From NCBI RefSeq assembly GCF_016522075.1, contig NZ_JAEHFW010000001.1, positions 1,798,001 through 1,862,000 on the forward strand: a stretch of DNA of 64,000 nt, given 5' to 3'. The stretch's first letter is position 1; each line of letters begins with the position of its first letter. The stretch is from Mucilaginibacter segetis (GTDB lineage Bacteria; Bacteroidota; Bacteroidia; Sphingobacteriales; Sphingobacteriaceae). Below the pieces are notes generated by a model, which was given only the letters and a program-made list of their open reading frames with translations, did not search any database and was not told where the DNA came from. Shown in pieces: positions 1 through 64,000 of the stretch. The translations under genes and the position numbers were made by a program.

Positions 1-706
1 CGAAAATGTCGTTCGCCTGGCCGAAGGCCTCCGCCAGTTCGTAGAGGCTGATGGGGGCGTCATCGGCGATGTTGTAGATCTGGCCGTTCAGCCCGTCGGT
101 CTGTAATAATAACTGGATGCCCTGCATTACATCCAGGTGATGCACCATTTGCATGCGCCAGCCGGGGTGGCGGTTCCATTTTTTTAACAGGGGCAGGATC
201 TCTTCGATGTGCGGGTCTTCGTCGCCGTACACGAAAGCCAGGCGTAATATGCGGACATCCAGGTCTTTCTTCAGCAGCTCTTGTTCCGCAGCAATCTTAC
301 TGGATGAATAAGCCCGCGGATCATTGGGATTGACGACATCGCCTTCTTTGGCCGGGTGTCCGCAACCCGGGCTGTACACATTGCTGGTGCTGGTAAAGAC
401 GAAGCGCTTGACGCCCGCTGCTACTGCGGCGTCAGCAAGCGCCATCGTGCCGTCATGGTTGGTTTTGACAATGCTGTCGTTATCCATCGTGCGAAAGAGG
501 GCCGCTAAGTGCACTACGGCGTCTACGCCGGCGACCGCGGCGGGCAGGGTAGTGGGATCAAACAGATCGCCAACATAGACTTCTGCATTGGCCGGGGCTT
601 TGGCGGCATCGCGTACCAACACACGAACGTCGTAGCCTTTGGCAATTAAACGGGGGACTAAGCGGCTGCCGACCTTGCCGGTAGCGCCGGTAACTAATAT
701 TTTCAT
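1..706 (-). CDS. NAD-dependent epimerase/dehydratase, C-terminus cut by window edge
   Basis: Extended short-chain dehydrogenase of the NAD-dependent epimerase/dehydratase type. It begins MKILVTGATGKVGSRLV, the glycine-rich Rossmann loop that binds NAD(P), and reads on without a stop for 235 codons to the left edge. Further family marks are VVHLAALF after the fourth strand, FVFTSTSNVYSPG, and YSSSKIAAE, which supplies the catalytic Tyr and Lys spaced YxxxK. The substrate cannot be told; such proteins act on nucleotide sugars, sugar lactones or small aldehydes and ketones. The ATG is the first codon of the conserved strand, so the start is secure. An AraC regulator lies 50 bp upstream on the same strand and probably controls it. 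The C-terminal substrate-binding lobe lies outside the window. Confidence 0.85.
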   Translation of the reverse strand, partial: MKILVTGATGKVGSRLVPRLIAKGYDVRVLVRDAAKAPANAEVYVGDLFDPTTLPAAVAGVDAVVHLAALFRTMDNDSIVKTNHDGTMALADAAVAAGVKRFVFTSTSNVYSPGCGHPAKEGDVVNPNDPRAYSSSKIAAEQELLKKDLDVRILRLAFVYGDEDPHIEEILPLLKKWNRHPGWRMQMVHHLDVMQGIQLLLQTDGLNGQIYNIADDAPISLYELAEAFGQANDIF

Positions 707-756
707 GACCCAAAGGTCCGGCAAAAAAGACAAGCGGAGGAACGATAATCAAACCA

Positions 757-1608
757 TTACTTATGATTTTCAAACCTGACCGACTTGGGCGCCACGCCCG
801 CTATGCGTTTGAAATAGTTGTTAAAATAGCTGGGATAGTCAAAGCCGAGCGCGTAGGCGATCTCGGCGATACTCCAGTCCGTATGCTGCAACAGGGCTTT
901 GGCCTCGGCCACGATGCGTTCCGCGATATGCACCGACGTGGGTCTGCCGGTCGTTTCCTTGACGGCGCGGTTCAAGTAATTGATATGCACTGCGAGACCT
1001 GCCGCAAAGTCCTGTGCCGTTCTTAATTTCAGCGGTGCTGCAGTATGTTCGATCGGGAATTGGCGCTCCAGCAGGTCCATAAACAAATGGGTGAGCCTGG
1101 CGGCACCTGTCTGCGGGCTGCGGCCCGGCGGCTGTATCGACAAAGCCTCGTGAATGACGAGTTCGATACAGTTTTTGATCACATCGGCCTTATTGCTGTA
1201 ATCGCTATGATGGACAGCCATCATCTTCTGAAACATGCCCCGGATAAAAGCGGCCTGCTCCTTGTTGAGGGGGATCATCGGGTTCTCCGCGGCATTCCAG
1301 AGCGGGGATTTTTTGACAATCGGCGGCATAAAGGCTTCGGTAAAGATACAGGCATAGCCGGTGGTATTCACCGAGCGCCGGACCACGGAGCGCGATACCC
1401 TGGGGTTGACGAAGAACAGCACCGTACCGTTCAGTTCCAGGATTTCCCCGCCATAACCAATGGTCATTTCCCCGGTCACCAAACCCATTTTATAGAAATC
1501 ACGGCGGCCGTGGACGGCCGGTACTTCGACATACGCAGGCAGTTCATGCACCTTAAAGCCCCTTAGGCGGAGCTCCGCCATATTGACGCCCGGAATTTCA
1601 TTGACCAT
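757..1608 (-). CDS. AraC family transcriptional regulator
   Basis: 283-residue DNA-binding regulator. The last 100 residues form the two helix-turn-helix units of the AraC/XylS family: LKLRTAQDFAAGLAVHINYL, then IAERIVAEAKALLQHTDWSIAEIAYALGF and the signature YPSYFNNYFKRIAGVAPKSVR. The N-terminal half is a cupin-like sensor (residues about 20-130, with GYGGEILELNGTVLFFVNP) of the kind that binds a small ligand. It is transcribed toward the epimerase gene 50 bp downstream, and regulators of this type commonly control an adjacent oxidoreductase. The inducer is unknown. A gap of 186 bp separates it from the unrelated operon upstream and should hold its promoter. Confidence 0.9.
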   Translation of the reverse strand: MVNEIPGVNMAELRLRGFKVHELPAYVEVPAVHGRRDFYKMGLVTGEMTIGYGGEILELNGTVLFFVNPRVSRSVVRRSVNTTGYACIFTEAFMPPIVKKSPLWNAAENPMIPLNKEQAAFIRGMFQKMMAVHHSDYSNKADVIKNCIELVIHEALSIQPPGRSPQTGAARLTHLFMDLLERQFPIEHTAAPLKLRTAQDFAAGLAVHINYLNRAVKETTGRPTSVHIAERIVAEAKALLQHTDWSIAEIAYALGFDYPSYFNNYFKRIAGVAPKSVRFENHK

Positions 1609-1794
1609 GCGGCAAAGTTAATGAAATCAAACCTGGCAGGCAACAGGCCTTCGTCGCCAACCGTCAGTTTTAGATATTTAGACGGAGAATTCAATCTTAG
1701 CAATTCTTGCGTTCGATCTAAGTCTGTATAATTAAGAAGGCAGTTTTAGTAAATACAATATATATTTAGATATATTATTATTAATTCTTTGTCA

Positions 1795-2409
1795 TTAATA
1801 GTTCAACGGCTTCTCAAACAAAGGTACGCCATACACGCCCGGAGCGATGGTTGCAGTAGCAACATCATAAAACAGGATTTTTCGAAATGTTAAGCCTTTG
1901 GCGTCGATTTCCCGGTGGTAAGCAGTGGCAGTAGCATGTAGAGTTTCGGGTTGCGGGTTAATTAGCAGAATGACCAAGTTGCGGTCAGGTGTGATGAGCG
2001 CATCCTGTATAAGGAAATCACGTTCTTTTAGGCTAGCTAAAAAATCCTGTTCAGCTGTAGCCTGTTGTGGGTTGAGCGTAACGTTGTATAACTTTTCTTC
2101 CTTAATAGTTCCCTTGGATAGAGCCATAAGTTGTTGACGCTGTTTGGCCGCGAAATCAGGAATATGCGCCAGTATTTGGTAGTTGAGAGCGTATATCTCA
2201 TAGCCCAAGAGCATGAAATGCTGTAATTCGGCTTTGTCAGATGTTAATAGCATCAAATCGTGGAGACGATGGATGGCCAACTGTGTTGTAACGAAATGCT
2301 CGTTCAGATTTTTGGTGTAAGCCAAATCGGCACTGATATTAGCCGACTTGCTTTCCCAATCTTGTTCAAATTCTTCTAAAGTCATAGAAATGGTATTAAA
2401 GGCGTTCAT
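1795..2409 (-). CDS. Unknown protein, third gene of a three-gene cassette
   Basis: 204 residues, not recognised. No signal peptide or membrane segment is visible. The N-terminal two thirds is predicted mainly alpha-helical and rich in Leu and Gln (residues 1-130). The end, from about residue 130, looks like an alternating alpha/beta unit (DRNLVILLINPQPE, LTFRKILFYDVATA). It overlaps the upstream gene by 14 bp on the same strand, so the two are almost certainly translated together. Its codon use is lower in G+C than the flanking AraC and FecR genes, which fits acquisition by transfer. No function is claimed. Confidence 0.7.
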   Translation of the reverse strand: MNAFNTISMTLEEFEQDWESKSANISADLAYTKNLNEHFVTTQLAIHRLHDLMLLTSDKAELQHFMLLGYEIYALNYQILAHIPDFAAKQRQQLMALSKGTIKEEKLYNVTLNPQQATAEQDFLASLKERDFLIQDALITPDRNLVILLINPQPETLHATATAYHREIDAKGLTFRKILFYDVATATIAPGVYGVPLFEKPLNY

Positions 2410-3997
2410 AAGGCCATTCTGCTGTCTTTATTGAAGACAGGCGATCTACAAAAGTTTGATAATACGGTAACATGGAGCTCGTTAGTATTTTTTTTAAATA
2501 AGCATTGATTTGCTGCCTGCCCATATTGCTCAGCGAAATGCCAAACTCATAGTCAGGGTTCCAAATATCTTCCTCTCTTTCAGTGAGGTGTATATACGGA
2601 ATTAAGATAGTATCGCTGATTATTTGCAGTAATTCGTTTAATTTAAGAAATCGATCATTAGAAATATTAGTCAGGTTCGGGCCAGATAAGGCAATCAATA
2701 ACTGTATTTCGGCAAAGCGGGTAGCCAGATATTTTGAGCGGTAACCTCCATAAAACAGCGGCTTGAATGTAAAATAGGTTTTTTTTAGCAGCTTTAGCTG
2801 CGCTTCGTTGGTATCCAATAACAAGATTAAAGCGTAAGCAATAGCAGTGAGATACTGATTCTCTCCGACATAAGAGGTCAGGAAAGGATCGCTGCTGTTT
2901 TTTTCGGCTATAAGTTCGGGAATCTGTCGGCCGATTCTGTTAAGCTCCGACAGGAATTGGTCTAATAATTGCATACCGCAATGATCAGGTAATTTGCCAA
3001 AATTCGCAGGTTTCTCGATCAACCAAGAACATACCGCTATAAAATGTTTGGGAAATTCCAGTCGGCTGATCCAAACCGCCGCCGTCTCTTTTTGACTCAA
3101 TTTGGCTCGCAGAAATTTGCCGGTTAGTTTTTTCATAGCCTGGTGGACTTTATTCTGTTGCCGCTTACGGAAGTTTAGTCCGTAAATCTGGGGAAACAGG
3201 TACTGACCAACTGTTTCCCAGTCAGTATCCAGCGTTTTTTCTATTAAAGGATATTTTAACCAAGATGGTGGTGTGTCAGTGTGGTTACCAGACTCCAGTA
3301 AGATCGCGGTCAGGAACATACGCTCATTTGGATTTCCATAGATGGCTGCCCGTTCATTAACACTGATGCGAATCTCATAACCATACCAACCTATTAAGGT
3401 TGACCGCAACATGGGCGCCATATCTTCTATAAGTGAATAAGATAAATGGCGTCCTGGAATCTTGACAAGGTGGAGTACTGCCAGTAAAGGATCAGCGATA
3501 TGATGGCGATATTGCGCGGACCGTATCAAAGTCAACCAATCTTCTACATTGGTAATCTCCTTAAGCGAGTAATGAAGATGCTTAAAGTAATCGCCATTTA
3601 AGGTGGCGATCATGTATCCGTAGAGTTCAGTTTTCCATTTTTTAGGCAATGCGGATTTGAATAATTCTTGTAGGGATAGTTGCTCCTGGGGATGGTTGAT
3701 GCGGGAAACTAGTGCATAGAGTTGGGCCAGCACAGGAATTTGTTTCCTGTAGGTTTTTAGCCACCGAATCAACCGACTACTAAATATTTGGTAGGCTTCT
3801 GCCGTATTTAAGGTGACGTAGCCGGGGCTGACCTTAAACGGCTCATACAGATCTTCTTTACCATCGACAAAAGAAAACTTTATATCATTTACCGCTACTG
3901 GGATATTTACCAATTCGTGAACGATCAGCCAATTTACCCCTTGGGCAGATTGCAGCTTTTCTTCTATTTTTAGCAATAATTCTTCCATTTTAAACAT
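2396..3997 (-). CDS. Unknown 533-residue protein, second gene of the cassette
   Basis: Large soluble protein with no domain I recognise. It looks nearly all alpha-helical, with many Leu/Lys/Glu-rich stretches and no membrane segments, as expected of a scaffold or helical-repeat protein. It overlaps the gene upstream by 8 bp (stop and start interleaved) and the gene downstream by 14 bp, so the three form one tightly coupled operon. That packing, the lower G+C and the position beside a polysaccharide locus suggest a self-contained accessory cassette. A role in phage defence is only an inference from this architecture and from the possible PLD-like partner upstream. Confidence 0.7.
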   Translation of the reverse strand: MFKMEELLLKIEEKLQSAQGVNWLIVHELVNIPVAVNDIKFSFVDGKEDLYEPFKVSPGYVTLNTAEAYQIFSSRLIRWLKTYRKQIPVLAQLYALVSRINHPQEQLSLQELFKSALPKKWKTELYGYMIATLNGDYFKHLHYSLKEITNVEDWLTLIRSAQYRHHIADPLLAVLHLVKIPGRHLSYSLIEDMAPMLRSTLIGWYGYEIRISVNERAAIYGNPNERMFLTAILLESGNHTDTPPSWLKYPLIEKTLDTDWETVGQYLFPQIYGLNFRKRQQNKVHQAMKKLTGKFLRAKLSQKETAAVWISRLEFPKHFIAVCSWLIEKPANFGKLPDHCGMQLLDQFLSELNRIGRQIPELIAEKNSSDPFLTSYVGENQYLTAIAYALILLLDTNEAQLKLLKKTYFTFKPLFYGGYRSKYLATRFAEIQLLIALSGPNLTNISNDRFLKLNELLQIISDTILIPYIHLTEREEDIWNPDYEFGISLSNMGRQQINAYLKKILTSSMLPYYQTFVDRLSSIKTAEWPYERL

Positions 3998-5552
3998 TCA
4001 GTTTGAGTTCCGCTTTACTAAAAATTTCGCTGTATTTCCCGGCAATCTGCCGGCGCTGTGTTTCATTGATGATGGGCATGATATCGAGCTCATTAATATT
4101 ACCCAGACTATTCGTCATGATCACTACTTTTTCTAATAATATTTCCTCATCGGTTTTTTTTAGACCAAACCAGTAGCGGTTGTGAAATTCCTCCCGGGCA
4201 TTGTAAAAAAATAGGCAGCCGATCGGCAGGTACTTTTCTACATCATCGATCCGCCGAAAAGACTGAAAGTAGTGATCGTATTTCTCAAAATACTGTTCGA
4301 TTTTCGACTGGCTGGTTTCGTCGTCGTTATCCGCTTGGTTGCTGGCGCGGCCCCAGTAACCCATGACCCGGAATGATTCGGTACCGGTTTCGATTGCAGT
4401 ATGCAAAATCGCGTTGACCATCGCAGCCTGGCAATGCTGCAATTGCATGCCTGACCCGTTTTCATCCAGCTTGATATTGCCAATAAAATAAGGATCTGCG
4501 ATCAGAATATCCGGCCCTAAGTAATTGAATACATTACGAAACAGATCCGAGAGCTTTTGGTCAGCTTCTTTGTGGTCGGCGTACGCGTGTCTTTGCCAGG
4601 TGAAACTATCTATTTCAGTTGGTCGGGCTTTGGCCGAATCGCCGAGCATGAAATTTCTGCCATAATGGTCCTTAAAATTCCCGCTCGAAATATTTGTATT
4701 GATCTGGATATCCTGGAGCAGGACAAATTCATTCTCCTGCTCGAGTACCTTGCCTGAGTAAACTTGAACGGCTCCTTTCATGACCGGTTCAGTCAAATCG
4801 ATCTTGAAAACCGGAGTGCCGCAAGGAAAAATGCTTTGGCCGATCATTTCCTGACGTTCATTGACTACTGAAACGGTCAAAGGCTGATGCGGACTGTAAT
4901 TATGTTGATAAAAGCCTACGAGTTGTTTGCTGCCTATACCTTTGATCGATGTCTTAGTCACTCCCCTGTAGGTAAGATAGGGCCGGCGAAAAGTCTTTAC
5001 ACCCCAGATGTTGGCTTTTAATTTTCGGTAGATAAAGTCCTGTTCAAAAAAGCCAAAGGGAAACAAGGGCTTGATCAGGTGGGAGCCTGTTTTGTATCCT
5101 GAAAGATATTGGAGATTCTCCTGTTGCATAAAGCCATGTGGCATACCACTTAATGAGTTACTTTTCAATTGATCGCTCACGGTTTCGTATCTGCTTTTGA
5201 ACGGTCGGTTTTCAAACCGAATCAACTCATGCGGAAAAATCTCTAAAGTGATTTGATGGGTTCCAATTATAAGAAGCTTTTGCGTGATAATTTCATCAAA
5301 CAATTGCTGCATCATGTAGTCTGTCCCGCACGCGCACCATTGCTTAATGTTAAGCGCTTCCCAAATCCACTGCGCTTTACCACCAACTCCTTTTCCCGGA
5401 TACCAAAAGATTTCTGCTTCATGAAAGACATCTGCTACAGGCTTAACACTTATAAATAACACCTTTTCGGAGCTACTGGTTGTCTTGGTGAAAAAGGTAA
5501 GGATACTGAGGTTAGGTGCGACAGGCATAGACATGGTGTTTAGGAAAACCAA
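3990..5552 (-). CDS. Unknown protein with possible phospholipase D-like C-terminus, first gene of the cassette
   Basis: 520 residues. The C-terminal third has the order of motifs seen in divergent phospholipase D-like domains: DILIADPYF near residue 345, an amphipathic middle, then FHNRYWFG and VVIMTNSLGNINELDI. In active members the second motif is HxK or HDR, so this copy (HNR) may be altered or inactive. The N-terminal part (LFISVKP, WYPGKG, IWEAL) is not recognised and may be a sensor; the VPA1262 family is a possible relative, but I could not verify it. The start at 5552 is the first ATG; ATGs at 5534 and 5528 are alternatives. It leads the three-gene operon and is divergent from fecR across 88 bp. 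Confidence 0.6.
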   Translation of the reverse strand: MVFLNTMSMPVAPNLSILTFFTKTTSSSEKVLFISVKPVADVFHEAEIFWYPGKGVGGKAQWIWEALNIKQWCACGTDYMMQQLFDEIITQKLLIIGTHQITLEIFPHELIRFENRPFKSRYETVSDQLKSNSLSGMPHGFMQQENLQYLSGYKTGSHLIKPLFPFGFFEQDFIYRKLKANIWGVKTFRRPYLTYRGVTKTSIKGIGSKQLVGFYQHNYSPHQPLTVSVVNERQEMIGQSIFPCGTPVFKIDLTEPVMKGAVQVYSGKVLEQENEFVLLQDIQINTNISSGNFKDHYGRNFMLGDSAKARPTEIDSFTWQRHAYADHKEADQKLSDLFRNVFNYLGPDILIADPYFIGNIKLDENGSGMQLQHCQAAMVNAILHTAIETGTESFRVMGYWGRASNQADNDDETSQSKIEQYFEKYDHYFQSFRRIDDVEKYLPIGCLFFYNAREEFHNRYWFGLKKTDEEILLEKVVIMTNSLGNINELDIMPIINETQRRQIAGKYSEIFSKAELKLNV

Positions 5553-5640
5553 TGCAATCTATCAAATAACAAATAATAAAAACAATAATTTTTTCATCAC
5601 CAATACCCCCCTGCCCATAGGTTGGCCGTCTTACGGTTAT

Positions 5641-6768
5641 ATGCAAGACGAAGCGATCAAAGGATTACTGGAAAAATATAAGCTGGGCACGATTACGGAT
5701 GCGGAAAAGGCGGTGCTGGATGAATGGTACCTGCACGTGGCGGCGGACAGTTCGGAAGCGCTGTCGGAGCTGGAGCGGCTGAAGACCTTTGACGCGGTGC
5801 TGGAACACCTGGAGGACGTGAGTCGGCCGGCGAGGGTGAAGCGCTTGTTGCCGCGCGTGGCGGCGGCAGCTTCGATTATCCTGGCCCTGGGGACCGGCGG
5901 CTATTTCCTGCTGCACCGGCCGGCACCGCCGGTGGCGGTGGTGAAAACGGAACAGGATATTTTGCCGGGGGGCAATAAGGCTTACCTGGTCTTGTCCAGC
6001 GGGCAGCGGATCTCGCTGACGGATGCGAAGAACGGGACGGTCGCGGAGCAGGCGGGCCGGGCGGTGAAAAAGACGGCGGATGGCCTGCTGGTTTATGACG
6101 ATGCGCATAGCGGTCATAATCCGGCGGAACTGGTATATAATACCGTAGGAACGCCGCGGGGCGGGCAGTACCAGGTGGTGCTGCCGGATGGTACGAAGGT
6201 ATGGCTGAACGCGGCTTCGCGTTTGCGGTACCCGGCGGCCTTTACCGGGAACAGCCGGGAGGTGGAGCTGGAGGGGGAGGCGTATTTCCAGGTGGCGCAC
6301 AACGCGCGGCAGCCGTTCAGGGTGCGGGCAGGGGACCAGCTGATCGAAGATATCGGGACGGCGTTCAATATCAATGCGTACAAGGATGAGGCGGGGGTCA
6401 GGACGACGCTGACGGAGGGTGCGGCGCGGGTGCAGCTGTCCGGCCGGGACGGTGGCGTGACCTTAAGGCCGGGCCAGCAGGCGGGCAGCGTAGGGGATCA
6501 GTTAGTGGTGAAGGCGGCCGATACGGAGGTGATCACGGCCTGGAAGAATGGTTTGTTCATGTTCCAGGCGGCGGATATCCGCGAGGTGATGCGTATGGTT
6601 TCGCGCTGGTATAATGTGGAGATTAATTATAAGGGGCCGGCGCCGGCGGCCAATTTCAGCGGGGGCGTGTCGCGTTTTGACAAGGTTTCCGAGGTGTTGC
6701 GTACGCTGGAGGCCACAGGTAAAGTACATTTTAAGATTCAGAATAGAACGATTACCGTAATTAATTAG
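5641..6768 (+). CDS. FecR family anti-sigma factor
   Basis: Cell-surface signalling anti-sigma regulator that passes the state of a TonB-dependent receptor to an ECF sigma factor. The chosen start gives 375 residues and the usual opening, MQDEAIKGLLEKYKLGTITDAE, the cytoplasmic sigma-binding helices. The open frame continues 52 codons upstream but that extension is low-complexity (KNNNFF) and lies in the divergent promoter gap. One membrane helix (AAAASIILALGTGGYFLL) is followed by the periplasmic FecR domain (NTVGTPRGGQYQVVLPDGTKVWLNA is its typical core, near residues 160-185) and a C-terminal STN-like domain that meets the receptor. SusC follows 180 bp downstream. Oddly there is no sigma factor gene beside it: the three-gene cassette occupies that place. 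Confidence 0.92.
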   Translation: MQDEAIKGLLEKYKLGTITDAEKAVLDEWYLHVAADSSEALSELERLKTFDAVLEHLEDVSRPARVKRLLPRVAAAASIILALGTGGYFLLHRPAPPVAVVKTEQDILPGGNKAYLVLSSGQRISLTDAKNGTVAEQAGRAVKKTADGLLVYDDAHSGHNPAELVYNTVGTPRGGQYQVVLPDGTKVWLNAASRLRYPAAFTGNSREVELEGEAYFQVAHNARQPFRVRAGDQLIEDIGTAFNINAYKDEAGVRTTLTEGAARVQLSGRDGGVTLRPGQQAGSVGDQLVVKAADTEVITAWKNGLFMFQAADIREVMRMVSRWYNVEINYKGPAPAANFSGGVSRFDKVSEVLRTLEATGKVHFKIQNRTITVIN

Positions 6769-6827
6769 AAAACTATGCAGAGACGTTTACAAACCTAGCC
6801 CTTAGGGCAGCCGGGGGCAAAAAAAAA

Positions 6828-6894
6828 CGTGAAGGTGTACCACCACCTCCACGTCAATCAGTTTGAGCTACCCGTTTGACCGCCAGGCGGTCAA
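6828..6894. promoter_or_regulatory. Two hairpins in the fecR-susC leader
   Basis: Two inverted repeats lie between fecR and susC. The first, 6828-6853, has 10-bp arms with one mismatch around a 6-nt loop; a run of A precedes it, so read on the minus strand it is a hairpin followed by a T run. The second, 6876-6894, has perfect 9-bp arms (TTGACCGCC / GGCGGTCAA) round a single central base. They may act as a processing or attenuation site that separates low fecR expression from high susC expression, or as a terminator for antisense transcription. The structure is seen; the function is inferred. Confidence 0.5.
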
Positions 6895-6948
6895 TGAAAA
6901 AATATTGGCTAATAGAATTTCAAGATTAACTCAAACCCATACAAAAGT

Positions 6949-9900
6949 ATGAATTTAAATGCTTTTATGCCGGGGAGGCTGTGTTTTAAACTGCCCCGGA
7001 AAATGTTCATGGTTATGAAAATAACTACGCTATTGCTGATCGTGACCTTGTTACAGGTGAGCGCCGCTTCCCGGGCGCAGAAGATCAGTTTGTCCGAGTC
7101 GCGGGCGCCGCTTACGAAAGTTTTAAAAGAGATCAGGAGCCAGAGCGGCTTTAATTTGGTGTATACGGAGGAGATGCTGAAGGATGCGAAGGCGGTGAGT
7201 ATCCGGGTGAAGGATGCGGAGATGAGGGAGGTGCTGGATGAGGTGTTCCGGGAGCAGCCGCTGAGCTATACGATTGTGAATAATGCGATTGTGCTGAAGG
7301 AGAAGGAAATGAGTTTGCTGGACAGGATCCGGGCGGCCTGGGTGGCTGTGGATGTGAATGGCCGGGTGGTGGATGAGCAGGGGCAGCCGTTGCCGGGGGC
7401 GACGGTGAAGGTGAAGGATGGGAGCCAGGCGACGACGACGGATGCGCGGGGGGAATTTACGTTGCGGCAGGTGCAGCCGGATGCGACGCTGGTGGTTTCT
7501 TTTATTGGTTTTCAGCAGTTGGAGGTGAAGGCTGCGGCGAATATGGGGAATATGGTGATGAAGGTGGCGGAGTCGCAGTTGGATCAGGTGCAGGTGATTG
7601 CTTATGGGAAAACGAGTCAGCGGTTGAGTGTAGGGAATGTTTCTTCGGTATCTGCGAAAGACATTGAACGACAACCTGTAAATAATCCTTTACTGGCGCT
7701 GGAAGGAAATGTTCCTGGATTGTTTATTCAACAGGCTACGGGTCTTCCGGGTACAGCAGTAAGTGTGAAGATCCAGGGACAGAATAGCCTGGGTAACGGA
7801 AATGATCCACTGTATGTGATTGACGGGGTGCCCTACAGTTCACAGTCATTGCCAAATTTGGGGAGTATTCTAGCTTCACCGAATGGGCAGGTTGCAATGG
7901 TCGGGAATAGTCCTTTAGGTTTTATTAATCCGCAGGATATTGAAAGTATTTCCGTGTTGAAAGATGCCGACGCTACTTCCATTTATGGTTCCAGAGCAGC
8001 CAATGGTGCCATCTTGATTACGACCAAGAAAGGTAAAGCAGGTGATACCAGGGTGAACTTTAATCTCCAGCAAGGTGTGGGAAAAGTGACCCGCACCATG
8101 GATCTTCTAAATGCTCAGCAATACCTGCAGATGCGCCACGAGGCACTAAAAAATGATGGTATTTCAATAGCAGATTATGATTATGATTTAAATGGCGCCT
8201 GGGATACTACACGCACAACCGACTGGCAAAAAGAATTGATAGGAAATAGTGCGCACTACACAGATATGCAGGTCAGTCTTTCAGGTGGAAATGAAAACAC
8301 GCAATACCTGATAGGGTCTGCTTATCATCGCGAAACAACGGTTTTCCCGGGTGAGTTTTCTGATCAAAAAGCTTCTTTGCATTTTAATATTAACAATACT
8401 TCCGCCAACAAAAAATTCAAGGTACAATTATCCGGCAGCTATTTATTTGATAATAATCAATTACCCAGCCAGGACCTTACTTATTATGCCCTTCAATTGC
8501 CGCCCGTGGCACCCGCACTTTATAATCCGGATGGCAGTCTGAACTGGCAAGTCAACTCCTCAGGCAGCTCAACGTGGATTAATCCTCTGCAATATACGAT
8601 GGCACATTACAACAACAAGACGAATAACCTGGTATCTAACGGTTTATTGAGCTATAATATCATTAACGGCTTGACGGCTTCGGTTAGTATGGGTTATACG
8701 AATATGCAAAGCAAGGACAACCAGTTAACGTCGATTAATTATTACCCACCACAAGATCGTCAATATAATACACCTTTCGGTGTCTACGGTGATTACAATA
8801 TCAATAGCTGGATAATAGAACCGCAGCTTAACTATTCCAGACTTTTAGGCGGTGGTAAGTTGGATTTCCTATTGGGAAGCACATTTCAGAAATCCCATAG
8901 TCACGGAGAGCAATTTGTTGCAGGGGGATTTCTAAATGATATTTTCCTGGAAAATATAAGTGCTGCTGCCCAAGTAACGTCCACTTCAGTTCTTGATAAA
9001 GATTATGCGTATAATGCCCTTTTTGGTCGCTTAAACTATAATTTCCAGGATAAATATTTGATCAATTTATCCGCCCGTCGCGACGGAAGCTCAAGATTTG
9101 GCCCGGAAAACCGCTTCCATAATTTTGCTTCAATAGGTGCAGCTTGGATTTTTTCGGAAGAAACGCTAATTAAAGAAAGCTTAACTTTTTTAAGTCTAGG
9201 TAAGCTTCGTGGCAGTTTTGGAACGACTGGGAATGACCAGATACCGGATTATTCCTATCTTAGTTTGTATCGGGTCATTAAGTCTGATTTACCATATCTG
9301 GGATCTAAGGGTGTAGAACCGACCAATCTTTCCAATCCCTATTTACAATGGGAAGAAACCAGGAAATTACAGTTTGGGCTTGATTTGGGCTTTTTTAAGG
9401 ATCGCGTGCTGTTGAACGCAACCTATTATAGGAACCGTTCATCTAACCAGCTACTAGGCAATTCCCTTTCCTTATCAACAGGCTTTGGAAATATTTCAGC
9501 CAATTTGCCAGCGACCGTCCAAAATAGCGGATGGGAATTAGTTTTAAATACAGCGAATATTAAAAGTGCTGCTTTTAAATGGTCATCTTCTATAAACCTT
9601 ACGCTTCCAAAAAACAAACTTTTAAAATTTGATAATATAGCACAAACTGTTTACAAGTCGAACTGGATTGTTGGTGAGCCAATTACGATAATTAGAAAGT
9701 ATCAATTTGAGGGTGTTGATCCAGCAACAGGCTTATATGCCTTTAAAGATCACAATGGCAACATTACAACTTCAGTTAGTAGCAATAATGATAGGATAGC
9801 AATTGTTAACACTGCACCGAAGTTTTACGGTGGTTTCCAGAACAGTTTTCAATTCAAAGGCTTTGACTTAAGCTTTCTGCTACAGTTTGTTAAACAAAAA

Positions 9901-10302
9901 GGGCCAACAGGCGATTATTTTGGGCTAGGTTTACCCGGTACCTCATTCGGCCTAGGAAATCAACCTACTTCGGTGCTAAACAGATGGCAAAAGCCTGGTG
10001 ACCAAACTGAAATTCAGCGTTACAATTCAGATTATGGTCAATTTTCACCATATGCCAATGCCCAAAATAGTGATAGCGGGTACGGAGATGCTTCGTATAT
10101 CAGGTTAAAAAATTTATCGCTTTCTTATCAACTGCCTCAGCCGATAGCCAGCAAAATTCACATGCAGAACATCAGGGTATATACACTTGGCCAGAATCTC
10201 CTGACATTTACAAATTACCCAGGCTTGGACCCTGAAACGAAAACCTCTTCAGTATTACCGCCACTAAAGGTTTGGACTTTCGGTGTTCAGTTAACATTGT
10301 AA
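6949..10302 (+). CDS. SusC/RagA-type TonB-linked outer membrane receptor with STN domain
   Basis: 1117-residue outer membrane importer of oligosaccharides, working with the SusD lipoprotein downstream. Order of parts: signal peptide (hydrophobic core ITTLLLIVTLLQVSAASRAQ), STN secretin/TonB short domain (about residues 45-115, which contacts FecR), a carboxypeptidase-regulatory-like beta-sandwich (GRVVDEQGQPLPGATVKVKD, about 135-210), a plug (PLYVIDGVPY, SISVLKDADATSIYGSRAA) and a 22-strand-type barrel ending LKVWTFGVQLTL. Presence of STN matches control by a FecR/sigma pair. The DNA changes abruptly near 7620-7660 (residue about 230): upstream it is very G-rich in codon choice like fecR, downstream it is markedly A+T richer like susD and the GH2 gene. 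Confidence 0.95.
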   Translation: MNLNAFMPGRLCFKLPRKMFMVMKITTLLLIVTLLQVSAASRAQKISLSESRAPLTKVLKEIRSQSGFNLVYTEEMLKDAKAVSIRVKDAEMREVLDEVFREQPLSYTIVNNAIVLKEKEMSLLDRIRAAWVAVDVNGRVVDEQGQPLPGATVKVKDGSQATTTDARGEFTLRQVQPDATLVVSFIGFQQLEVKAAANMGNMVMKVAESQLDQVQVIAYGKTSQRLSVGNVSSVSAKDIERQPVNNPLLALEGNVPGLFIQQATGLPGTAVSVKIQGQNSLGNGNDPLYVIDGVPYSSQSLPNLGSILASPNGQVAMVGNSPLGFINPQDIESISVLKDADATSIYGSRAANGAILITTKKGKAGDTRVNFNLQQGVGKVTRTMDLLNAQQYLQMRHEALKNDGISIADYDYDLNGAWDTTRTTDWQKELIGNSAHYTDMQVSLSGGNENTQYLIGSAYHRETTVFPGEFSDQKASLHFNINNTSANKKFKVQLSGSYLFDNNQLPSQDLTYYALQLPPVAPALYNPDGSLNWQVNSSGSSTWINPLQYTMAHYNNKTNNLVSNGLLSYNIINGLTASVSMGYTNMQSKDNQLTSINYYPPQDRQYNTPFGVYGDYNINSWIIEPQLNYSRLLGGGKLDFLLGSTFQKSHSHGEQFVAGGFLNDIFLENISAAAQVTSTSVLDKDYAYNALFGRLNYNFQDKYLINLSARRDGSSRFGPENRFHNFASIGAAWIFSEETLIKESLTFLSLGKLRGSFGTTGNDQIPDYSYLSLYRVIKSDLPYLGSKGVEPTNLSNPYLQWEETRKLQFGLDLGFFKDRVLLNATYYRNRSSNQLLGNSLSLSTGFGNISANLPATVQNSGWELVLNTANIKSAAFKWSSSINLTLPKNKLLKFDNIAQTVYKSNWIVGEPITIIRKYQFEGVDPATGLYAFKDHNGNITTSVSSNNDRIAIVNTAPKFYGGFQNSFQFKGFDLSFLLQFVKQKGPTGDYFGLGLPGTSFGLGNQPTSVLNRWQKPGDQTEIQRYNSDYGQFSPYANAQNSDSGYGDASYIRLKNLSLSYQLPQPIASKIHMQNIRVYTLGQNLLTFTNYPGLDPETKTSSVLPPLKVWTFGVQLTL

Positions 10303-10341
10303 TTAATCTGAAATGAAGCTGAGAATTAAAGAAATTAAAAG

Positions 10342-11802
10342 ATGAAAAATATCCTAAAATATAAAATAGCTGATTACCGCTTCTTGATAATAGTGCTGGT
10401 TTCAGCAACGACCCTTATGCTCGGGTCAGGGTGCAAAAAGTTTATTGAATTAGATGCGCCTAAAACTTCGATAACAAAGGCTAATGTGTATTCAAATAAC
10501 GAAATAGCCACATCTGTCTTAACAGGGGTCTATATAAAGATGAGTTCCGCGGGTATAACTTCTCTTACTTCTGTTAAGACCTTACCTTTTCTAACGGGCT
10601 TATCGGGTGATGAGTTAAGTCTTTTTGGTACAAATAGTACCTATGTGGCATACTACTCTAATTCGCTAGCTGCTAACAATATAGGGGCTAAAACTTATTG
10701 GAGCGAGATTTATAATACTATCTATACTTGTAACGAGGCTGTAGAAGGCATAGAGGCTTCCGCCACTTTGAGTCCCGCAGTTAAACAGCAACTTTTGGGT
10801 GAAGCGAAATTTATGCGGGCCTTTAATTATTTCTATTTGGTTAACTTGTACGGAGATGTGCCTTTGGTACTTTCTACAGACTATACAGTAAATACGCTTA
10901 AACCACGAAGCCCTAAATCCGAAGTATATCAACAAATCATCAAAGATTTACAAGAAGCGGAGCTGGCACTTAGTTCGGGTTTTGTAGACAATACATTGGT
11001 TAACTCAACGAATGAGAGGGTAAGGCCAAATAAGTGGGCAGCCAAAGCATTACTGGCCAGGGTGCTGTTATATAACCAGAAATATGCGGAAGCAGAGGCT
11101 AAAGCCACAGAGGTGATCAATAACAGTTCACTATTTTCAATTTTGCCCTTAAATGATATATTCTTAAAAAACAGCAAGGAAGCCATTTGGCAATTGCAAC
11201 CCGTAAACACCGGTTGGAATACGGAGGAGGCGCGTACGTTTGTAATTCCTTCTACTGGGCTTAGTGATATTATTCCTGTATATCTTTCCAATCAATTGCT
11301 AAGTAGTTTTGAAACCGGTGACCAAAGAAGAGCTTCATGGGTGAATAGCTTTACCAATACAACGGTCACTCCGAATGTAACTTATTACTATCCCTATAAA
11401 TATAAGGTTTCGGCAAGAAATGCACCGGTTACGGAATATTCAACCGTCCTTAGGCTCGCCGAACAATATTTAATTCGGGCGGAAGCGAGGGCCATGCAGA
11501 ATAACCTTTCAGGGTCAGCGGATGACCTTTTTGTCATTCGTCAGCGAGCTGGCTTAGCTAAAATCAATTTTGCATCACAGCAGGAAGCCGTAGATGCGAT
11601 ACTGCATGAGCGCCAGGTGGAGCTCTTTACGGAATGGGGACATCGCTGGCTGGATCTAAAAAGGTTAAACAAGGTAGATGCGATCATGTCTGTGGTTACG
11701 CCTTTAAAAGGTGGAATCTGGAATTCTACAGACCAGTTATATCCGATCCAATTCTATGAACTAAATGCAAATCCAAATCTAACGCAAAATCCGGGGTATT
11801 AA
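10342..11802 (+). CDS. SusD/RagB family nutrient-binding outer membrane lipoprotein
   Basis: 486-residue surface lipoprotein that captures glycan and caps the SusC channel. A hydrophobic signal (LIIVLVSATTLMLGSG) ends in a lipobox with the acylated Cys at residue 31, followed by KKFIELDAPKTSIT, the usual SusD start. TPR-like helices follow (GEAKFMRAFNYFYLVNLYGDVPLV, a hallmark of the family) and the C-terminus carries the RagB signature ILHERQVELFTEWGHRWLDL. It starts 39 bp after susC and is 32 bp from the GH2 gene, so it belongs to the same operon. Ligand specificity cannot be read from sequence; neighbouring GH2 and GH78 enzymes point to a rhamnose-containing plant glycan. Confidence 0.95.
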   Translation: MKNILKYKIADYRFLIIVLVSATTLMLGSGCKKFIELDAPKTSITKANVYSNNEIATSVLTGVYIKMSSAGITSLTSVKTLPFLTGLSGDELSLFGTNSTYVAYYSNSLAANNIGAKTYWSEIYNTIYTCNEAVEGIEASATLSPAVKQQLLGEAKFMRAFNYFYLVNLYGDVPLVLSTDYTVNTLKPRSPKSEVYQQIIKDLQEAELALSSGFVDNTLVNSTNERVRPNKWAAKALLARVLLYNQKYAEAEAKATEVINNSSLFSILPLNDIFLKNSKEAIWQLQPVNTGWNTEEARTFVIPSTGLSDIIPVYLSNQLLSSFETGDQRRASWVNSFTNTTVTPNVTYYYPYKYKVSARNAPVTEYSTVLRLAEQYLIRAEARAMQNNLSGSADDLFVIRQRAGLAKINFASQQEAVDAILHERQVELFTEWGHRWLDLKRLNKVDAIMSVVTPLKGGIWNSTDQLYPIQFYELNANPNLTQNPGY

Positions 11803-11834
11803 AAGTTAGCATTTATAAAATAAAAATTTAACTG

Positions 11835-14477
11835 ATGAGATTCACAAAAGGAATACTATTTGCCACTGCTTTGACTTTATTTTTCTTTCAGGCATTTAGT
11901 CAAAATTGGAAAGTAAAGCAAATTCTCCTGCAAAGCAGGTGGGCAAAGGATGTTGATCCAAATCATACCCTGGAAGCTTATCCAAGGCCACAAATGAAAC
12001 GAAAGGCCTGGACAAACTTAAATGGCTTGTGGGATTACGCAATAACTGTTCAAACCAGTATTTTACCGTCAAATTTTGACGGTAAAATACTGGTTCCTTA
12101 TCCTTTGGAATCAGCGCTTTCAGGTGTTCAGAAAGGCCTGAAGCCAGAGCAAAACCTATGGTATCGCAGGATCATCAACAGGCCCAAACTGAAAACTGGT
12201 GAAAAGGTGTTATTGCATTTTGGGGCTGTGGATTGGCAAGCGACTGTTTTTGTCAACGGAAAAGAAGCGGGCAACCATACCGGTGGATACACCGCATTTT
12301 CCTTTGACATCACGCCCTTTTTGAATAGGGAAAACAACGAAATTGTTGTAAAAGTTTACGACCCTACGGATAAAGGAATTGGTCCGCATGGGAAACAAGT
12401 GCTAAATCCCGCTAATATTTACTACACGCCGAGTAGCGGCATCTGGCAGACCGTATGGTTGGAAACTGTTCCGGCTGTTCATATCAGTGGGTTAACATCG
12501 ACTCCGGACGTTGACCAGGGCGTATTGAAGGTTGTTACAAATATGGCAGGTACTGATGAAAACTATTCCGTTCGTATTACTGCATTTTCTGAAGGAAAGA
12601 AAATTTCATCTGTTAATGGAAAAGCAGGTGCGCAAGTATCATTGGAAATTCCTCATGCGCATTTATGGTTCCCTGATGATCCTTTCTTATATGACCTGTC
12701 AGTGGAATTGCTTAAAGGCAATAAGGTCGTAGATAAAGTACAAAGCTACTTTGGAATGCGAAAGGTTGCTATTCAGAAAGATGAAAAGGGTTTTAATCGC
12801 ATTTTCTTAAACAACAAATATGTTTATAATCTGGGGGTTCTGGATCAGGGTTTCTGGCCGGATGGTTTGTATTCGGCACCCACAGATGAAGCCATGGAGT
12901 TTGACATCAAAGCGATCAAAGAAATGGGCTTCAATACAATCAGGAAACATATTAAGATTGAGCCAGTTCGCTGGTATTATTATGCCGATAAATTAGGGAT
13001 GATGGTATGGCAGGATATGGTCAATCCCAATCAGTCTTTACCTGCCGGTGCCAAAGACGAGTTTGAGAAAGAAGCCAAAGAAGCTTTGGATCAACTGCAC
13101 AATTATCCATCGATTACGACCTGGGTGCTGTTTAATGAACGCTGGGGAGCTTATGATCAGGAAAGGCTCACCAAATGGATGAAGGATTATGATCCATCCA
13201 GGATTGTAAATGGTCATTCAGGAGAGTTGCTATATGTCAACGATAAGCTAAGATCGCCATCGAAACAACCTTATATCAATAGCGACCTGACTGACGTACA
13301 TTCTTATCCTGATCCAAGAAACCCTTTACAACTTCCAAGCAAGTCAATGGTTTTAGGCGAATTTGGCGGTGTGGGTGTTCCCGTTCCAGGACATCAATGG
13401 GATGATTTGCAAGGATGGGGCTATGTACAAGTAACTCCGGATCAGTTGGAAAGGCGGTATCGCGAAATGACCAATCAGTTGAAGACGTTAGAGGTCCAAG
13501 GTTTGAGCGGCTCCATATACACGCAGCCTTTTGATGTGGAAGGGGAAGAAAATGGCTTGATGACCTATGATCGGGAGATCATTAAGATACCGATGGCCAG
13601 ATTACGGGAAATAAACGGAACGATAATTAAAAGCAATGATGCTGTTGCTAAAAGCGTAGCGGTTAAAGACATCGATCTTCATGATACAGACGAGCGTTAT
13701 GCTGAATTTCTAAAAGATTTTGACAATGGTAAGCGAGATTCGGTTTTTTTAAGACGATTGATATTGATTTCCTTAAGGCAAAAAGATACGGTTCGGACTA
13801 AGGAATTGAGTAGTGCTTATATCAACAGCCGGAATAGCCTTTATACACTCGAAAACCTTCGCTTTATCAGTGTAATCACCCAAAAATCTACTGATCCTGG
13901 ATTGGTGCTATTTAAGAATAACGCAGAAAAAGTTAATGCTATATTTGGCCCCAACGCTGCTGCTCGAAAGATAAAAGACATTATTCAGCGAGAGGAAATT
14001 GATCCTTTTTTAAAGAACAATATGATTCCGCATTGGGATGAAATTCAGAATAAAGTAAAGTCAAAATATGGGGATTTTGGAGAGGCATATATTATCGGAA
14101 GGCGCCTATTTTACTACTGGACCGTGAGCAAAGAATGGGACAAATTCGGAGAATATTATGTTCTTTATTATAAGAGTCAGTTGAAAAATAATGAGTTTCA
14201 TATCAATAATATTTCCTGGGATGTATTTGAACATGTTAGTGACAAAGATGTTTTGGCATTTGCCGCAGAGGTCATGAAGTATGACATCGAGCAATTTGAT
14301 AGTACTGATCCCTATGCTTTTGACACCTATGCCAACATTTTATACAAATTAGGTAGAAAAGAAGAAGCGCTAAAATTGGAACGCTCAGCGCTTGAACTGG
14401 CCGACGATAAAAAAGTATACTTAGAAGCGATATCAAAGATGGAAAAAGGTATTCCAACCTGGAAGACAGACAATTAA
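11835..14477 (+). CDS. Glycoside hydrolase family 2 protein (beta-galactosidase/beta-glucuronidase-like)
   Basis: 880-residue exported glycosidase. A signal peptide (ILFATALTLFFFQAFSQ) precedes the GH2 jelly-roll sugar-binding domain (LWYRR, VFVNGKEAGNHTGGYTAF), an immunoglobulin-like domain and the TIM barrel. The expected acid/base Glu is E435 in VLFNERWG and the nucleophile is E509 in LGEFGG. Family members hydrolyse beta-galactosides, glucuronides or mannosides; the exact substrate is open. About 250 residues after the barrel are unassigned and rich in Lys/Asp, with helical repeats near the end. It lies 32 bp after susD and 18 bp before the S9 peptidase. A long DNA palindrome sits inside its 5' coding region at 12053-12095. 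Confidence 0.92.
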   Translation: MRFTKGILFATALTLFFFQAFSQNWKVKQILLQSRWAKDVDPNHTLEAYPRPQMKRKAWTNLNGLWDYAITVQTSILPSNFDGKILVPYPLESALSGVQKGLKPEQNLWYRRIINRPKLKTGEKVLLHFGAVDWQATVFVNGKEAGNHTGGYTAFSFDITPFLNRENNEIVVKVYDPTDKGIGPHGKQVLNPANIYYTPSSGIWQTVWLETVPAVHISGLTSTPDVDQGVLKVVTNMAGTDENYSVRITAFSEGKKISSVNGKAGAQVSLEIPHAHLWFPDDPFLYDLSVELLKGNKVVDKVQSYFGMRKVAIQKDEKGFNRIFLNNKYVYNLGVLDQGFWPDGLYSAPTDEAMEFDIKAIKEMGFNTIRKHIKIEPVRWYYYADKLGMMVWQDMVNPNQSLPAGAKDEFEKEAKEALDQLHNYPSITTWVLFNERWGAYDQERLTKWMKDYDPSRIVNGHSGELLYVNDKLRSPSKQPYINSDLTDVHSYPDPRNPLQLPSKSMVLGEFGGVGVPVPGHQWDDLQGWGYVQVTPDQLERRYREMTNQLKTLEVQGLSGSIYTQPFDVEGEENGLMTYDREIIKIPMARLREINGTIIKSNDAVAKSVAVKDIDLHDTDERYAEFLKDFDNGKRDSVFLRRLILISLRQKDTVRTKELSSAYINSRNSLYTLENLRFISVITQKSTDPGLVLFKNNAEKVNAIFGPNAAARKIKDIIQREEIDPFLKNNMIPHWDEIQNKVKSKYGDFGEAYIIGRRLFYYWTVSKEWDKFGEYYVLYYKSQLKNNEFHINNISWDVFEHVSDKDVLAFAAEVMKYDIEQFDSTDPYAFDTYANILYKLGRKEEALKLERSALELADDKKVYLEAISKMEKGIPTWKTDN
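12053..12095. repeat. Perfect 43-bp palindrome inside the GH2 coding region
   Basis: Two 21-bp arms are exact reverse complements around one central base. The left arm begins AACCAGTATTTTACCG at 12053 and the right arm ends CGGTAAAATACTGGTT at 12095. The repeat stops exactly at both ends (A at 12052 does not pair with C at 12096). It is in frame and encodes a plausible stretch of the GH2 jelly roll (TSILPSNFDGKILVP), so it is not an insertion that breaks the gene. It could form a cruciform or a strong mRNA hairpin. Function unknown. Confidence 0.85.
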
Positions 14478-14495
14478 TCTCTTGAAACACCTAAT

Positions 14496-17246
14496 ATGAA
14501 TAGAATTATGAAATATATAGTTGGAATTTGGCTGCTGCTTTCAGTACATATTGCTTTTGGCCAAAAGTCAGCAATTGACAGTAATACCTATAAAACCTGG
14601 CAGAGTTTGGATTGGGGGGCAAAGATCAGTAATGATGGTAATTACGTTTTGTATGGTATCAAAAACAAACCTGTTGGTTTTTCTACGTTGATTATAAGGA
14701 ATGTGCAAAATGGGAAGCAATGGGAGTTTCCAAAAAGTTCCGCAGATAATGCAAAATTTACTGAAGATGCCAAATTTGCTGTTTTCCGCGATTCAAGTAA
14801 TAAAGTTGAAATCTTAGATTTAAAAGGAGGTACCAGTCAGTTTATTGATAGCGTTGAGAATTATAGCATATCGAGTCATTGGATTGCTTTTGCTATGCGA
14901 AATAGCAAAAAGCTTATCTTAAGGAATCTCAGTACGACAAAGCAATTGCTATTTGCTAATGCCCAAAAATGGCAGTTCTCGGATAATGGCAAATATTTGG
15001 CACTGGTAGTTAAACACCAGTCAAATAGTGCAGAGTTGACCTTGGTCGAATTGGAATCCGGTCATCAACTTACTATAGCTACAAGTACTTCATTTAATAA
15101 TCTGTTTTTCAATAAGGCGGGTTCGAAATTGATATATCTTGTTAATGAGAGGAATTCGGACTTAAAAACTATTAGTCAATTTGACATCGTTAAGCACGAA
15201 GCGCAAATTATATATGCGGAGAGCGCCCAAGATTCATTATCCGTATTGAGTATCAAGTCTTTTTCAGACGATGAAAAAGGTTTGATACTTAATTTAAAAC
15301 CTCGTATTAAGCAGGCTTTCGCATTAAAAGTTAAAGTTCCTTTAACAGTTTGGAACTATCAGGATGCCAAATTACCCTCTCAAATGATTAAAGAAGGAAG
15401 TCATACACCCAGCTATTTAGGATATGTGCTAATTGGAGAGTCTAAAATAGTACCGCTTATTTATCAAAATGCTTCTATTGAGTTTAGAAGTAACACAACA
15501 TTAGGTGAGGTGGCACTAGTATCAACAGCTTTGTCTAATGCCAGAGGCGAGGAAAATTGGAACAAACTAACGGTGAACCGTTGGTTTATAAATGCACTAA
15601 ACACTAATAAAACCACAGAACTAAAAAGACTGGAAGGATTTGTTGGTGGAAGCGTGAAACTGTCACCCGATGGGCAATTTGTTTTATTCTATGATCCCGA
15701 TAGCCAAAACTTTGTTTCATACGAAGTTTCAACAAACCAATACCGAAATATTACTAATGGGATTAGTACATCATGGCTAAACAGGAATGCTTCTGATTTA
15801 CCTAATTCATTTCTAGATGTCCGGGGTATAGCGGCATGGATTCCCGAAGAAAACAGCGTTTTATTATATGATGACTATGACATTTGGAAGCTTAGTCTTA
15901 AAGCTACGAGTAAGCCTATAAATTTGACTAATAGTTCGGGTAAAAAAAGAGGAATTGCCTTTTCAATTGAAGATGTCGGTAAAGAGAATAATATTTACAA
16001 AGAAAGTGACCAACTTATATTAAACGCCTTTAATGTTGAGACTAAGGAAAATGGCTTCTATACCTCGTCTATTAACAATTTTGCCGACCCAAAGAAATTA
16101 AGCATGGGGCCATATGTTTATTCGCTTCCCGGTAACCCCTACGTTGATAATCTTGCACATACGACAATTAAATGGTCTAACAGTGGAATCTATTTATTAC
16201 AAAGAATGAGTGAGAGGGAAAGCCCCAATCTTTTTGTGACATCTGATTTTGAACGCTTTCAACCGATAAGTGAAATTCATCCTGAAAGAAATGTCAACTG
16301 GTTAACTACCGAACTCCATGAATGGAAAAGTTTAGATGGAAGAATATTAAAAGGTATTCTTTATAAACCTGAAAACTTTGATCCGAATTTAAAATACCCT
16401 GTTATCTTCCAATATTATGAACGAAAGTCAGACGGACTCCACAATTTTAATGAACCTGAAGAATTGACGTCTGGCTGTGTCATAAATATTCCATCATACG
16501 TAAGTAATGGCTATTTAATCTTTTCGCCTGATATATATTATTCATTGGGCGATCCGATGCAAGGTACATATGATGCTGTAGTATCAGCGGCTTCGTATGT
16601 TTCAAAGTTAGCCTTTGTCGATTCTACTAAGATAGGAATCCAAGGTTGCAGTTTTGGCGGGGTTGAAACCGATTATTTAGTAACTAATACCAACAAGTTT
16701 TCTGCGGCTTGTAGCGCATCTGGCATTTCAAATTTTACATCGACTGCCGGTCACATCAATGATGACGGATCAGCTCAATATGGCTTTTTTGAAATTGGCC
16801 AAGCTCGCATGGTTTATTCTCTGTGGGACCGACCAGATTTATATATTAAAAATTCATCCATCTTCAATGCCGATAAGGTAACAACTCCCGTTTTACTGAT
16901 GCATACAACCAAAGACGGACTCTGTCCGATAGAGGATGCAATTGCATTTTTCACTGGTCTGCGTCGTAATAATAAAAAAGCCTGGCTGTTGCAATATGAC
17001 GATGGTGATCATGGAGTATGGGGTGCCTCTGGTGAAGATTTTAGCATACGAATGCAGCAATTCTTTGATCATTATTTGAAAGATAAACCCGCTCCTCGAT
17101 GGATGTTGTATGGGGTAGATCCGAATGATCCGGGCGTGAACAGTGGCTTGGACCTAGTCAGGGAGAAAGATAAGAACGGGCGTTATTTAACGCCGGGGCC
17201 GGGACTGTTGGATACGACATTAAGCAAACCACCGCAAACTAACTAA
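14496..17246 (+). CDS. S9 family (prolyl oligopeptidase-like) serine peptidase
   Basis: 916-residue exported peptidase or esterase. A signal peptide (IVGIWLLLSVHIAFGQ) leads a long beta-propeller-like region (residues about 30-600, with many VxxDLxxG-type strands) and a C-terminal alpha/beta-hydrolase domain. The catalytic triad can be placed: Ser719 in GCSFGG, Asp807 in HTTKDG and His839 in DGDHG. The Cys before the Ser is a usual variant of GxSxGG. Peptidases of this type are often found in Bacteroidota glycan loci that meet glycoproteins. It is 18 bp after the GH2 gene and 10 bp before the small lipoprotein, in one operon. Confidence 0.92.
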   Translation: MNRIMKYIVGIWLLLSVHIAFGQKSAIDSNTYKTWQSLDWGAKISNDGNYVLYGIKNKPVGFSTLIIRNVQNGKQWEFPKSSADNAKFTEDAKFAVFRDSSNKVEILDLKGGTSQFIDSVENYSISSHWIAFAMRNSKKLILRNLSTTKQLLFANAQKWQFSDNGKYLALVVKHQSNSAELTLVELESGHQLTIATSTSFNNLFFNKAGSKLIYLVNERNSDLKTISQFDIVKHEAQIIYAESAQDSLSVLSIKSFSDDEKGLILNLKPRIKQAFALKVKVPLTVWNYQDAKLPSQMIKEGSHTPSYLGYVLIGESKIVPLIYQNASIEFRSNTTLGEVALVSTALSNARGEENWNKLTVNRWFINALNTNKTTELKRLEGFVGGSVKLSPDGQFVLFYDPDSQNFVSYEVSTNQYRNITNGISTSWLNRNASDLPNSFLDVRGIAAWIPEENSVLLYDDYDIWKLSLKATSKPINLTNSSGKKRGIAFSIEDVGKENNIYKESDQLILNAFNVETKENGFYTSSINNFADPKKLSMGPYVYSLPGNPYVDNLAHTTIKWSNSGIYLLQRMSERESPNLFVTSDFERFQPISEIHPERNVNWLTTELHEWKSLDGRILKGILYKPENFDPNLKYPVIFQYYERKSDGLHNFNEPEELTSGCVINIPSYVSNGYLIFSPDIYYSLGDPMQGTYDAVVSAASYVSKLAFVDSTKIGIQGCSFGGVETDYLVTNTNKFSAACSASGISNFTSTAGHINDDGSAQYGFFEIGQARMVYSLWDRPDLYIKNSSIFNADKVTTPVLLMHTTKDGLCPIEDAIAFFTGLRRNNKKAWLLQYDDGDHGVWGASGEDFSIRMQQFFDHYLKDKPAPRWMLYGVDPNDPGVNSGLDLVREKDKNGRYLTPGPGLLDTTLSKPPQTN

Positions 17247-17256
17247 AATTTAAGGC

Positions 17257-17565
17257 ATGAAAAGAGAAATTTTGGGGTTACCCGGGCTATGCCTTTGCCT
17301 TTTTTGTGGGTTAATAACTGGTTGCAGCGCATTAAAGGATCTTATTGATAAAAGCTCCGAATACCGAACGTATCGTGCGGAGGCGAATGTGCAGGAAGAT
17401 GTTTTACCAGTTTTATCGGAGATAAGAGTATTCAAAGCAGCCGATCCTTTCGGACCGGTGGTTCTGATGCTGCGTGCTAAAAATGAAGTCGATCTGAGTG
17501 AGATCAGGAATGAACTTGCTTTGCAGGGAGTTTATATAAAGGAAATCAGACCGGAGCATGAATAA
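17257..17565 (+). CDS. Small putative lipoprotein
   Basis: 102 residues. The N-terminus is a lipoprotein signal: Lys-Arg, a hydrophobic core (LPGLCLCLFCGLI) and the lipobox TGC at residues 23-25, then a mature part of about 75 residues with no recognised domain. It is predicted to fold as a short alpha/beta unit (VLPVLSEIRVF, PVVLMLRAKNEVDLSEI). It is 10 bp after the S9 peptidase and overlaps the rhamnosidase start by 8 bp, which supports it being a real translated gene. Function unknown. Confidence 0.75.
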   Translation: MKREILGLPGLCLCLFCGLITGCSALKDLIDKSSEYRTYRAEANVQEDVLPVLSEIRVFKAADPFGPVVLMLRAKNEVDLSEIRNELALQGVYIKEIRPEHE

Positions 17566-19720
17566 GCTGGTGGTTTGCATAGGAATGATTTTATTTGGGC
17601 TGTCCGCATTTGGACAGCCCATTTCTCTGCGTAAAGCCTATTGGATCAATGCTGAAGCAAGTGTACCCAACCAGGTCATTATATTTCAAAAAGTGGTTTC
17701 GGCAGTAAAGCCGGTTCGGTCAGGAACCCTATTAGTTACTGTCCAAGGCCTGTACGAAGCAAGCCTAAACGGCAAAAAGATCGGGGATACCTATTTACGC
17801 CCGGGTTTCACATCTTATGGGAGGCGACTTCAATATGATTCGCTGGATGTGACTTCGATGCTGACTAAAGAGAACCGATTGGAGGTGCTGATCGGTCGCG
17901 GCTGGTACAGCGGGATGTTTGGGAGGCAGGTAGATAATTTCGGAAGCGACATCAGTTTGTTATGCGCCTTGGTGATCACCTACCGGGATGGCAGCAGGGA
18001 TACGATTGCCAGTGATTGGAGTTGGAAGTATGCTGTTTCGCCTTTGCAAAGCAGCATGTATGATGGCGAGTTTTTAGATACCCGTTCGGTTTCGACTGAT
18101 TTTAAACCGGTTGTGGTGGCGGCTCTTAATAAGGGAAATTTGGTACCTGCGGGAATACCGCCGGTTCGTGCGCATGAACAGTTTAAGGGTAAATTCCTGG
18201 GAGAAAGATTGTTTGATTTTCATCAGAACCTGGCCGGTTTCGTGAGATTGCGGATCAAGGGACAGCCTGGGGATACGCTGCGGATCCGGCATGGGGAAGT
18301 GTTGGATCGTTCAGGGCAATTATATATGGGTAACCTGCGGGAGGCGAAAGCAACGGATACGTATATTTTAAATGGCCAGGCACAGGTGCTGGCGCCACAT
18401 TTTACGTATCATGGGTTTCGCTATGCCCAGGTAGAATGGAAACGGGGCAATAAGATGCTGGATGTTTCGGGGTTGGGTTTGATGGCGGTAGCACTGTATA
18501 GTGATCTGCCGGTTACGGGTAGTTTTTCCTGTTCGAATGCGAAGCTTAACCAGTTGCAGCACAATATTGAGTGGAGTATGAAAAGCAATATCCTCGATAT
18601 TCCCACGGATTGCCCGCAACGGAGTGAGCGTTTGGGCTGGACACAGGATGCGGATGCGTTTTGTGCGACGGCGAGCTATTTGATGGATGTGAAAGATTTT
18701 TATCGCAAGTGGCTCCGCGATCTGGCAACTGATCAAAATAGTGATGGGAGTGTTCCGGTCACGATCCCTTATGTGAATTACATGAAAAGGGACTTTGTGG
18801 CGGCTGGCTGGAGCGATGCCGCGGTCTGGACACCCTGGACGCTCTATGAACGGTATGGCGATACAGGTATCTTAAAAGAGCAGTATAAAAGCATGAAAGC
18901 CTGGGTGGATTATGTCACCCGGCATGATGGTCATATAGGCGGTTTTGGGGATTGGTATGCGGCAGGTCCGGAAACGGATATCAACTATATCGACCTGTGC
19001 TGCTGGTACCGGAGTGCCGTTATTTTGCAAAAAACAGCAAGGTTATTGGGTTATCCATCAAACGATGAATTAAGTGCCAAAATAAAGGCCGTTTTTGAAA
19101 AGACTTTTGGTGATCATATGCCGCAAACCCAGACGGCTTATGTGCTGGGTATCTATACCGGCCTTTTGCCGGGTTCTGATGCGGGTAAACTCGCCGAACT
19201 GGTCAAGGCCAATCACAATCATTTAGCGACCGGCTTTCTGGGCACACCGCATTTGCTGGAGGTTTTATCCGCGAATGGCTATACGGACCTGGCCTATCAA
19301 GTCTTGCTACAGGAAGATGTGCCTTCCTGGCTGTATATGGTAGATCGGGGAGCGACAACGCTTTGGGAGAAATGGGACGCGATCCGTCCGGACGGTTCCA
19401 TCCAGCCTGCGTCGCTGAACCATTACAGCTTCGGCTCGGTGGGGCAATGGCTCTATGAAAATATTGCCGGCATCCGGCCACTATCACCGGGTTATCAAAA
19501 GATCCTGATCGCCCCTAAACCCGGTGGCGGGCTCACCTGGGCCAAAGGCAGTTTGAAAACGGCTTATGGGACGATTGTATCGAACTGGAAAATCCGTGGC
19601 GGAAAATATCATTTCGATATCCAAATACCGGATAGCTGTACGGCAACGATCCGGCTGCCTCATCAACCCGATAGGGAGGTAAGGGGTGGTCATTATCAAT
19701 TTACAAGTAACCAACTATGA
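17558..19720 (+). CDS. Glycoside hydrolase family 78 alpha-L-rhamnosidase
   Basis: 720-residue exported enzyme that should release terminal alpha-L-rhamnose. After a signal peptide (LVVCIGMILFGLSAFGQ) come the N-terminal beta-sandwich domains (GLYEASLNGKKIGDTYLRPG and GRGWYSGMFG are typical of bacterial rhamnosidases), then the (alpha/alpha)6 barrel with the family signature DCPQRSERLGWTQDAD starting at D351, which includes active-site acids, and ATTLWEKWD. A C-terminal beta-sandwich (SVGQWLYENIAGI) follows. At 720 residues it is shorter than many family members of 900 or more. Its start overlaps the lipoprotein by 8 bp and its stop overlaps the Lrp gene by 4 bp. It suggests a rhamnose-containing substrate for the locus. 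Confidence 0.93.
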   Translation: MNKLVVCIGMILFGLSAFGQPISLRKAYWINAEASVPNQVIIFQKVVSAVKPVRSGTLLVTVQGLYEASLNGKKIGDTYLRPGFTSYGRRLQYDSLDVTSMLTKENRLEVLIGRGWYSGMFGRQVDNFGSDISLLCALVITYRDGSRDTIASDWSWKYAVSPLQSSMYDGEFLDTRSVSTDFKPVVVAALNKGNLVPAGIPPVRAHEQFKGKFLGERLFDFHQNLAGFVRLRIKGQPGDTLRIRHGEVLDRSGQLYMGNLREAKATDTYILNGQAQVLAPHFTYHGFRYAQVEWKRGNKMLDVSGLGLMAVALYSDLPVTGSFSCSNAKLNQLQHNIEWSMKSNILDIPTDCPQRSERLGWTQDADAFCATASYLMDVKDFYRKWLRDLATDQNSDGSVPVTIPYVNYMKRDFVAAGWSDAAVWTPWTLYERYGDTGILKEQYKSMKAWVDYVTRHDGHIGGFGDWYAAGPETDINYIDLCCWYRSAVILQKTARLLGYPSNDELSAKIKAVFEKTFGDHMPQTQTAYVLGIYTGLLPGSDAGKLAELVKANHNHLATGFLGTPHLLEVLSANGYTDLAYQVLLQEDVPSWLYMVDRGATTLWEKWDAIRPDGSIQPASLNHYSFGSVGQWLYENIAGIRPLSPGYQKILIAPKPGGGLTWAKGSLKTAYGTIVSNWKIRGGKYHFDIQIPDSCTATIRLPHQPDREVRGGHYQFTSNQL

Positions 19721-20220
19721 TAAACGGCAAACCCGATGAGATTGATTTAAAGTTGCTGGGTATCCTGCAGGAGGATGCTTCCATGGATTTAGCCAGGCTG
19801 GCGAAACTGGTCAACCGTTCGCCAAGCCCGGTCCATGAGCGGTTAAAACGGCTGCGCCAGGAGGGTTATGTGAAAGCACAGGTCGCGCTGCTTGACCGGG
19901 CACTGGTCGGGCAGCCGGTGCTGGTGATCGTCCATGTCAAATTAAAACGGCAGACCCAGGCGCTCCTGCGGGACTTCGAGCAGATCGCCGTCGATATGGC
20001 GGAAGTGCAGTTTTGTCTGCATGTGTCCGGCGGCTGGGATTTTATCCTCCATGTGACGGCAGCGACACCACAGGATTATTACGTGTTCCTGATGGAACGC
20101 ATTTGCGCCCAGGCCAATGTGGAGCATGTGGAAAGCAGTTTTGTGATGAAGGAATGCAAGAGCTATGGCCCGCTGATCTTGCCGAAAGCGGTTTTTACAG
20201 AAAAAAATGCTGCGGGGTAA
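19717..20220 (+). CDS. Lrp/AsnC family transcriptional regulator
   Basis: 167-residue regulator. The N-terminal helix-turn-helix (EIDLKLLGILQEDASMDLARLAKLVNRSPSPVHERLKRLRQEGYV) is canonical for Lrp/AsnC, and the C-terminal RAM domain that binds amino acids and forms octamers follows (VHVKLKRQ, VSGGWDFILHVTA). It lies just upstream of the genes for threonine breakdown, so it probably senses an amino acid such as threonine, glycine or leucine and controls them. Its ATG overlaps the stop of the rhamnosidase gene (ATGA), so it may also be translated from the long polysaccharide-locus transcript. Confidence 0.93.
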   Translation: MINGKPDEIDLKLLGILQEDASMDLARLAKLVNRSPSPVHERLKRLRQEGYVKAQVALLDRALVGQPVLVIVHVKLKRQTQALLRDFEQIAVDMAEVQFCLHVSGGWDFILHVTAATPQDYYVFLMERICAQANVEHVESSFVMKECKSYGPLILPKAVFTEKNAAG

Positions 20221-20239
20221 TCGCTGCACAGCAGCATTT
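20205..20239 (+). terminator. Hairpin at the end of the Lrp gene
   Basis: Arms AAATGCTGC (20205-20213) and GCAGCATTT (20231-20239) are perfect complements with a 17-nt loop that includes the Lrp stop codon. It ends in TTTA rather than a long T run, so it is at best a weak terminator or attenuator between the Lrp gene and kbl. Confidence 0.35.
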
Positions 20240-20293
20240 ACCGAAACAAAAATAAGCTGATGAAATACCTGCAAAAGCACCCATTTTTAGTCC

Positions 20294-21481
20294 ATGTACG
20301 AAACATTACAACCGGTATTGGAACGGGAACTGGCCGGAATAGAAAAGGACGGGCTCTATAAACGGGAACGGATCATTACCTCGCCGCAGGGTGCGGAGAT
20401 CACGGTGAACGGGAAAACCGTGCTGAACTTTTGCGCCAATAATTACCTGGGGTTATCTAATCATTCAGACATTGTCATCGCTGCCCAGGCGGCTATGGCA
20501 ACACACGGCTATGGCCTGTCGTCGGTACGTTTTATCTGCGGTACGCAGGATATCCATAAACAACTGGAACAAAAGCTCAGCGAATTTTTAGGTACCGAGG
20601 ATACCATTTTGTATGCCGCGGCCTTTGATGCGAATGGGGGCGTATTTGAACCTTTGTTTAACGAGCAGGATGCGATCATTTCCGACGAGTTGAACCATGC
20701 TTCGATTATTGATGGGGTGCGCCTGTGTAAAGCCCAGCGGCAGCGTTATCAGCATGATGATATGGCCGATCTTGAGGAAAAATTGAAAGCTGCCCAGGGC
20801 TGCCGTCACCGCATCATTGTGACAGACGGCGCTTTTAGCATGGATGGTACGATCGCCCAACTGGATAAAATTTGTGATTTGGCTGATCAGTATAAGGCTT
20901 TAGTGATGATTGATGAAAGCCATTGCTCGGGCTTTATGGGCAAGACCGGACGTGGTACGCATGAATACCATAACGTGATGGGCCGTGTAGATATCATTAC
21001 CGGCACTTTAGGCAAAGCCTTAGGTGGTGCCTCAGGTGGTTTTACTTCGGGTAAAAAAGAAATCATCGAGCTGCTCCGCCAGCGCTCCAGGCCGTACCTG
21101 TTCAGCAATAGCTTAGCGCCAGCTATTGTAGGCGGCTCGATCGCGGTACTGGACCTGTTACAAAGCAGTAGTCAGTTAAGGGATCAGCTGGAATGGAATA
21201 CCCGCTATTTCAGGGAGCAGATGACTGCCGCGGGTTTTGCTATCAAGCCCGGTGTGCACCCCATCGTACCCGTGATGTTGTATGATGCCCAGCTGGCGCA
21301 AGAATTTGCCGCCAAAATGCTTGACGAGGATATTTATGTCATCGGCTTTTACTACCCGGTCGTGCCGCAAGGCAAGGCCCGCATCCGGGTGCAGTTATCG
21401 GCTGCGCATGAACAGCAGCATTTAGATAGGGCTATTGCCGCCTTTACGAAAGTTGGTCAACTACTGGAGGTCATTCCATGA
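20294..21481 (+). CDS. kbl: Glycine C-acetyltransferase (2-amino-3-ketobutyrate CoA ligase)
   Basis: 395-residue PLP enzyme of the alpha-oxoamine synthase group. It splits 2-amino-3-oxobutyrate with CoA into glycine and acetyl-CoA, the second step of threonine catabolism. Visible marks are [33 protein letters not shown] (typical of this enzyme rather than BioF or HemA), [16 protein letters not shown] and the PLP-binding Lys241 in GTLGKALGG. Length matches the usual 395-400. Its stop overlaps the start of the dehydrogenase gene by 4 bp. The adjacent threonine dehydrogenase supports Kbl rather than serine palmitoyltransferase or AONS. Confidence 0.95.
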
Positions 21482-22374
21482 AGAAAATCCTGATCACCGG
21501 CGCAAAGGGCCAGATCGGCACGGAACTGACCGTTGCCTTGCAGGAGCGCTATGGAGCAGACCAGGTCATTGCCACGGACATTCGTGAACTGGACGTGCTG
21601 GATAAGACCGCGCTCATGGCACTGGTGCAAAAGGAAAAAATTACCGAGATCTACCACCTGGCGGCGGCCCTGTCGGCCGTCGCCGAAAAACAGCCGCTAC
21701 GGGCCTGGGAATTGAATATGCAGGGTTTGCTGAACGTATTGGATGCCGCCAAGATTGATAACCTGAAAGTGTTCTGGCCGAGCAGTATCGCCGTATTCGG
21801 CGATCATGTCGGTAAGGCGGTTTGTTCACAGCATAGCGTGACGCAGCCGAAAACGGTTTATGGCATCAGCAAGGCGGCAGGGGAGAACTGGTGCAAATAC
21901 TATTTTGAACAATATGGGGTGGATGTGCGTAGCGTGCGTTATCCGGGCCTGATCAGCTATACGGCTAAAGCCGGTGGCGGCACCACGGATTATGCCGTCG
22001 AAGTTTTCCCGGCAGCCATCGAAAAACGGGCGTATACCTGTTACCTCAAACCGCATACCCCACTGCCCATGATGTATATGGCGGACGCTGTTCAGGCAGC
22101 GATCAGTTTGATGGAGGCGCCCGCGGATCCGTTAACGATCCGGACCTCCTATAATATCGCGGCCATGAGCTTTAATCCCTCGCAACTGGAAAAAGCGATA
22201 CAGGCGCATTTACCGGCCTTTAAGATGGCTTACCGCCCGGATTTCCGGCAAGTGATCGCCGAAAGCTGGCCCTTCGGGCTGGACGACCGCCATGCCCGGC
22301 ATGAATGGGGCTGGCAGCCGGGTTATGATTTGGAAAAAACAGTTGAGGAAATAATCCATCAGTTATCGAGATAA
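21478..22374 (+). CDS. L-threonine 3-dehydrogenase, SDR (epimerase-like) type
   Basis: 298-residue NAD-dependent short-chain enzyme. The Rossmann loop is [10 protein letters not shown] near the N-terminus; the active-site Tyr128 and Lys132 are in [10 protein letters not shown]. The segments LRYPGLIS-like ([26 protein letters not shown]) and [11 protein letters not shown] match the SDR threonine dehydrogenases known in Flavobacteria and trypanosomes, not the zinc-dependent Tdh of E. coli. It oxidises threonine to 2-amino-3-oxobutyrate, the substrate of the gene just before it, and the two overlap by 4 bp. A strong terminator lies about 70 bp downstream. Confidence 0.92.
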
Positions 22375-22444
22375 AACATTACCTACCTCCTCGTTCTTTA
22401 CGATCCGCTTCGGTAGAAGTAGGATCAGTTAATAGTTTTTAGTG

Positions 22445-22481
22445 AGCGCAGCGGCTGACGGAGCAGCCGCCCGCTTTTTTT
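22445..22481 (+). terminator. Rho-independent terminator after the threonine genes
   Basis: GCGGCTG (22451-22457) pairs with CAGCCGC (22464-22470) across a 6-nt loop, extended outward by AGCG/CGCT, and is followed by seven T residues (22475-22481). Position about 70 nt after the dehydrogenase stop and before rteC fits the end of the threonine operon and the left border of the accessory island. Confidence 0.8.
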
Positions 22482-22618
22482 ATCACCACACCTCCCAAAC
22501 AGGAAAAATCTGGTAAATTTTACAGGCTGGGAGCACATCCGTCCGCTGATACGCGCGGGCTTGTTTGTGCTATGCCTGGCCCGCCAGAGCCGATCCTGTA
22601 TAGTACGGCAGGTCCCGC

Positions 22619-22648
22619 GTATGAGTGCTAACAATTTTATACTCATAC
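22619..22648 (+). promoter_or_regulatory. Inverted repeat directly before the rteC-like gene
   Basis: GTATGAGT (22619-22626) and ACTCATAC (22641-22648) are perfect complements 14 nt apart, ending one base before the ATG at 22650. This may be an operator or an mRNA hairpin that covers the start site. The 275-bp gap 22375-22649 otherwise holds the terminator and no gene I can support. Confidence 0.45.
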
Positions 22649-22649
22649 C

Positions 22650-23486
22650 ATGAAAAACATTACCGAACGCTTTTTACAAGCTTTAGAAAACCAGTTGGCT
22701 GAAATTTCCGGGAACGGCGAAACCCTTACCGGGCAATACAAAGCCTCCATCCTTATTTGCAAAAAAGCCATGAGCAAACTCAAAAACTACATGGCCAGCT
22801 ATGCTTTTGAAAGCACCGAAGAAGAGATCCATTTCTTCAAGACCGTCAAGCCGCAGTTTTACAGCAAATACATCTATTACATCAACATCTACAACTACCA
22901 CATGCAAAAACCTGCCGGCAACGAGCGCATCCAGACCGACTATATCCACATGCACCAGCACGAGATCAAGACCTTTTTCGACCATAACCGGGCCTTTTAT
23001 GCCTATTACCGTTCCGGCATGACCCAACTGGACCAGGCCTATTACACCCGTGGCGGCTTCGACGTGCACCTCGAGCTCGAAGACTTCGAGGAAGATGAGC
23101 AATACTCCACCAGCCACGACTACAAACTCTCCAAGATCATCGCCAACGAACGCTTCCAGGATTACCTTAACCTTGAAATGGCCAAACTGCACACCGGCAT
23201 CACCGACTGGAAAATCTTCCTGCCCTTCAAATTACCCAACTGGACCGCCGCCAAAGTCGACGCCGTCGAACTCATCTACGCCCTCAAAGCCTCAGGCGCC
23301 ATCAACAACGGCAACATCGACATCGCCGAACTCATCACCCTCTGGGAAACCATCTTCCAGGTCGACCTCAAAGAATCCTACCACAAATTCACCGACATCA
23401 CCAACCGCAAAAAAGAAATCCCCGTCTTCCTCAACAAACTTACCAACGCTCTATTAAGATGGATAACGGATAAAATGGGTTTATAA
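22650..23486 (+). CDS. RteC family protein
   Basis: 278-residue regulator-like protein of the RteC family, first known from the tetracycline-induced excision control of Bacteroides CTnDOT. The family pattern is visible: an N-terminal helical region ending FFKTVKPQFYSKYIYYINIYN, a middle HEIKTFFDHNRAFYAYYRSG, LDQAYYTRGG, then SHDYKLSKIIANERFQDYL and a C-terminal DNA-binding-like part (TAAKVDAVELIYALKASGAINNG followed by ITLWETIFQVDL). It marks the left end of the accessory island, with integrase and excisionase at the other end. Codon use is C-rich, unlike the A+T-richer cargo that follows, suggesting a separate origin from it. Confidence 0.88.
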   Translation: MKNITERFLQALENQLAEISGNGETLTGQYKASILICKKAMSKLKNYMASYAFESTEEEIHFFKTVKPQFYSKYIYYINIYNYHMQKPAGNERIQTDYIHMHQHEIKTFFDHNRAFYAYYRSGMTQLDQAYYTRGGFDVHLELEDFEEDEQYSTSHDYKLSKIIANERFQDYLNLEMAKLHTGITDWKIFLPFKLPNWTAAKVDAVELIYALKASGAINNGNIDIAELITLWETIFQVDLKESYHKFTDITNRKKEIPVFLNKLTNALLRWITDKMGL

Positions 23487-23503
23487 ATTCTGTATCTTTA
23501 GGC

Positions 23504-23923
23504 ATGGACTTGGATGCAAAGTTAGACGAGATTATTGCGCGCCTCGCACGTATTGAAGCGCATCTGGGCATTGCTACTACCGTTGTGGAAACCGAGCTGG
23601 TCACCATACCAACTAAACCCACCAAAGCAATGCTCCATTTCAAGCATATGATGGAATTCGCCAGCGATATGGACCGGAAATTCTTCTTTTCGGCCATACG
23701 CAAACGAGCGCCCGAAATGCTGGAGCTGAGGAAAAAAGATCCGCGCTTCCGGCTCAGTTTTCGCCCGCAAATGCTCCCCAAAATCGATGAAAAGATCCAA
23801 AAAACCGGCGCCCAATTCTATAAAGATCTCAAAGTCCAAATCCTCGCTCACGCCAAGGCCGTTGAAGAAGAAGGCGAAAAGGTGCTTGACCGTGCCATCG
23901 ACCGACTAACAGCACGTATGTAA
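23504..23923 (+). CDS. Hypothetical protein downstream of rteC
   Basis: 139 residues, not recognised. It opens with a short coiled-coil-like stretch (LDAKLDEIIARLARIEAHLG) and continues helical and strongly charged (FFFSAIRKRAPEMLELRKKDPRFRLSF). It begins 17 bp after rteC on the same strand, so it is likely co-transcribed and may be part of the mobility or regulation module. No signal peptide or membrane segment. Confidence 0.65.
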   Translation: MDLDAKLDEIIARLARIEAHLGIATTVVETELVTIPTKPTKAMLHFKHMMEFASDMDRKFFFSAIRKRAPEMLELRKKDPRFRLSFRPQMLPKIDEKIQKTGAQFYKDLKVQILAHAKAVEEEGEKVLDRAIDRLTARM

Positions 23924-23960
23924 TTCTTGCTTTAAACTCCTTAATTCTATCGATAAACCG

Positions 23961-24950
23961 TATGACGACTAAGGAATTAGAATAATTTATAGAAAGCCAG
24001 GCCGAAACACAGAATTTGGATTTTTAAGCTGATATGGTTTGGGATGTCAAAATGTTCGCGAAAGATATACTAGCGATGTCAAATATCCAGGATAGCGGAT
24101 TTATTATTATAGGTGTTATAGAGGAAGAAAATCGTTTTGTTGGGACTGGTTGTTTAGGAGCTACGCTTAAAAGTTATAAAGCCGATGAAATTAAAGATCA
24201 GCTATTGTAGTAAGCTGATCCAGCTGTTGATATTCTTGTTAATTTTCCTAAGGATAGCACGGGCCACGATTATGTGGCCAGCAGAAGGGGCATCATCAAG
24301 GATTAAAAGTCGTGAGTACTGGGAAATACGCGTTATACCAAACGTTCCGCGAAAAATAGCCACTACCAATGAATGCATCGTTCTAATTGAGCGTTCGAAA
24401 GTTAGCCTCAACTGGACCTTTCCATAGATACCCAAAAATAGAACAGAAGATGATCGAATCTTTCCTGCAAATGGGTTTATTCAGTTAGAATCTGAAATTG
24501 CCTCACGAAAGTAGCTTTGGCGGTTTTATCAAAAAGAACAATTTATTGATTTTAAAGCTTTACCTGAAGACTGGTATGACATCAATAGCAGATTTAGTAT
24601 CGTAGCACAGCAGTCTCCAGTGGTACTATCCTCGCTTTTTATACCTCTCCCGTTTACCTGGTGACGGATGCGTATACATTTCTGGAGCGCCTCATGGAAA
24701 ATCATTTGTACAAGGAAGGCGTCGAGGTTGAATTAATCTTAAATCAGGCCGCTAACCGTACGCTAAGAGTAGATAACCAAGAACGTCGGCACGATTTACA
24801 ACGATAGTACTGACTGTGCATCTAGGTGTAAATTATACAATGGAAGAAATATTGGAAAGTAGCACAACCATTGTTGCCGAAATGATCATCTAGCTTTTCG
24901 ACGGTTTTGGATTCACTGCTCCGCAAGACTCAATACTCATCGGACAAAGA
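23961..24950 (+). pseudogene. Decayed AlbA_2/Schlafen-like DNA-binding protein gene
   Basis: This stretch of about 1 kb has no intact gene. From 23961 one frame reads MTTKELE, stop, FIESQAETQNLDF, stop, then ADMVWDVKMFAKDILAMSNI and GFIIIGVIEEENRFVGTG, stops at 24208, and ADPAVDILVNFPKD. That is the pattern of AlbA_2 (Schlafen-like) domains: LEFK, then a helix with DILAMAN, then GGxIxxGVxE. The damage is several in-frame stops plus later frame changes, so it is old decay and not one sequencing error. Downstream fragments (for example DAYTFLERLMENHLYKEGVE near 24670-24730 and MEEILESSTTIVAEMII near 24840-24890) look like remains of its C-terminal part. It stands where the first gene of the next operon might once have been. 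Confidence 0.65.
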
Positions 24951-25111
24951 AGATATTTGAATGGGCATTAGCAATTTCGAGTTTCCTCAAAAAACGCACC
25001 TGCATTTCCTTGATGAAACCGATCAAATTGGCCTATCAAAAGTTGTAATATATTTCATGGGCGTTATAAATTGTCACAGCAAGTGCAGATATTTGGAAAA
25101 ACACAATTTCA

Positions 25112-25753
25112 TTGGAGACACAGGGGAAAATTATTGTTGCATTCGGGATACCGGGAAGCGGTAAATCGAGCGTTACTGAGGCATTAGGCCAGTTATCAGG
25201 TAAGAAGGTATTCCATGAACCGGAAGAGCCTGATTGGGGTGACGCAGTTCGACAAAGAGATTTGTCGGGTAATTTTACTGCGATCATGTGGTTTCGTGCA
25301 CAACGAGTGCCTCAACTATACCAGGCGGACTGTTTACGGGGAAATAGGGAAGTTGTTTTCGCCGATTCTTATTACGATAAATTATTTTATCTCTACATGC
25401 ATGAAGAAAGCTTAAGATGGTTGTTTGATGAAACTATAGATCCTTATGCCGCAGAGATGATCGCTATTGCAAAAAAAGATTATGAAACATTACCGGACGC
25501 AAATGCTATTATATTTTTTCACATTGACCGTAAAACCTGGGAGCGGTTTTTAAGTGTTCGTAATCGTAACCTTGATCAGGATGTTGAATTTCTTAACCAA
25601 TGCTTTGACAGTCAGGCTCCTTTTTTACTTGCAGCCCAACGTTATTGTAGAGAAGCCAATGTTGAATTGGTGGTTTTCGATCAAGTATTTGATTCACCCG
25701 AGAGTTCCGCTGAACGTTTACACCGATTATTGATAGAACGAAATTTACTTTAA
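25112..25753 (+). CDS. Deoxynucleoside kinase-like P-loop protein
   Basis: 213 residues. The P-loop GIPGSGKS is at residues 12-19, followed by a lid-type architecture close to the deoxynucleoside kinase family: an acidic FHEPEEPDW after strand 2 (dNKs use a Glu here to hold the sugar), ADSYYDKLFYLYM with D85 where dNKs carry the DRS motif, and FHIDRKTWERFLSVRNRN in the LID position. The expected job is to phosphorylate a deoxynucleoside with a nucleoside triphosphate. The start is odd: the only plausible codon before the P-loop is TTG at 25112, in DNA that borders the decayed gene; an in-frame stop lies at 25067. It is 5 bp upstream of the phosphorylase-like gene. The sequence near 25088-25095 is one mismatch from a TAnnTTTG box. 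Confidence 0.75.
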   Translation: METQGKIIVAFGIPGSGKSSVTEALGQLSGKKVFHEPEEPDWGDAVRQRDLSGNFTAIMWFRAQRVPQLYQADCLRGNREVVFADSYYDKLFYLYMHEESLRWLFDETIDPYAAEMIAIAKKDYETLPDANAIIFFHIDRKTWERFLSVRNRNLDQDVEFLNQCFDSQAPFLLAAQRYCREANVELVVFDQVFDSPESSAERLHRLLIERNLL

Positions 25754-25758
25754 TTCTG

Positions 25759-27273
25759 ATGACAGAACTTTTCGAAGTCTTCCGTGCGATAGATCAAGGC
25801 AAAACAATTTCGGAGCCCGCGCTTAATAAGCTATTTGCCATACCTAATATAAAAGATTTTCAATTAACAGCCGTGGCCGCTCAACTTTACTTAAGAGGAG
25901 AGCTGTCAACAACTGAAGAAGCTTTTACATCGAAAATATTAACTGACAAGGAGCTATTCAATGAGGGGTTGACCAAAAAGATTTTTCTTGGAGAATTCAT
26001 TAGCGAAAAGGATTGGCAGCCACTAATAAAAGAGATTTGCGCGGATACAGTTGATCGTGAAAAACTTGCAGTTTTACTCAGCGTCATTAAATACAAAGGA
26101 TTGACTGAAGGTTCTATTTCGACCATGACTTTGGCAATGTGGCACTCTGGCAATACATATGATTACCGTGGCATGAACCGGCTCGGATACAAAAAAGTAA
26201 TTCGACGCTATCCAACCGGCGCACTTTCTGAAAAAATTGCTTTGATCATGCCGAGTCTGTTAATGGCTTTCGCCCGTCAAATTCCAATTATCTCACCTTT
26301 TACAATTGGCCGTTCCTTAGCTTTCACGGGTGGCACTTGGGATAAGCTAAGCGCTATAAAGGGTTTTAAATTTCCCGAACAGGGGGAAGAGACAGTAAAA
26401 ATGCTTGTCAAGTGCGGGATTTCAATGACCGTAACAGGCGCTAACTACAATCCTGCTGATGATTTTTTATATCCTTTTCGAAGCCTTACTCATACCGTCA
26501 ATTCTTTTCCCTTAATAGTAAGCAGTATTGCAAGTAAACAATTAGCCGTTCCTGCGGATGCATTATTGTTAGATGTCCGATACGGTGAAGGTGCATTTTT
26601 GGTTGATAGGGAAGAAGCATCGGCCTTAGCTTCATCAATTGCCGCGATTCTGAAAGATCAAAATATATGTTGTCAATCTTGTTTTACGATTAGCAATCAA
26701 CCAACCGGTGCGGCGATAGGTAACTATTGGGAGATCTTAGAAGCCGTGAACCTAATGGGGGGACGCAATTATTTGACAGGGAGATTGAATCTTGCAGGAT
26801 TAGCAGAACAAAAAGCGCTCGTTATCCAGATGACCGCACAACTGATCAAGATAACTTTTCCGGAACTCGATGAAAATGATCTTTATAAAATGGCAGACGA
26901 GTTCTTTGAAACGGGTGAAGTATTAAAAAATTTCCGTTTTTTACTAGCGTGTCACGGAGTTAAACAAATAGAGAGCGACCGCTTATTTGCGGATGCGCAA
27001 CCATCTTCCTATATGGAAACATCAATTTATGCTGAGCATAGCGGAGTTCTGAACCAAATCCATCAGCAAAAGCTCGGTAGTTTTGTAAATTTCGAGCTTG
27101 GTGGGGGACAAAATCAGTTTTTTGGAATCGACCAGGAGAGACAGTCAGGCCTGATCCTGACCAAGAGGCTGAATGATCCTGTGAGAGAAGGCGAAGTGCT
27201 GGCAATTATTTTTCATCATCAGCCAATTGACCAACGACTACTAGAATCATCCTTGTATTTTAATATCAATTAA
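25759..27273 (+). CDS. Divergent thymidine/pyrimidine-nucleoside phosphorylase
   Basis: 504 residues of the nucleoside phosphorylase class II fold: helical domain at the start, the glycine-rich alpha/beta domain, and a C-terminal PYNP-like part. By eye it aligns to E. coli DeoA: MTLAMWHSGNT, PTGALSEKIALIM, FTGGTWDKLSAIKGF, NPADDFLYPFR, TVNSFPLIVSSIASKQLA, LLDVRYGEGAF and AAIGNYWEILEAV. The Arg, Ser and Lys that hold the pyrimidine base (TRD, ITAS and AKK in DeoA) appear kept, but the phosphate loop KHSTGG has become RYPTGA (residues 150-155). It may bind thymidine or deoxyuridine with changed phosphate use, or act as a sensor. It sits between two nucleotide kinases in a six-gene operon. Confidence 0.85.
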   Translation: MTELFEVFRAIDQGKTISEPALNKLFAIPNIKDFQLTAVAAQLYLRGELSTTEEAFTSKILTDKELFNEGLTKKIFLGEFISEKDWQPLIKEICADTVDREKLAVLLSVIKYKGLTEGSISTMTLAMWHSGNTYDYRGMNRLGYKKVIRRYPTGALSEKIALIMPSLLMAFARQIPIISPFTIGRSLAFTGGTWDKLSAIKGFKFPEQGEETVKMLVKCGISMTVTGANYNPADDFLYPFRSLTHTVNSFPLIVSSIASKQLAVPADALLLDVRYGEGAFLVDREEASALASSIAAILKDQNICCQSCFTISNQPTGAAIGNYWEILEAVNLMGGRNYLTGRLNLAGLAEQKALVIQMTAQLIKITFPELDENDLYKMADEFFETGEVLKNFRFLLACHGVKQIESDRLFADAQPSSYMETSIYAEHSGVLNQIHQQKLGSFVNFELGGGQNQFFGIDQERQSGLILTKRLNDPVREGEVLAIIFHHQPIDQRLLESSLYFNIN

Positions 27274-27303
27274 TATGTTATTTTTGCTATTTAAAGAAAG
27301 AGC

Positions 27304-28011
27304 ATGAGTATGTTTATAGCTATAGAGGGATTGGATGGGTCGGGTAAATCGACGCAAATCAATTTACTGATAAAAAAATTCGAAGCTGAAGGTAAAGCTA
27401 CCAGGTTCGTGCATTTTCCCCGTTTAAACCAAGGTATTTTCGGTGAATTAATCGCTAGCTTCTTGCGAGGAGAATACGGCGCAGTAAATGCGGTGCATCC
27501 CCAATTGGTCGCCTTGCTTTTTGCTGAGGATCGCAAACAGTTTGCTGAAACAATTCAAGGCTGGCTTGCTGAAGGTTGTTACGTATTGGTAGATCGCTAC
27601 GTGTTATCTAATATCGCATTTCAATGTGCTAAAACAAAAGATGAGCATGAAAAAGAAAAGCTGCGCCAATGGATTAATATGTTTGAATACGAATTCCAAG
27701 CTATTCCCAAACCTGACCTTTCATTTTACTTAGAGGTTCCATTTGAATTTACGCAACGTGCCCTTAATGCGGCCAGGGAAGGTGAGCAGCGAAATTATTT
27801 AAAGGGCAAAGAGGATATTCACGAAAAAGACTTGGAATTACAATATGCCGTGCGCAAGGAATACGAGCAGATACTCGAAATGGATGAATCAATCGTAAAA
27901 GTCACTTGCTGTGACGAGCACCAACAAATCAAAAGCATTAAAGAGATTCATGAGCTGATCTTGGATATTCTAGAAACCAAACTCACAATTAAGGCGAATG
28001 GCGTTTTTTAG
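27304..28011 (+). CDS. Thymidylate kinase-like protein
   Basis: 235 residues. P-loop GLDGSGKST at residues 9-17, RFVHFPR after strand 2 (the FPR motif of dTMP kinases), AEDRKQF, the DR motif at D97-R98 (VDRYVLSNIAFQ), and a long LID region (EQRNYLKGKEDIHEKD). These are the marks of thymidylate kinase, which turns dTMP into dTDP. It is unlikely to be the housekeeping enzyme: it is 25 or so residues longer than usual and lies in an island operon with a second nucleoside kinase and a nucleoside phosphorylase. Its last 14 bp overlap the start of the membrane protein gene, so their translation is coupled. Confidence 0.87.
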   Translation: MSMFIAIEGLDGSGKSTQINLLIKKFEAEGKATRFVHFPRLNQGIFGELIASFLRGEYGAVNAVHPQLVALLFAEDRKQFAETIQGWLAEGCYVLVDRYVLSNIAFQCAKTKDEHEKEKLRQWINMFEYEFQAIPKPDLSFYLEVPFEFTQRALNAAREGEQRNYLKGKEDIHEKDLELQYAVRKEYEQILEMDESIVKVTCCDEHQQIKSIKEIHELILDILETKLTIKANGVF

Positions 28012-28756
28012 ATTTTTGTGGAAGAATAGCATTTATCTGCTGGTCAATATTATTATCTTATTGCTTGGAGCTTATCTTATCAAATCTGGCACTTGTTTGG
28101 ATGTCAATTCATCCGATCAATCCAATTCAACTATATCGATATCAATAGGCACATCTTTGATTGCGGCGTCGATCGTGATGTTTTTAGATTTGTTTCGTCA
28201 ACTTTCCATTAGCAGAATTTTTGCCCAATTACAAAATATCGTTTATGATGCTGGCTTACAACATATTTATAAAAAAAGAGATATTGATAAATATGACGAC
28301 CTGGTCAGTGAAATGAGTTCCAGTTTAGATATTGTAGGCTATTCCCTGGGTGCATTTTTTGAGAGTTATTCTGATATCCTTCAAGTGAAGACAAATAAAA
28401 ACCCGGTAAACCTTCGTATAATGCTGGTCGATCCAGACAGCCTTTTTTCTAAGAACCGGGCACAAAATGAGCTAAAAAGTGAGGGTGCTTTCAGGGAAAA
28501 AATAACTACCATGCTTCGTTTTTTCAAAGGCAACAGTAAAGTGGAAATTAGGTTTTTTCATTCACCTATTTCGTCGATGATTTTTCGTATCGATAAAGTT
28601 ATGTTTGTTGGCCCGCACTTTTATAAAAAACAGAGCAAGGCAACCACGACAATGGAAATCAAACAGGGGCATTGGTTGTTTGAAGAATATCAGCAGGAAT
28701 TTGAACGCATGTGGGCTGATGCATCACCTGTTGATGATACAAAAATGGGTTTATGA
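27998..28756 (+). CDS. Two-TM membrane protein with PLD-like/DUF5919-type cytoplasmic domain
   Basis: 252 residues. Two hydrophobic helices (about 10-28, IYLLVNIIILLLGAYLI, and 46-65, SIGTSLIAASIVMFLDLF) are followed by a soluble domain: SSLDIVGYSLGAFFESYSDIL, VNLRIMLVDPDS, and RIDKVMFVGPHFY. That order resembles phospholipase D-like domains without the HKD catalytic residues, as found in many defence-linked proteins. The N-terminal anchor plus this domain suggests a membrane effector or a receptor that acts at the membrane. It overlaps the thymidylate kinase-like gene by 14 bp and the next gene by 4 bp (ATGA). A biochemical activity is not claimed. Confidence 0.7.
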   Translation: MAFFRFLWKNSIYLLVNIIILLLGAYLIKSGTCLDVNSSDQSNSTISISIGTSLIAASIVMFLDLFRQLSISRIFAQLQNIVYDAGLQHIYKKRDIDKYDDLVSEMSSSLDIVGYSLGAFFESYSDILQVKTNKNPVNLRIMLVDPDSLFSKNRAQNELKSEGAFREKITTMLRFFKGNSKVEIRFFHSPISSMIFRIDKVMFVGPHFYKKQSKATTTMEIKQGHWLFEEYQQEFERMWADASPVDDTKMGL

Positions 28757-29211
28757 ATGTTGATATCATCCGTTTACAAATTGAAGGCCAACTTGATCAG
28801 GAAGATGATTTATGGCGTATTGGCAGAAAAAGCACTTGGGCTGATTTAATTATAATAGCGTTTTATGATTATCAGCGTACGAGTGACAACATCTATCTTT
28901 TGCGGATTATTTGTAATTGTATTCGCATAAAATTGCTGGAAAATATAGGTGCAAAAAATATTACTTCCGACTTAACTGAGTACGAAAAGACTGCTAGTGA
29001 TAATGAGACACGTTCCATGCTAATCCATAATTATTTTAAAAATTTGGTAGCACTATCTGTTTCATCCGATATAGACTATGCTTATGAATTGAATCAAAAA
29101 ATACAATACTTAAAAGTTCTCAACCGGCAATTAGAATTAGATGAATATCCAATCGCGCTATACGACGAGTTAGCCATTACTACGATTAAATTTTTAGCAG
29201 AACGGTCCTGA
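28753..29211 (+). CDS. Small helical protein of the nucleoside operon
   Basis: 152 residues, not recognised. It is predicted all-helical and soluble (LRIICNCIRIKLLENIGAKN, HNYFKNLVALSVSS, NQKIQYLKVLNRQLEL). Start and stop overlap the preceding gene by 4 bp, and the next gene starts 12 bp later, so it is an integral operon member. It could be an adaptor or an inhibitor of one of the membrane partners; this is inference from position alone. Confidence 0.7.
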   Translation: MNVDIIRLQIEGQLDQEDDLWRIGRKSTWADLIIIAFYDYQRTSDNIYLLRIICNCIRIKLLENIGAKNITSDLTEYEKTASDNETRSMLIHNYFKNLVALSVSSDIDYAYELNQKIQYLKVLNRQLELDEYPIALYDELAITTIKFLAERS

Positions 29212-29223
29212 ATATTAGCAATC

Positions 29224-29817
29224 ATGGAAATCCGTACTACAAAAGCGGCTCAACTTACTTATGGGTTATTTTACCCGGCTTTTTTTGGTAACATGATCTA
29301 TGATATTGTTCAAGCCTTGATTGACCCGACGGCTCGCGTCTCGGGTACCCATCCAGGTTTTTTGCAGGGAGTCGAGTTGTGGATCGGTTTGTTATTGATC
29401 ATTTACTTTGCAATTGATTATATCCATTTGTATGTAGATATGAAAGCTGCAGACATGACCGAGTCTAAAACACCGCTTTATATTATTTGTGACATATTGA
29501 GTTCACTATTGTTTTTTTTGGCTTTTGTCGCTCTTAAATATCATCATGCGAACGTATCTGCAGTCTTGGTTGGTCTTGTGCCGCTTGTAATTACGTTTTA
29601 TAAATGGGAGTTACTCAAAAATGGGTCAGAATTAATAGTCATTGTTATATTCGGGGTGATATCTACATTTTCAACAATTCCCTATTTCATCCAATCGGAA
29701 AAAGATTATTCTTATTATTATTTCTGCAACTTGCTTTCCTGTGTTCTGTTTTATACCATTTATGTGTTTTTTCTTAGGGCATTTTTAAACAAAAAAGCTA
29801 ATTCTGTTACCAGTTAA
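29224..29817 (+). CDS. Polytopic membrane protein, last gene of the nucleoside operon
   Basis: 197 residues with about six hydrophobic segments: LFYPAFFGNMIYDIVQAL, LWIGLLLIIYFAIDYIHLYV, YIICDILSSLLFFLAFVAL, VSAVLVGLVPLVITFY, ELIVIVIFGVISTF and FCNLLSCVLFYTIYVFFLRAF. No transporter signature was recognised. In operons that pair enzymes with small multi-pass proteins, such a product is often the membrane-damaging or channel component; here that is an inference. It follows the helical gene by 12 bp and is followed by a hairpin. Confidence 0.7.
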   Translation: MEIRTTKAAQLTYGLFYPAFFGNMIYDIVQALIDPTARVSGTHPGFLQGVELWIGLLLIIYFAIDYIHLYVDMKAADMTESKTPLYIICDILSSLLFFLAFVALKYHHANVSAVLVGLVPLVITFYKWELLKNGSELIVIVIFGVISTFSTIPYFIQSEKDYSYYYFCNLLSCVLFYTIYVFFLRAFLNKKANSVTS

Positions 29818-29825
29818 GTTTAGTA

Positions 29826-29859
29826 ACAAGACTTACTTTAGATTTCAATAAAGTCTTGT
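29826..29859 (+). terminator. Hairpin after the six-gene nucleoside operon
   Basis: ACAAGACTT (29826-29834) and AAGTCTTGT (29851-29859) are perfect complements with a 16-nt loop, just 9 bp after the last stop. There is no T run after it, so termination strength is uncertain. The rest of the gap to 29960 shows no gene. Confidence 0.5.
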
Positions 29860-29959
29860 GCTATTAGCCGGTTGCCACGTTAATCCTATATTGCTATTGA
29901 GATATTGATCGTGAGGGCGCGAAAAAAATCTAACTAGTTACATTATATTGCATATTATT

Positions 29960-31708
29960 ATGAATATAGATGAGCTTTTCCTCTTGATTGACGATCCGCA
30001 ACAAGATTACGACCGCTTCGAAGTGATGCAGTCTTTTGTAGCGTTGGCAAAACTTGAAGACGGAAATGAGTCCTCATATTGGTTGGAAGTGGTAGCTTTT
30101 AAACTCTATCTTAATGGTGAAGCCGAGTTGGTTACTGATTTTGAAGGGGAATTGGCTTCGGCTAAGCAACTAGGTGCTAAAACTTATTACCAGCAAAGGC
30201 TGACTATCACGCAAAATCTGCAGACCAAAGCACTCTATGGGCATTTGCTTTGGCAATTACATCGGGGTTATTCGGGATGTGCGACTGCAATTAGTGTTTA
30301 TTTGCAGCAGGCTGAAGATGTTATAGACCGGTTGAGCGGTGAAGACAAAGTGTTTTCAATTTGGAATGATGCAATACGACCAGCTTTAAAACTAAGCGCT
30401 GCTATCAACAATGAAACTGCGTTTACAAAAGGCATCAACTTGGTCAATCGGCTGTTGAATTCTGCTGCTCCGATATGGATGAAATGTAGTATTCTTAATT
30501 TCTTGCTGGCGAACCTGAAGAATAAAATCAAGTCGTTCGATCTTGACAACTACGTGCAGGAGGTTTTACAACTTCCATCGGCGCTAAAAGGTTCCAGGCA
30601 TGAAGAAATTGTCGAAACGGCTATAAAAATAGATCGGGTATTAACGGGTCAGCGGCAAGCTTTGTTATGGGAGCAGTTAGGAGACGCCTTTCAGGCATCG
30701 GCTTTACAACGTGAAGATGATGCCATGGGTATTGTAACGATGCCTTGGATGGCTAAAGCAATGGACTGTTTTCGCAAAGCAAGAGCCGATGCTAAATACC
30801 AGGCAGCGGCAACGGATTATGAAACGCTGAAGAAAAACCGAAGAACGAATAGTGTTAGAATTCCTTTACTTAATGAAACGCAAGGTAAATTGCTATACAG
30901 ACAAATTGAACACGTCAAGAAAAGCTTTTTGACCATGCCGATCGAAGATTTATTGGTTAACCTGGCGGTAGATTTGGATTTATTGTTTTGGCAGGGCGCT
31001 GACGATGGTTTACGTGTTTATGACGACCTGTCCCGCGCTGTTACTTTTGTCAATTTCGATATCAATCAAAATCCAAAAGTTTTATCCGAAGCCGGAAGCC
31101 AACGCTTTAGTGATGCGAATACTTATCATTTGAAGTTTAAAATTTATACCCAAACCTGTGTTAATGCAATCATGCAAGAATTGATCAAAAACGGACAGTT
31201 GAATATGCCCTCCCTCGATGTATTTTTTAAAAAATCCTGGATCGGCCAAACCATTATTCAGGCAGAACAAGATCCTGAAAAGAACTATGATTTGTACGCG
31301 ATGGTTAGACCTGCCCTGGTCTATTACGTTGAACAGGCTACGCGCCGTCTGCAAGGCCAGGAAGCCGATTTTATACTTTGCATTGATACGTTAGTCACCA
31401 AATATGAGATGCTCGCTCGAATGCTGTTAAAATCTTTCGGTATTCCTACCACTACCATTGATAGTCAAAGCAGTGAACCGCGTGAAAGTTATCTCCCGGA
31501 GTTGCTGGACAAATTGCCAACAGATAAACTAGACCAGAAAGATATGGAACTGATCAGGCATATTTATGCAAAGGGGGGAATGGATTTGCGTAATAAAGTC
31601 GCGCACAGTTTCCTTATACCGGAACAATACACATTGGAACTGGCCGACGTTGTCGTGTGGTCTATCATTCGGATCGGGCAATTCACTACTGAAGAAAAAT
31701 TGCCGTAA
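29960..31708 (+). CDS. Large helical protein with C-terminal HEPN-like RNKVAH motif (DUF4209-like)
   Basis: 582 residues from the ATG; a TTG four codons earlier (29948) is a less likely start. The first 440 residues are helical and tetratricopeptide-like (GHLLWQLHRGYSGCATAISVYL, AMDCFRKARADAKYQAAATDYE). The C-terminal 120 residues carry the pattern of DUF4209/HEPN-type domains: a long helix with FILCIDTLVTKYEMLARMLL and then GMDLRNKVAHSF, an RX4H motif with R544 and H549, then ADVVVWSIIRIGQF. HEPN proteins with RX4-6H are often ribonucleases in toxin and defence systems. It leads a three-gene cassette; the next gene starts 18 bp downstream. Confidence 0.7.
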   Translation: MNIDELFLLIDDPQQDYDRFEVMQSFVALAKLEDGNESSYWLEVVAFKLYLNGEAELVTDFEGELASAKQLGAKTYYQQRLTITQNLQTKALYGHLLWQLHRGYSGCATAISVYLQQAEDVIDRLSGEDKVFSIWNDAIRPALKLSAAINNETAFTKGINLVNRLLNSAAPIWMKCSILNFLLANLKNKIKSFDLDNYVQEVLQLPSALKGSRHEEIVETAIKIDRVLTGQRQALLWEQLGDAFQASALQREDDAMGIVTMPWMAKAMDCFRKARADAKYQAAATDYETLKKNRRTNSVRIPLLNETQGKLLYRQIEHVKKSFLTMPIEDLLVNLAVDLDLLFWQGADDGLRVYDDLSRAVTFVNFDINQNPKVLSEAGSQRFSDANTYHLKFKIYTQTCVNAIMQELIKNGQLNMPSLDVFFKKSWIGQTIIQAEQDPEKNYDLYAMVRPALVYYVEQATRRLQGQEADFILCIDTLVTKYEMLARMLLKSFGIPTTTIDSQSSEPRESYLPELLDKLPTDKLDQKDMELIRHIYAKGGMDLRNKVAHSFLIPEQYTLELADVVVWSIIRIGQFTTEEKLP

Positions 31709-31726
31709 ATAACACTATTTTTAAAC

Positions 31727-33403
31727 ATGCTTAAAAAAAAACGACATGTTATCCATAAAGCTGAAGATCTGCTGGTCTTACTGCGGCAACAACGCAATGT
31801 GCATGTCCTTTCACAGTGTGAGATCAAATTAAACATCAATTTATATGAGATCATAGCGGAAAATCCGATAGAGGGTATTGAACTTATTGAAGGGCTTGAT
31901 CAGAGCACAAACACTGACCTAATAAGTGCCAAGATAACCCCTGGCTTGTATTTAACTAACCTTAGATTTAAAAAAACGTTTGGTATAGTTGACTGTTTAA
32001 TAAAAGGCCCTGTTATCTTTAATAACGTAATATTTGAGGAGGGGCTTCAGTTTCATTATAATGAACTTATCGGTTACTTAAATTTCAATCAAGTAGTTGT
32101 AAACGGGGAAGCCTCTTTTAGTTCTACCCGGGCGCATGACAAATTTTCTATCTTAAAGTCGGTGTTGCCTTTAGGAAAACCGGGATTCAAATATTCCGTT
32201 TTTGAAAAGGAAGTTTTTCTATTTGATACCCATTTTCCGAACGGCCTGGACCTTAGTTCTTCGCATTTTAAAGATAAATTGGAGATTAGTCATGGTCACA
32301 TAAGAGGGCTTTTAAATATTTCTGACGCTCGAGTGGGCCGGTTTGTGCTTGCCGGTGCTTTTAGAGGCGATGAGCGCATTTTGCTGAATGATGTAAATTT
32401 GAGTGATACCGCTTTCGAACAACAAGTACAGTTGCATAACATAACCTTGACTGGAACGCTTCGTGCAACGCGAGCCTTATTCGAAAAAGAATTATATATT
32501 GATTACAGTGTGTTTAACGGACATGTACGCTTCCCAGCAGTGACAGCCAATGGGATTGTGATGATCGAACATTGTAAATTTGAACAGGACCTGAGTTTTT
32601 CTCATGGTTTATTAGAAAAATCGGTGTCATTTACTAATACTGTCTACAACGGAAGTTTATGGTTTACCGGCGCGAAAGTCAACGACAATATGTGGATAGG
32701 AGCGGGCCTGCAGGCCGAAGAAGCTGTTTCGTTTCCGGGTACGCTTGGTTTTGAAGCGAGTATTATTTCCGCTAATTCTATTGTACGCATCTTCCGCATT
32801 AACACCCAGGAGACTATTAAGGGAAAACTCCATATGCAAAGTGCACTAGTTAAGGGTCTGGTAGATATAAGAAAGGTCTATATAAAAGAGATTTGTTTAG
32901 ATGGAGCGGTTGTAACCGGTAACCTGCAAGTCAGCGGCACATTAGCACCTTATGTAACAGACTGGCACGGAGCGCGGCTGCTAAAAAATGAAGCAAAAAA
33001 AATCAATAATAATATTTCTGCCTTAGCCTATTATCGCCGTGAAATGGAATTGCACGCTAAGGGTTTACATTTCAGACAAACCGGAGATTGGCTCTTATTA
33101 AAACTTAACGCATGGTCTAACCGATACGGCACCAGTTGGCTAACAGGAGCAGGATTTACAATTGTTACCGGATTTGTTTTCTTTTACATGTTTGCACTCA
33201 GTGCTCACAATTTCCACTTTGTTCAACCCGATTGGCCGGGTTTTCTACAATACTTTTGGTTACCCAACGGTCTTAACGGACTGGTCAACATAAACAATAC
33301 AGTTAACGGTGGTTTTGTCGGCGGATTTTTCTTTCTGCTTGGGAAAATATTGATCGCCTATGTCATCTATCAAACCATAGCTGCATTTAGAAAATTTCTG
33401 TAA
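31727..33403 (+). CDS. Pentapeptide/beta-helix protein with C-terminal membrane pair
   Basis: 558 residues. The first 400 or so are made of repeating short strands of pentapeptide type (for example GLYLTNLRFKKTFGIVDCLI, GLDLSSSHFKDKLEISHGHI, GTLRATRALFEKELYIDYSV), which should form a right-handed beta-helix. After a linker (LAYYRREMELHAKGLHFRQT) come two membrane helices (GAGFTIVTGFVFFYMFAL and GGFFFLLGKILIAYVIYQTI) enclosing a loop of about 50 residues, much like two-TM ion-channel modules joined to pentapeptide repeats. It may be a pore-forming effector gated by the beta-helix. It lies 18 bp after the HEPN-like gene and the next ATG follows its stop with no gap. Confidence 0.72.
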   Translation: MLKKKRHVIHKAEDLLVLLRQQRNVHVLSQCEIKLNINLYEIIAENPIEGIELIEGLDQSTNTDLISAKITPGLYLTNLRFKKTFGIVDCLIKGPVIFNNVIFEEGLQFHYNELIGYLNFNQVVVNGEASFSSTRAHDKFSILKSVLPLGKPGFKYSVFEKEVFLFDTHFPNGLDLSSSHFKDKLEISHGHIRGLLNISDARVGRFVLAGAFRGDERILLNDVNLSDTAFEQQVQLHNITLTGTLRATRALFEKELYIDYSVFNGHVRFPAVTANGIVMIEHCKFEQDLSFSHGLLEKSVSFTNTVYNGSLWFTGAKVNDNMWIGAGLQAEEAVSFPGTLGFEASIISANSIVRIFRINTQETIKGKLHMQSALVKGLVDIRKVYIKEICLDGAVVTGNLQVSGTLAPYVTDWHGARLLKNEAKKINNNISALAYYRREMELHAKGLHFRQTGDWLLLKLNAWSNRYGTSWLTGAGFTIVTGFVFFYMFALSAHNFHFVQPDWPGFLQYFWLPNGLNGLVNINNTVNGGFVGGFFFLLGKILIAYVIYQTIAAFRKFL

Positions 33404-33829
33404 ATGGTCGACCTGTTAAATTTTGTTGAAAATGTAAAGAACGCTTTAGAAGATGATGAAGTAAAAAAATCTTATGTCGGTTTTTATGATTTTCCCCGCG
33501 GAGCTTGCATGGATGCTTCTATACTGCTAGGCATTTTACTTGGTAGACAAGGATTTGGCGACTTCGATCTCGTTTCGGCTTCATATGATAGAGAGCGATT
33601 TTTTACCCATGCCTGGCTGGAAAACCAGAACTATTTAATTGATATTACAGTCGAACAATTTAGTGATTGGCCCAAGCAATCACATATTATCAATTTAACC
33701 AGTGCGTCAGAACGTTATAATTATTTTGAAATCATATTCAGGGAGCCTTTAATACACCATAATAATGTCCCTGATTTGGGGTTTTATGCTGCCTTATCTT
33801 TAGTTGAGGAAAAGATTCGTACTGCCTGA
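33404..33829 (+). CDS. Predicted papain/transglutaminase-like protein
   Basis: 141 residues. The order of conserved residues fits a small Cys-His-Asp hydrolase: Cys in FPRGACMDASILLGILL at the start of a helix, His in FFTHAWLENQNYLIDIT, and Asp ten residues later in the same motif. The HAWLExxxxxIDxT phrase is characteristic of transglutaminase-like and related peptidase folds. The ATG directly follows the stop of the pentapeptide-membrane gene, so the two are co-translated. A protease beside a predicted pore protein could process or activate it, in the manner of protease-gated pores; that is inference. Confidence 0.62.
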   Translation: MVDLLNFVENVKNALEDDEVKKSYVGFYDFPRGACMDASILLGILLGRQGFGDFDLVSASYDRERFFTHAWLENQNYLIDITVEQFSDWPKQSHIINLTSASERYNYFEIIFREPLIHHNNVPDLGFYAALSLVEEKIRTA

Positions 33830-33846
33830 ACAGGACTGTTAACACG

Positions 33847-33871
33847 TTGTGGAAAAAATAGTTATCCACAA
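33847..33871. repeat. Inverted repeat containing a DnaA-box-like sequence
   Basis: TTGTGGA (33847-33853) and TCCACAA (33865-33871) pair around 11 nt. The right side includes TTATCCACA (33862-33870), identical to a consensus DnaA box. A single box in an island is more likely chance or a second regulator site before the XRE-ImmA gene than an origin. Confidence 0.4.
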
Positions 33872-33913
33872 TCGTATAGTGTAAACTTATTTTTTTATAT
33901 TTGACTATACGAT
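33871..33913 (+). promoter_or_regulatory. Promoter and operator of the XRE-ImmA/PIN operon
   Basis: ATCGTATAGT (33871-33880) and ACTATACGAT (33904-33913) are perfect 10-bp complements 23 nt apart. The right arm abuts TATATTTG (33896-33903), which matches the Bacteroidota -7 box TAnnTTTG. The ATG of the XRE-ImmA gene is 8 bp past the repeat. A dimeric XRE repressor bound to the two arms would cover the promoter, so autoregulation is likely. Confidence 0.7.
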
Positions 33914-33920
33914 TTGTAAA

Positions 33921-35003
33921 ATGAGCATTGGCAATAATATAAAGAAATTCAGGCTATCAAAAGCGTTATCGCTGCAGCAATTAGCTGATCTTGTTAGTTT
34001 GTCAAAAGCGAGCATTCAGCAATATGAGGATGGTACTACGCAACCGAGTAACAAAGCGTTACTATCTATTGCGCAAGCCTTGAAGGTCAACTTGTGGAGT
34101 TTTTTTGAAACGGTTGAAGTAACATTGGAGTTGGCCGAGTTCCGCCATGGCGAGAAGCTGACCGACTCAGAGAGTGAGAAAAAACGTATTCACGACGAAG
34201 TGATTAGCCGCTCGCAGGGATTTATGGAATTGGAGAACCTCTTGAATGCGGGAATTAATTTTGATAATCCGTTAGCGGATTTGCTGGTAAGATCAGTAGA
34301 AGATGGCGAATCGGCAGCAAAACAGCTGCGGAAAAAATGGAAGTTGCAAAATTTACCAATTGATAGTATTTGCGGTTTGCTGGAAGACCAAGGTTTTAAA
34401 ATTCTTACGGTCGAACGTCAGACAGATTCACCAGGTATTTGCGGCTTTATCCGTGAACATGAGCAGATGATACCTTTTATTATATTAAATATATTGCATG
34501 AACACGTGCGGGAGACGACACGTAAACGTTTTACAATAGCCCACGAGTGTGCACACCTCTTGTTAAGGATGGACGATAGTGTCACTAAAGACTTGGCAGA
34601 AAAAATTTGTAATCGCTTCGCCTCAGCATTTTTATTGCCAGCAACAGCCTTAATAGATTTTTTAGGTAGTCAGCGGATCAGTATTTCTTTAGCTGAACTT
34701 CGGGAACTGAAGGAGGTTTATGGCTTGTCTATTATGAGTATTATTTACCGGGCGTCAGAAATAGGGTTGATTAATTACGACACCTGCCGGGAATGGATAG
34801 AGCATTATAACGGTTGGAGAATTGCCCAGGAAGATTTTGGAATTTTTACTAAATCAAAAGAAGAGCCTACGCGGCTAAACCGTTTGGTCAACCGTGCACT
34901 ATCTGAACAACGTATTTCAAGGGAAATGGTGGCGCAATTGATGCATGTCCCATTGGACCAGATTAATGACAAATTTGGAAACCAAAAATTAAATTTAATC
35001 TAA
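33921..35003 (+). CDS. XRE helix-turn-helix protein with ImmA/IrrE metallopeptidase domain
   Basis: 360 residues. An N-terminal XRE HTH (IGNNIKKFRLSKALSLQQLADLVSLSKASIQQYEDGTTQPS, residues 2-43) is joined to an ImmA/IrrE-type zinc peptidase with the HEXXH motif at H208-E209 and H212 (IAHECAHLLL). Proteins of this form (COG2856 type) act as DNA-binding regulators or antitoxins that can be cleaved or can cleave a partner on stress. A PIN-like gene starts 5 bp after its stop, so the pair looks like a toxin-antitoxin or phage-inducible module. The inverted repeat across its promoter supports autoregulation. Confidence 0.88.
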   Translation: MSIGNNIKKFRLSKALSLQQLADLVSLSKASIQQYEDGTTQPSNKALLSIAQALKVNLWSFFETVEVTLELAEFRHGEKLTDSESEKKRIHDEVISRSQGFMELENLLNAGINFDNPLADLLVRSVEDGESAAKQLRKKWKLQNLPIDSICGLLEDQGFKILTVERQTDSPGICGFIREHEQMIPFIILNILHEHVRETTRKRFTIAHECAHLLLRMDDSVTKDLAEKICNRFASAFLLPATALIDFLGSQRISISLAELRELKEVYGLSIMSIIYRASEIGLINYDTCREWIEHYNGWRIAQEDFGIFTKSKEEPTRLNRLVNRALSEQRISREMVAQLMHVPLDQINDKFGNQKLNLI

Positions 35004-35008
35004 GCGCC

Positions 35009-35455
35009 ATGTTTGTCTTTTATCACCTCGACGACCTTATTTTGCTGCACCGGTTGCAAGTTCTAAGCCGGATAGCTGCTACTGGCGTAAATGTACTGAT
35101 ACCCGCACTGAAAGAAGCTGATTACTCGCCGGTTTATTGGCAGCAGCTAAGAGAAATAGCAGCGCGGGGCATCATCACGATAAAAGAGCAGGAAATACCG
35201 ATGGATTTTATACTGGAGCACCAGGTTGTTCATCGCCGTGCAGGGCGTTCATTATTAATGCTCTTGCATTTTTGCCTGTCGGAGCATGCGATCTTGGTAG
35301 CTAATGAAGATGATGTTTTTGTGCGTGCGCTGTGTACAGCTTTAAAAGTTCCGGTGTATTCACTGGAGGATTTCAATATTGCGACCATTAACAACAAAAT
35401 GTATTTTGAGTTTATGGCAGAATTAAAAAAAGAACAAGCCGCAAGGCTTAATTAA
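35009..35455 (+). CDS. PIN-like domain protein, probable toxin partner
   Basis: 148 residues. The fold order resembles PIN nucleases: an opening acidic site (FYHLDDLILL, D8-D9), a Leu-rich middle, then GRSLLMLLHFCLSEHAILVANEDDVFVRALCTAL, matching the usual GE..L..A.....LLTNDxxxR..A pattern, and VPVYSLEDF. The first acidic residue of the GE motif is Arg here, so catalysis is uncertain. PIN proteins are typically ribonuclease toxins. Its start is 5 bp after the XRE-ImmA gene. Confidence 0.65.
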   Translation: MFVFYHLDDLILLHRLQVLSRIAATGVNVLIPALKEADYSPVYWQQLREIAARGIITIKEQEIPMDFILEHQVVHRRAGRSLLMLLHFCLSEHAILVANEDDVFVRALCTALKVPVYSLEDFNIATINNKMYFEFMAELKKEQAARLN

Positions 35456-35462
35456 TAAAAAA

Positions 35463-35488
35463 ACCTGCGGGGTTTGCGGCCTGCAGGT
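35463..35488 (-). terminator. Hairpin with T run on the minus strand, after the PIN-like gene
   Basis: ACCTGC (35463-35468) pairs with GCAGGT (35483-35488). On the minus strand it is followed by seven T residues, so it would stop antisense transcription; on the plus strand it may still protect the PIN mRNA end. The rest of the gap to 35704 shows no gene. Confidence 0.4.
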
Positions 35489-35704
35489 CAATGTGTCTCA
35501 AGTAATCAGGAACCGGTCTTCAACCCCGGTAGATACTATGTGACGCTGGGACGTTAATTGCGTTAACGTTGTAAAGATATCAAAAGTCAGACTTTTATCA
35601 AGTAAATCTTTACAACCATCCCTGCTGCACAATTATAGCCTGATGCCATGTTTGTCCCGGACATGCTCCAACCCGGTAATTAGTAATCTCCATTAATTCA
35701 CAAC

Positions 35705-36703
35705 ATGGCGAATTGTAACAAATTGTTCGGCGACTTTACAAAAACGGTCACACCGAACGCAGATGAAATGCAACGAATGAAAAACTCCAGACAAGCTCTG
35801 GAGAAAAAGATCACTGCGAAACTCCAGGAAAAACTGGGCATGACACCGACCTATTACACACAAGGTTCGGGTGCGCATAAAATGCGCACGATTATTATTA
35901 AAGAAAACGGTACTTACGACGCTGACCGAGGTGTTTATTTACCGGAAAAACCAGCTGTAAGCGCGGAAACGGTGCAGAGGTACGTTTATGAGGCTGTGTG
36001 CGAGCATACGGCCGATGGTGCCGAACATCGCAAAAAATGTATACGTGTGTTTTACCGGGGCGCGTATAATATTGACTTTCCGGTTTATTATTCGGTTAAA
36101 GGCGAAGACTATGCCTACATGGCTGTAAAAGGCAATGGCTGGATTAAAGATGACCCCTGGCATATGATTACTTGGTTTGAAGGGTACAAGGATGAGGACG
36201 GGCAGCTTATCCGTATGGTGAAAGATCTAAAAGCCTGGGCTTCTAAATGCAGCTGCAAAATGCCGAGCGGCATTGCGCTCGCTGTGTGGGCTGCCAAGAA
36301 TTTTTCGGCAGTAAAAGACAGGGATGATGAATGTTTATATAATTTATTGAAAGCAATTCAATCAGCTGTGTTTTTTAGCGTTACCTGCTATGCGCCTGTT
36401 GAACCTTACGACGACTTGACGGCAAAGATGAGTGCCGATCAGAAAACGCGTTTTAAAACGGAATTGGACAAATTTGTCGCCGATGCCAAAAAGGCACTGG
36501 ATGAGCCTAACCAGTTAAAATCATCCCGTATTTGGCAGAAATACTTGGGTGATCGTTTTCCAGACGGAGCTGACGAAGATACCGATCAAAAAGCCAGGGC
36601 TTTATATGCGGCGGCCGGTTCCACCAGTTTATTGGGTTATACAGGGCAGTTTAATCATTCTTCAGGCGTTACACCTCAGTATAACCGGAATTATGGCGGT
36701 TAA
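35705..36703 (+). CDS. CBASS CD-NTase (cyclic oligonucleotide synthase)
   Basis: 332-residue nucleotidyltransferase of the cGAS/DncV-like (CD-NTase) family. The active site is complete: G54-S55 in TQGSGAHKMRT, D72 and D74 in YDADRGVYL, and a third acid D124 in YNIDFPVYY. The second half is the helical OAS1-C-like domain (VKDLKAWASKC, SGIALAVWAAKNF). On phage infection such enzymes make a cyclic di- or trinucleotide that switches on the effector. The clade is not certain; the D-x-D-x-GVY form differs from what I would expect of the CdnE enzymes usually paired with STING. Its end overlaps the E2-like gene by 11 bp. The C-terminal tail is Tyr/Asn/Gly-rich (ending NYGG), fitting a substrate for conjugation by an E2-like partner. 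Confidence 0.88.
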   Translation: MANCNKLFGDFTKTVTPNADEMQRMKNSRQALEKKITAKLQEKLGMTPTYYTQGSGAHKMRTIIIKENGTYDADRGVYLPEKPAVSAETVQRYVYEAVCEHTADGAEHRKKCIRVFYRGAYNIDFPVYYSVKGEDYAYMAVKGNGWIKDDPWHMITWFEGYKDEDGQLIRMVKDLKAWASKCSCKMPSGIALAVWAAKNFSAVKDRDDECLYNLLKAIQSAVFFSVTCYAPVEPYDDLTAKMSADQKTRFKTELDKFVADAKKALDEPNQLKSSRIWQKYLGDRFPDGADEDTDQKARALYAAAGSTSLLGYTGQFNHSSGVTPQYNRNYGG

Positions 36704-37121
36704 AAATCTCATACCAGAGCGCCGCCTTAACCCGGCGCACTTGCTGCGTCTGGAAATGGCTTTGCTGCGAAAACATTATGGGTTTTTGTCAGCAAAGCTG
36801 GTAGGCGGCGTTCTGTATGTTTATGGTTATTGCCAGCCGACGGAATATTCGATAACCTATCATTACAAGGTTGTTTACGATCCGAAAAGCGTGCCTAAGG
36901 TTTATGTTACAGAACCTGAGATCGCTTATAAAGATGATATTCACATGTACTCGGATGATCACAGGCTTTGCTTGTATTACCCACCAGATCACAGTTGGAC
37001 AGAGCACTCACGGCTTTTCGATACCATCATACCTTGGACCCATAAATGGTTTTTGTACTACGAAATTTATTTAATCAGCGGCAAATGGGAACACCCATTC
37101 GTCGAACATCGCAAACTTTAA
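36693..37121 (+). CDS. CBASS E2-like protein (type II-short accessory)
   Basis: 142 residues from the ATG that overlaps the CD-NTase stop; a longer frame reaches 48 codons further up inside the CD-NTase gene and is not likely. The sequence is that of the bacterial E2 (ubiquitin-conjugating-like) protein of short type II CBASS: a beta-sheet start (KVVYDPKSVPKVYVTEPEI), the likely catalytic Cys93 in RLCLYYPPDHSW, and the C-terminal DTIIPWTHKWFLYYEIYLISGKWEH, a strong signature of this family. It primes or modifies the CD-NTase, probably through its flexible glycine-ending tail. No E1 or JAB gene is present, as expected for the short type. Confidence 0.85.
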   Translation: MAVKNLIPERRLNPAHLLRLEMALLRKHYGFLSAKLVGGVLYVYGYCQPTEYSITYHYKVVYDPKSVPKVYVTEPEIAYKDDIHMYSDDHRLCLYYPPDHSWTEHSRLFDTIIPWTHKWFLYYEIYLISGKWEHPFVEHRKL

Positions 37122-37125
37122 ACTT

Positions 37126-38079
37126 ATGGAATTTAAACCCAATATATTTATAGGGTCATCAAAGGAAGGTCTATCCGTAGCCCAATTGGTGGAAGCTGAG
37201 TTAACAGATATGGCTGAGATTACCCTATGGACGGTAGCTTTTGAAAATGGCAAAAGTAACTTTGATAATCTCATCAGCCAGATCGCGTTTTACGATTATG
37301 CTATCATGATAGCCACTGGTGACGACGTTATCACATCCCGTAAAAAGCGAAGTAAAGGCGCACGAGATAATGTGTTGTTTGAGTTTGGCTTATTCGCTGG
37401 CGGCCTCGGCCGCTCCCGCGTGTTTTATATGATAGAGGCAAACACCAAACTCCCGAGCGATCTTTTAGGCCTTACCCTGCCTTTTATTGAGCCGAAAAAT
37501 GAAGCGTCTGTTAAAGCGGTAGTTGCAGATATCCGGAAACAAATTACCGGTAAAGAGAAAACCTTTGACCTGGGATTTCTCCCTTCAACGGCGCTCGCAT
37601 ACGGTTACTTTGTAAATTTTATTGAACGCACGGTCGAACGCTTATTAGAGGATAAGAAGGAGGAAAAGGTATTTCATCTAAAAAGCGGTGATAGTTTCAG
37701 TATTACGGAGCTGAAAATAACCATCTTGTTACCTAATGACCTGGATGACGATATGTTTAAAAAAGTTAAGGCCCAGCGTCTGAAGAAGGGCTGGCAACAT
37801 ATGAAAGTCGATCCCAAAGACGTACGTGATTATGATTTCTCTATTGATGTTTCCAAGGTGGCTGCTGGTTTGCTACATCTGGTGGACATACCTTTGACTT
37901 TAAATGCGCTAAATAAATCCATTCGGATGTATGCCAACCGTCAACATATTGGCAAGGATGTTAAAGAAGGGTTATTAGAATACCGGGAGATCCGAAATTT
38001 CCAGCGTACGCTAGAATTTCTTATTAAACAAAGCTCCCTGGCGAGAGGAATTGTTAATGTAGAAATTGTAGATATCTAA
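37126..38079 (+). CDS. TIR-STING CBASS effector
   Basis: 317 residues. Residues 1-150 are a TIR-like NADase domain of the CAP12 type (IFIGSSKEGLSVAQLVE, YDYAIMIATGDDV, ARDNVLFEFGLF with catalytic E86). Residues about 155-317 are a bacterial STING domain: STALAYGYFVNFIERT (ligand-pocket helix), LKITILLPNDLDDDMFKKV, VDIPLTLNALNKSIRMY and LEYREIRNFQRTLEFLI. In known systems (for example Sphingobacterium faecium) binding of cyclic di-GMP drives filament formation and NAD+ breakdown. It starts 4 bp after the E2-like gene and ends the three-gene operon. The two-domain match is strong; the ligand is inferred. Confidence 0.92.
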   Translation: MEFKPNIFIGSSKEGLSVAQLVEAELTDMAEITLWTVAFENGKSNFDNLISQIAFYDYAIMIATGDDVITSRKKRSKGARDNVLFEFGLFAGGLGRSRVFYMIEANTKLPSDLLGLTLPFIEPKNEASVKAVVADIRKQITGKEKTFDLGFLPSTALAYGYFVNFIERTVERLLEDKKEEKVFHLKSGDSFSITELKITILLPNDLDDDMFKKVKAQRLKKGWQHMKVDPKDVRDYDFSIDVSKVAAGLLHLVDIPLTLNALNKSIRMYANRQHIGKDVKEGLLEYREIRNFQRTLEFLIKQSSLARGIVNVEIVDI

Positions 38080-38159
38080 TATAACTAAACTTTTATCTCA
38101 ATTTGGATTTGCGCTGTAATTGTAATTGTGATTTTCCTACTCCCTTAGGACATGATCTC

Positions 38160-38191
38160 TCAAAGTTCGGACTTCCGGAGTTCCACTTTGA
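38160..38191. terminator. Inverted repeat between CBASS and Gabija genes
   Basis: TCAAAGT (38160-38166) pairs with ACTTTGA (38185-38191), with a smaller CGGA/TCCG pair inside. It lies between the convergent ends of the TIR-STING and gajB genes and could end transcription from either side. No T run; low confidence. Confidence 0.3.
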
Positions 38192-38251
38192 AATTCAAGC
38201 CCGTTTCTATACGCAAGGAATCTTTATTTTATAACATTAGCAAATTGCAAT

Positions 38252-40000
38252 TTAATTATCGTAATCAAACCGTACACTTGCCAGTTGTAAAGTCGCAAAC
38301 ATCGGATTTCTGCTTCTCATCCGACCACTTTCTGCAATGAGGTGCAGCTCTTTTTTCGCTCGTGAACAAATCACATAAAGCAACTTTTTCGCAGCGCTAA
38401 CTTGATCAGCTTCATTCCGGTTAGGAATATAGCCTTGTAGTAACCCAAAAGCGATGACTGTATGGAATTCTTCTCCTTTTATGCCATGGCACGTATTGAC
38501 CACTACACCCTGATTGTGGCGGAATAGTCGGCGAAAGCTTTGGATATCGGTCGCATAGTTATATTGTGGGTCGTCCAGCCTGCGTTGGGTGCCCACAAAA
38601 AAATAGGTCCAGTGCTGCTTTAAATTTGCATTAGATTCTATATCGATTTCAAGTATGGCCAGCAATTGTATAAAGCAATCTTCTAAATACTTTAAGCCTA
38701 CGGTATGATCGCTTTTAATTAAATTGAATACGCGCAAAAGTTTCTTTGCCTTACGTTGTTCGCTATCAAAAATGTCAATGCCCATGGTTTGGAGGCTATC
38801 CACCAGTTCATTAGCCCAACGGGTACGCACAAAATACATGTTAGGTGCCGGATCAACTAGAAATAGCCGCGCTACCTTGAACCATATATTTTCCTTGCTT
38901 TTGATAAGTGGAGATAGGCCGATTGCATCAAAATTGACGTCCGGTAATAGCTGTTTAAGTTTGCGGCCCATAGGAATAACCAGCCACCATTGCGGCGCGA
39001 GTACGCATATTTCCTTTTCTGCGATACCGGCCGTTATCCTTTCACTGATAATCTCTGCTATATGCTCAGCCAAGCTGTCTTTATCTACTGTTTCGTTAAA
39101 GGTGATCTGGCCTTGTTGACCAGCGTAAGCACACATGGAACGAATGTCAATAGCTGCGGTTTGATAATGCCGATAATAATCAATCACCCTTTGAGTGCTC
39201 CGGTAGTTTCCCGACAATTTCATTTCATTAATATCGATATTTCCGAAACTGGCTTTGATGTCAGATAGAGAGCGGGCTACGCCGCCTAGAGAGCCATAAA
39301 TAGCCTGGTCTTGATCGCCGACCATAAAAAGTGTGGTGTTATCTAGTTTAGCGGTAATGATTTTGGCTAAAATTTCATATTGCAGTTCCTGCGTATCCTG
39401 ATACTCGTCAACACAGATAACCTGAAAGAAATTATTCAACGTTCTTGCTATTTTAGGATAACTGGCTATGAGCTTATAAGCATAATATAAGAGTTGATCA
39501 AAATCGATCAGCCCCTGTTCTTTCAGCGTGGCATGGTACTCCCGTAAAAAGTGATGATACTTAGATACCTGTTCCGCAAATGACCCGTCAGGTTTTAAAC
39601 GTGTCGTGATATTGTCCCAGGTAAAATCATAGGCCGCCCTCAGTGTGGATAATAATTCCTCCGTTTTGTACTCGTCGGCAATCACGAATCCATTTTTGAG
39701 CTCAGGCAAATAGCCCAAATAGGGCGTAAGTATCCATTCTAAACAAAAAGCGTGTATCGTACCGGTCCATAATTTGGTCGCGTCAATATCCATTCTGTCC
39801 AGCCGTCTTTTGATCTCGTCGGATGCCCGGTTGGTAAACGTAAGCGCCACCACCATTTTTTTGCCCGTGAGGCGTTGGAGTTCGTAAGCGACTTTGTGTG
39901 TTAGCACTCGCGTTTTCCCACTTCCCGGACAAGCTGTGAGCAACACATGATGGTCAGCTACCACCGCTGCTCTTTGTTGATCGGTCAGGCCTTCAAGCAT
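38252..40000 (-). CDS. gajB: Gabija GajB, UvrD/PcrA-like helicase
   Basis: 582-residue superfamily 1 helicase. Motif Q/I: LTDQQRAAVVADHHVLLTACPGSGKTRVLTHK (Walker A near residues 23-30); Ia: ALTFTNRASDEIKRRL; II: VICVDEYQDTQELQYEIL; III: LFMVGDQDQAIYGSLGG; IV: LSGNYRST; V/VI: VVVNTCHGIKGEEFHTVIAFGL and LLYVICSRAKKELHLIA. It is shorter than UvrD (about 720), the size expected for GajB. The gene overlaps gajA by 8 bp on the same strand. In Gabija, GajB responds to DNA ends and joins GajA to form a complex that cuts phage DNA. The pairing makes the assignment. Confidence 0.9.
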   Translation of the reverse strand: MLEGLTDQQRAAVVADHHVLLTACPGSGKTRVLTHKVAYELQRLTGKKMVVALTFTNRASDEIKRRLDRMDIDATKLWTGTIHAFCLEWILTPYLGYLPELKNGFVIADEYKTEELLSTLRAAYDFTWDNITTRLKPDGSFAEQVSKYHHFLREYHATLKEQGLIDFDQLLYYAYKLIASYPKIARTLNNFFQVICVDEYQDTQELQYEILAKIITAKLDNTTLFMVGDQDQAIYGSLGGVARSLSDIKASFGNIDINEMKLSGNYRSTQRVIDYYRHYQTAAIDIRSMCAYAGQQGQITFNETVDKDSLAEHIAEIISERITAGIAEKEICVLAPQWWLVIPMGRKLKQLLPDVNFDAIGLSPLIKSKENIWFKVARLFLVDPAPNMYFVRTRWANELVDSLQTMGIDIFDSEQRKAKKLLRVFNLIKSDHTVGLKYLEDCFIQLLAILEIDIESNANLKQHWTYFFVGTQRRLDDPQYNYATDIQSFRRLFRHNQGVVVNTCHGIKGEEFHTVIAFGLLQGYIPNRNEADQVSAAKKLLYVICSRAKKELHLIAESGRMRSRNPMFATLQLASVRFDYDN

Positions 40001-42128
40001 GGGTCATATATTTGATCAACAGACTTATGGGGTCTTTTGGCAATTGACCCACAAAATAGCTCAATGCTTTATCCTGTTCTTTGATGGCTGAAAATTCCTC
40101 CAAGATTTTTTTATAATCGGTTTTATCCCCGTCAAAAGTCGATTTTGCCAATGCTTTTAGCCGATAACTAACCATTGGGATCAACGCTTGCCAACTTGTA
40201 TCTTTAAATGCAAAGGCAATTGCCTTGATGATATAATCGGGTAATACTGTTAAATGATTTATATTTTCAGAAATCATGATCGCAAACCAGCCTTTGCCAA
40301 ATTTCTGTGCTAATCTCAAAACTTCCTTTCCGGCTACAGCAACATTCGCATCATCCAATTTGGAGCCGATGTCATCCAATGTTTTTTTTGTCTTGTATTC
40401 GTCGGCTATCGCTAACTTAATCTCGTAACTGTTGTTGGCCTGCAAAAAATCCACCTCAAAAGTGTACTTCGCGTAAAATACTTCTATCCAAGTGTTTCCA
40501 TCAATGAAGGCATCCAGTTTGTCTTTCCGGGTTAATCCTGAAATCTGCGAATTGCGGCACCCTTTAATTTCTGCACTCTCATCGTCTTTTTGTGGAGGTA
40601 AGGGAAGGATGGAAGTGTCGAGATCTGTTAAGATGGCGCACTTCTTTTTTACGCGATCATCGTGAAATAATATCGCAATATTTTCGAACCCGGTGCTGCC
40701 GATATTTACCAGCGTGAGCCCTATTTCATCGAGTGTGACGCCAAAAACCGCTTTTATTAGCGCTGGTATTAATATTTGTTCTGCATCACCTTCAACCAAT
40801 AACACGCCTTTTGCAAAGAGTAAGTTAGTTCTTACAGCATCCAAGTAACGTTCAATACCGGTAATTTGAGAGGGCGTTAATCCATTTGAAGGATTGAACA
40901 CGACCGCTTGTTGTTTGCTGCGACTCAGTACGTTCAGTGTACTAATCCGACTTACTGACGATATTTGTGTCGAATGTGTAGTGATTAATATTTGTGTATT
41001 ATGGCTATGCAGCTTTTGAAATAACGTTTTCTGTATATGCGTATGAATATGAGCCTCAGGTTCTTCGATGAGTAAAAAATTGGCAATTTTGTTGTCTGAT
41101 TTAACTTTTTCGTATTCTAATAATTTTAAAGACAAATAAATCAAGTTGGCACCGCCAAGGCTGAGTTCCCATATTTTGCCTTGATAACCGTCTTCGTCAG
41201 GATCGCCGACCCATAGTTTGAGCGACTGCAACAATTTTTCCATATCTGCTGGCAATTCTGATTTGATATCTATGGTCGGTGCATAGGTCTCGCCAACCGC
41301 TTGCCTGATACTATCTGAGATGCCTTGGGACACGCTCTTTACCTCATCAAGTTCAGTGATCTCGGCGTTCAACTCGTCAACCTTTTTAATGATATCATCT
41401 TTTTTAGCGACATCGATCGTTTTTTCCTTACCTCTTAACAAGTTCAATAAAGGATTATCTTTATAAGACCGGAGATCGGCCTCAACATCTCTCAGCGCCT
41501 TAATAAAAGTGCAAGACAACTCGTTGGGTAACGAAACTCCATAAAGCCGGATCCCATAAACATCGTTTTCTTGTTCATCAGGATTTGGAAAGACGATGTT
41601 CTCGAAATCACCCACATAATCTCTATAAATGTCATCATCCGAAAAATCACCGTTTCCTCTGCCCCGAAAAGTTAATTCATAATCATTGATCGTCAGGTAA
41701 TCTAAAATATCTTTTAATCCGGCTTGGGTTTTATAGGTGTCTTGACTGTAATCATATAATTCTCTTCGTTTCGCATCCTTTGGTCGTAATATAAGCGAAT
41801 AACTACCTTTAGAACTATCCAATTCATCCATTGTACCGGCCTTATGCATTGCTAAGACCTGAGCCTCCTCGCTGACATCGAGATCGCCAAATTCAAGTTG
41901 AATTATGATCCAATGGCCACGCCAATCACCAATCGACCGGTTAAAATCGGATTCATAAAAACGGATGTGCCGGGGCATGGTTTCATCGATCAGGTAACGT
42001 AACGCTTGTAAAATGTTCGTCTTTCCAGAGCCGTTTTCACCAATTATCGTATTTACTCCTTTTGAAAAGCTAAGGCAAATATTTTTGAAGTTCCGAAAGT
42101 TCCGGATAGATAGTTTTGAAATGTACAT
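39993..42128 (-). CDS. gajA: Gabija GajA, OLD-family ATPase/TOPRIM nuclease
   Basis: 711 residues from the ATG at 42128; the open frame extends 45 codons further but that part is not conserved in type (MYISKLSIRNFRNFKN is the usual OLD start). Walker A GENGSGKTN at residues 30-38; ABC signature and Walker B: LSLGGANLIYLSLKLLEYEK and FLLIEEPEAHIH. The TOPRIM domain starts VLLVEGDAEQILIPAL (E446 is the first metal ligand), followed by KCAILTDLDTS. OLD nucleases of Gabija nick DNA and are held in check by nucleotides. It lies upstream of gajB. A divergent HEPN-like gene begins 86 bp away. Confidence 0.9.
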   Translation of the reverse strand: MYISKLSIRNFRNFKNICLSFSKGVNTIIGENGSGKTNILQALRYLIDETMPRHIRFYESDFNRSIGDWRGHWIIIQLEFGDLDVSEEAQVLAMHKAGTMDELDSSKGSYSLILRPKDAKRRELYDYSQDTYKTQAGLKDILDYLTINDYELTFRGRGNGDFSDDDIYRDYVGDFENIVFPNPDEQENDVYGIRLYGVSLPNELSCTFIKALRDVEADLRSYKDNPLLNLLRGKEKTIDVAKKDDIIKKVDELNAEITELDEVKSVSQGISDSIRQAVGETYAPTIDIKSELPADMEKLLQSLKLWVGDPDEDGYQGKIWELSLGGANLIYLSLKLLEYEKVKSDNKIANFLLIEEPEAHIHTHIQKTLFQKLHSHNTQILITTHSTQISSVSRISTLNVLSRSKQQAVVFNPSNGLTPSQITGIERYLDAVRTNLLFAKGVLLVEGDAEQILIPALIKAVFGVTLDEIGLTLVNIGSTGFENIAILFHDDRVKKKCAILTDLDTSILPLPPQKDDESAEIKGCRNSQISGLTRKDKLDAFIDGNTWIEVFYAKYTFEVDFLQANNSYEIKLAIADEYKTKKTLDDIGSKLDDANVAVAGKEVLRLAQKFGKGWFAIMISENINHLTVLPDYIIKAIAFAFKDTSWQALIPMVSYRLKALAKSTFDGDKTDYKKILEEFSAIKEQDKALSYFVGQLPKDPISLLIKYMTHA

Positions 42129-42214
42129 GTGAAACCGATAAAGTAGGTGTTTTAATTTAAAAGTATTTAGTGTAAAAATACCAGTTTTTATTTTGATAAA
42201 ACTTAGTTTAGGCC

Positions 42215-42844
42215 ATGGGTATACTTGAAACGATTGATACTGAGCAGCGGGCCAGTTTAACAACCACCATAAAAAAACTTACCGAACGCTGCCGGACAGA
42301 AATTCCTATGATACGGAAATCCGCAAAAAGGGCAATGGCAACCTATCCGGAAAATAGTGAGGGTTATCATTTCGGAACCGTCCCGCTACGTATGCGCTTA
42401 GCGGTTGTAGACATGAATGTATTGTTTGAGAAATTGCTCAATGAAACAGACCCGGACGCACAGAACTTGTTAGCCAGGACATTGAGTACGCATTTCTACG
42501 AATTTTTTGAAGATGTGCCGGCCATGCTCGGTAAAAAATTTCGGACAGTTATTCAGCGTTTTCCGCCTTGGGAAAAAGTGGAGGCGGACTTGAATATCCT
42601 GGTCAGCAGTTTTAACGATACCAAACGTGCCTGTATCGAACGGCATAAGTTGGTGCGGCATAATGTGGGTGCTCATCGCGATGAAGATGGTATGTTACAA
42701 GCGAAGATCATCGATAATATCAGTATGGAGTGGACTGTATCTGATTATTTCCGGCTAGCCGAATGGATTGTTAACTATTTAGATTTTGAGTTCCGGATAG
42801 CAGTATTGGCAGAACGCATAATGGACGGAACTTATAAACAATAA
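42215..42844 (+). CDS. HEPN-like protein
   Basis: 209 residues, helical. Near residues 140-155 it has KLVRHNVGAHRD, an RX5H motif like the catalytic core of HEPN ribonucleases, with long helices before (DLNILVSSFNDTKRACIERH) and after (YFRLAEWIVNYLDFEFRIAVL). No partner nucleotidyltransferase (MNT) lies next to it. It starts 86 bp from gajA on the opposite strand and is followed 23 bp later by the transposase. It may be a lone toxin or a Gabija accessory; the motif is seen, the function inferred. Confidence 0.55.
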   Translation: MGILETIDTEQRASLTTTIKKLTERCRTEIPMIRKSAKRAMATYPENSEGYHFGTVPLRMRLAVVDMNVLFEKLLNETDPDAQNLLARTLSTHFYEFFEDVPAMLGKKFRTVIQRFPPWEKVEADLNILVSSFNDTKRACIERHKLVRHNVGAHRDEDGMLQAKIIDNISMEWTVSDYFRLAEWIVNYLDFEFRIAVLAERIMDGTYKQ

Positions 42845-42867
42845 AAGACAAGAAGTGTTCCTAAAAT

Positions 42868-44415
42868 ATGCTTCGTCATCAAATTCCTCAGGTCACCATG
42901 AACCGATTGCGGTTGGAGTTCATTCGGGGGAATTACTGCGCGCATCGCTTGGCTAAGGAACTTAAGCTTTCAACGATTACCACCTGGCGTTATGGAAAAG
43001 AGTTTGAACGGATTCAAGCGGAGTATCCTGAGAAGTTAAAGGATCTTAGCTTTTATATACCTGAGCCGCCAAAACCACATCGGGAAACGCCGTTATATGT
43101 ACAGCTGATGCAGGTGCTGCCCGATCTGATCCGTGCGGAACGGCCCGGTACGAAAGCCAAGCCGGTTTGGGAGAAATATCATGTTTTATATCCTGATGGT
43201 TACAGCTACTTTCCCTTTAAGGACTTTTACTATAAATGGCTGGCTGAAAACCCGGGCTGGGAACCGCCGAAATTGATAGAACATATTCCAGATGCTGATT
43301 TAAAGATATTGGCTAAGTGGCGGCATGGCAATGATCACCGCCGCTGGCAGATCGCCACAACGTTACGCGCGGCTTTATCTGGTGCGAATGTGGCGCAGAT
43401 TATGGAGAAGGCAGATTGCGAACGTAAGTCAGTTAATGATTGGTTAAATACTTACCGCACCAAGGGATTAAAAGGATTTGACTTAGTACCACGTAAGACC
43501 AATGAGGGGGTGGTCAAACGCATCGCCGAACGAAAGGACAATCTGGTTAAACTGCTGCATGAGACACCGAAGCTGTACGGTATCAACCGCACCAGCTGGA
43601 CGATATTGGCATTAACCGGGGTTTATAACCGTATTTACCCGGTCAAGGTCAGTTATATGCAATTATCGCATTCGTTGAAAGCATTGGGCTATAGCTATAA
43701 AAAATCCCGTGACATGCTGACCAGCCAGGACCCTAAGTTCCGTGAGAAGATCAATCACATTCAGCATATGCTGCAAAACCTGAAACCCAATGAAAAATTC
43801 TTTTCCATAGATGAATATGGCCCGGTAGGTATCCGTATCAAAGGCGGCCGCACCATCAAACACACCACGGCCTCACCCGACATCGTACCGGAAAAACAAA
43901 AATGCAAAGGTTTTATCATTTGCACCGCTGCGCTGGAACTCTCGACCAACCAGGTAACGCATTTTTATTCCCAGAAGAAAAATACCTTTGAAATGATCAA
44001 ATTATTAGACGTTTTGATCGAGCAGTATGCGGATCAGGAGCGCTTATATTTATGCTGGGATGCCGTGAGCTGGCATAATTCCAACATACTCAAAACCTAT
44101 ATCGAAGATCATAACCAAACAAGAACACCCGAAATCAAAATCGCCCCCTTGCCATCCTGCACCCAGTTCCTCAATGTCATCGAATCCGTGTTCTGCGGCC
44201 TCGCCAAAGCGGTCATCCACAACAGCGATTACGCCAGCACTGATGCCTGCAAAGCCGCCATCGACCTGCACTTCACCGCCCGTAACCAACACTTCCTGGC
44301 CAACCCCAAACGAGCCGGGCGCAAAATCTGGGGCAAAGAACTCGTCAAAGCCCACTTCAGCGAAACCCATCATACCCGAAATCGCAACGGTATGCGCGGT
44401 GCCCGGCCAGAGTGA
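42868..44415 (+). CDS. IS630-family-like transposase with an IS21-type N-terminus
   Basis: 515 residues. The N-terminal 130 residues have a HTH (NYCAHRLAKELKLSTITTWRYG) and a stretch (VQLMQVLPDLIRAERPGTKA) that look like IS21 IstA. The rest is a second HTH (LSGANVAQIMEKADCERKSVNDWLN) and an RNaseH-fold DDE domain of the IS630/Tc1 type: D in FFSIDEYGPV, D in LYLCWDAVSWH and E in NVIESVFCGLAKAV. IS630 transposases are usually about 340 residues, so this is long. The gene is whole. It is 23 bp after the HEPN gene and 15 bp before the end of the TIR-KAP gene, leaving no clear room for terminal inverted repeats, and none were seen. Confidence 0.82.
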   Translation: MLRHQIPQVTMNRLRLEFIRGNYCAHRLAKELKLSTITTWRYGKEFERIQAEYPEKLKDLSFYIPEPPKPHRETPLYVQLMQVLPDLIRAERPGTKAKPVWEKYHVLYPDGYSYFPFKDFYYKWLAENPGWEPPKLIEHIPDADLKILAKWRHGNDHRRWQIATTLRAALSGANVAQIMEKADCERKSVNDWLNTYRTKGLKGFDLVPRKTNEGVVKRIAERKDNLVKLLHETPKLYGINRTSWTILALTGVYNRIYPVKVSYMQLSHSLKALGYSYKKSRDMLTSQDPKFREKINHIQHMLQNLKPNEKFFSIDEYGPVGIRIKGGRTIKHTTASPDIVPEKQKCKGFIICTAALELSTNQVTHFYSQKKNTFEMIKLLDVLIEQYADQERLYLCWDAVSWHNSNILKTYIEDHNQTRTPEIKIAPLPSCTQFLNVIESVFCGLAKAVIHNSDYASTDACKAAIDLHFTARNQHFLANPKRAGRKIWGKELVKAHFSETHHTRNRNGMRGARPE

Positions 44416-44430
44416 GTAAAATAGTTGGGC

Positions 44431-47400
44431 CTATAGCAAGCTAGAGAATGAAAAACGGCATACCAGATCAATGTTGGCTTTGAAAACCGACATAGTCAAT
44501 GGTATGATTTTTTCACTGAGATTATAGATAGTTTCGACCTGGGCAGGAATAGTGAGTAAGTCGCTAAGCGAAAGGGTAGATTCGCCTTCGATAAGTTTGC
44601 TTTCCTTTAAAGTCGCCAAGAATGAAACGTTATCATCAGCCGATTTGACCATGTGGAATAAGCCTTCTACGAGTTGTGGTCGCCCTGTGATTACCCCTAG
44701 TATAATTATGGCCGCATAATAATAGTCTAACTCGTTGTACAAAGTCACCTGAAAACCCTCATGCGTCCGTAGAATACGGAATATATTGATGAATCGTTTG
44801 ATAGTACGTGGCGAATCACCGATCAGAAAGGCCAGCCCTTGCATAAAGTTTTCTTCTTCGACACTAATTAACAGTTTGGCAGTATCAACGGGTTTTGAGG
44901 GTTGGGCAATCGAATTTTCTTTGGTTATTTCTTTTCGGAAGTCGGTGCTTTCTTTTGACTGTATATTTTCGGGCTTAATGTCGCGAAGTCCTGTATCCGC
45001 TAGACTGTTCGTCGCCAGTGTAGACGGCGCTAGTTGTTCCATCGCCGAATTATCTTCCTCCACCTTCAGTTGCGCGGCTATGAGGGAGGCTTTGCTTTTT
45101 TGGTTCATTGGTTTGAGTGCGAACGGAATTTGGAATATTTTCTCAAGATAATCAGAACTAGTGGCGATGACTTCCTCATTGTCATTTTTATCCTTTTCGA
45201 CTTTGCGGCGGAAACCATTTTTAAGATGCGGATAATGTAGATGCAATGCATTATGCATCCATCGGGGATCGACACCAACAACAACTACAAAAAGCGGAAA
45301 TGCCAGAAGCAGGTTCATCGCCTCCAGCACTTTAACAACGGTGTCTTCTGAACATCGATCCAAGTCATCGATGTATAAAATAATCCGTTCTAATTCAAAT
45401 TGAAGTTTTGTAGTCGGCTGTCCGTCGTTCATGGTTCGGGCCTTTCTCTGTTGACCAAGTAGGTGATCGAGTTGTTCGAAGTCGCGCCGCACCCAGGAAA
45501 TGATGCCGAGACTGTTGGCATAACGTTCATCGGCTACCCGGCTTTCAATGAAGTGAATAACTTTGCGGCCCGATTTGATATCGTCAATGTCCTCTTTTAA
45601 CTTCTGCTGACGGAGTTCTAATTGTTCTATCTTGGTAGTTAACTTTGCAGATTCCGCTTTAGCGCCGGAGATTTGATTGTTAAGCTGCTGCCTTTGTTCC
45701 AAAAACTCGTCCTCCGCTCGCTTTCTTAATCGGCCCAGTGTATCTTTTAAAGGCAAGAGTTTTTCATAAACCAGCTTTAACTGCTTCATGGCCGGGTGGA
45801 TAATATTCAAGCCCGTTGCCAGTAAACCGCTAAGCGCGTAGATCAGGTATTTATACCGATCAAATAAAACACTGACGGCGACGGATACAGTTTTGAAATA
45901 ATAGCTGATCCCGATCAATACCGCAAACGTTATGAATAGAAATATCGTCCGCTTACTGGCGAAGAACGGACCTGATATTTTTACCGATTTGATGAACCGG
46001 TCCCAATAGCTATCAACCTCGCCTAATTGTTTACTGATGTCATCTACCGCGTCAATTTTGAGGAATTTGTATTCATTCTTTAAATCCGTTATTTGCTTTT
46101 GCACGGCCGCATCGCCCATAAGTTCCTGTAGAATAACCGATATGGATAAATTACTAAGCTTGGCAGATTGTGTGGAAACTTTGGTATCGAAGACTGCTTT
46201 TTCGTCAGTGAGCAAAGTAATGCGGCGATCCACTTCCGTTTTTTCGCTTTTGGTTTCCGCGATCAATTCTTTAGTAGAGCTGAGGTTTTGAAAGAGGTCC
46301 TTAAGTTCATCCGGGCGGTCTTTTCCGTATTGCTCCAGATCTTCAAAGATTTTCGTGATTAGGCTTGCCCAAAGGTTGGCATCGGAATAATGCCAGGAAT
46401 TAAAATTGATTTGAAGGACCTTTTTGCAAAACGTAGTTTGAGGGCCAGCGCTCAATTCATCGATTTTTGACTGTAGCTTATTCATAAAAAAGCTCTTGCC
46501 GCTACCCCAATTACCGAAAAGTCCGATAGCTAACGGGGGAGTTACTTCTTTGTAGACCATTACTGCCGCGAGTGCATCTACATCCTTTTGAAACCCTAAG
46601 CTATCTTCAATATCCTTAGCCGCACTGTCGGAAAAAACACGCACCAAACTGGCCTTATTACCTATCAATTCCCCGGGCTCATTAATAGCCCGCTGCATAT
46701 CTTCGTAGACAGGGGAAAATTCGGATTCGCTGATTTCGAATAATCGTTCATCACCGGACTCGAATCGGTCGTTAAGGGTACGGATAAGCGAAAATTGTTC
46801 GGCGGTAAAATTATAACGGTAACGTATTAAGCTGATTCTAAATAAAAAGCGCTCTCTGGCATCATTTTCTCGTTCCAGTGCCCGTGTCACCTGAAAGATA
46901 AAAACGATATTCTCATCTTTTGAATTATCAATGGCAATACCCAACTCACCGACCCTTATTGCTCTAAATCTCTCATATTCCGGGCGCGGCATCCTGGACT
47001 GGTAATCTGCATGAAAAAAAACAACCGTATCTTCGCTTAGATCATCTGTCGCCCAATTCGGCCCGTTAATTTTTAACAACCAAAATTTAGCATGAGGAAC
47101 AATTACGGTGTCTTTAAGTAATATCTCCTTAGCCAACTCGCGGTATTCCGCCCACTTCAGAATGTCAGACAATATCTTATCCCAGCTGAATTCGGCCTGA
47201 TAAAAGGTTGTTACAATCTGATCAGGCATTCCTGCTTCATCAAACGCTTTCCTGACGTCATTTCTCGCGCGTTTACCATAGCCAACGGTCATGTCATAGG
47301 TTTCCAGGATGGTAACCTGTCCATTTTCGTTTTTAAACTTATCCTTATTGTTCAGTGCTAGATTACCCAACTGGCTGCCTAGGTTAACCGACTCTACGAC

Positions 47401-48021
47401 CAAATAGCTATTGTCCGGACGGGCCACGCTGCGCAGCACAAATTTGTACTCATCATTGGAAAAAAGAAAGCCATCCGTATCCCAGGAACCGCTGGGCGTG
47501 CCGTAAGCAATATCTGTGTGACCCTCACACCGCCAGCCTGAAGGTAGAATTTGCGGTTGCAACCGATCCAGATAATTATAAAATTCCTGCGCAAAAATAA
47601 ATGGCGACATATCAATCTTTTTTGGAGCGCTTATTGATTTTTCGTAACGAGCTAAATGACGCTCTAAACTTGTCAAAATATGCAATCGGCCATTCTCTGT
47701 TAGCGGATATTCAAAATATTCGACTTGATAATTGGCTAATTCTTTAGGTATTTCGATGCCACGTTCAACGAAAGGTAGAACAGGTATACCAGCTTGCATA
47801 GCCATGCCCAATTCCATAAGTAAACTAGACGAAAAAGATCCCTGCGCCGTTAAAAACAAAATAAAAATATCAATACCATTCAGGCTAGTCTCCAACACTA
47901 AGTTATGTGGCTCAGTGTCTTGAATGATTTTGACTTGATGGTTTAATTGATTAAGCTTAGTGATGATAGGTGCGATAAGATCTCGGTCTTTAGCACTATA
48001 GGAAATAAATATATTAGGCAT
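44431..48021 (-). CDS. TIR domain-KAP P-loop NTPase membrane protein
   Basis: 1196 residues, the largest gene here. Residues 1-125: TIR domain (FISYSAKDRDLIAP, LNGIDIFILFLTAQG, and E70 in LLMELGMAM as the NADase Glu). Residues about 140-460: unrecognised region. From about 490: KAP NTPase with Walker A at GLFGNWGSGKS (K509) and Walker B ILYIDDLDRC near 880, typical VVVVGVDPRW after it. As in other KAP proteins two membrane helices are inserted (about 690 IFLFITFAVLIGISYYF and about 730 YLIYALSGLLATGLNIIHP), flanked by coiled coil (SAKLTTKIEQLELRQQKLKE). A TIR on a KAP ATPase suggests a membrane-anchored NAD-depleting immune protein. Monocistronic, 136 bp from the next gene. Confidence 0.88.
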   Translation of the reverse strand: MPNIFISYSAKDRDLIAPIITKLNQLNHQVKIIQDTEPHNLVLETSLNGIDIFILFLTAQGSFSSSLLMELGMAMQAGIPVLPFVERGIEIPKELANYQVEYFEYPLTENGRLHILTSLERHLARYEKSISAPKKIDMSPFIFAQEFYNYLDRLQPQILPSGWRCEGHTDIAYGTPSGSWDTDGFLFSNDEYKFVLRSVARPDNSYLVVESVNLGSQLGNLALNNKDKFKNENGQVTILETYDMTVGYGKRARNDVRKAFDEAGMPDQIVTTFYQAEFSWDKILSDILKWAEYRELAKEILLKDTVIVPHAKFWLLKINGPNWATDDLSEDTVVFFHADYQSRMPRPEYERFRAIRVGELGIAIDNSKDENIVFIFQVTRALERENDARERFLFRISLIRYRYNFTAEQFSLIRTLNDRFESGDERLFEISESEFSPVYEDMQRAINEPGELIGNKASLVRVFSDSAAKDIEDSLGFQKDVDALAAVMVYKEVTPPLAIGLFGNWGSGKSFFMNKLQSKIDELSAGPQTTFCKKVLQINFNSWHYSDANLWASLITKIFEDLEQYGKDRPDELKDLFQNLSSTKELIAETKSEKTEVDRRITLLTDEKAVFDTKVSTQSAKLSNLSISVILQELMGDAAVQKQITDLKNEYKFLKIDAVDDISKQLGEVDSYWDRFIKSVKISGPFFASKRTIFLFITFAVLIGISYYFKTVSVAVSVLFDRYKYLIYALSGLLATGLNIIHPAMKQLKLVYEKLLPLKDTLGRLRKRAEDEFLEQRQQLNNQISGAKAESAKLTTKIEQLELRQQKLKEDIDDIKSGRKVIHFIESRVADERYANSLGIISWVRRDFEQLDHLLGQQRKARTMNDGQPTTKLQFELERIILYIDDLDRCSEDTVVKVLEAMNLLLAFPLFVVVVGVDPRWMHNALHLHYPHLKNGFRRKVEKDKNDNEEVIATSSDYLEKIFQIPFALKPMNQKSKASLIAAQLKVEEDNSAMEQLAPSTLATNSLADTGLRDIKPENIQSKESTDFRKEITKENSIAQPSKPVDTAKLLISVEEENFMQGLAFLIGDSPRTIKRFINIFRILRTHEGFQVTLYNELDYYYAAIIILGVITGRPQLVEGLFHMVKSADDNVSFLATLKESKLIEGESTLSLSDLLTIPAQVETIYNLSEKIIPLTMSVFKANIDLVCRFSFSSLL

Positions 48022-48157
48022 TATAATCGTGTTCGTGAAAAGGTGTCTAAATATAGGAAATATAGCATTTAATCAAGCAAAAAATGAGAGTAATCCACCA
48101 TGATCTTTCGGGCTTTACGCAGATCTCTAAAAAAGGCTATGTGCTTTATCGATGTCT

Positions 48158-49108
48158 CTAGTATGATGTCGTTTGTATCCGACTGGGACGAAAAATAAAT
48201 TCCCGGTGATAGTCGAGGTAATGTCTTTGTGCGGTGTTGAAGCTGCCGACGTTTTGGGGTGTTAACTTCCAGATGGCGACAGTGGGGTCGGTGATGGGCG
48301 GGACGGCCCAGAGGACGTCGCCGTTGTTTTTGAAGGATAGCCAGCCTTTGTCGAATAGGCAGTCGACGTGGGGGCTGAGGAGTAAGCCGTTGTTGCCGTC
48401 CAGTTTTTCTTCGTTGTCGGACAGGCGCCAGGGTTTGATGTGGCTGGCGATGAGGAATTTGACGTCGCTGGCGCCGGTTAGCCGGCAGTGTTTTTCGATT
48501 TTTAGCAGGCGTTGGCGGTAAATACCCTGGCCGACACGGGCTTTGATCAATTGAGTTTTTTCGGTTTCCCGGATCGGTGAGGCAGCGATTTGCTGTTCAG
48601 CGGCATTGTTAATTAAACGGCTTTGAACGTCATCCAGACTGTCGATCGTTACGGCGTTCGATCTGGAGATCAAGCCTAAAAGTAGTTCCCCTAAGTTAGC
48701 GGAGATCTCTGCTAAGTAAATGCTTTGGTTACCGTTGCCGTTTTGTTGTAAAGGCGAGTACTTTTCAGGCAACAGGCGTTGAAAGAGTTCGATGTCCCTT
48801 TTGGGGGCGAATGGCTGTTCCAGTTCCAGCCAGAAGACCTTCACCAGGTAACCGTCGGGATTCCACTGATCGCCGGTGCGGCCGAATTCATCGGGGATAT
48901 TGGAGGCGATACAGCCCGATTCAATGATGCCGACGGCTTTAACCCGGCCATGTGCATAAGAAAAGATGACATCACCCGGTGAAGTGAGGGTCATGTTGAA
49001 ATAGCCCTGGTTGAAATGGCCCAGCTTGTTCGCTTTCGGTGACCAGATATAGCCGCCGCCCAGCTCTTTCCGTACGGTTTGCTTATGATTGACCCACCAG
49101 AATTTCAT
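48158..49108 (-). CDS. EVE-like domain-HNH endonuclease
   Basis: 316 residues. The N-terminal 140 are EVE/PUA-like: WWVNHKQTVRKELGGGYIWSPK, DVIFSYAHGRVKAVGIIESG; such domains read modified bases. The C-terminal part is an HNH nuclease: QRLLKIEKHCRLTGASDVKFLIASHIKPW (His pair after the Cys) and NGLLLSPHVDCLFDKGWLSF, the NxxxLxPxxHxxFDxG pattern. The combination is that of modification-dependent (type IV-like) restriction enzymes. Its start overlaps the stop of the upstream HNH gene by 4 bp (49105-49108), so the two work as a pair. Confidence 0.88.
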   Translation of the reverse strand: MKFWWVNHKQTVRKELGGGYIWSPKANKLGHFNQGYFNMTLTSPGDVIFSYAHGRVKAVGIIESGCIASNIPDEFGRTGDQWNPDGYLVKVFWLELEQPFAPKRDIELFQRLLPEKYSPLQQNGNGNQSIYLAEISANLGELLLGLISRSNAVTIDSLDDVQSRLINNAAEQQIAASPIRETEKTQLIKARVGQGIYRQRLLKIEKHCRLTGASDVKFLIASHIKPWRLSDNEEKLDGNNGLLLSPHVDCLFDKGWLSFKNNGDVLWAVPPITDPTVAIWKLTPQNVGSFNTAQRHYLDYHREFIFRPSRIQTTSY

Positions 49109-50148
49109 ACCCGAATATAAGGCAATAAAGTCTCAAATCCATTATTCCGGGCTATCGTTGCCAACGGTTGTAATTGTTCCCATACCCGGTCGCGTTCAAA
49201 TAAGTGGAGGTCCGGAACAATCGTCAAATAATCCTCCAGGAATTTATGCTGGGGCGCCACTTGTTGTATGACTTCTAAAGCAGATCGTTGTAAATTGAAA
49301 TACGGTTCGAAATAAGTGTCGAGCGGGGGTAGTTTGTCGCTTTTGCTGCTGTTGAAGGCCCGGTCGGCGGGGATGAGGTTCCACATCAGGTCATGGGAGA
49401 CGAAGGCGTAGGGGAGGAAGTGCTCGACGGCATAGTCGCCAACAGTGAGTCGCTTATGGGTATAGATACAATCCACACTGCCCAGTTCAGCCAAAACGAG
49501 GTCCCAGAATTTGCGTTGTTCGGTCAGGGCTTTGCGTACCGGCAGTTTGATCAGTTTGTTCGGGATATCGGGTACGTTCGGGTTCTTGGCCTGCAGATAA
49601 ACCGCCAGGTTCCAGTAACAAAAGTTTTTCAGGATACGGGCATGGCGCTGCAAATAAGTTACCCAGGCCGGATTCAACTCGATATGATCGGCGTAGAGCG
49701 CATACAAACAGTTATTTTCAAAACGCTGGGAAGCCCGGTAAGCCGCCTGGCTATCCGCTGCCCGGAACCAGGGACTCAGAAAACGGTGCGGTACCTCGCC
49801 GTTAAAATAACGCAATGCACGTAAAGTAGCTTTGTTGCTGGTATGGGCTAACTGGTTGAAAATAAATATCCTATCCGCATCGATCGTCAGGCTTTCCAAA
49901 CCCCTGATCGCCTGAATTGCCTCCTGCAACTTATCCTGCTTGCCAAACGAAACCTTGAAATAATTCACCGTATACCAGGCATGCGCCACCATCTCCGCGA
50001 ACAAATCCCGCTTAGCGATCGTCCTTTCACCCAGCTCCACCCGCCCCAGCAAAGCCAGAAACCAGTAAAACTTATACGTCGCCGAAGTATTTTTAAAACA
50101 CCCCGCCAGCAAATGCACCGGTAAACCCTCGTGATCAGGCAAGTCCAT
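49105..50148 (-). CDS. HNH endonuclease family protein
   Basis: 347 residues from the ATG at 50148; a TTG five codons earlier is also possible. The N-terminal two thirds is helical (NTSATYKFYWFLALLG at the start recalls several HNH proteins of defence loci). The nuclease is at residues about 250-285: LTVGDYAVEHFLPYAFVSHD and LWNLIP-like MWNLIPADRAFNSSKSDKLP, the EHFxP...H..WNLxPxxxxxNxxKxxxLP pattern of the HNH fold. It is the first gene of a two-gene operon with the EVE-HNH gene, so it may be a partner with different target sense. Confidence 0.83.
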   Translation of the reverse strand: MDLPDHEGLPVHLLAGCFKNTSATYKFYWFLALLGRVELGERTIAKRDLFAEMVAHAWYTVNYFKVSFGKQDKLQEAIQAIRGLESLTIDADRIFIFNQLAHTSNKATLRALRYFNGEVPHRFLSPWFRAADSQAAYRASQRFENNCLYALYADHIELNPAWVTYLQRHARILKNFCYWNLAVYLQAKNPNVPDIPNKLIKLPVRKALTEQRKFWDLVLAELGSVDCIYTHKRLTVGDYAVEHFLPYAFVSHDLMWNLIPADRAFNSSKSDKLPPLDTYFEPYFNLQRSALEVIQQVAPQHKFLEDYLTIVPDLHLFERDRVWEQLQPLATIARNNGFETLLPYIRV

Positions 50149-50239
50149 GCTCAAATATAGCAATTAAGCCTTCCGCTAACGGTGACAAATATTTTAAAAA
50201 TGTTATTGTGTATATTGCATCTACCTTCAAACAATTATC

Positions 50240-51715
50240 ATGATTTACTTTTCAAATTATTTTCGTGTTCAGGAAGATATTATTGACCGATATGGGGCAT
50301 TTAATATTTCATTAATCAACGATTTACCACTGTTTATTGACCCTTTCTTATTATTTGGAAGCCAAAAGAAAGAGTATCAGCAGCTCCATAAGGAGATTGT
50401 AGACTATTTGATTTTTTTGCGGGAAAAGGCGGCTTTAGGAAATATCAGTGACGGTGAAAAAAAAGCTTGGTTTATGTTTCCGGAAGTTGAGCAAACATGG
50501 CTTGGTTTCAGCGTAATTGGCAATAGTGGTCGTGGTTTAGGACCTAAGTTTGCAAATTCTTTATCTATCAATATGCCCGTTGTGTTTGCTGATTTAGGTG
50601 AAGAAAAAATTTCTCAGACTTCTCACCTCGAAAAAGCTGCCTTATTTCAAATTGGTATTGGAAAGGATAATATCAGTGATTTTACCACTAACCTGATTAA
50701 GAGGTATTTATTGGAGTATACAGAAAAATTTACGCTTAGTCACATAGCTGCAGCAGACCGAGCGAAATTTAAGGTGGATAAGGTGTATTTCGATTATGAT
50801 TTGAAACGTTGGATGCCCAAAGAATTTACACTGCCGCTTTTTCAAGATGACTATGTTTTGCTAACGCCTGTCGAAATACTTACAAAAGATGAAAATTGGA
50901 TTAACGGGGGCGACCTGCATAGCCAATTCCATAAGGTTTGTAACTCAATAGCGAATAGCCAATTGAGAAGTGAAGTAAACAACTATTTCAGTAACAAACT
51001 ACCGCGGATAACCAAATCTCATCCGAAGATCACGCAGAAAGAAAAAAGCGCCGCTATAATAGAAACACTGAATAAATTTCCGAAGATCATCGATTATTAT
51101 ATTAAACTCAAAGAGGGTAATAAAGACGGTGCAAAACGGATGTCTAAGCAAAAAGTGGAAGAGGTTAAATCACTTTTCGTAAATAGCGTGACGCGTTTAC
51201 TTGACAAACTAAAAGAAAATACGGAGTTTTTCGTTCCGACTACGGAAGATTCTTTTACGGCCAGTTTAAAGCGTGTCAATTTCATGAAACATGTTATTGA
51301 AAAGAATGATGGTTATCGAATTTTCTACGTCAAAGGCCAGCCAATTAAGCGTGAACAGGACGTCCAAATTATTTTTAGATTAACATGGCATGCAAGCACC
51401 TTTGATGTTAATCGAGAAGTCAACAATGGAAGGGGGCCGGTTGACTATGCGGTTTCTAAAGGAGCCGCAGATAAGACGCTCGTCGAATTTAAACTTGCTT
51501 CTAATAGTCAGTTAAAAAAAAACTTGCAAAATCAAGTGTCAATTTATGAGGAAGCTAACAACACCACGAAGAGCATCACGGTCATCGTTTATTTTACTTT
51601 ATATGAGTTACAAAGCCTTAAGTTATTATTGAAGGAGCTAAAACTGACTGAAAATAAAAGTATCATACTCATTGATGCACGGAGTGATAACAAAACCTCA
51701 GCTTCAAAAGCTTAG
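50240..51715 (+). CDS. Predicted PD-(D/E)XK nuclease
   Basis: 491 residues. The C-terminal domain has a PD-(D/E)XK site: GRGPVDYAV with D402, then TLVEFKLASNSQL with E416 and K418 (ExK) and a following helix NLQNQVSIYEEAN, a typical order for restriction-like nucleases. The first 250 residues (FRVQEDIIDRYGAFNISLINDLPLFIDPFLLF...) are not recognised and may be the target-sensing part. It is divergent from the HNH operon across 91 bp and 74 bp upstream of the next gene, in the dense defence part of the island, so phage or plasmid restriction is a fair inference. Confidence 0.75.
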   Translation: MIYFSNYFRVQEDIIDRYGAFNISLINDLPLFIDPFLLFGSQKKEYQQLHKEIVDYLIFLREKAALGNISDGEKKAWFMFPEVEQTWLGFSVIGNSGRGLGPKFANSLSINMPVVFADLGEEKISQTSHLEKAALFQIGIGKDNISDFTTNLIKRYLLEYTEKFTLSHIAAADRAKFKVDKVYFDYDLKRWMPKEFTLPLFQDDYVLLTPVEILTKDENWINGGDLHSQFHKVCNSIANSQLRSEVNNYFSNKLPRITKSHPKITQKEKSAAIIETLNKFPKIIDYYIKLKEGNKDGAKRMSKQKVEEVKSLFVNSVTRLLDKLKENTEFFVPTTEDSFTASLKRVNFMKHVIEKNDGYRIFYVKGQPIKREQDVQIIFRLTWHASTFDVNREVNNGRGPVDYAVSKGAADKTLVEFKLASNSQLKKNLQNQVSIYEEANNTTKSITVIVYFTLYELQSLKLLLKELKLTENKSIILIDARSDNKTSASKA

Positions 51716-51789
51716 TTTAATTAGCAGATAATCATTTAGTTGTTTCTGATTGTAATCATTGTTATATTCGGATTACTAAACCGAATAGC

Positions 51790-52467
51790 ATGATTGTTAC
51801 CAATATCACCATTAAACAACTGGTCGAATTTAGAAGATTATCTGACCGCAGCCGCAAGACTTTCGCGAACCGGATTCAAGTGCCGCAAACTGCTGCATCC
51901 GGCGATGGCGGCGGAGATTACTGGATTTCTTGCCTGAGTGCAATTGGAAATACCTTCCGCGTGTTAAATAATCAATTGATTACCGATAAGATAGGCGAAT
52001 TAGACCGGAAGTATCAAACGGCCAAGCATACCAACACAAAAACCATGTATAAAAGGAATCTGGAGATTTTGCAGATCTACCAGAATTTTAACTTGGCACA
52101 ATGGCGCCCATCAGTTCCGTTGAAATTTTTGACACGTCCCAAGATTACTTTAATGCTAAAGAACGTTCCGTTGCAGATTTTGCCGCAGCATGTCTTTGGT
52201 TTTGACATTAACGGAAACCAAATGGTAGGCGGGATTTGGTTTGTTCATTGGTTAGATGGTTTTAGTGTTGGTGATTTAGGTATGTACACGGAAGCGATGT
52301 ATAAATACTTGAATTTGGTTTATGGATCAACCCATCAAGTGGATCCGGATTTTTGTCTTACGGTTGATGTCGTTGATCAGAACGCGGTGAGTTACACGCA
52401 ATTGCTTAATGGAAGTGTAACGTCGCTGCTGGATAATACGCTGGACGAACTCAACAAATTGATTTAA
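51790..52467 (+). CDS. Unknown protein beside the PD-(D/E)XK nuclease gene
   Basis: 225 residues, not recognised. It has a soluble alpha/beta composition, without signal peptide or membrane helix; the middle (FDINGNQMVGGIWFVHWLDGFSVGDLG) is beta-rich. It is 74 bp after the nuclease gene on the same strand and converges on the integrase gene with one base between the stops. It may be a partner of the nuclease, but no evidence beyond position. Confidence 0.65.
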   Translation: MIVTNITIKQLVEFRRLSDRSRKTFANRIQVPQTAASGDGGGDYWISCLSAIGNTFRVLNNQLITDKIGELDRKYQTAKHTNTKTMYKRNLEILQIYQNFNLAQWRPSVPLKFLTRPKITLMLKNVPLQILPQHVFGFDINGNQMVGGIWFVHWLDGFSVGDLGMYTEAMYKYLNLVYGSTHQVDPDFCLTVDVVDQNAVSYTQLLNGSVTSLLDNTLDELNKLI

Positions 52468-52468
52468 T

Positions 52469-53677
52469 TTACTCTGCTTCAGTCACCAGGGTTAAGGCTT
52501 GCCCGGTATAGATTTTTTTGACCGGTTGCATGTCGGTGCGGACTTTGGTGTCGGTGACGCGTGCATAGTGCTGCGTGGATTTGATGCTGCGGTGGCCGAG
52601 CATCTGGCCCACGGTTTCGAGGGGGACGCCATTGGTCAGGGTTACCGTCGTGGCAAAAGTATGGCGCGCGCAGTGATAGGTCAGGCGTTTGTTCAGGCCA
52701 AGTTCCCGGGTGATGTCTTTGAGGTAGGCATTGGCTTTCTGGTTGCTGATGTTGGGCAGGAGTTTCCCTTCGGGCCGGCGGGGATGGTGTGCATAATGCT
52801 GGAGGAGCAGTTTGGCCGGGGGCAGGAGGGGCACGCGTACCCGGTTATTGTTCTTGATGCGGTGGGTTTGGATCCAGGTTTCGCCGTTTTCCGTGACCAG
52901 GTCCGTAGCTGCCAGTTTTACGGTGTCCGCATAGGATAGGCCGGTATAGCAGCTGAACAAGAACAGGTCGCGTACCACGCTCAGCTTTTTGGAAAAGCGT
53001 TTGGTCGCCAGCCGGGCGAGTTCCTCGCCGGTCAGGTAATCGCGGTGCACTTCCGTCGCCCGCATGCGGTGGGCGATGAAAGGGTCGCGCTGCAGCCAGC
53101 CAAAATCCATCGCGATCCGCACGATCGTGCGCAGCTTTTTAATAATTTGTATCGCCGTATTATTTTGGACATGATGACCGGTCTTTAAATAATACTCATA
53201 GTCTTTCACGAACTGATGATCTAATTGATCTAAACGCAAGTCGTCGGTTTGATACTTTAGTTGCAGAAACTTCTTCAACGCCTTATAACCGGCTTGATAT
53301 TTCTCCAGCGTGGCTTTCGAATAGTCCTTCCCGATCAGCCCGATAATATAGTTCAACTGGTAATTCCAGACCTCCGACAACATTTTCGAGGGCTCCAGTT
53401 CTTCCCCCTGCATCAATTTCCGGACCTGCCGCGCCGTAAAAGGCTTCCCCGCCGCGTACAATTCCTGCCGGCACTGGTGTGCCCGCGCATACAACAAATC
53501 CAGCCAGGCATTGATACTCCGGGCCTCCTCCTTATTCCCCTTCACCCGGCCGGCCTGCTTATCCCAATCCGCCGGCCTGCACTTCCGCTGCGTCGACAGG
53601 TCTTCCGTATGCCCGTTCACCGACAGCCGCCCATAAATCATGCTAAGTTCCGCCTGCTTATTCTTCGGTGGTTTCAA
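52469..53677 (-). CDS. IntDOT-like tyrosine recombinase (integrase)
   Basis: 402 residues counted from TTG at 53677. SAM-like and catalytic domains are clear: LFLFSCYTGLSYADTVKL, HCARHTFATTVTL, LGHRSIKSTQHYARV with the nucleophile Tyr. The first catalytic Arg is a Ser in TGLSYAD, as known for IntDOT of Bacteroides elements. It marks the right end of the island. Start is unusual: the N-terminal strand FRFYLKPPKNK begins before TTG, and 22 open codons upstream contain no ATG or GTG; they run back to the poly-A of the excisionase gene, see the separate entry on the frameshift site. Confidence 0.9.
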   Translation of the reverse strand: MKPPKNKQAELSMIYGRLSVNGHTEDLSTQRKCRPADWDKQAGRVKGNKEEARSINAWLDLLYARAHQCRQELYAAGKPFTARQVRKLMQGEELEPSKMLSEVWNYQLNYIIGLIGKDYSKATLEKYQAGYKALKKFLQLKYQTDDLRLDQLDHQFVKDYEYYLKTGHHVQNNTAIQIIKKLRTIVRIAMDFGWLQRDPFIAHRMRATEVHRDYLTGEELARLATKRFSKKLSVVRDLFLFSCYTGLSYADTVKLAATDLVTENGETWIQTHRIKNNNRVRVPLLPPAKLLLQHYAHHPRRPEGKLLPNISNQKANAYLKDITRELGLNKRLTYHCARHTFATTVTLTNGVPLETVGQMLGHRSIKSTQHYARVTDTKVRTDMQPVKKIYTGQALTLVTEAE

Positions 53678-53712
53678 ATAAAACCGAAACCCGAAGGTCA
53701 GCCGCTCAACGC

Positions 53713-53988
53713 TCAGCTTTTGCTCCGCTTCGGGCTTTTTTTTTCACCCCTTTCCAGCATCTTGTCCACCTCCTCCGCCTTATAAAAATACGTCCCGCCC
53801 ACCTTGCTATACGGCAAATCCCCGTTCACCCGGAAATTCTGCAAGGTCCCGTGCGAGATCCCCAGCAGCTTGCGTACCTCCGCCGCCTTCAGCCACTTCG
53901 GCCGCTCCGGCCTGTTCGCCAGCAAGGCTAACAATTCCTGCTTAAAAAGCTCCAGGTCTTTCTTGGTAATCAATTCATCGGCTGTCAT
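53713..53988 (-). CDS. Excisionase-like helix-turn-helix protein
   Basis: 91 residues of the excisionase (Xis)/MerR-type HTH family common beside Bacteroidota integrases. The core is WLKAAEVRKLLGISHGTLQNFRVNGDLPYSKVGGTYFYKAEEV, residues 32-74. The tail is Lys/Ser-rich (GEKKSPKRSKS). It directs integrase toward excision and regulates the element. It lies just upstream of the integrase gene on the same strand; its reading frame ends inside the open frame of the integrase, which is offset by -1. Confidence 0.88.
   Translation of the reverse strand: MTADELITKKDLELFKQELLALLANRPERPKWLKAAEVRKLLGISHGTLQNFRVNGDLPYSKVGGTYFYKAEEVDKMLERGEKKSPKRSKS
53735..53744 (-). promoter_or_regulatory. Possible -1 slippery site joining xis and int
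   Basis: On the minus strand the xis gene reads GAA AAA AAA AGC across nine A residues. A -1 slip on A AAA AAA would move ribosomes into AAG CCC GAA..., which is open for 20 codons to the integrase TTG and beyond, and would supply the missing N-terminus. Upstream in the int frame there is a stop (53744-53746), so fusion is only possible through this slip. Confidence 0.4.
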
Positions 53989-54050
53989 GGCCGCAACCTA
54001 TACAACTTTTCAGCATAAAAGACCACCCTTAGAAAAATAAATATTGAAGT

Positions 54051-54782
54051 CTACTTGCCCCCGGTAAGGTCGATAAACGTGCCCGTCGTGTACGAAGCTT
54101 TGTCAGACAGCAGCCAAAGGATGGCTTCGGCGACCTCTTCGGGCCGGCCGCCGCGTTGCAGGGGGATACTGCTTTGCAGGCGGTCGACGCGGCCGGCTTC
54201 GCCGCCATCGGCATGGATATCGGTATAGATGAAGGCGGGGCGGACGCCGTTGACCCGGATACCCTGCGCGGCGACTTCCCTGGACAGCCCGACCGTCAGG
54301 GCTTCGAGCGCCGCTTTACTGGCGGCATAATCCACATATTCGTGGGGTGCACCTGTTTTAGCAGCCAGCGAGGAAACGTTAACGATAGCGCCGCCCTGGG
54401 GCATTCTTTTCACGGCTTCACGGCAGCACAGGAAGGGGGCGACCGTATTGGCCTGCAACAGGCGTTGCAGTCGCTCACCCGTTAGGTTCGCGACGGTGGT
54501 TTGTGTTTCCAGTATGCCGGCATTATTGACCAGGCCGTATAAGGGCGGCATCAAGCGGTCCACTTCAGCGAAGAGGTGCAGGATACCGGCTTCGGAACGG
54601 ATATCCGCTTGTATCGCTTCGGCCCTGCCCCCCTTATGGCGGATCTGCGCAACGACCGCCGCTGCGGCTTGCAGGTTGCGGTGATAATTGACCGCGACGG
54701 CGTAACCCTGCTGCGCGGCAAGTCTGGCGGTAGCGGCGCCAATACCTCGACTGGCGCCGGTGATGATCAGCGTTTGGTTCAT
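54051..54782 (-). CDS. SDR family oxidoreductase
   Basis: 243-residue classical short-chain dehydrogenase. NAD(P)-binding TGASRGIGAATARLA at the N-terminus, NNAG in VNNAGILET, catalytic Ser in VNVSSLAAKTG and YxxxK in YVDYAASKAAL, and the C-terminal VAEAILWLLSDKASYTTGTFIDLTGG. Size and motifs are those of FabG-like enzymes; the substrate is unknown. Its start overlaps the stop of the branched-chain aminotransferase gene by 4 bp, so it is co-translated with it. Confidence 0.93.
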   Translation of the reverse strand: MNQTLIITGASRGIGAATARLAAQQGYAVAVNYHRNLQAAAAVVAQIRHKGGRAEAIQADIRSEAGILHLFAEVDRLMPPLYGLVNNAGILETQTTVANLTGERLQRLLQANTVAPFLCCREAVKRMPQGGAIVNVSSLAAKTGAPHEYVDYAASKAALEALTVGLSREVAAQGIRVNGVRPAFIYTDIHADGGEAGRVDRLQSSIPLQRGGRPEEVAEAILWLLSDKASYTTGTFIDLTGGK

Positions 54783-55858
54783 TCCGTAATTTCTGCTTTT
54801 TCCGCCATAACGACAACATGGTTCCAGCCATGACGGTCGGGCTGCCGCCCGGTCCGGATGGCGTTCAGTTCGTCCCGCAGGGTGGCGGCGATGCCTGCTG
54901 GCGGTGTGGCCGGGAAATAGCGCTGGCCCAAGATATCGATCTCCCGGATCTGGGTGAGTACCGCTGCAGTGCCGACGCCGAAGGCTTCAATGGTATCGCC
55001 GTTTTTAAAAGCAGTTTCTAATTCCTGGTAACTGATCGGACGTTCCTCGGTGGTCATGCCGCGGTCTCGGGCCAGTGTCAGCATACTATCCCGGTTAACC
55101 CCATCCAGGATGGTGCCGTTGAGCGGCGGGGTGATCAGGGTGCCGTTGATGGCGAACATGACGTTCATGGTACCGGATTCTTCGATGTAGCGGTGCGATT
55201 CCCCGTCGGTCCAGAGCACCTGGTCAAATCCGGCGGCACGGGCCAGCCGGGTGGGCAGGAAAGCCCCGCCATAATTGCCGCCGCATTTGGCGAAGCCGGC
55301 GCCGCCTTTGGCCGCGCGGGTGTATTCGGTCTCGACCTTGACGTTGACGGTGCCTTCGTAATAATTGGCCATCGGCAGGGCCACGATCAGGAATTTATAT
55401 TGCCGGGCTTCCATAACGCCCAGACGGGCTTCAATGGCGATGACCATCGGGCGCAAATAAAGGGCGTTGCCGGGCAGGCCGGACACCCAGTCGGCATCGG
55501 TTCCCACCAGGGCGTCCAGGGCGGCATAAAACAGTTCTTCGGGCAGGGCCGGCATACACATCCTTTCCAAGGAACGATTGATACGGATGAGATGCTTGTC
55601 TCTACGGAAAATGCTGACCCGGCCGTCGGCCAGGCGAAAGGCCTTCATGCCTTCAAAGACCGTTTGGCCGTAATGCAGGCACAGGGCCAGGGGGCTGATC
55701 AGGAACGCACCGAAGGGCTTCACTTCGGCCTGCTGCCATTCGCCGTCCTGATAGTCGGCCGTAAACAAATGATCCGTCGGGTTAGGCCCGAATTGGATGT
55801 TGCTGAAATCATAAGCCGCCAGGCGGCTGTTATGCGTTCGTGTTACTGGTATGTTCAT
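54779..55858 (-). CDS. ilvE: Branched-chain amino acid aminotransferase
   Basis: 359 residues from the ATG at 55858 (MNIPVTRTHNSRL); the longer frame begins inside the neighbour gene and is not likely. Fold type IV PLP enzyme of the larger branched-chain class: LHYGQTVFEGMKAFR, the PLP Lys191 in GFAKCGGNYGGAFLP, WTDGESHRYIEESGTMNVMFAI and the C-terminal EAFGVGTAAVLTQIREI. It transfers amino groups between glutamate and the keto acids of Leu, Ile and Val. The gene begins 4 bp after the DinB-GNAT gene and overlaps the SDR by 4 bp, forming one operon. Confidence 0.92.
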   Translation of the reverse strand: MNIPVTRTHNSRLAAYDFSNIQFGPNPTDHLFTADYQDGEWQQAEVKPFGAFLISPLALCLHYGQTVFEGMKAFRLADGRVSIFRRDKHLIRINRSLERMCMPALPEELFYAALDALVGTDADWVSGLPGNALYLRPMVIAIEARLGVMEARQYKFLIVALPMANYYEGTVNVKVETEYTRAAKGGAGFAKCGGNYGGAFLPTRLARAAGFDQVLWTDGESHRYIEESGTMNVMFAINGTLITPPLNGTILDGVNRDSMLTLARDRGMTTEERPISYQELETAFKNGDTIEAFGVGTAAVLTQIREIDILGQRYFPATPPAGIAATLRDELNAIRTGRQPDRHGWNHVVVMAEKAEITE

Positions 55859-55862
55859 AAGT

Positions 55863-56840
55863 TTAAATGTTAATCTCCATTTTAAGGTTCGCGCGTTCAT
55901 AAGGCACCTTGCCCAGGGGGACCTCGGTAAAGCCGAGTTTGCGGTACAGGCTGACCGCTTGAGCATTAGAGATGCTGTTGGAGTGTAAAATAAGCCGCTC
56001 AATGCCCATACTTTGGGCCTGCGCGATAGCGGATCGGATCAGGAACTGGCCGATACCGCGCCTGCGCCGGTTTTCTGCTACCGCCATTTTGATCATTTCC
56101 CAGTCCTCACCCTGCGGTTGTAAAGCGACCGTGCCGACCACTTCATCTTGTTCGACCGCATAGAGAATGACACCGCCCCGGTCGACGATGGCCTCCTGCG
56201 GGTTCTCCAGTACGTAAATATCTTCAGGCTCCAGCACAAAGTCTTTGACGATCCATTGTTTATTGAGCGCCTCAAAATACCGGAGATAAGCCGGTGCATT
56301 CACGACCAGGGCAACCGGTTGCCGTAAAGGCAAGTAACGCTCCCGGACAAGCGCCAGGTGATGCAGCGGGTGGCCCGCCAGGATATAGGCAATGGCCAGT
56401 ACCGAAACGCGCTTTTCCGCAGCGGTGCCCACCTGTTTAAGCATCGCTTCATCAAAACTTTGAAACAAGAGCAGGTTGCTTTGACGAACCAGGTCGAACT
56501 CGGCCAGCAATGCAGTGATGGGGCGGTTAGCAACGCCGATAGATTGACCATAAGCCGCTTCATCATAATCCGGCAGGGGCACCTGCTCACCGCGGGCGAT
56601 ACACAAGGCCCGGTAACCCAGGATCCGCTCGGTGTCAACCAGGTGCTGCAGTATTTCCCTGATGGTCCATTTACCCGGTGCATAGGTCAGCGCACCCAAT
56701 GCCTCGAGTTCTTTGGCGTCAAACGGGTGCCGGTGTTCCTGGAGCACTTCCAGCGGCGACAGGTCCGCCGTCAGGCTGATATAGCGCTCATGCCAGGGAT
56801 GTATCGCGTGCAGGTTAGAAATATCTTTTTTTGTCATCAC
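55863..56840 (-). CDS. DinB-like/GNAT acetyltransferase fusion protein
   Basis: 325 residues with two domains. Residues 10-170 are a DinB/YfiT-like four-helix bundle (KWTIREILQHLVDTERILGYRAL with the metal-binding His, and LAGHPLHHLALVRERYL with further His residues). Residues about 185-325 are a GNAT acyltransferase: VGTVALQPQGEDWEMIKMAVAENRRRRGIGQFLIRSAI, where RRRRGIG is the acetyl-CoA loop, and AVSLYRKLGFTEVPLG. The substrate is unknown; the DinB part may be a thiol-dependent or metal-binding detoxification module. It is divergent from the MocR-type regulator across 63 bp, a usual target arrangement for such regulators. Confidence 0.85.
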   Translation of the reverse strand: MMTKKDISNLHAIHPWHERYISLTADLSPLEVLQEHRHPFDAKELEALGALTYAPGKWTIREILQHLVDTERILGYRALCIARGEQVPLPDYDEAAYGQSIGVANRPITALLAEFDLVRQSNLLLFQSFDEAMLKQVGTAAEKRVSVLAIAYILAGHPLHHLALVRERYLPLRQPVALVVNAPAYLRYFEALNKQWIVKDFVLEPEDIYVLENPQEAIVDRGGVILYAVEQDEVVGTVALQPQGEDWEMIKMAVAENRRRRGIGQFLIRSAIAQAQSMGIERLILHSNSISNAQAVSLYRKLGFTEVPLGKVPYERANLKMEINI

Positions 56841-56903
56841 ACAAAATTGTCGTAAAATTGCGGACCTGTACAGATGCAGAATTTGATTTTTAGACCATAG
56901 CAG

Positions 56904-58286
56904 ATGGCATATTTATACGACCGTATCGCCTCGGATATCGAGCAGCAGATCGCCCAAAGCGTGTTGCGCGTGGGGGATAAGCTGCCCTCTTTGCGCCTGA
57001 TCTGTGAGCGTTATGGCGTCAGCCAGAGCACCGCCTTGCAAGCTTATTATCAACTGGAGGCCAGGTCCCTGATCGAATCGCGGCCGCGCTCGGGCTATTT
57101 TGTGCACCGCTCGCCCAAAAGACAGTTACCCTTGCCCGAGATAAGCGCGCCGGGGCAGGCCGCGTCGGGCGAACTTCACGGGATCATCAGCCGGGTCTAC
57201 CGGGACATGGGCCGTGACGGGGCGGTGCCCTTGTCTTTGGGGGCGCCGGCACTGGCATTACTGCCGGTGGCGAAACTGAACAAAGGGCTGGTCAAAGCGA
57301 CACGGAGCTTAGCCGGCAGCGGGCTGGCATATGAACAGGTACAGGGTAACGCCAACCTGCGGCGGCAGGTGGCCCGTTTCTATGGCGGAAATGCCGAAGA
57401 CCTGGTCGTCACGGCCGGCTGTATGGAGGCGCTCTCGCTCTCGTTAATGGCGGTGACGCAGCGTGGCGACACGATCGCGGTCGAAAGCCCGGTCTATTTC
57501 GGCATTTTGCAGCTGGCGCAAAGTTTGGGATTGGCGGTCATGGAGCTGCCCACGCATCCGCAAACGGGTGTGGAAATCGATGCCTTGAAGAAAGCGTTAA
57601 ACAAGGTCAACGCCGTTTTATTGGTCAGCAATTTCAATAATCCCCTGGGCAGCCTGATGCCCGATGCACACAAGAAAGAGGTCGTGCGCCTCATCCAGCA
57701 CTATGGCGTCCCGCTGATTGAAGATGACCTCTACGGGGAAGTTTATTTCGGCGCCGAACGCCCGCGTTCCTGCCGTTCCTTTGACGACAGCGGCCTCGTT
57801 TTATGGTGCAGTTCCGTTTCGAAAACACTGGCACCGGGTTACCGGGTGGGCTGGGTTGCGCCGGGCAAATTCAGGGACGAAGTGCTGCGCCTGAAATTAT
57901 ACCACAGCATCGCGGGCACCACCATCACGCAGGAAGTCATCGCGGGCTTTTTGGAGACCGGGCGTTACGCGCACCATCTGCGAAGCCTGCGCCATACCTT
58001 ACAGGCCAATGCCCTGCGTTATACCCGCGCCATCGCCGACTATTTTCCCGAAGGCACCAAGATCAGCCGGCCCCAGGGCGGTTTTATGCTCTGGGTCGAA
58101 CTGGCCGCAAAAACTGATTCCGTTGCCTTATATGAACGCGCCATGCGACAGGGCATCAGCATCGCGCCGGGCAATATGTTCTCCCTGCAGGACCAGTACC
58201 GCAATTGCATGCGCCTGAGCTATGGAATGCCCTGGAACTCGACCATCGAAGACGCGCTTAAGCGTCTCGGAAAATTAATGATCTGA
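56904..58286 (+). CDS. MocR-type GntR/aminotransferase transcriptional regulator
   Basis: 460 residues. N-terminal GntR winged helix (YDRIASDIEQQIAQSVLRVGDKLPSLRLICERYGVSQSTALQAYY) joined to a fold type I aminotransferase domain, with the PLP Lys307 in SSVSKTLAPGYRVGW, and VTAGCMEALSLSL, NFNNPLGSLMP and EDDLYGEVYFG. MocR proteins use PLP or amino acid complexes to activate genes that often lie divergently, here the DinB-GNAT/ilvE/SDR operon 63 bp away. An AraC gene begins one base after its stop. Confidence 0.92.
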   Translation: MAYLYDRIASDIEQQIAQSVLRVGDKLPSLRLICERYGVSQSTALQAYYQLEARSLIESRPRSGYFVHRSPKRQLPLPEISAPGQAASGELHGIISRVYRDMGRDGAVPLSLGAPALALLPVAKLNKGLVKATRSLAGSGLAYEQVQGNANLRRQVARFYGGNAEDLVVTAGCMEALSLSLMAVTQRGDTIAVESPVYFGILQLAQSLGLAVMELPTHPQTGVEIDALKKALNKVNAVLLVSNFNNPLGSLMPDAHKKEVVRLIQHYGVPLIEDDLYGEVYFGAERPRSCRSFDDSGLVLWCSSVSKTLAPGYRVGWVAPGKFRDEVLRLKLYHSIAGTTITQEVIAGFLETGRYAHHLRSLRHTLQANALRYTRAIADYFPEGTKISRPQGGFMLWVELAAKTDSVALYERAMRQGISIAPGNMFSLQDQYRNCMRLSYGMPWNSTIEDALKRLGKLMI

Positions 58287-58287
58287 C

Positions 58288-59109
58288 ATGGAGATCGTAC
58301 GCGTACCCTTAGCCACCAGCGCCCAGCCGCAGATAGCGGCCGGCGATATTGCTTTTGTCAACTACAGTGACCAGGGCGGCCCGTTCCGTCACCGTGTACT
58401 TTTTGAGCGTTACGCCATCAGTCTGGTGCAGCAGGGCCAGAAACAGATCTACCGCGCCGGCGGTGACACCCTACTAAGGCCGGGGCAGGGGATGCTCATT
58501 CCCGAAGGCAATGCCATCATCGCCGAACACAGCCACACCACGGAGCTATACCGCAGCTTTATTGTATTCTTTCCGAAATCCTTAGGCAAAGACTTTATGC
58601 AGCCTTCCAGCAAGATGGAGGCCCCTTATCTGCATTTTCAAACCAATGCCTATATCCGGGCGTATGTCAGCCATATGTGTTCGCTCATCCAAAAACAGCA
58701 AGTGTTATCTGCCGAGATGGCCAAACTCAAAGTCCGGGAACTCCTGACCGCACTTAATGAATTATCGCCCGGCCTGTTAAGTTCCGTATTCAATAAAAGC
58801 CAATCATCTCTAAAAGTATTGGTTGAACAACATTTACTTCATCCACTGACACTGGATGAATTGGCTTTCCTGGCTAACCGCAGTCTATCTTCTTTTAAAC
58901 GCGACTTTGAAAAAGAATACGCAGTCTCCCCCCAACGCTATATCCGCGAACGCCGCCTAGAAATGGCGGCGAGCGAACTGGCTAAGGGAAAATCGGCGAC
59001 CGACCTTTATTTGAACTATGGCTATGGCCACCTGTCCAATTTCAACACCGCCTTTAAACGCCAGTTCGGTGCTACCCCCGCAGATTGGGCTTTCCGCAAT
59101 ACAAAATGA
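58288..59109 (+). CDS. AraC family transcriptional regulator (ExsA-like N-terminus)
   Basis: 273 residues. The N-terminal cupin-like domain (LVQQGQKQIYRAGGDTLLRPGQGMLIPEGNAI) is the AraC_N_2 type. The C-terminal HTH pair is LTLDELAFLANRSLSSFKRDFEKEY and ISPQ-type AVSPQRYIRERRLEMAASELA followed by GYGHLSNFNTAFKRQFGATPADW. It follows the MocR-type gene by one base, so the two are likely co-transcribed; targets unknown. Confidence 0.9.
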   Translation: MEIVRVPLATSAQPQIAAGDIAFVNYSDQGGPFRHRVLFERYAISLVQQGQKQIYRAGGDTLLRPGQGMLIPEGNAIIAEHSHTTELYRSFIVFFPKSLGKDFMQPSSKMEAPYLHFQTNAYIRAYVSHMCSLIQKQQVLSAEMAKLKVRELLTALNELSPGLLSSVFNKSQSSLKVLVEQHLLHPLTLDELAFLANRSLSSFKRDFEKEYAVSPQRYIRERRLEMAASELAKGKSATDLYLNYGYGHLSNFNTAFKRQFGATPADWAFRNTK

Positions 59110-59156
59110 ACGTTTCGCAATAACACCACAGGCAGCTCATGCGCCAATTTTGAAGC

Positions 59157-59657
59157 ATGAAAAAATTACTGTTCCTCCTTGTTTTCTTTTGCCACCAGGC
59201 ATCCGCCCAAACCTTCACCCTGAAAAGTGACGACCTGGGCGGCCAGTTCACCAAAACATATATCTGCAGCGGCGACAACCAGTCCCCCGAACTCCACTGG
59301 ACGGATGCGCCTGCCGCCACTAAAAGTTTCGCGATCACGATGTATGACCCGGACGCCCCGACCGGCAGCGGCTTCTGGCACTGGGTCGTGGTCGATATAC
59401 CAGGCACGGTGACACAGGTCAAACGCGGCGCCATTCCCGCCGGCAGCTTTTCAAGCATCAATGATACCGGCGCACCCGGTTACCAGGGCCCATGTCCGCC
59501 TGAAGGCGATGCCCCGCACAGTTACATCATCACGGTATACGCCCTGAACACCCCCAAACTCGGCACAACGGCTGCCTCCACCGCGGCACTGACCGGCTTT
59601 ATCCTGAACAAAGCCGCCATCGCCAAAGCATCCCTGATCGTCTATGCCAAGCATTAA
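59157..59657 (+). CDS. YbhB/YbcL family PEBP-like exported protein
   Basis: 166 residues with a signal peptide (LLFLLVFFCHQASAQ). The phosphatidylethanolamine-binding-like (Raf kinase inhibitor-like) core is intact: GDNQSPELHWTDAPAATKSFAITMYDPDAPTGSGFWHWVVVDIP, with DPDAP and HW, and GYQGPCPPEGDAPHSYIITVYAL. Family members bind small anionic ligands; a precise role is not known. Its stop overlaps the next gene by 14 bp. Confidence 0.92.
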   Translation: MKKLLFLLVFFCHQASAQTFTLKSDDLGGQFTKTYICSGDNQSPELHWTDAPAATKSFAITMYDPDAPTGSGFWHWVVVDIPGTVTQVKRGAIPAGSFSSINDTGAPGYQGPCPPEGDAPHSYIITVYALNTPKLGTTAASTAALTGFILNKAAIAKASLIVYAKH

Positions 59658-60513
59658 CAAGATCTATATCGTCGGTGCGGGCGCTATCGGCCAGGCACTG
59701 GCCGTCTGCTTACAACATGCCGGCAGAGCCGTTACGTTAGTTCGCCGGGCGGGCACTGGCCCCATGCGCATCAAAGTGCAGGCCCATCAGTTGCTCGAAG
59801 CCACTGTCCCGGTCATCCGCATAGAGGAAATAGGCGAGGGGCTCGTACTGGTGACCGCCAAATCCTTTGCCAATCCCGGCATTGCCGCAAAACTTGCCGG
59901 GCAAACCGTGGTATTGCTTCAAAATGGTTTGAACATCGAAAAAGATTTCGATAACCGCGAATTATACCGGTGCGTACTGATGGTCACCAGCCAGTTCGAT
60001 ACCAACGGCGTGGTTCAATTTAAACCCGTCAGCCCCTGTCCCACAGGAGCGGTAAGGGGCGGGCAATTACCACAAGTAGTCGCAGCACTCGACAATCCCT
60101 GGTTCAGGTTCATAGCAGCAGAAAATATCCAGGAACTGGTCTGGAGAAAGGTCATCGTCAATTGCGTCTTCAACGCCATCTGCCCCTTACTCGAAACCGA
60201 CAACGGCATCTTCCACCGGGATGAATCCGCACGAGCAATTGCCCGCCGGGTCATCACCGAATGTATGGCGGTAGCACAGCAGTTTGTTACACTGGAACTT
60301 GAAACAGTGATGGATAGCTTATTGAACATCAGTAGATTATCTGACGGTCAATACATCTCTACCTTACAGGATATCCGCCAGGGTCGACCGACCGAACTCG
60401 ACACCCTAAACGCAGAGATCGTCCGCCTGGCCGGCGACCTGCCGGTAACCGAAACCCGCCTGCTTGGGGAATTAGCGATGCTTAAATCACTACAGGGCGC
60501 AGGGGCAGGGTGA
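59644..60513 (+). CDS. panE: 2-dehydropantoate 2-reductase
   Basis: 289 residues. NADPH-binding IVGAGAIGQALAVCLQHAGRAVTLV at the start, LLQNGLNIE, and WRKVIVNCVFNAICPLL with the Lys and Asn that act on ketopantoate. It should reduce 2-dehydropantoate to pantoate for coenzyme A synthesis, though paralogues with other keto acid substrates are common. It overlaps the PEBP gene by 14 bp and converges on the histidine kinase gene with a 32-bp overlap of coding ends. Confidence 0.85.
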   Translation: MPSINKIYIVGAGAIGQALAVCLQHAGRAVTLVRRAGTGPMRIKVQAHQLLEATVPVIRIEEIGEGLVLVTAKSFANPGIAAKLAGQTVVLLQNGLNIEKDFDNRELYRCVLMVTSQFDTNGVVQFKPVSPCPTGAVRGGQLPQVVAALDNPWFRFIAAENIQELVWRKVIVNCVFNAICPLLETDNGIFHRDESARAIARRVITECMAVAQQFVTLELETVMDSLLNISRLSDGQYISTLQDIRQGRPTELDTLNAEIVRLAGDLPVTETRLLGELAMLKSLQGAGAG

Positions 60514-62773
60514 ACCAGAAACTGCTGCCTTTCCCCAGCTCGCTCTCCGCGCCGACCTGCCCGCCGTGCCGCTCAATGATCTCTTTGCAGATATACAGCC
60601 CCAGGCCCAGCCCCGATATGGTTTTCGTATGCTCCTGCACACGGTAATAACGCTCGAAAAGACGGGCCAGCTGATCGGCGGGAATGCCGGGACCATAATC
60701 GGTGACGGACACCCTGGCGTACTGCTCGTCATGCGTGACCGTCACATCAATGCGATCGGCATTGGGCGCGTATTTCGCCGCGTTGGTTAAAAAATTGGTG
60801 ATCACCTGGTCGATCCGCTGTTCATCCGCCCGGATCTCCAGGTCAAGCGCCCCCTGGACCCGGATGTGCTTGCCGGTGGACAAACCAATGGGCTGCGCCG
60901 CATTGCTGAGCAGTTGCGACAGCACAAAGCCCGAAAGGTTCAACGCCATCTGCTTCTGCTGCAGCCGCCCGACATGCAGCAGGTCATCGATCAGCGAACT
61001 TACACGCTCCGCGCTCTTACGGGACTGTATGATCAGCTTGGACAGCATGGCCGGGTCCGGCTTGTCTTTCAGGCGGTCGATCAGCTGCAGCGCCGCTTTC
61101 AGCGAAGTCACCGGCGTTTTAAGCTCATGGCTCGCGATACTGATAAAATCATCCTTGTGCTGCTGCAGGTTCTTCTGCGCCGTTATATCGATACAGGCAC
61201 CGACATAGCCGGTAAAATGCCCCTCGCTGTCCAACTGCGGCTGCCCGCTGTTCAGGTACCAGCGAATCTCCCCGGAAACAGGCGGCATCCGGAACTCCAC
61301 TTCGAAAGCGCTGCGCGCCGGAAGCGCCGAAAAAAAGGCGTCCTCCACCTGCTGCCGGTCCTCCGGGTGAACCGCCTGAAGCCAGCCGCGGCCCAGGTGA
61401 GCCTCCAGCGGGCGGCCTGTCCAGCTGAGCCAGGTCTCATTGACATAGGTCAGCTTTCCTTCCGCGTCCGTACGCCACAAGGCCGTGGGCGCGGCCGAAG
61501 TCACGCTGCGCAGCAATTGCTCACTGTCCGCCAGCGCTTTTTTTGCCGCCAGTTCGGGACGCAGGTCCCGCATGATCGCGCCCACCGCCAGCGGTTGCCC
61601 GCTCACCGGGTCATCGATCCGGATCGTATAATTGAGCACCGGGAAAACCTCGCCCGTGTTCAAATGCCGCACGTTCATGATTCCCACCCATTTACCCGTC
61701 GTCATCACACCCGGCAGTACCTCCCGCCTGACCTGTTCAAAATCCTCCGGCGTATGCAGGTCCGCGATCGGGGTCGTCCGCACCGCTTCATCACTTTCAA
61801 AACCGAGCAATTGCTTGCCCGCCTCATTAATATAGCTGTTCACCCCGTTCAGGTCCAGGATCGACATCAGGTCCGCGCTGTTATCCGCCAGGGTCTTCAG
61901 TTTGCGCTCGGTCTCCTTCGCGCTGACCTGTTCCGTGATATCCATCAGCGTGCCCAGCAGGCGCAAAGGCCGGCCCGCCGCGTCATAGCGCACTTTGCCG
62001 CTCGCCCTGATCCACCTCAAGGCGCCATCGGTCCGGAAAATCCGGGCTTCGTAAAAAAGACGGCCCGTCACCAGCGCCTGCTGGTGGGCGAGCTGTCTTT
62101 TTTCCAGGTCATCGGGATGAAAAGCCTTTACATACATTTCGCTGGGCACCAACCCGCTCAGCCCGAAAATATTCGCCAGTTGCTCGGAAGTCACCACCGC
62201 TTGCGTCTGCAGGTTGATATCATAGGTACCCACGTCCGCAGCCTCGGTGGCCAGCCGGAACCTTTCCTCCGCCTCCGCGGTTTCCGCCAGCGCCCGCTCC
62301 AGGTGTTCCTGGGTTTCCAGCAGTTCCTCATTGGTCGCGCGCACCTCCTCACTGCTCGCCTCCATTTCCTCGTTCAGCGCCGACAGTTCCTGTAGCGCCA
62401 GCACACGGTCCGTGGTTTCCACAGCCGTATGGACAATGCCGTAAATATGCCCGTCCTTATCCCGCAAAGGCTTAAAAGAAAAATCAAAATAAATGCGCCG
62501 CCGCTCGCCCCCAATGACCACCTTCACCTCACTATCCGGCTCCCGGCAGGTTTCCCCGCGCTCGTAGACCCCCTGCAAGAGTTCCAGGAAATTCCCGCGG
62601 AGTATTTCGGGCACCGCTTCCCGCAGCGCCTTGCCGATGATCACCTCGGTCTTATGCCACAGGGACAACATTTGCCCATTGGCCGCACTGACCACGTGAT
62701 CCGGCCCCATAAACACACATGCCCCGATCGGCAGCGTATCCACCATGGTCTGTTGTGCATAAACTGAAAGCAT
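60482..62773 (-). CDS. Multi-PAS sensor histidine kinase
   Basis: 763 residues, cytoplasmic (no membrane helix). Successive PAS domains: residues 10-125 (ending GIVHTAVETTDRV), a coiled coil (ALQELSALNEEMEASSEEVRATNEELLETQEHLERALAE), then about 165-290 (GTLMDITEQ), 290-410 and 415-535 (GYVGACIDITAQ). The HisKA domain has the phospho-acceptor His549 in IASHELKTPVTSLK and the ATPase has N box NFLTNAAKYAP, DYGPGIP, GLGLGLYICKEI and GKGSSFWFTLPL. No receiver domain or response regulator gene lies next to it, so its partner is elsewhere. A long open frame on the opposite strand is a codon-use shadow. Confidence 0.93.
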   Translation of the reverse strand: MLSVYAQQTMVDTLPIGACVFMGPDHVVSAANGQMLSLWHKTEVIIGKALREAVPEILRGNFLELLQGVYERGETCREPDSEVKVVIGGERRRIYFDFSFKPLRDKDGHIYGIVHTAVETTDRVLALQELSALNEEMEASSEEVRATNEELLETQEHLERALAETAEAEERFRLATEAADVGTYDINLQTQAVVTSEQLANIFGLSGLVPSEMYVKAFHPDDLEKRQLAHQQALVTGRLFYEARIFRTDGALRWIRASGKVRYDAAGRPLRLLGTLMDITEQVSAKETERKLKTLADNSADLMSILDLNGVNSYINEAGKQLLGFESDEAVRTTPIADLHTPEDFEQVRREVLPGVMTTGKWVGIMNVRHLNTGEVFPVLNYTIRIDDPVSGQPLAVGAIMRDLRPELAAKKALADSEQLLRSVTSAAPTALWRTDAEGKLTYVNETWLSWTGRPLEAHLGRGWLQAVHPEDRQQVEDAFFSALPARSAFEVEFRMPPVSGEIRWYLNSGQPQLDSEGHFTGYVGACIDITAQKNLQQHKDDFISIASHELKTPVTSLKAALQLIDRLKDKPDPAMLSKLIIQSRKSAERVSSLIDDLLHVGRLQQKQMALNLSGFVLSQLLSNAAQPIGLSTGKHIRVQGALDLEIRADEQRIDQVITNFLTNAAKYAPNADRIDVTVTHDEQYARVSVTDYGPGIPADQLARLFERYYRVQEHTKTISGLGLGLYICKEIIERHGGQVGAESELGKGSSFWFTLPLRPVVI

Positions 62774-62833
62774 GTGCGCGTAAAATTAAACCGTAAAGAT
62801 AGCAGGATCGGCAAAATAACCCGCAGGCCATTT

Positions 62834-63724
62834 TTAATTAAACGATTGCCGGAATTCGAGCGGGGAGAGGCTCGTCTTGGTCTTGAACAGCTTGCTGAAG
62901 GACTGCAAATGCTCAAAACCCAGTTCATAGGCGATCTCGCTGACCGTAAGCTGGGTCGTGGAGAGTTTCTCCTTGGCCAGTTCGATCAGTTTCTGGTGGA
63001 CATGCTGCTGCGTATTCAGGCCGGTCAACGACTTTAACAGGCTGCTTAAATAGCCCGGCGAAACATGCAACTGTCCGGCGATCAGGTTCACACTCGGCAG
63101 GCCTTTTTTGGCGGCGAAATGGTCGTCCAGCAACGCTTCTAATTGACCGAGTATTTCATGGTTATTCTGCTTGCGGGTAATAAACTGGCGCTGGTAGAAC
63201 CGTTCGGCATAAGTGAGGAGCAGTTCCAGTTGCGCGATGATCACCCCCTGGCTGAAACGGTCAATCGTCTGGTATTCCTGCTCAATATTACCGGCGATCG
63301 TCGTCAATTGCACTTTTTCCTTATCCGACAAATGCAGCGCCTCATGCACCGCATAACTAAAAAAATCGTAGTGTTTAATCGTCTTGGCTAAATTGGTATG
63401 CCATAAAAAATCAGGATGAATTAAGATCATCCAGCCCTCCGGCCGGTGGCCCGCCTGCACCGCATCGATCGTAAACCGCTGCCCGGGCGACATAAAAAAC
63501 AACACGCCCTCATCAAAATCACTATCCTGCTGCCCGTACTTAAACTTCACCAGGTCCATCTTCTTCTGCGCGATAGAATAAAAATCAAAAATGATGCTGT
63601 ACGGCGCCTCGGCCATCGGCCTCGTCATATCCTCCATATGCACCACACTGATCAGCGGGTGCGCAGGCTTCGGCAAACCCGCCGCCCGGTGATATTCCGT
63701 TATACTGTTAAATCTATAGATCAT
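62834..63724 (-). CDS. AraC family transcriptional regulator
   Basis: 296 residues. N-terminal cupin-like part (YSIIFDFYSIAQKKMDLVKFKYGQ, FDEGVLFFMSPGQRF) with the C-terminal HTH pair: LPSVNLIAGQLHVSPGYLSSLLKSLTGLNTQQHVHQKLIELAKEKLSTTQLTVSEIAYELGF and LQSFSKLFKTKTSLSPLEFRQSF. Its start overlaps the stop of the upstream SDR gene by 11 bp, so regulator and oxidoreductase are co-expressed. This mirrors the epimerase plus AraC pair at the left edge of the window. Confidence 0.92.
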   Translation of the reverse strand: MIYRFNSITEYHRAAGLPKPAHPLISVVHMEDMTRPMAEAPYSIIFDFYSIAQKKMDLVKFKYGQQDSDFDEGVLFFMSPGQRFTIDAVQAGHRPEGWMILIHPDFLWHTNLAKTIKHYDFFSYAVHEALHLSDKEKVQLTTIAGNIEQEYQTIDRFSQGVIIAQLELLLTYAERFYQRQFITRKQNNHEILGQLEALLDDHFAAKKGLPSVNLIAGQLHVSPGYLSSLLKSLTGLNTQQHVHQKLIELAKEKLSTTQLTVSEIAYELGFEHLQSFSKLFKTKTSLSPLEFRQSFN

Positions 63725-64000
63725 AAATTCCTGCTGCTATATCAGCGATCAGCGTTTGCTGAACCGGTTGCCAGCCCAAACATGCTTGCGTTAGCGCACT
63801 CGACGCCGGGCAATCCAGCCCCGCCATATGCGCGAACCAGCCAAAATGTGCGCCAGCCTCGTCTACGCTAACCGATTTTACCGGCAAACCCAATCGTTTA
63901 CCAATCGCCTCCGCAATATCCCTCATCGCAATTCCTTCCTCCGCCGCGGCGTGAAAACGCTCCCCCGGTTTCCCCTTTTCCAAAGCCAGACGGTACAACA
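63714..64000 (-). CDS. SDR family epimerase-like oxidoreductase, N-terminus cut by window edge
   Basis: Only the last 95 or so residues are in the window. The pattern YRLALEKGKPGERFHAAAEE, then MRDIAEAIGKRLGLPVKSVS and FAHMAGLDCPASSALTQ and LGWQP, is the C-terminal lobe of an extended SDR (NAD-dependent epimerase-like) protein. The catalytic and NAD-binding part lies beyond the edge. It overlaps the AraC gene by 11 bp. Confidence 0.82.
   Translation of the reverse strand, partial: LYRLALEKGKPGERFHAAAEEGIAMRDIAEAIGKRLGLPVKSVSVDEAGAHFGWFAHMAGLDCPASSALTQACLGWQPVQQTLIADIAAGIYDL

Follow-up and report, generated by a model that had tools for sequence, protein, structure and literature searches.

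A TIR-KAP NTPase of Mucilaginibacter segetis with EVE and McrB-type domains as a candidate single-protein immune receptor

We found that one gene of Mucilaginibacter segetis (44431..48021, minus strand) encodes a protein of 1196 residues in which a TIR domain, a McrB-type N-terminal domain, an EVE domain and a KAP NTPase follow one another. Positions are those of the window, the whole stretch of 64,000 nucleotides that was analysed. This domain anatomy is well supported. Domain content, kept motifs, modules common to McrB proteins and the defence neighbourhood were computed directly, and from them we infer a ligand, an assembly, an enzymatic output and a role in phage defence. The reading we favour, to which we give close to an even chance, is a single-protein immune receptor. 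Its EVE and McrB-type domains would bind modified phage nucleic acid through the modified base, the sequence context or both, and this binding would lead to ATP-dependent assembly of a ring or cluster of the KAP NTPase, which would be held in the inner membrane by a hydrophobic insertion. Assembly would bring the TIR domains together, and the gathered TIRs would consume NAD+ (or produce a signal of the ADP-ribose type) and thereby arrest the infected cell. Such a protein would amount to a type IV restriction sensor with a TIR in place of the nuclease output.

The block between the TIR and the NTPase (residues 125-490), left unassigned by the sequence-only reading, is real, but most of it can be assigned, to a McrB-type domain at residues ~131-303 and an EVE domain at residues ~308-440. 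Because the block holds these two domains, modified nucleic acid is the likely trigger. The same reading had made the KAP module the sensor of infection; an immune-type TIR-KAP protein in a defence setting was borne out, but KAP alone is unlikely to do the sensing in a protein with EVE and McrB-type domains. By profile and model, the EVE domain (46702..47100, minus strand) belongs to the EVE/YTH superfamily of modified-base readers and is predicted to bind a modified base. Against an EVE profile built without it, the window protein scored 51.4 bits, compared with 8.5 bits for the best of 500 shuffles, and hhalign gave 96.4%. A 6-row EVE profile that included the window sequence found the solved EVE structures 2ar1 (E 9.3e-5) and 1zce (E 1.7e-4), and also 2gbs. 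Fold comparison with a model of low confidence (mean pLDDT 50) gave Z scores of 10.5 for the YTH domain of Mmi1, 10.4 for 2ar1, 9.9 for 1zce, 9.8 for VcaM4I and 9.6 for 2eve. As Pfam EVE had no match at E <= 1 in the N-terminal half of the protein, the assignment rests on relatives and fold.

The McrB-type domain (47113..47631, minus strand) is 38% identical to the N-terminus of an McrB protein that adjoins McrC in another Bacteroidota genome (G344). Of 395 genomes, only two gave convincing scores for this domain, and the window's own is among them, so that its link to McrB depends on one homologue; the domain had no match in the PDB or among plasmids, and the viral collection contained no relative. 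A match in a third genome (G081, E 2.9e-4, with one internal stop) was left uncounted, the frames of >150 residues examined there having looked unrelated. The low-confidence model gave fold matches with 1yb3 at Z 7.9 and with a secretion chaperone at Z 7.5, from which nothing was concluded.

The TIR domain (residues 1-125; 47647..48021, minus strand) was delimited by Pfam TIR_2, a fold match to the SPARTA TIR and an alignment with two other TIR-KAP proteins, L068 (Cognataquiflexum aquatile) and L033. Pfam TIR_2 matched residues 4-96 at E 1.4e-5 with 26.0 bits, slightly below the cut-off of 28. The putative catalytic Glu, E70 (47812..47814, minus strand), already singled out in the sequence-only reading, is present and invariant in all three TIR-KAP proteins, where it aligns with the Glu of L068 and L033; the predicted model puts it within helix 65-76, in keeping with a catalytic Glu on the third helix. 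A profile of the three TIR rows found solved TIRs (best E 1.5e-7), and a PDB search with the window TIR alone had no match at E <= 1. Among the rows shown, the SPARTA TIR was the best fold match to model residues 1-127 (Z 9.3-9.6, rmsd 3.0-3.1; 109-111 residues aligned at 17-20% identity), the pLDDT of the model in this region being ~43-72 per block. Between the second and third strands (the B to C region) the window TIR is ~4 residues shorter than that of L068; with this shortening and a score under the Pfam cut-off, its sequence is divergent. Because of this divergence (26 bits against 28, the shortening and no PDB match alone), its activity may be lost.

The KAP NTPase core (residues ~478-1196; 44434..46590, minus strand) was defined by Pfam, by a 56-row alignment and by a model whose confidence is high for the strands and helices of the NTPase core. 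Pfam KAP_NTPase matched residues 482-1085 at E 8.9e-29, scoring 101.1 bits where the cut-off is 20. Sequence and alignment locate Walker A at residues 500-510 (46492..46524) and Walker B at residues 880-889 (45355..45384), both on the minus strand. K509, the Walker A lysine and one of the residues named for mutation in the sequence-only reading, is invariant together with D885-D886 across the 56 rows, namely those of the window protein, of L068 and of 54 cores from the other 77 on the list. The suggested membrane segments fared unevenly. A clear hydrophobic segment (residues ~690-712; 45886..45954, minus strand) lies between Walker A and Walker B, where 19-residue windows from 685 to 720 have a Kyte-Doolittle mean of >1.5, and it is also seen in the model. 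A possible second (residues ~724-746; 45784..45852, minus strand), placed by sequence and model at the start of a long coiled-coil-like helix, is weaker over ~724-745, with Kyte-Doolittle values below 1.5. Sequence and model together thus support one membrane segment in the KAP insertion and make two plausible. The same scan flagged windows at 41, 67 and 894-904, which are more likely buried core because they fall in the TIR or beside Walker B. Long helices are predicted at 581-624 and 724-816, between Walker A and Walker B, and extra helices at the C-terminus, past the KAP match. Among the chains compared, the nearest folds to the modelled core were RdrA (Z 14.8), ORC2 (11.9), BrxC (11.2), NRC4 (10.6), Dark (10.1) and Avs3 (9.8), a set of immune or apoptotic ring-forming NTPases and ORC/Cdc6. 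The Z scores of the core and of the TIR with SPARTA come from a re-examination of Foldseek's list; Foldseek alone gave nothing at E <= 0.001 with the full-length model. Coiled-coil fold rows (XptA2, Tc toxin pore) were regarded as chance, and the whole protein, run as a single sequence against the PDB, returned mostly chance matches to T4 lysozyme.

Comparison of KAP-core sequences indicates that this core is the constant part of a wide family in which N-termini are swapped. Among 83 classified proteins, 48 carry EVE or module A, 32 a macro-like module and 3 a TIR; these counts are not independent of the profile seeds (macro-like, 14 rows; module A, 16 rows; EVE, 5 rows plus L030), since the seeds themselves belong to the classified set. 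From these proportions, a putative nucleic-acid reader before the KAP core, sometimes preceded by a TIR or macro-like module, is a recurring plan. Left out of the 83 were L059, L094, L034 and L039, in which no one frame holds the two motifs, and L004 (L071's locus). The strict EVE count omits L073, whose weak EVE match overlaps its module A, and N-termini were taken from the first possible start codon, probably too early in L086 and L105. Module A was rejected as an EVE domain (hhalign 4.2% profile against profile, 0.2% against the window EVE) and counted separately. It also opens an McrB in G030; it had matches in 4 of 60 genomes, with McrB shown for G030 only, the protein in G029 being by eye another ATP-binding protein and the remaining two matches partial. 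The commonest N-terminus is labelled macro-like and not macro because its Pfam and PDB support is weak: the best Pfam Macro match among 81 N-termini (E 0.0024) was on L103, outside the 32, and the best PDB match, a macro domain, had E 0.02. A 'ClpN-like' profile mostly caught a linker common to rows and was dropped. L106, a close relative, has a peptidoglycan-binding-type domain where the window protein has TIR-EVE. On the tree, one change of the TIR label suffices by the tool's count, which ignores 48 unlabelled rows, and TIR-KAP may have a single origin.

A constant core with varying N-termini also suits a different division of labour, in which the same sensors would serve a KAP membrane module that is itself the effector and perturbs the inner membrane once assembled, and a TIR with little or no NADase activity would act mainly in assembly or signalling. 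We consider this unlikely, though the strongest of the alternatives. The shortened, sub-threshold TIR would fit it, as would Tmn, an anti-phage protein in which two membrane segments accompany a KAP core according to the accessible part of its description (PMC11846954); yet E70 is kept in all three TIR-KAP proteins, the fold matches the SPARTA TIR, and the macro-like module in 32 of the 83 relatives, if truly macro, would also indicate ADP-ribose chemistry. The position of the readers bears on a further reading, which we hold improbable. Avs recognises terminase, and in the same style a phage protein could be seen by the KAP core or the C-terminal helices, the EVE and McrB-type domains only tethering the protein to DNA or the nucleoid. 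The resemblance of the core fold to Avs3 and other STAND-type NTPases, and the helices past the KAP match, would accommodate such a trigger, but it is the N-terminal region that varies across the family, with EVE or module A there in 48 of 83.

The genomic surroundings of the gene are those of a defence cluster. Its open reading frame is intact, with an ATG start, and the unbroken TIR to KAP chain described earlier stands. A transposase gene ends 15 bases away; the C-terminal end of the window protein (RFSFSSLL) coincides with that of L068 (RFSFRTLLK), so the adjoining gene has not truncated it. The neighbours include Gabija, a TIR-STING CBASS and an integrase. Upstream and co-directional lies an HNH nuclease gene (48158..49108, minus strand; Pfam HNH_2 E 1.6e-10; PADLOC HNH and REase_II) with a possible EVE-like N-terminus (9.0 bits with the EVE profile, against 5.5 for the best of 500 shuffles), overlapping by 4 bases an HNH_4 gene (49105..50163, minus strand; Pfam HNH_4 E 7.6e-8); both are perhaps functionally linked to the TIR-KAP gene. 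When the integrase side was compared with the first 30 kb for exact direct repeats, the only one was a 16-base pair. Distribution in the genus is sporadic: 35 of 36 other genomes, some incomplete, had no match, and one had a weak match over 97 residues. No match to the protein was found in phage records, and only 2 contigs of the viral collection matched the KAP core. This distribution, the CBASS, Gabija and integrase neighbours, and the place of L068 inside a type I restriction locus (flanked by hsdS and gmrSD/hsdM) make a host stress regulator dependent on RNA or DNA modification, with no antiviral role, very hard to credit, even if EVE/YTH domains have roles in RNA biology as well, as the available portion of PMC7641849 states.

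If true, the receptor reading would join type IV restriction, in which modified phage DNA is cut, with TIR-based NAD depletion, two subjects usually treated apart, and it would give a KAP NTPase a probable class of ligand. Recognition of modified DNA is directly testable using phages with and without DNA modification. A more doubtful proposition, which we advance with reserve, is a wide class, as yet without a name, of type IV immune receptors that lack a nuclease; these would join readers borrowed from McrB to KAP membrane NTPases and to NAD or ADP-ribose domains and answer modified phage DNA with a metabolic shutdown of the whole cell and no cutting. The modules concerned are EVE, module A and the McrB-type domain as readers, and TIR and probably macro as NAD/ADP-ribose domains.

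No named or described system with TIR-KAP, TIR-EVE or macro-KAP was found in the literature searched; this absence is weak evidence, because most subscription journals lie outside the coverage. The closest architecture is that of L068, 33% identical to the window protein: its TIR (83 bits) is likewise followed by an EVE (E 3.7e-8) and then by KAP, but it has no McrB-type domain. Tmn likewise has a KAP NTPase with membrane segments, and its sensing is tied to a phage DNA-modification gene: in the part of the account available, escape maps to nmad5, deletion of nmad5 does not abolish Tmn sensitivity, and the mechanism is called unexplored (PMC11846954). Compared by that partial description only, Tmn differs from the window protein in being described without TIR, EVE or McrB-type domains. 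The best named KAP relative is QatA of qatABCD (PADLOC 61.2 bits; NCBIfam 87.8 bits, far under the cut-off of 600), and no QatB, QatC or QatD occurs among the scanned neighbours. From the accessible section of its report, QatA is a DNA-binding, heptameric or octameric KAP protein whose loss does not leave cells fully susceptible (PMC13279940). Kinship to PifA, which the sequence-only reading named among KAP NTPases, appears distant, its profile scoring 44 bits in PADLOC (best stretch 469-585, no cut-off given), below QatA. In SPARTA, a short Argonaute with TIR-APAZ, target nucleic acid turns on the NADase. The window protein, whose TIR has its best fold match there among the rows shown, differs in having no Argonaute or APAZ match and EVE and McrB-type domains as its putative sensor. 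With McrBC it has in common an N-terminal domain found on one McrB and an EVE of the same kind as that before the McrB GTPase in G305. Pfam found no McrB GTPase or nuclease domain in the protein, and McrC (PF10117) had no match in the eight other proteins scanned from 38252 to 52467; where McrBC has its own output, the window protein has TIR and KAP.

The gene at 44431-48021 on the minus strand is a single intact open reading frame of 1196 residues, and its protein carries, in order, a TIR domain, an McrB-type domain, an EVE domain and a KAP NTPase. The sequence-only reading had described one long TIR-KAP chain, and this holds, with Pfam placing TIR_2 at residues 4-96 and KAP_NTPase at 482-1085 (E 8.9e-29). 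Walker A K509 and Walker B D885 and D886 do not vary across 56 aligned KAP-core rows, made up of 54 of the 77 listed KAP cores, a TIR-EVE-KAP relative from Cognataquiflexum aquatile (L068) and the window protein. The interval between the two Walker motifs holds an insertion with long helices, as judged by a hydrophobicity scan and the model. Of the membrane segments previously proposed for the KAP part, one appears in this insertion as a clear hydrophobic segment; the second, also within it, is weaker. The best structural matches to the core among those compared were RdrA rings, ORC/Cdc6, BrxC, a plant resistosome, the Dark apoptosome and Avs3 (Z 14.8 to 9.8).

The TIR_2 match (E 1.4e-5) reaches 26 bits against a Pfam cut-off of 28, and in alignment the stretch after the second strand is shorter than in L068. 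For these two reasons we regard the domain, by its sequence, as a divergent TIR. In a second-look structural alignment residues 1-127 superposed on the SPARTA TIR (Z 9.6, rmsd 3.1, 110-111 aligned). The glutamate E70, earlier read as part of an intact TIR, is common to all three TIR-KAP proteins found by us (the window protein, L068 and the plasmid protein L033), and it sits in helix 65-76 of the predicted structure. Enzymatic activity is kept here as plausible.

Residues 125-490 had been left unassigned, and most of this block can now be assigned. The stretch ~308-440 forms an EVE domain. When six EVE-type rows were made into a profile, with the window protein left out, that protein scored 51.4 bits against it, compared with 8.5 for the top of 500 shuffles, and hhalign gave 96.4%. 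With the window protein added, the profile matched the solved EVE structures 2ar1 (E 9.3e-5), 1zce (E 1.7e-4) and 2gbs (E 0.019). The model of residues 126-469 is of low confidence (mean pLDDT 50). It matched EVE and YTH structures, namely the Mmi1 YTH domain (Z 10.5), 2ar1 (10.4), 1zce (9.9), VcaM4I (9.8), 2eve (9.6) and THYN1 in complex with 5-methylcytosine DNA (9.5), as well as 6n0s, an McrB N-terminal domain (8.6). A Pfam search with the window protein by itself gave no EVE match, and the assignment comes from profiles and fold.

Ahead of the EVE domain, residues ~131-303 share 38% identity with the N-terminal part of a protein encoded by G344, another Bacteroidota genome. That protein scores 111 bits (E 5.9e-32) against the McrB model NCBIfam PRK11331, whose cut-off is 637, and the gene after it encodes McrC (PF10117, E 8.5e-58). 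Because the homologue matches McrB and McrC adjoins it, sequence comparison identifies residues ~131-303 as a domain also used at the N-terminus of McrB; a single such homologue was found. In E. coli McrB, according to the available portion of PMC11090510, the recognition domain occupies this N-terminal place. At the G344 locus (L125:298-6686), the McrBC genes are preceded by an N6-methylase/histidine-kinase-type ATPase fusion and an AlbA/Schlafen-type protein.

A KAP-core scan of genome contigs from 84,980 species yielded 419 relatives. We classified 83 proteins by N-terminus: 78 loci from the best 80 of the 419, four plasmid proteins and the window protein. Rows L059, L094, L034 and L039 were dropped for want of one frame holding both motifs, and L004 as a second listing of the L071 locus. 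Within this set, EVE was present in 10, module A (a second module, seen in the commonest relatives) in 41, either or both in 48, a macro-like module in 32 (31 of them with module A) and TIR in three. Pfam alone, at E <= 0.01, recovered EVE in six, TIR_2 in three and Macro in three of 81 N-termini. WD40 repeats and EAD11 also occur at this position, as do trypsin-like and HEAT-like N-termini, judged by eye. In G030, which belongs to the same genus as the window, module A forms the start of an McrB (McrB E 5.4e-33), and in G305 an EVE domain stands ahead of the McrB GTPase. Profile comparison did not demonstrate relatedness between module A and EVE.

The macro-like module is found at L071 and 31 other loci (Bacteroidota, e.g. 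Aquimarina and Flavobacterium) on the same KAP core, with module A between the two in all but one. Its macro identity is weakly suggested by sequence: a 14-row profile had macro domain 2dx6 as top PDB match (E 0.02), and L099 alone matched macro domains (E 0.021 and 0.066) and Pfam ThsA_Macro (0.033); six further members scanned singly gave no macro match. The set looks like a defence family, and no description of it was found in the literature searched.

When the 83 cores were placed on a tree, the window protein clustered, with support 93, with L068 (TIR-EVE) and L106; the N-terminus of L106 is of peptidoglycan-binding type. L033, the TIR protein from a plasmid, fell in the opposite half, beside L098. 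More than one joining of TIR to KAP, or frequent loss of TIR, may lie behind this pattern; a single origin of TIR-KAP may also account for the three. On its Sinorhizobium plasmid (L033:1171-9938), the L033 gene has a HEAT-like middle (by eye) and adjoins DarT, macro, DUF4062 and SIR2-family genes. Microscilla plasmid pSD15 (L034:3233-5146) encodes reader-like repeats (by eye) followed by a KAP start that ends early, among restriction and toxin-antitoxin genes.

GC content is 35-45% per 2-kb bin across 24-52 kb, except for 48-50 kb (49.5%), compared with 51-59% at 52-64 kb; the first 24 kb is mixed. This low-GC stretch holds pyrimidine nucleoside phosphorylase-like and thymidylate kinase-like genes (25759-28011, plus strand) and a CBASS with STING (a DncV-like/SMODS CD-NTase, then a TIR-STING effector; 35705-38079, plus strand) directly before Gabija gajB/gajA (38252-42263, minus strand; PADLOC E 1e-222 and 7.1e-283, respectively). 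It also contains a transposase, two HNH genes and a gene that matches AbiU2 weakly, at 19.2 bits against a cut-off of 26.8. Both HNH genes share the orientation of the TIR-KAP gene. The end of the nearer one lies 136 bases upstream of it, and the score of this nearer gene against the EVE profile (9.0 bits; top of 500 shuffles, 5.5) is only suggestive of an EVE-like start. Residues 21-271 of a 491-residue protein (50240-51715, plus strand) match PDC-M36A, a candidate defence family (PADLOC E 1.4e-19); the protein matches nothing in Pfam at E <= 0.1. A phage-type integrase (52469-53677) lies beyond the stretch. A 16-base exact direct repeat occurs at 29639 and at 51756, the latter near this integrase, and could border an insertion of ~22 kb with CBASS, Gabija and the TIR-KAP gene. 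In 36 further genomes from the genus, not all of them complete, the window protein had one weak match (97 residues); the other 35 gave none. The L068 gene has a type I specificity subunit on one side and GmrSD on the other, and hsdR and hsdM lie farther out.

The analysis shows the anatomy; the likeliest mode of action is an inference. The EVE and McrB-type domains would bind modified phage nucleic acid, the KAP NTPase would assemble at the membrane as a switch, and the clustered TIRs would consume NAD+. TIR effectors, KAP defence proteins, EVE readers and McrB readers are each already known. KAP has been treated as an alternative NTPase of conflict systems (PMC8195603, PMC10853773) and is among the targets of diversity-generating retroelements (PMC10907252), as far as the available portions of these sources go. 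The available parts of the EVE-domain census (PMC7641849) and the McrBC-system census (PMC11090510) do not mention the four-part fusion. Prior characterisation of the same fusion, which would have undercut the sequence-only reading, was not found in the literature searched, nor was a description of a TIR-KAP or EVE-KAP receptor. A wider class of KAP receptors built with McrB readers is a bolder claim.

Two KAP proteins allow comparison, within the accessible text of their reports. QatA forms a heptamer or octamer and binds DNA, and its loss does not make cells fully susceptible (PMC13279940). The KAP NTPase Tmn has two membrane segments; one mutation in nmad5, a phage gene for DNA modification, suffices for escape from it, and deletion of nmad5 gives no escape (PMC11846954). 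We offer Tmn as the experimental parallel: a KAP NTPase whose escape mutation hits a DNA-modification gene.
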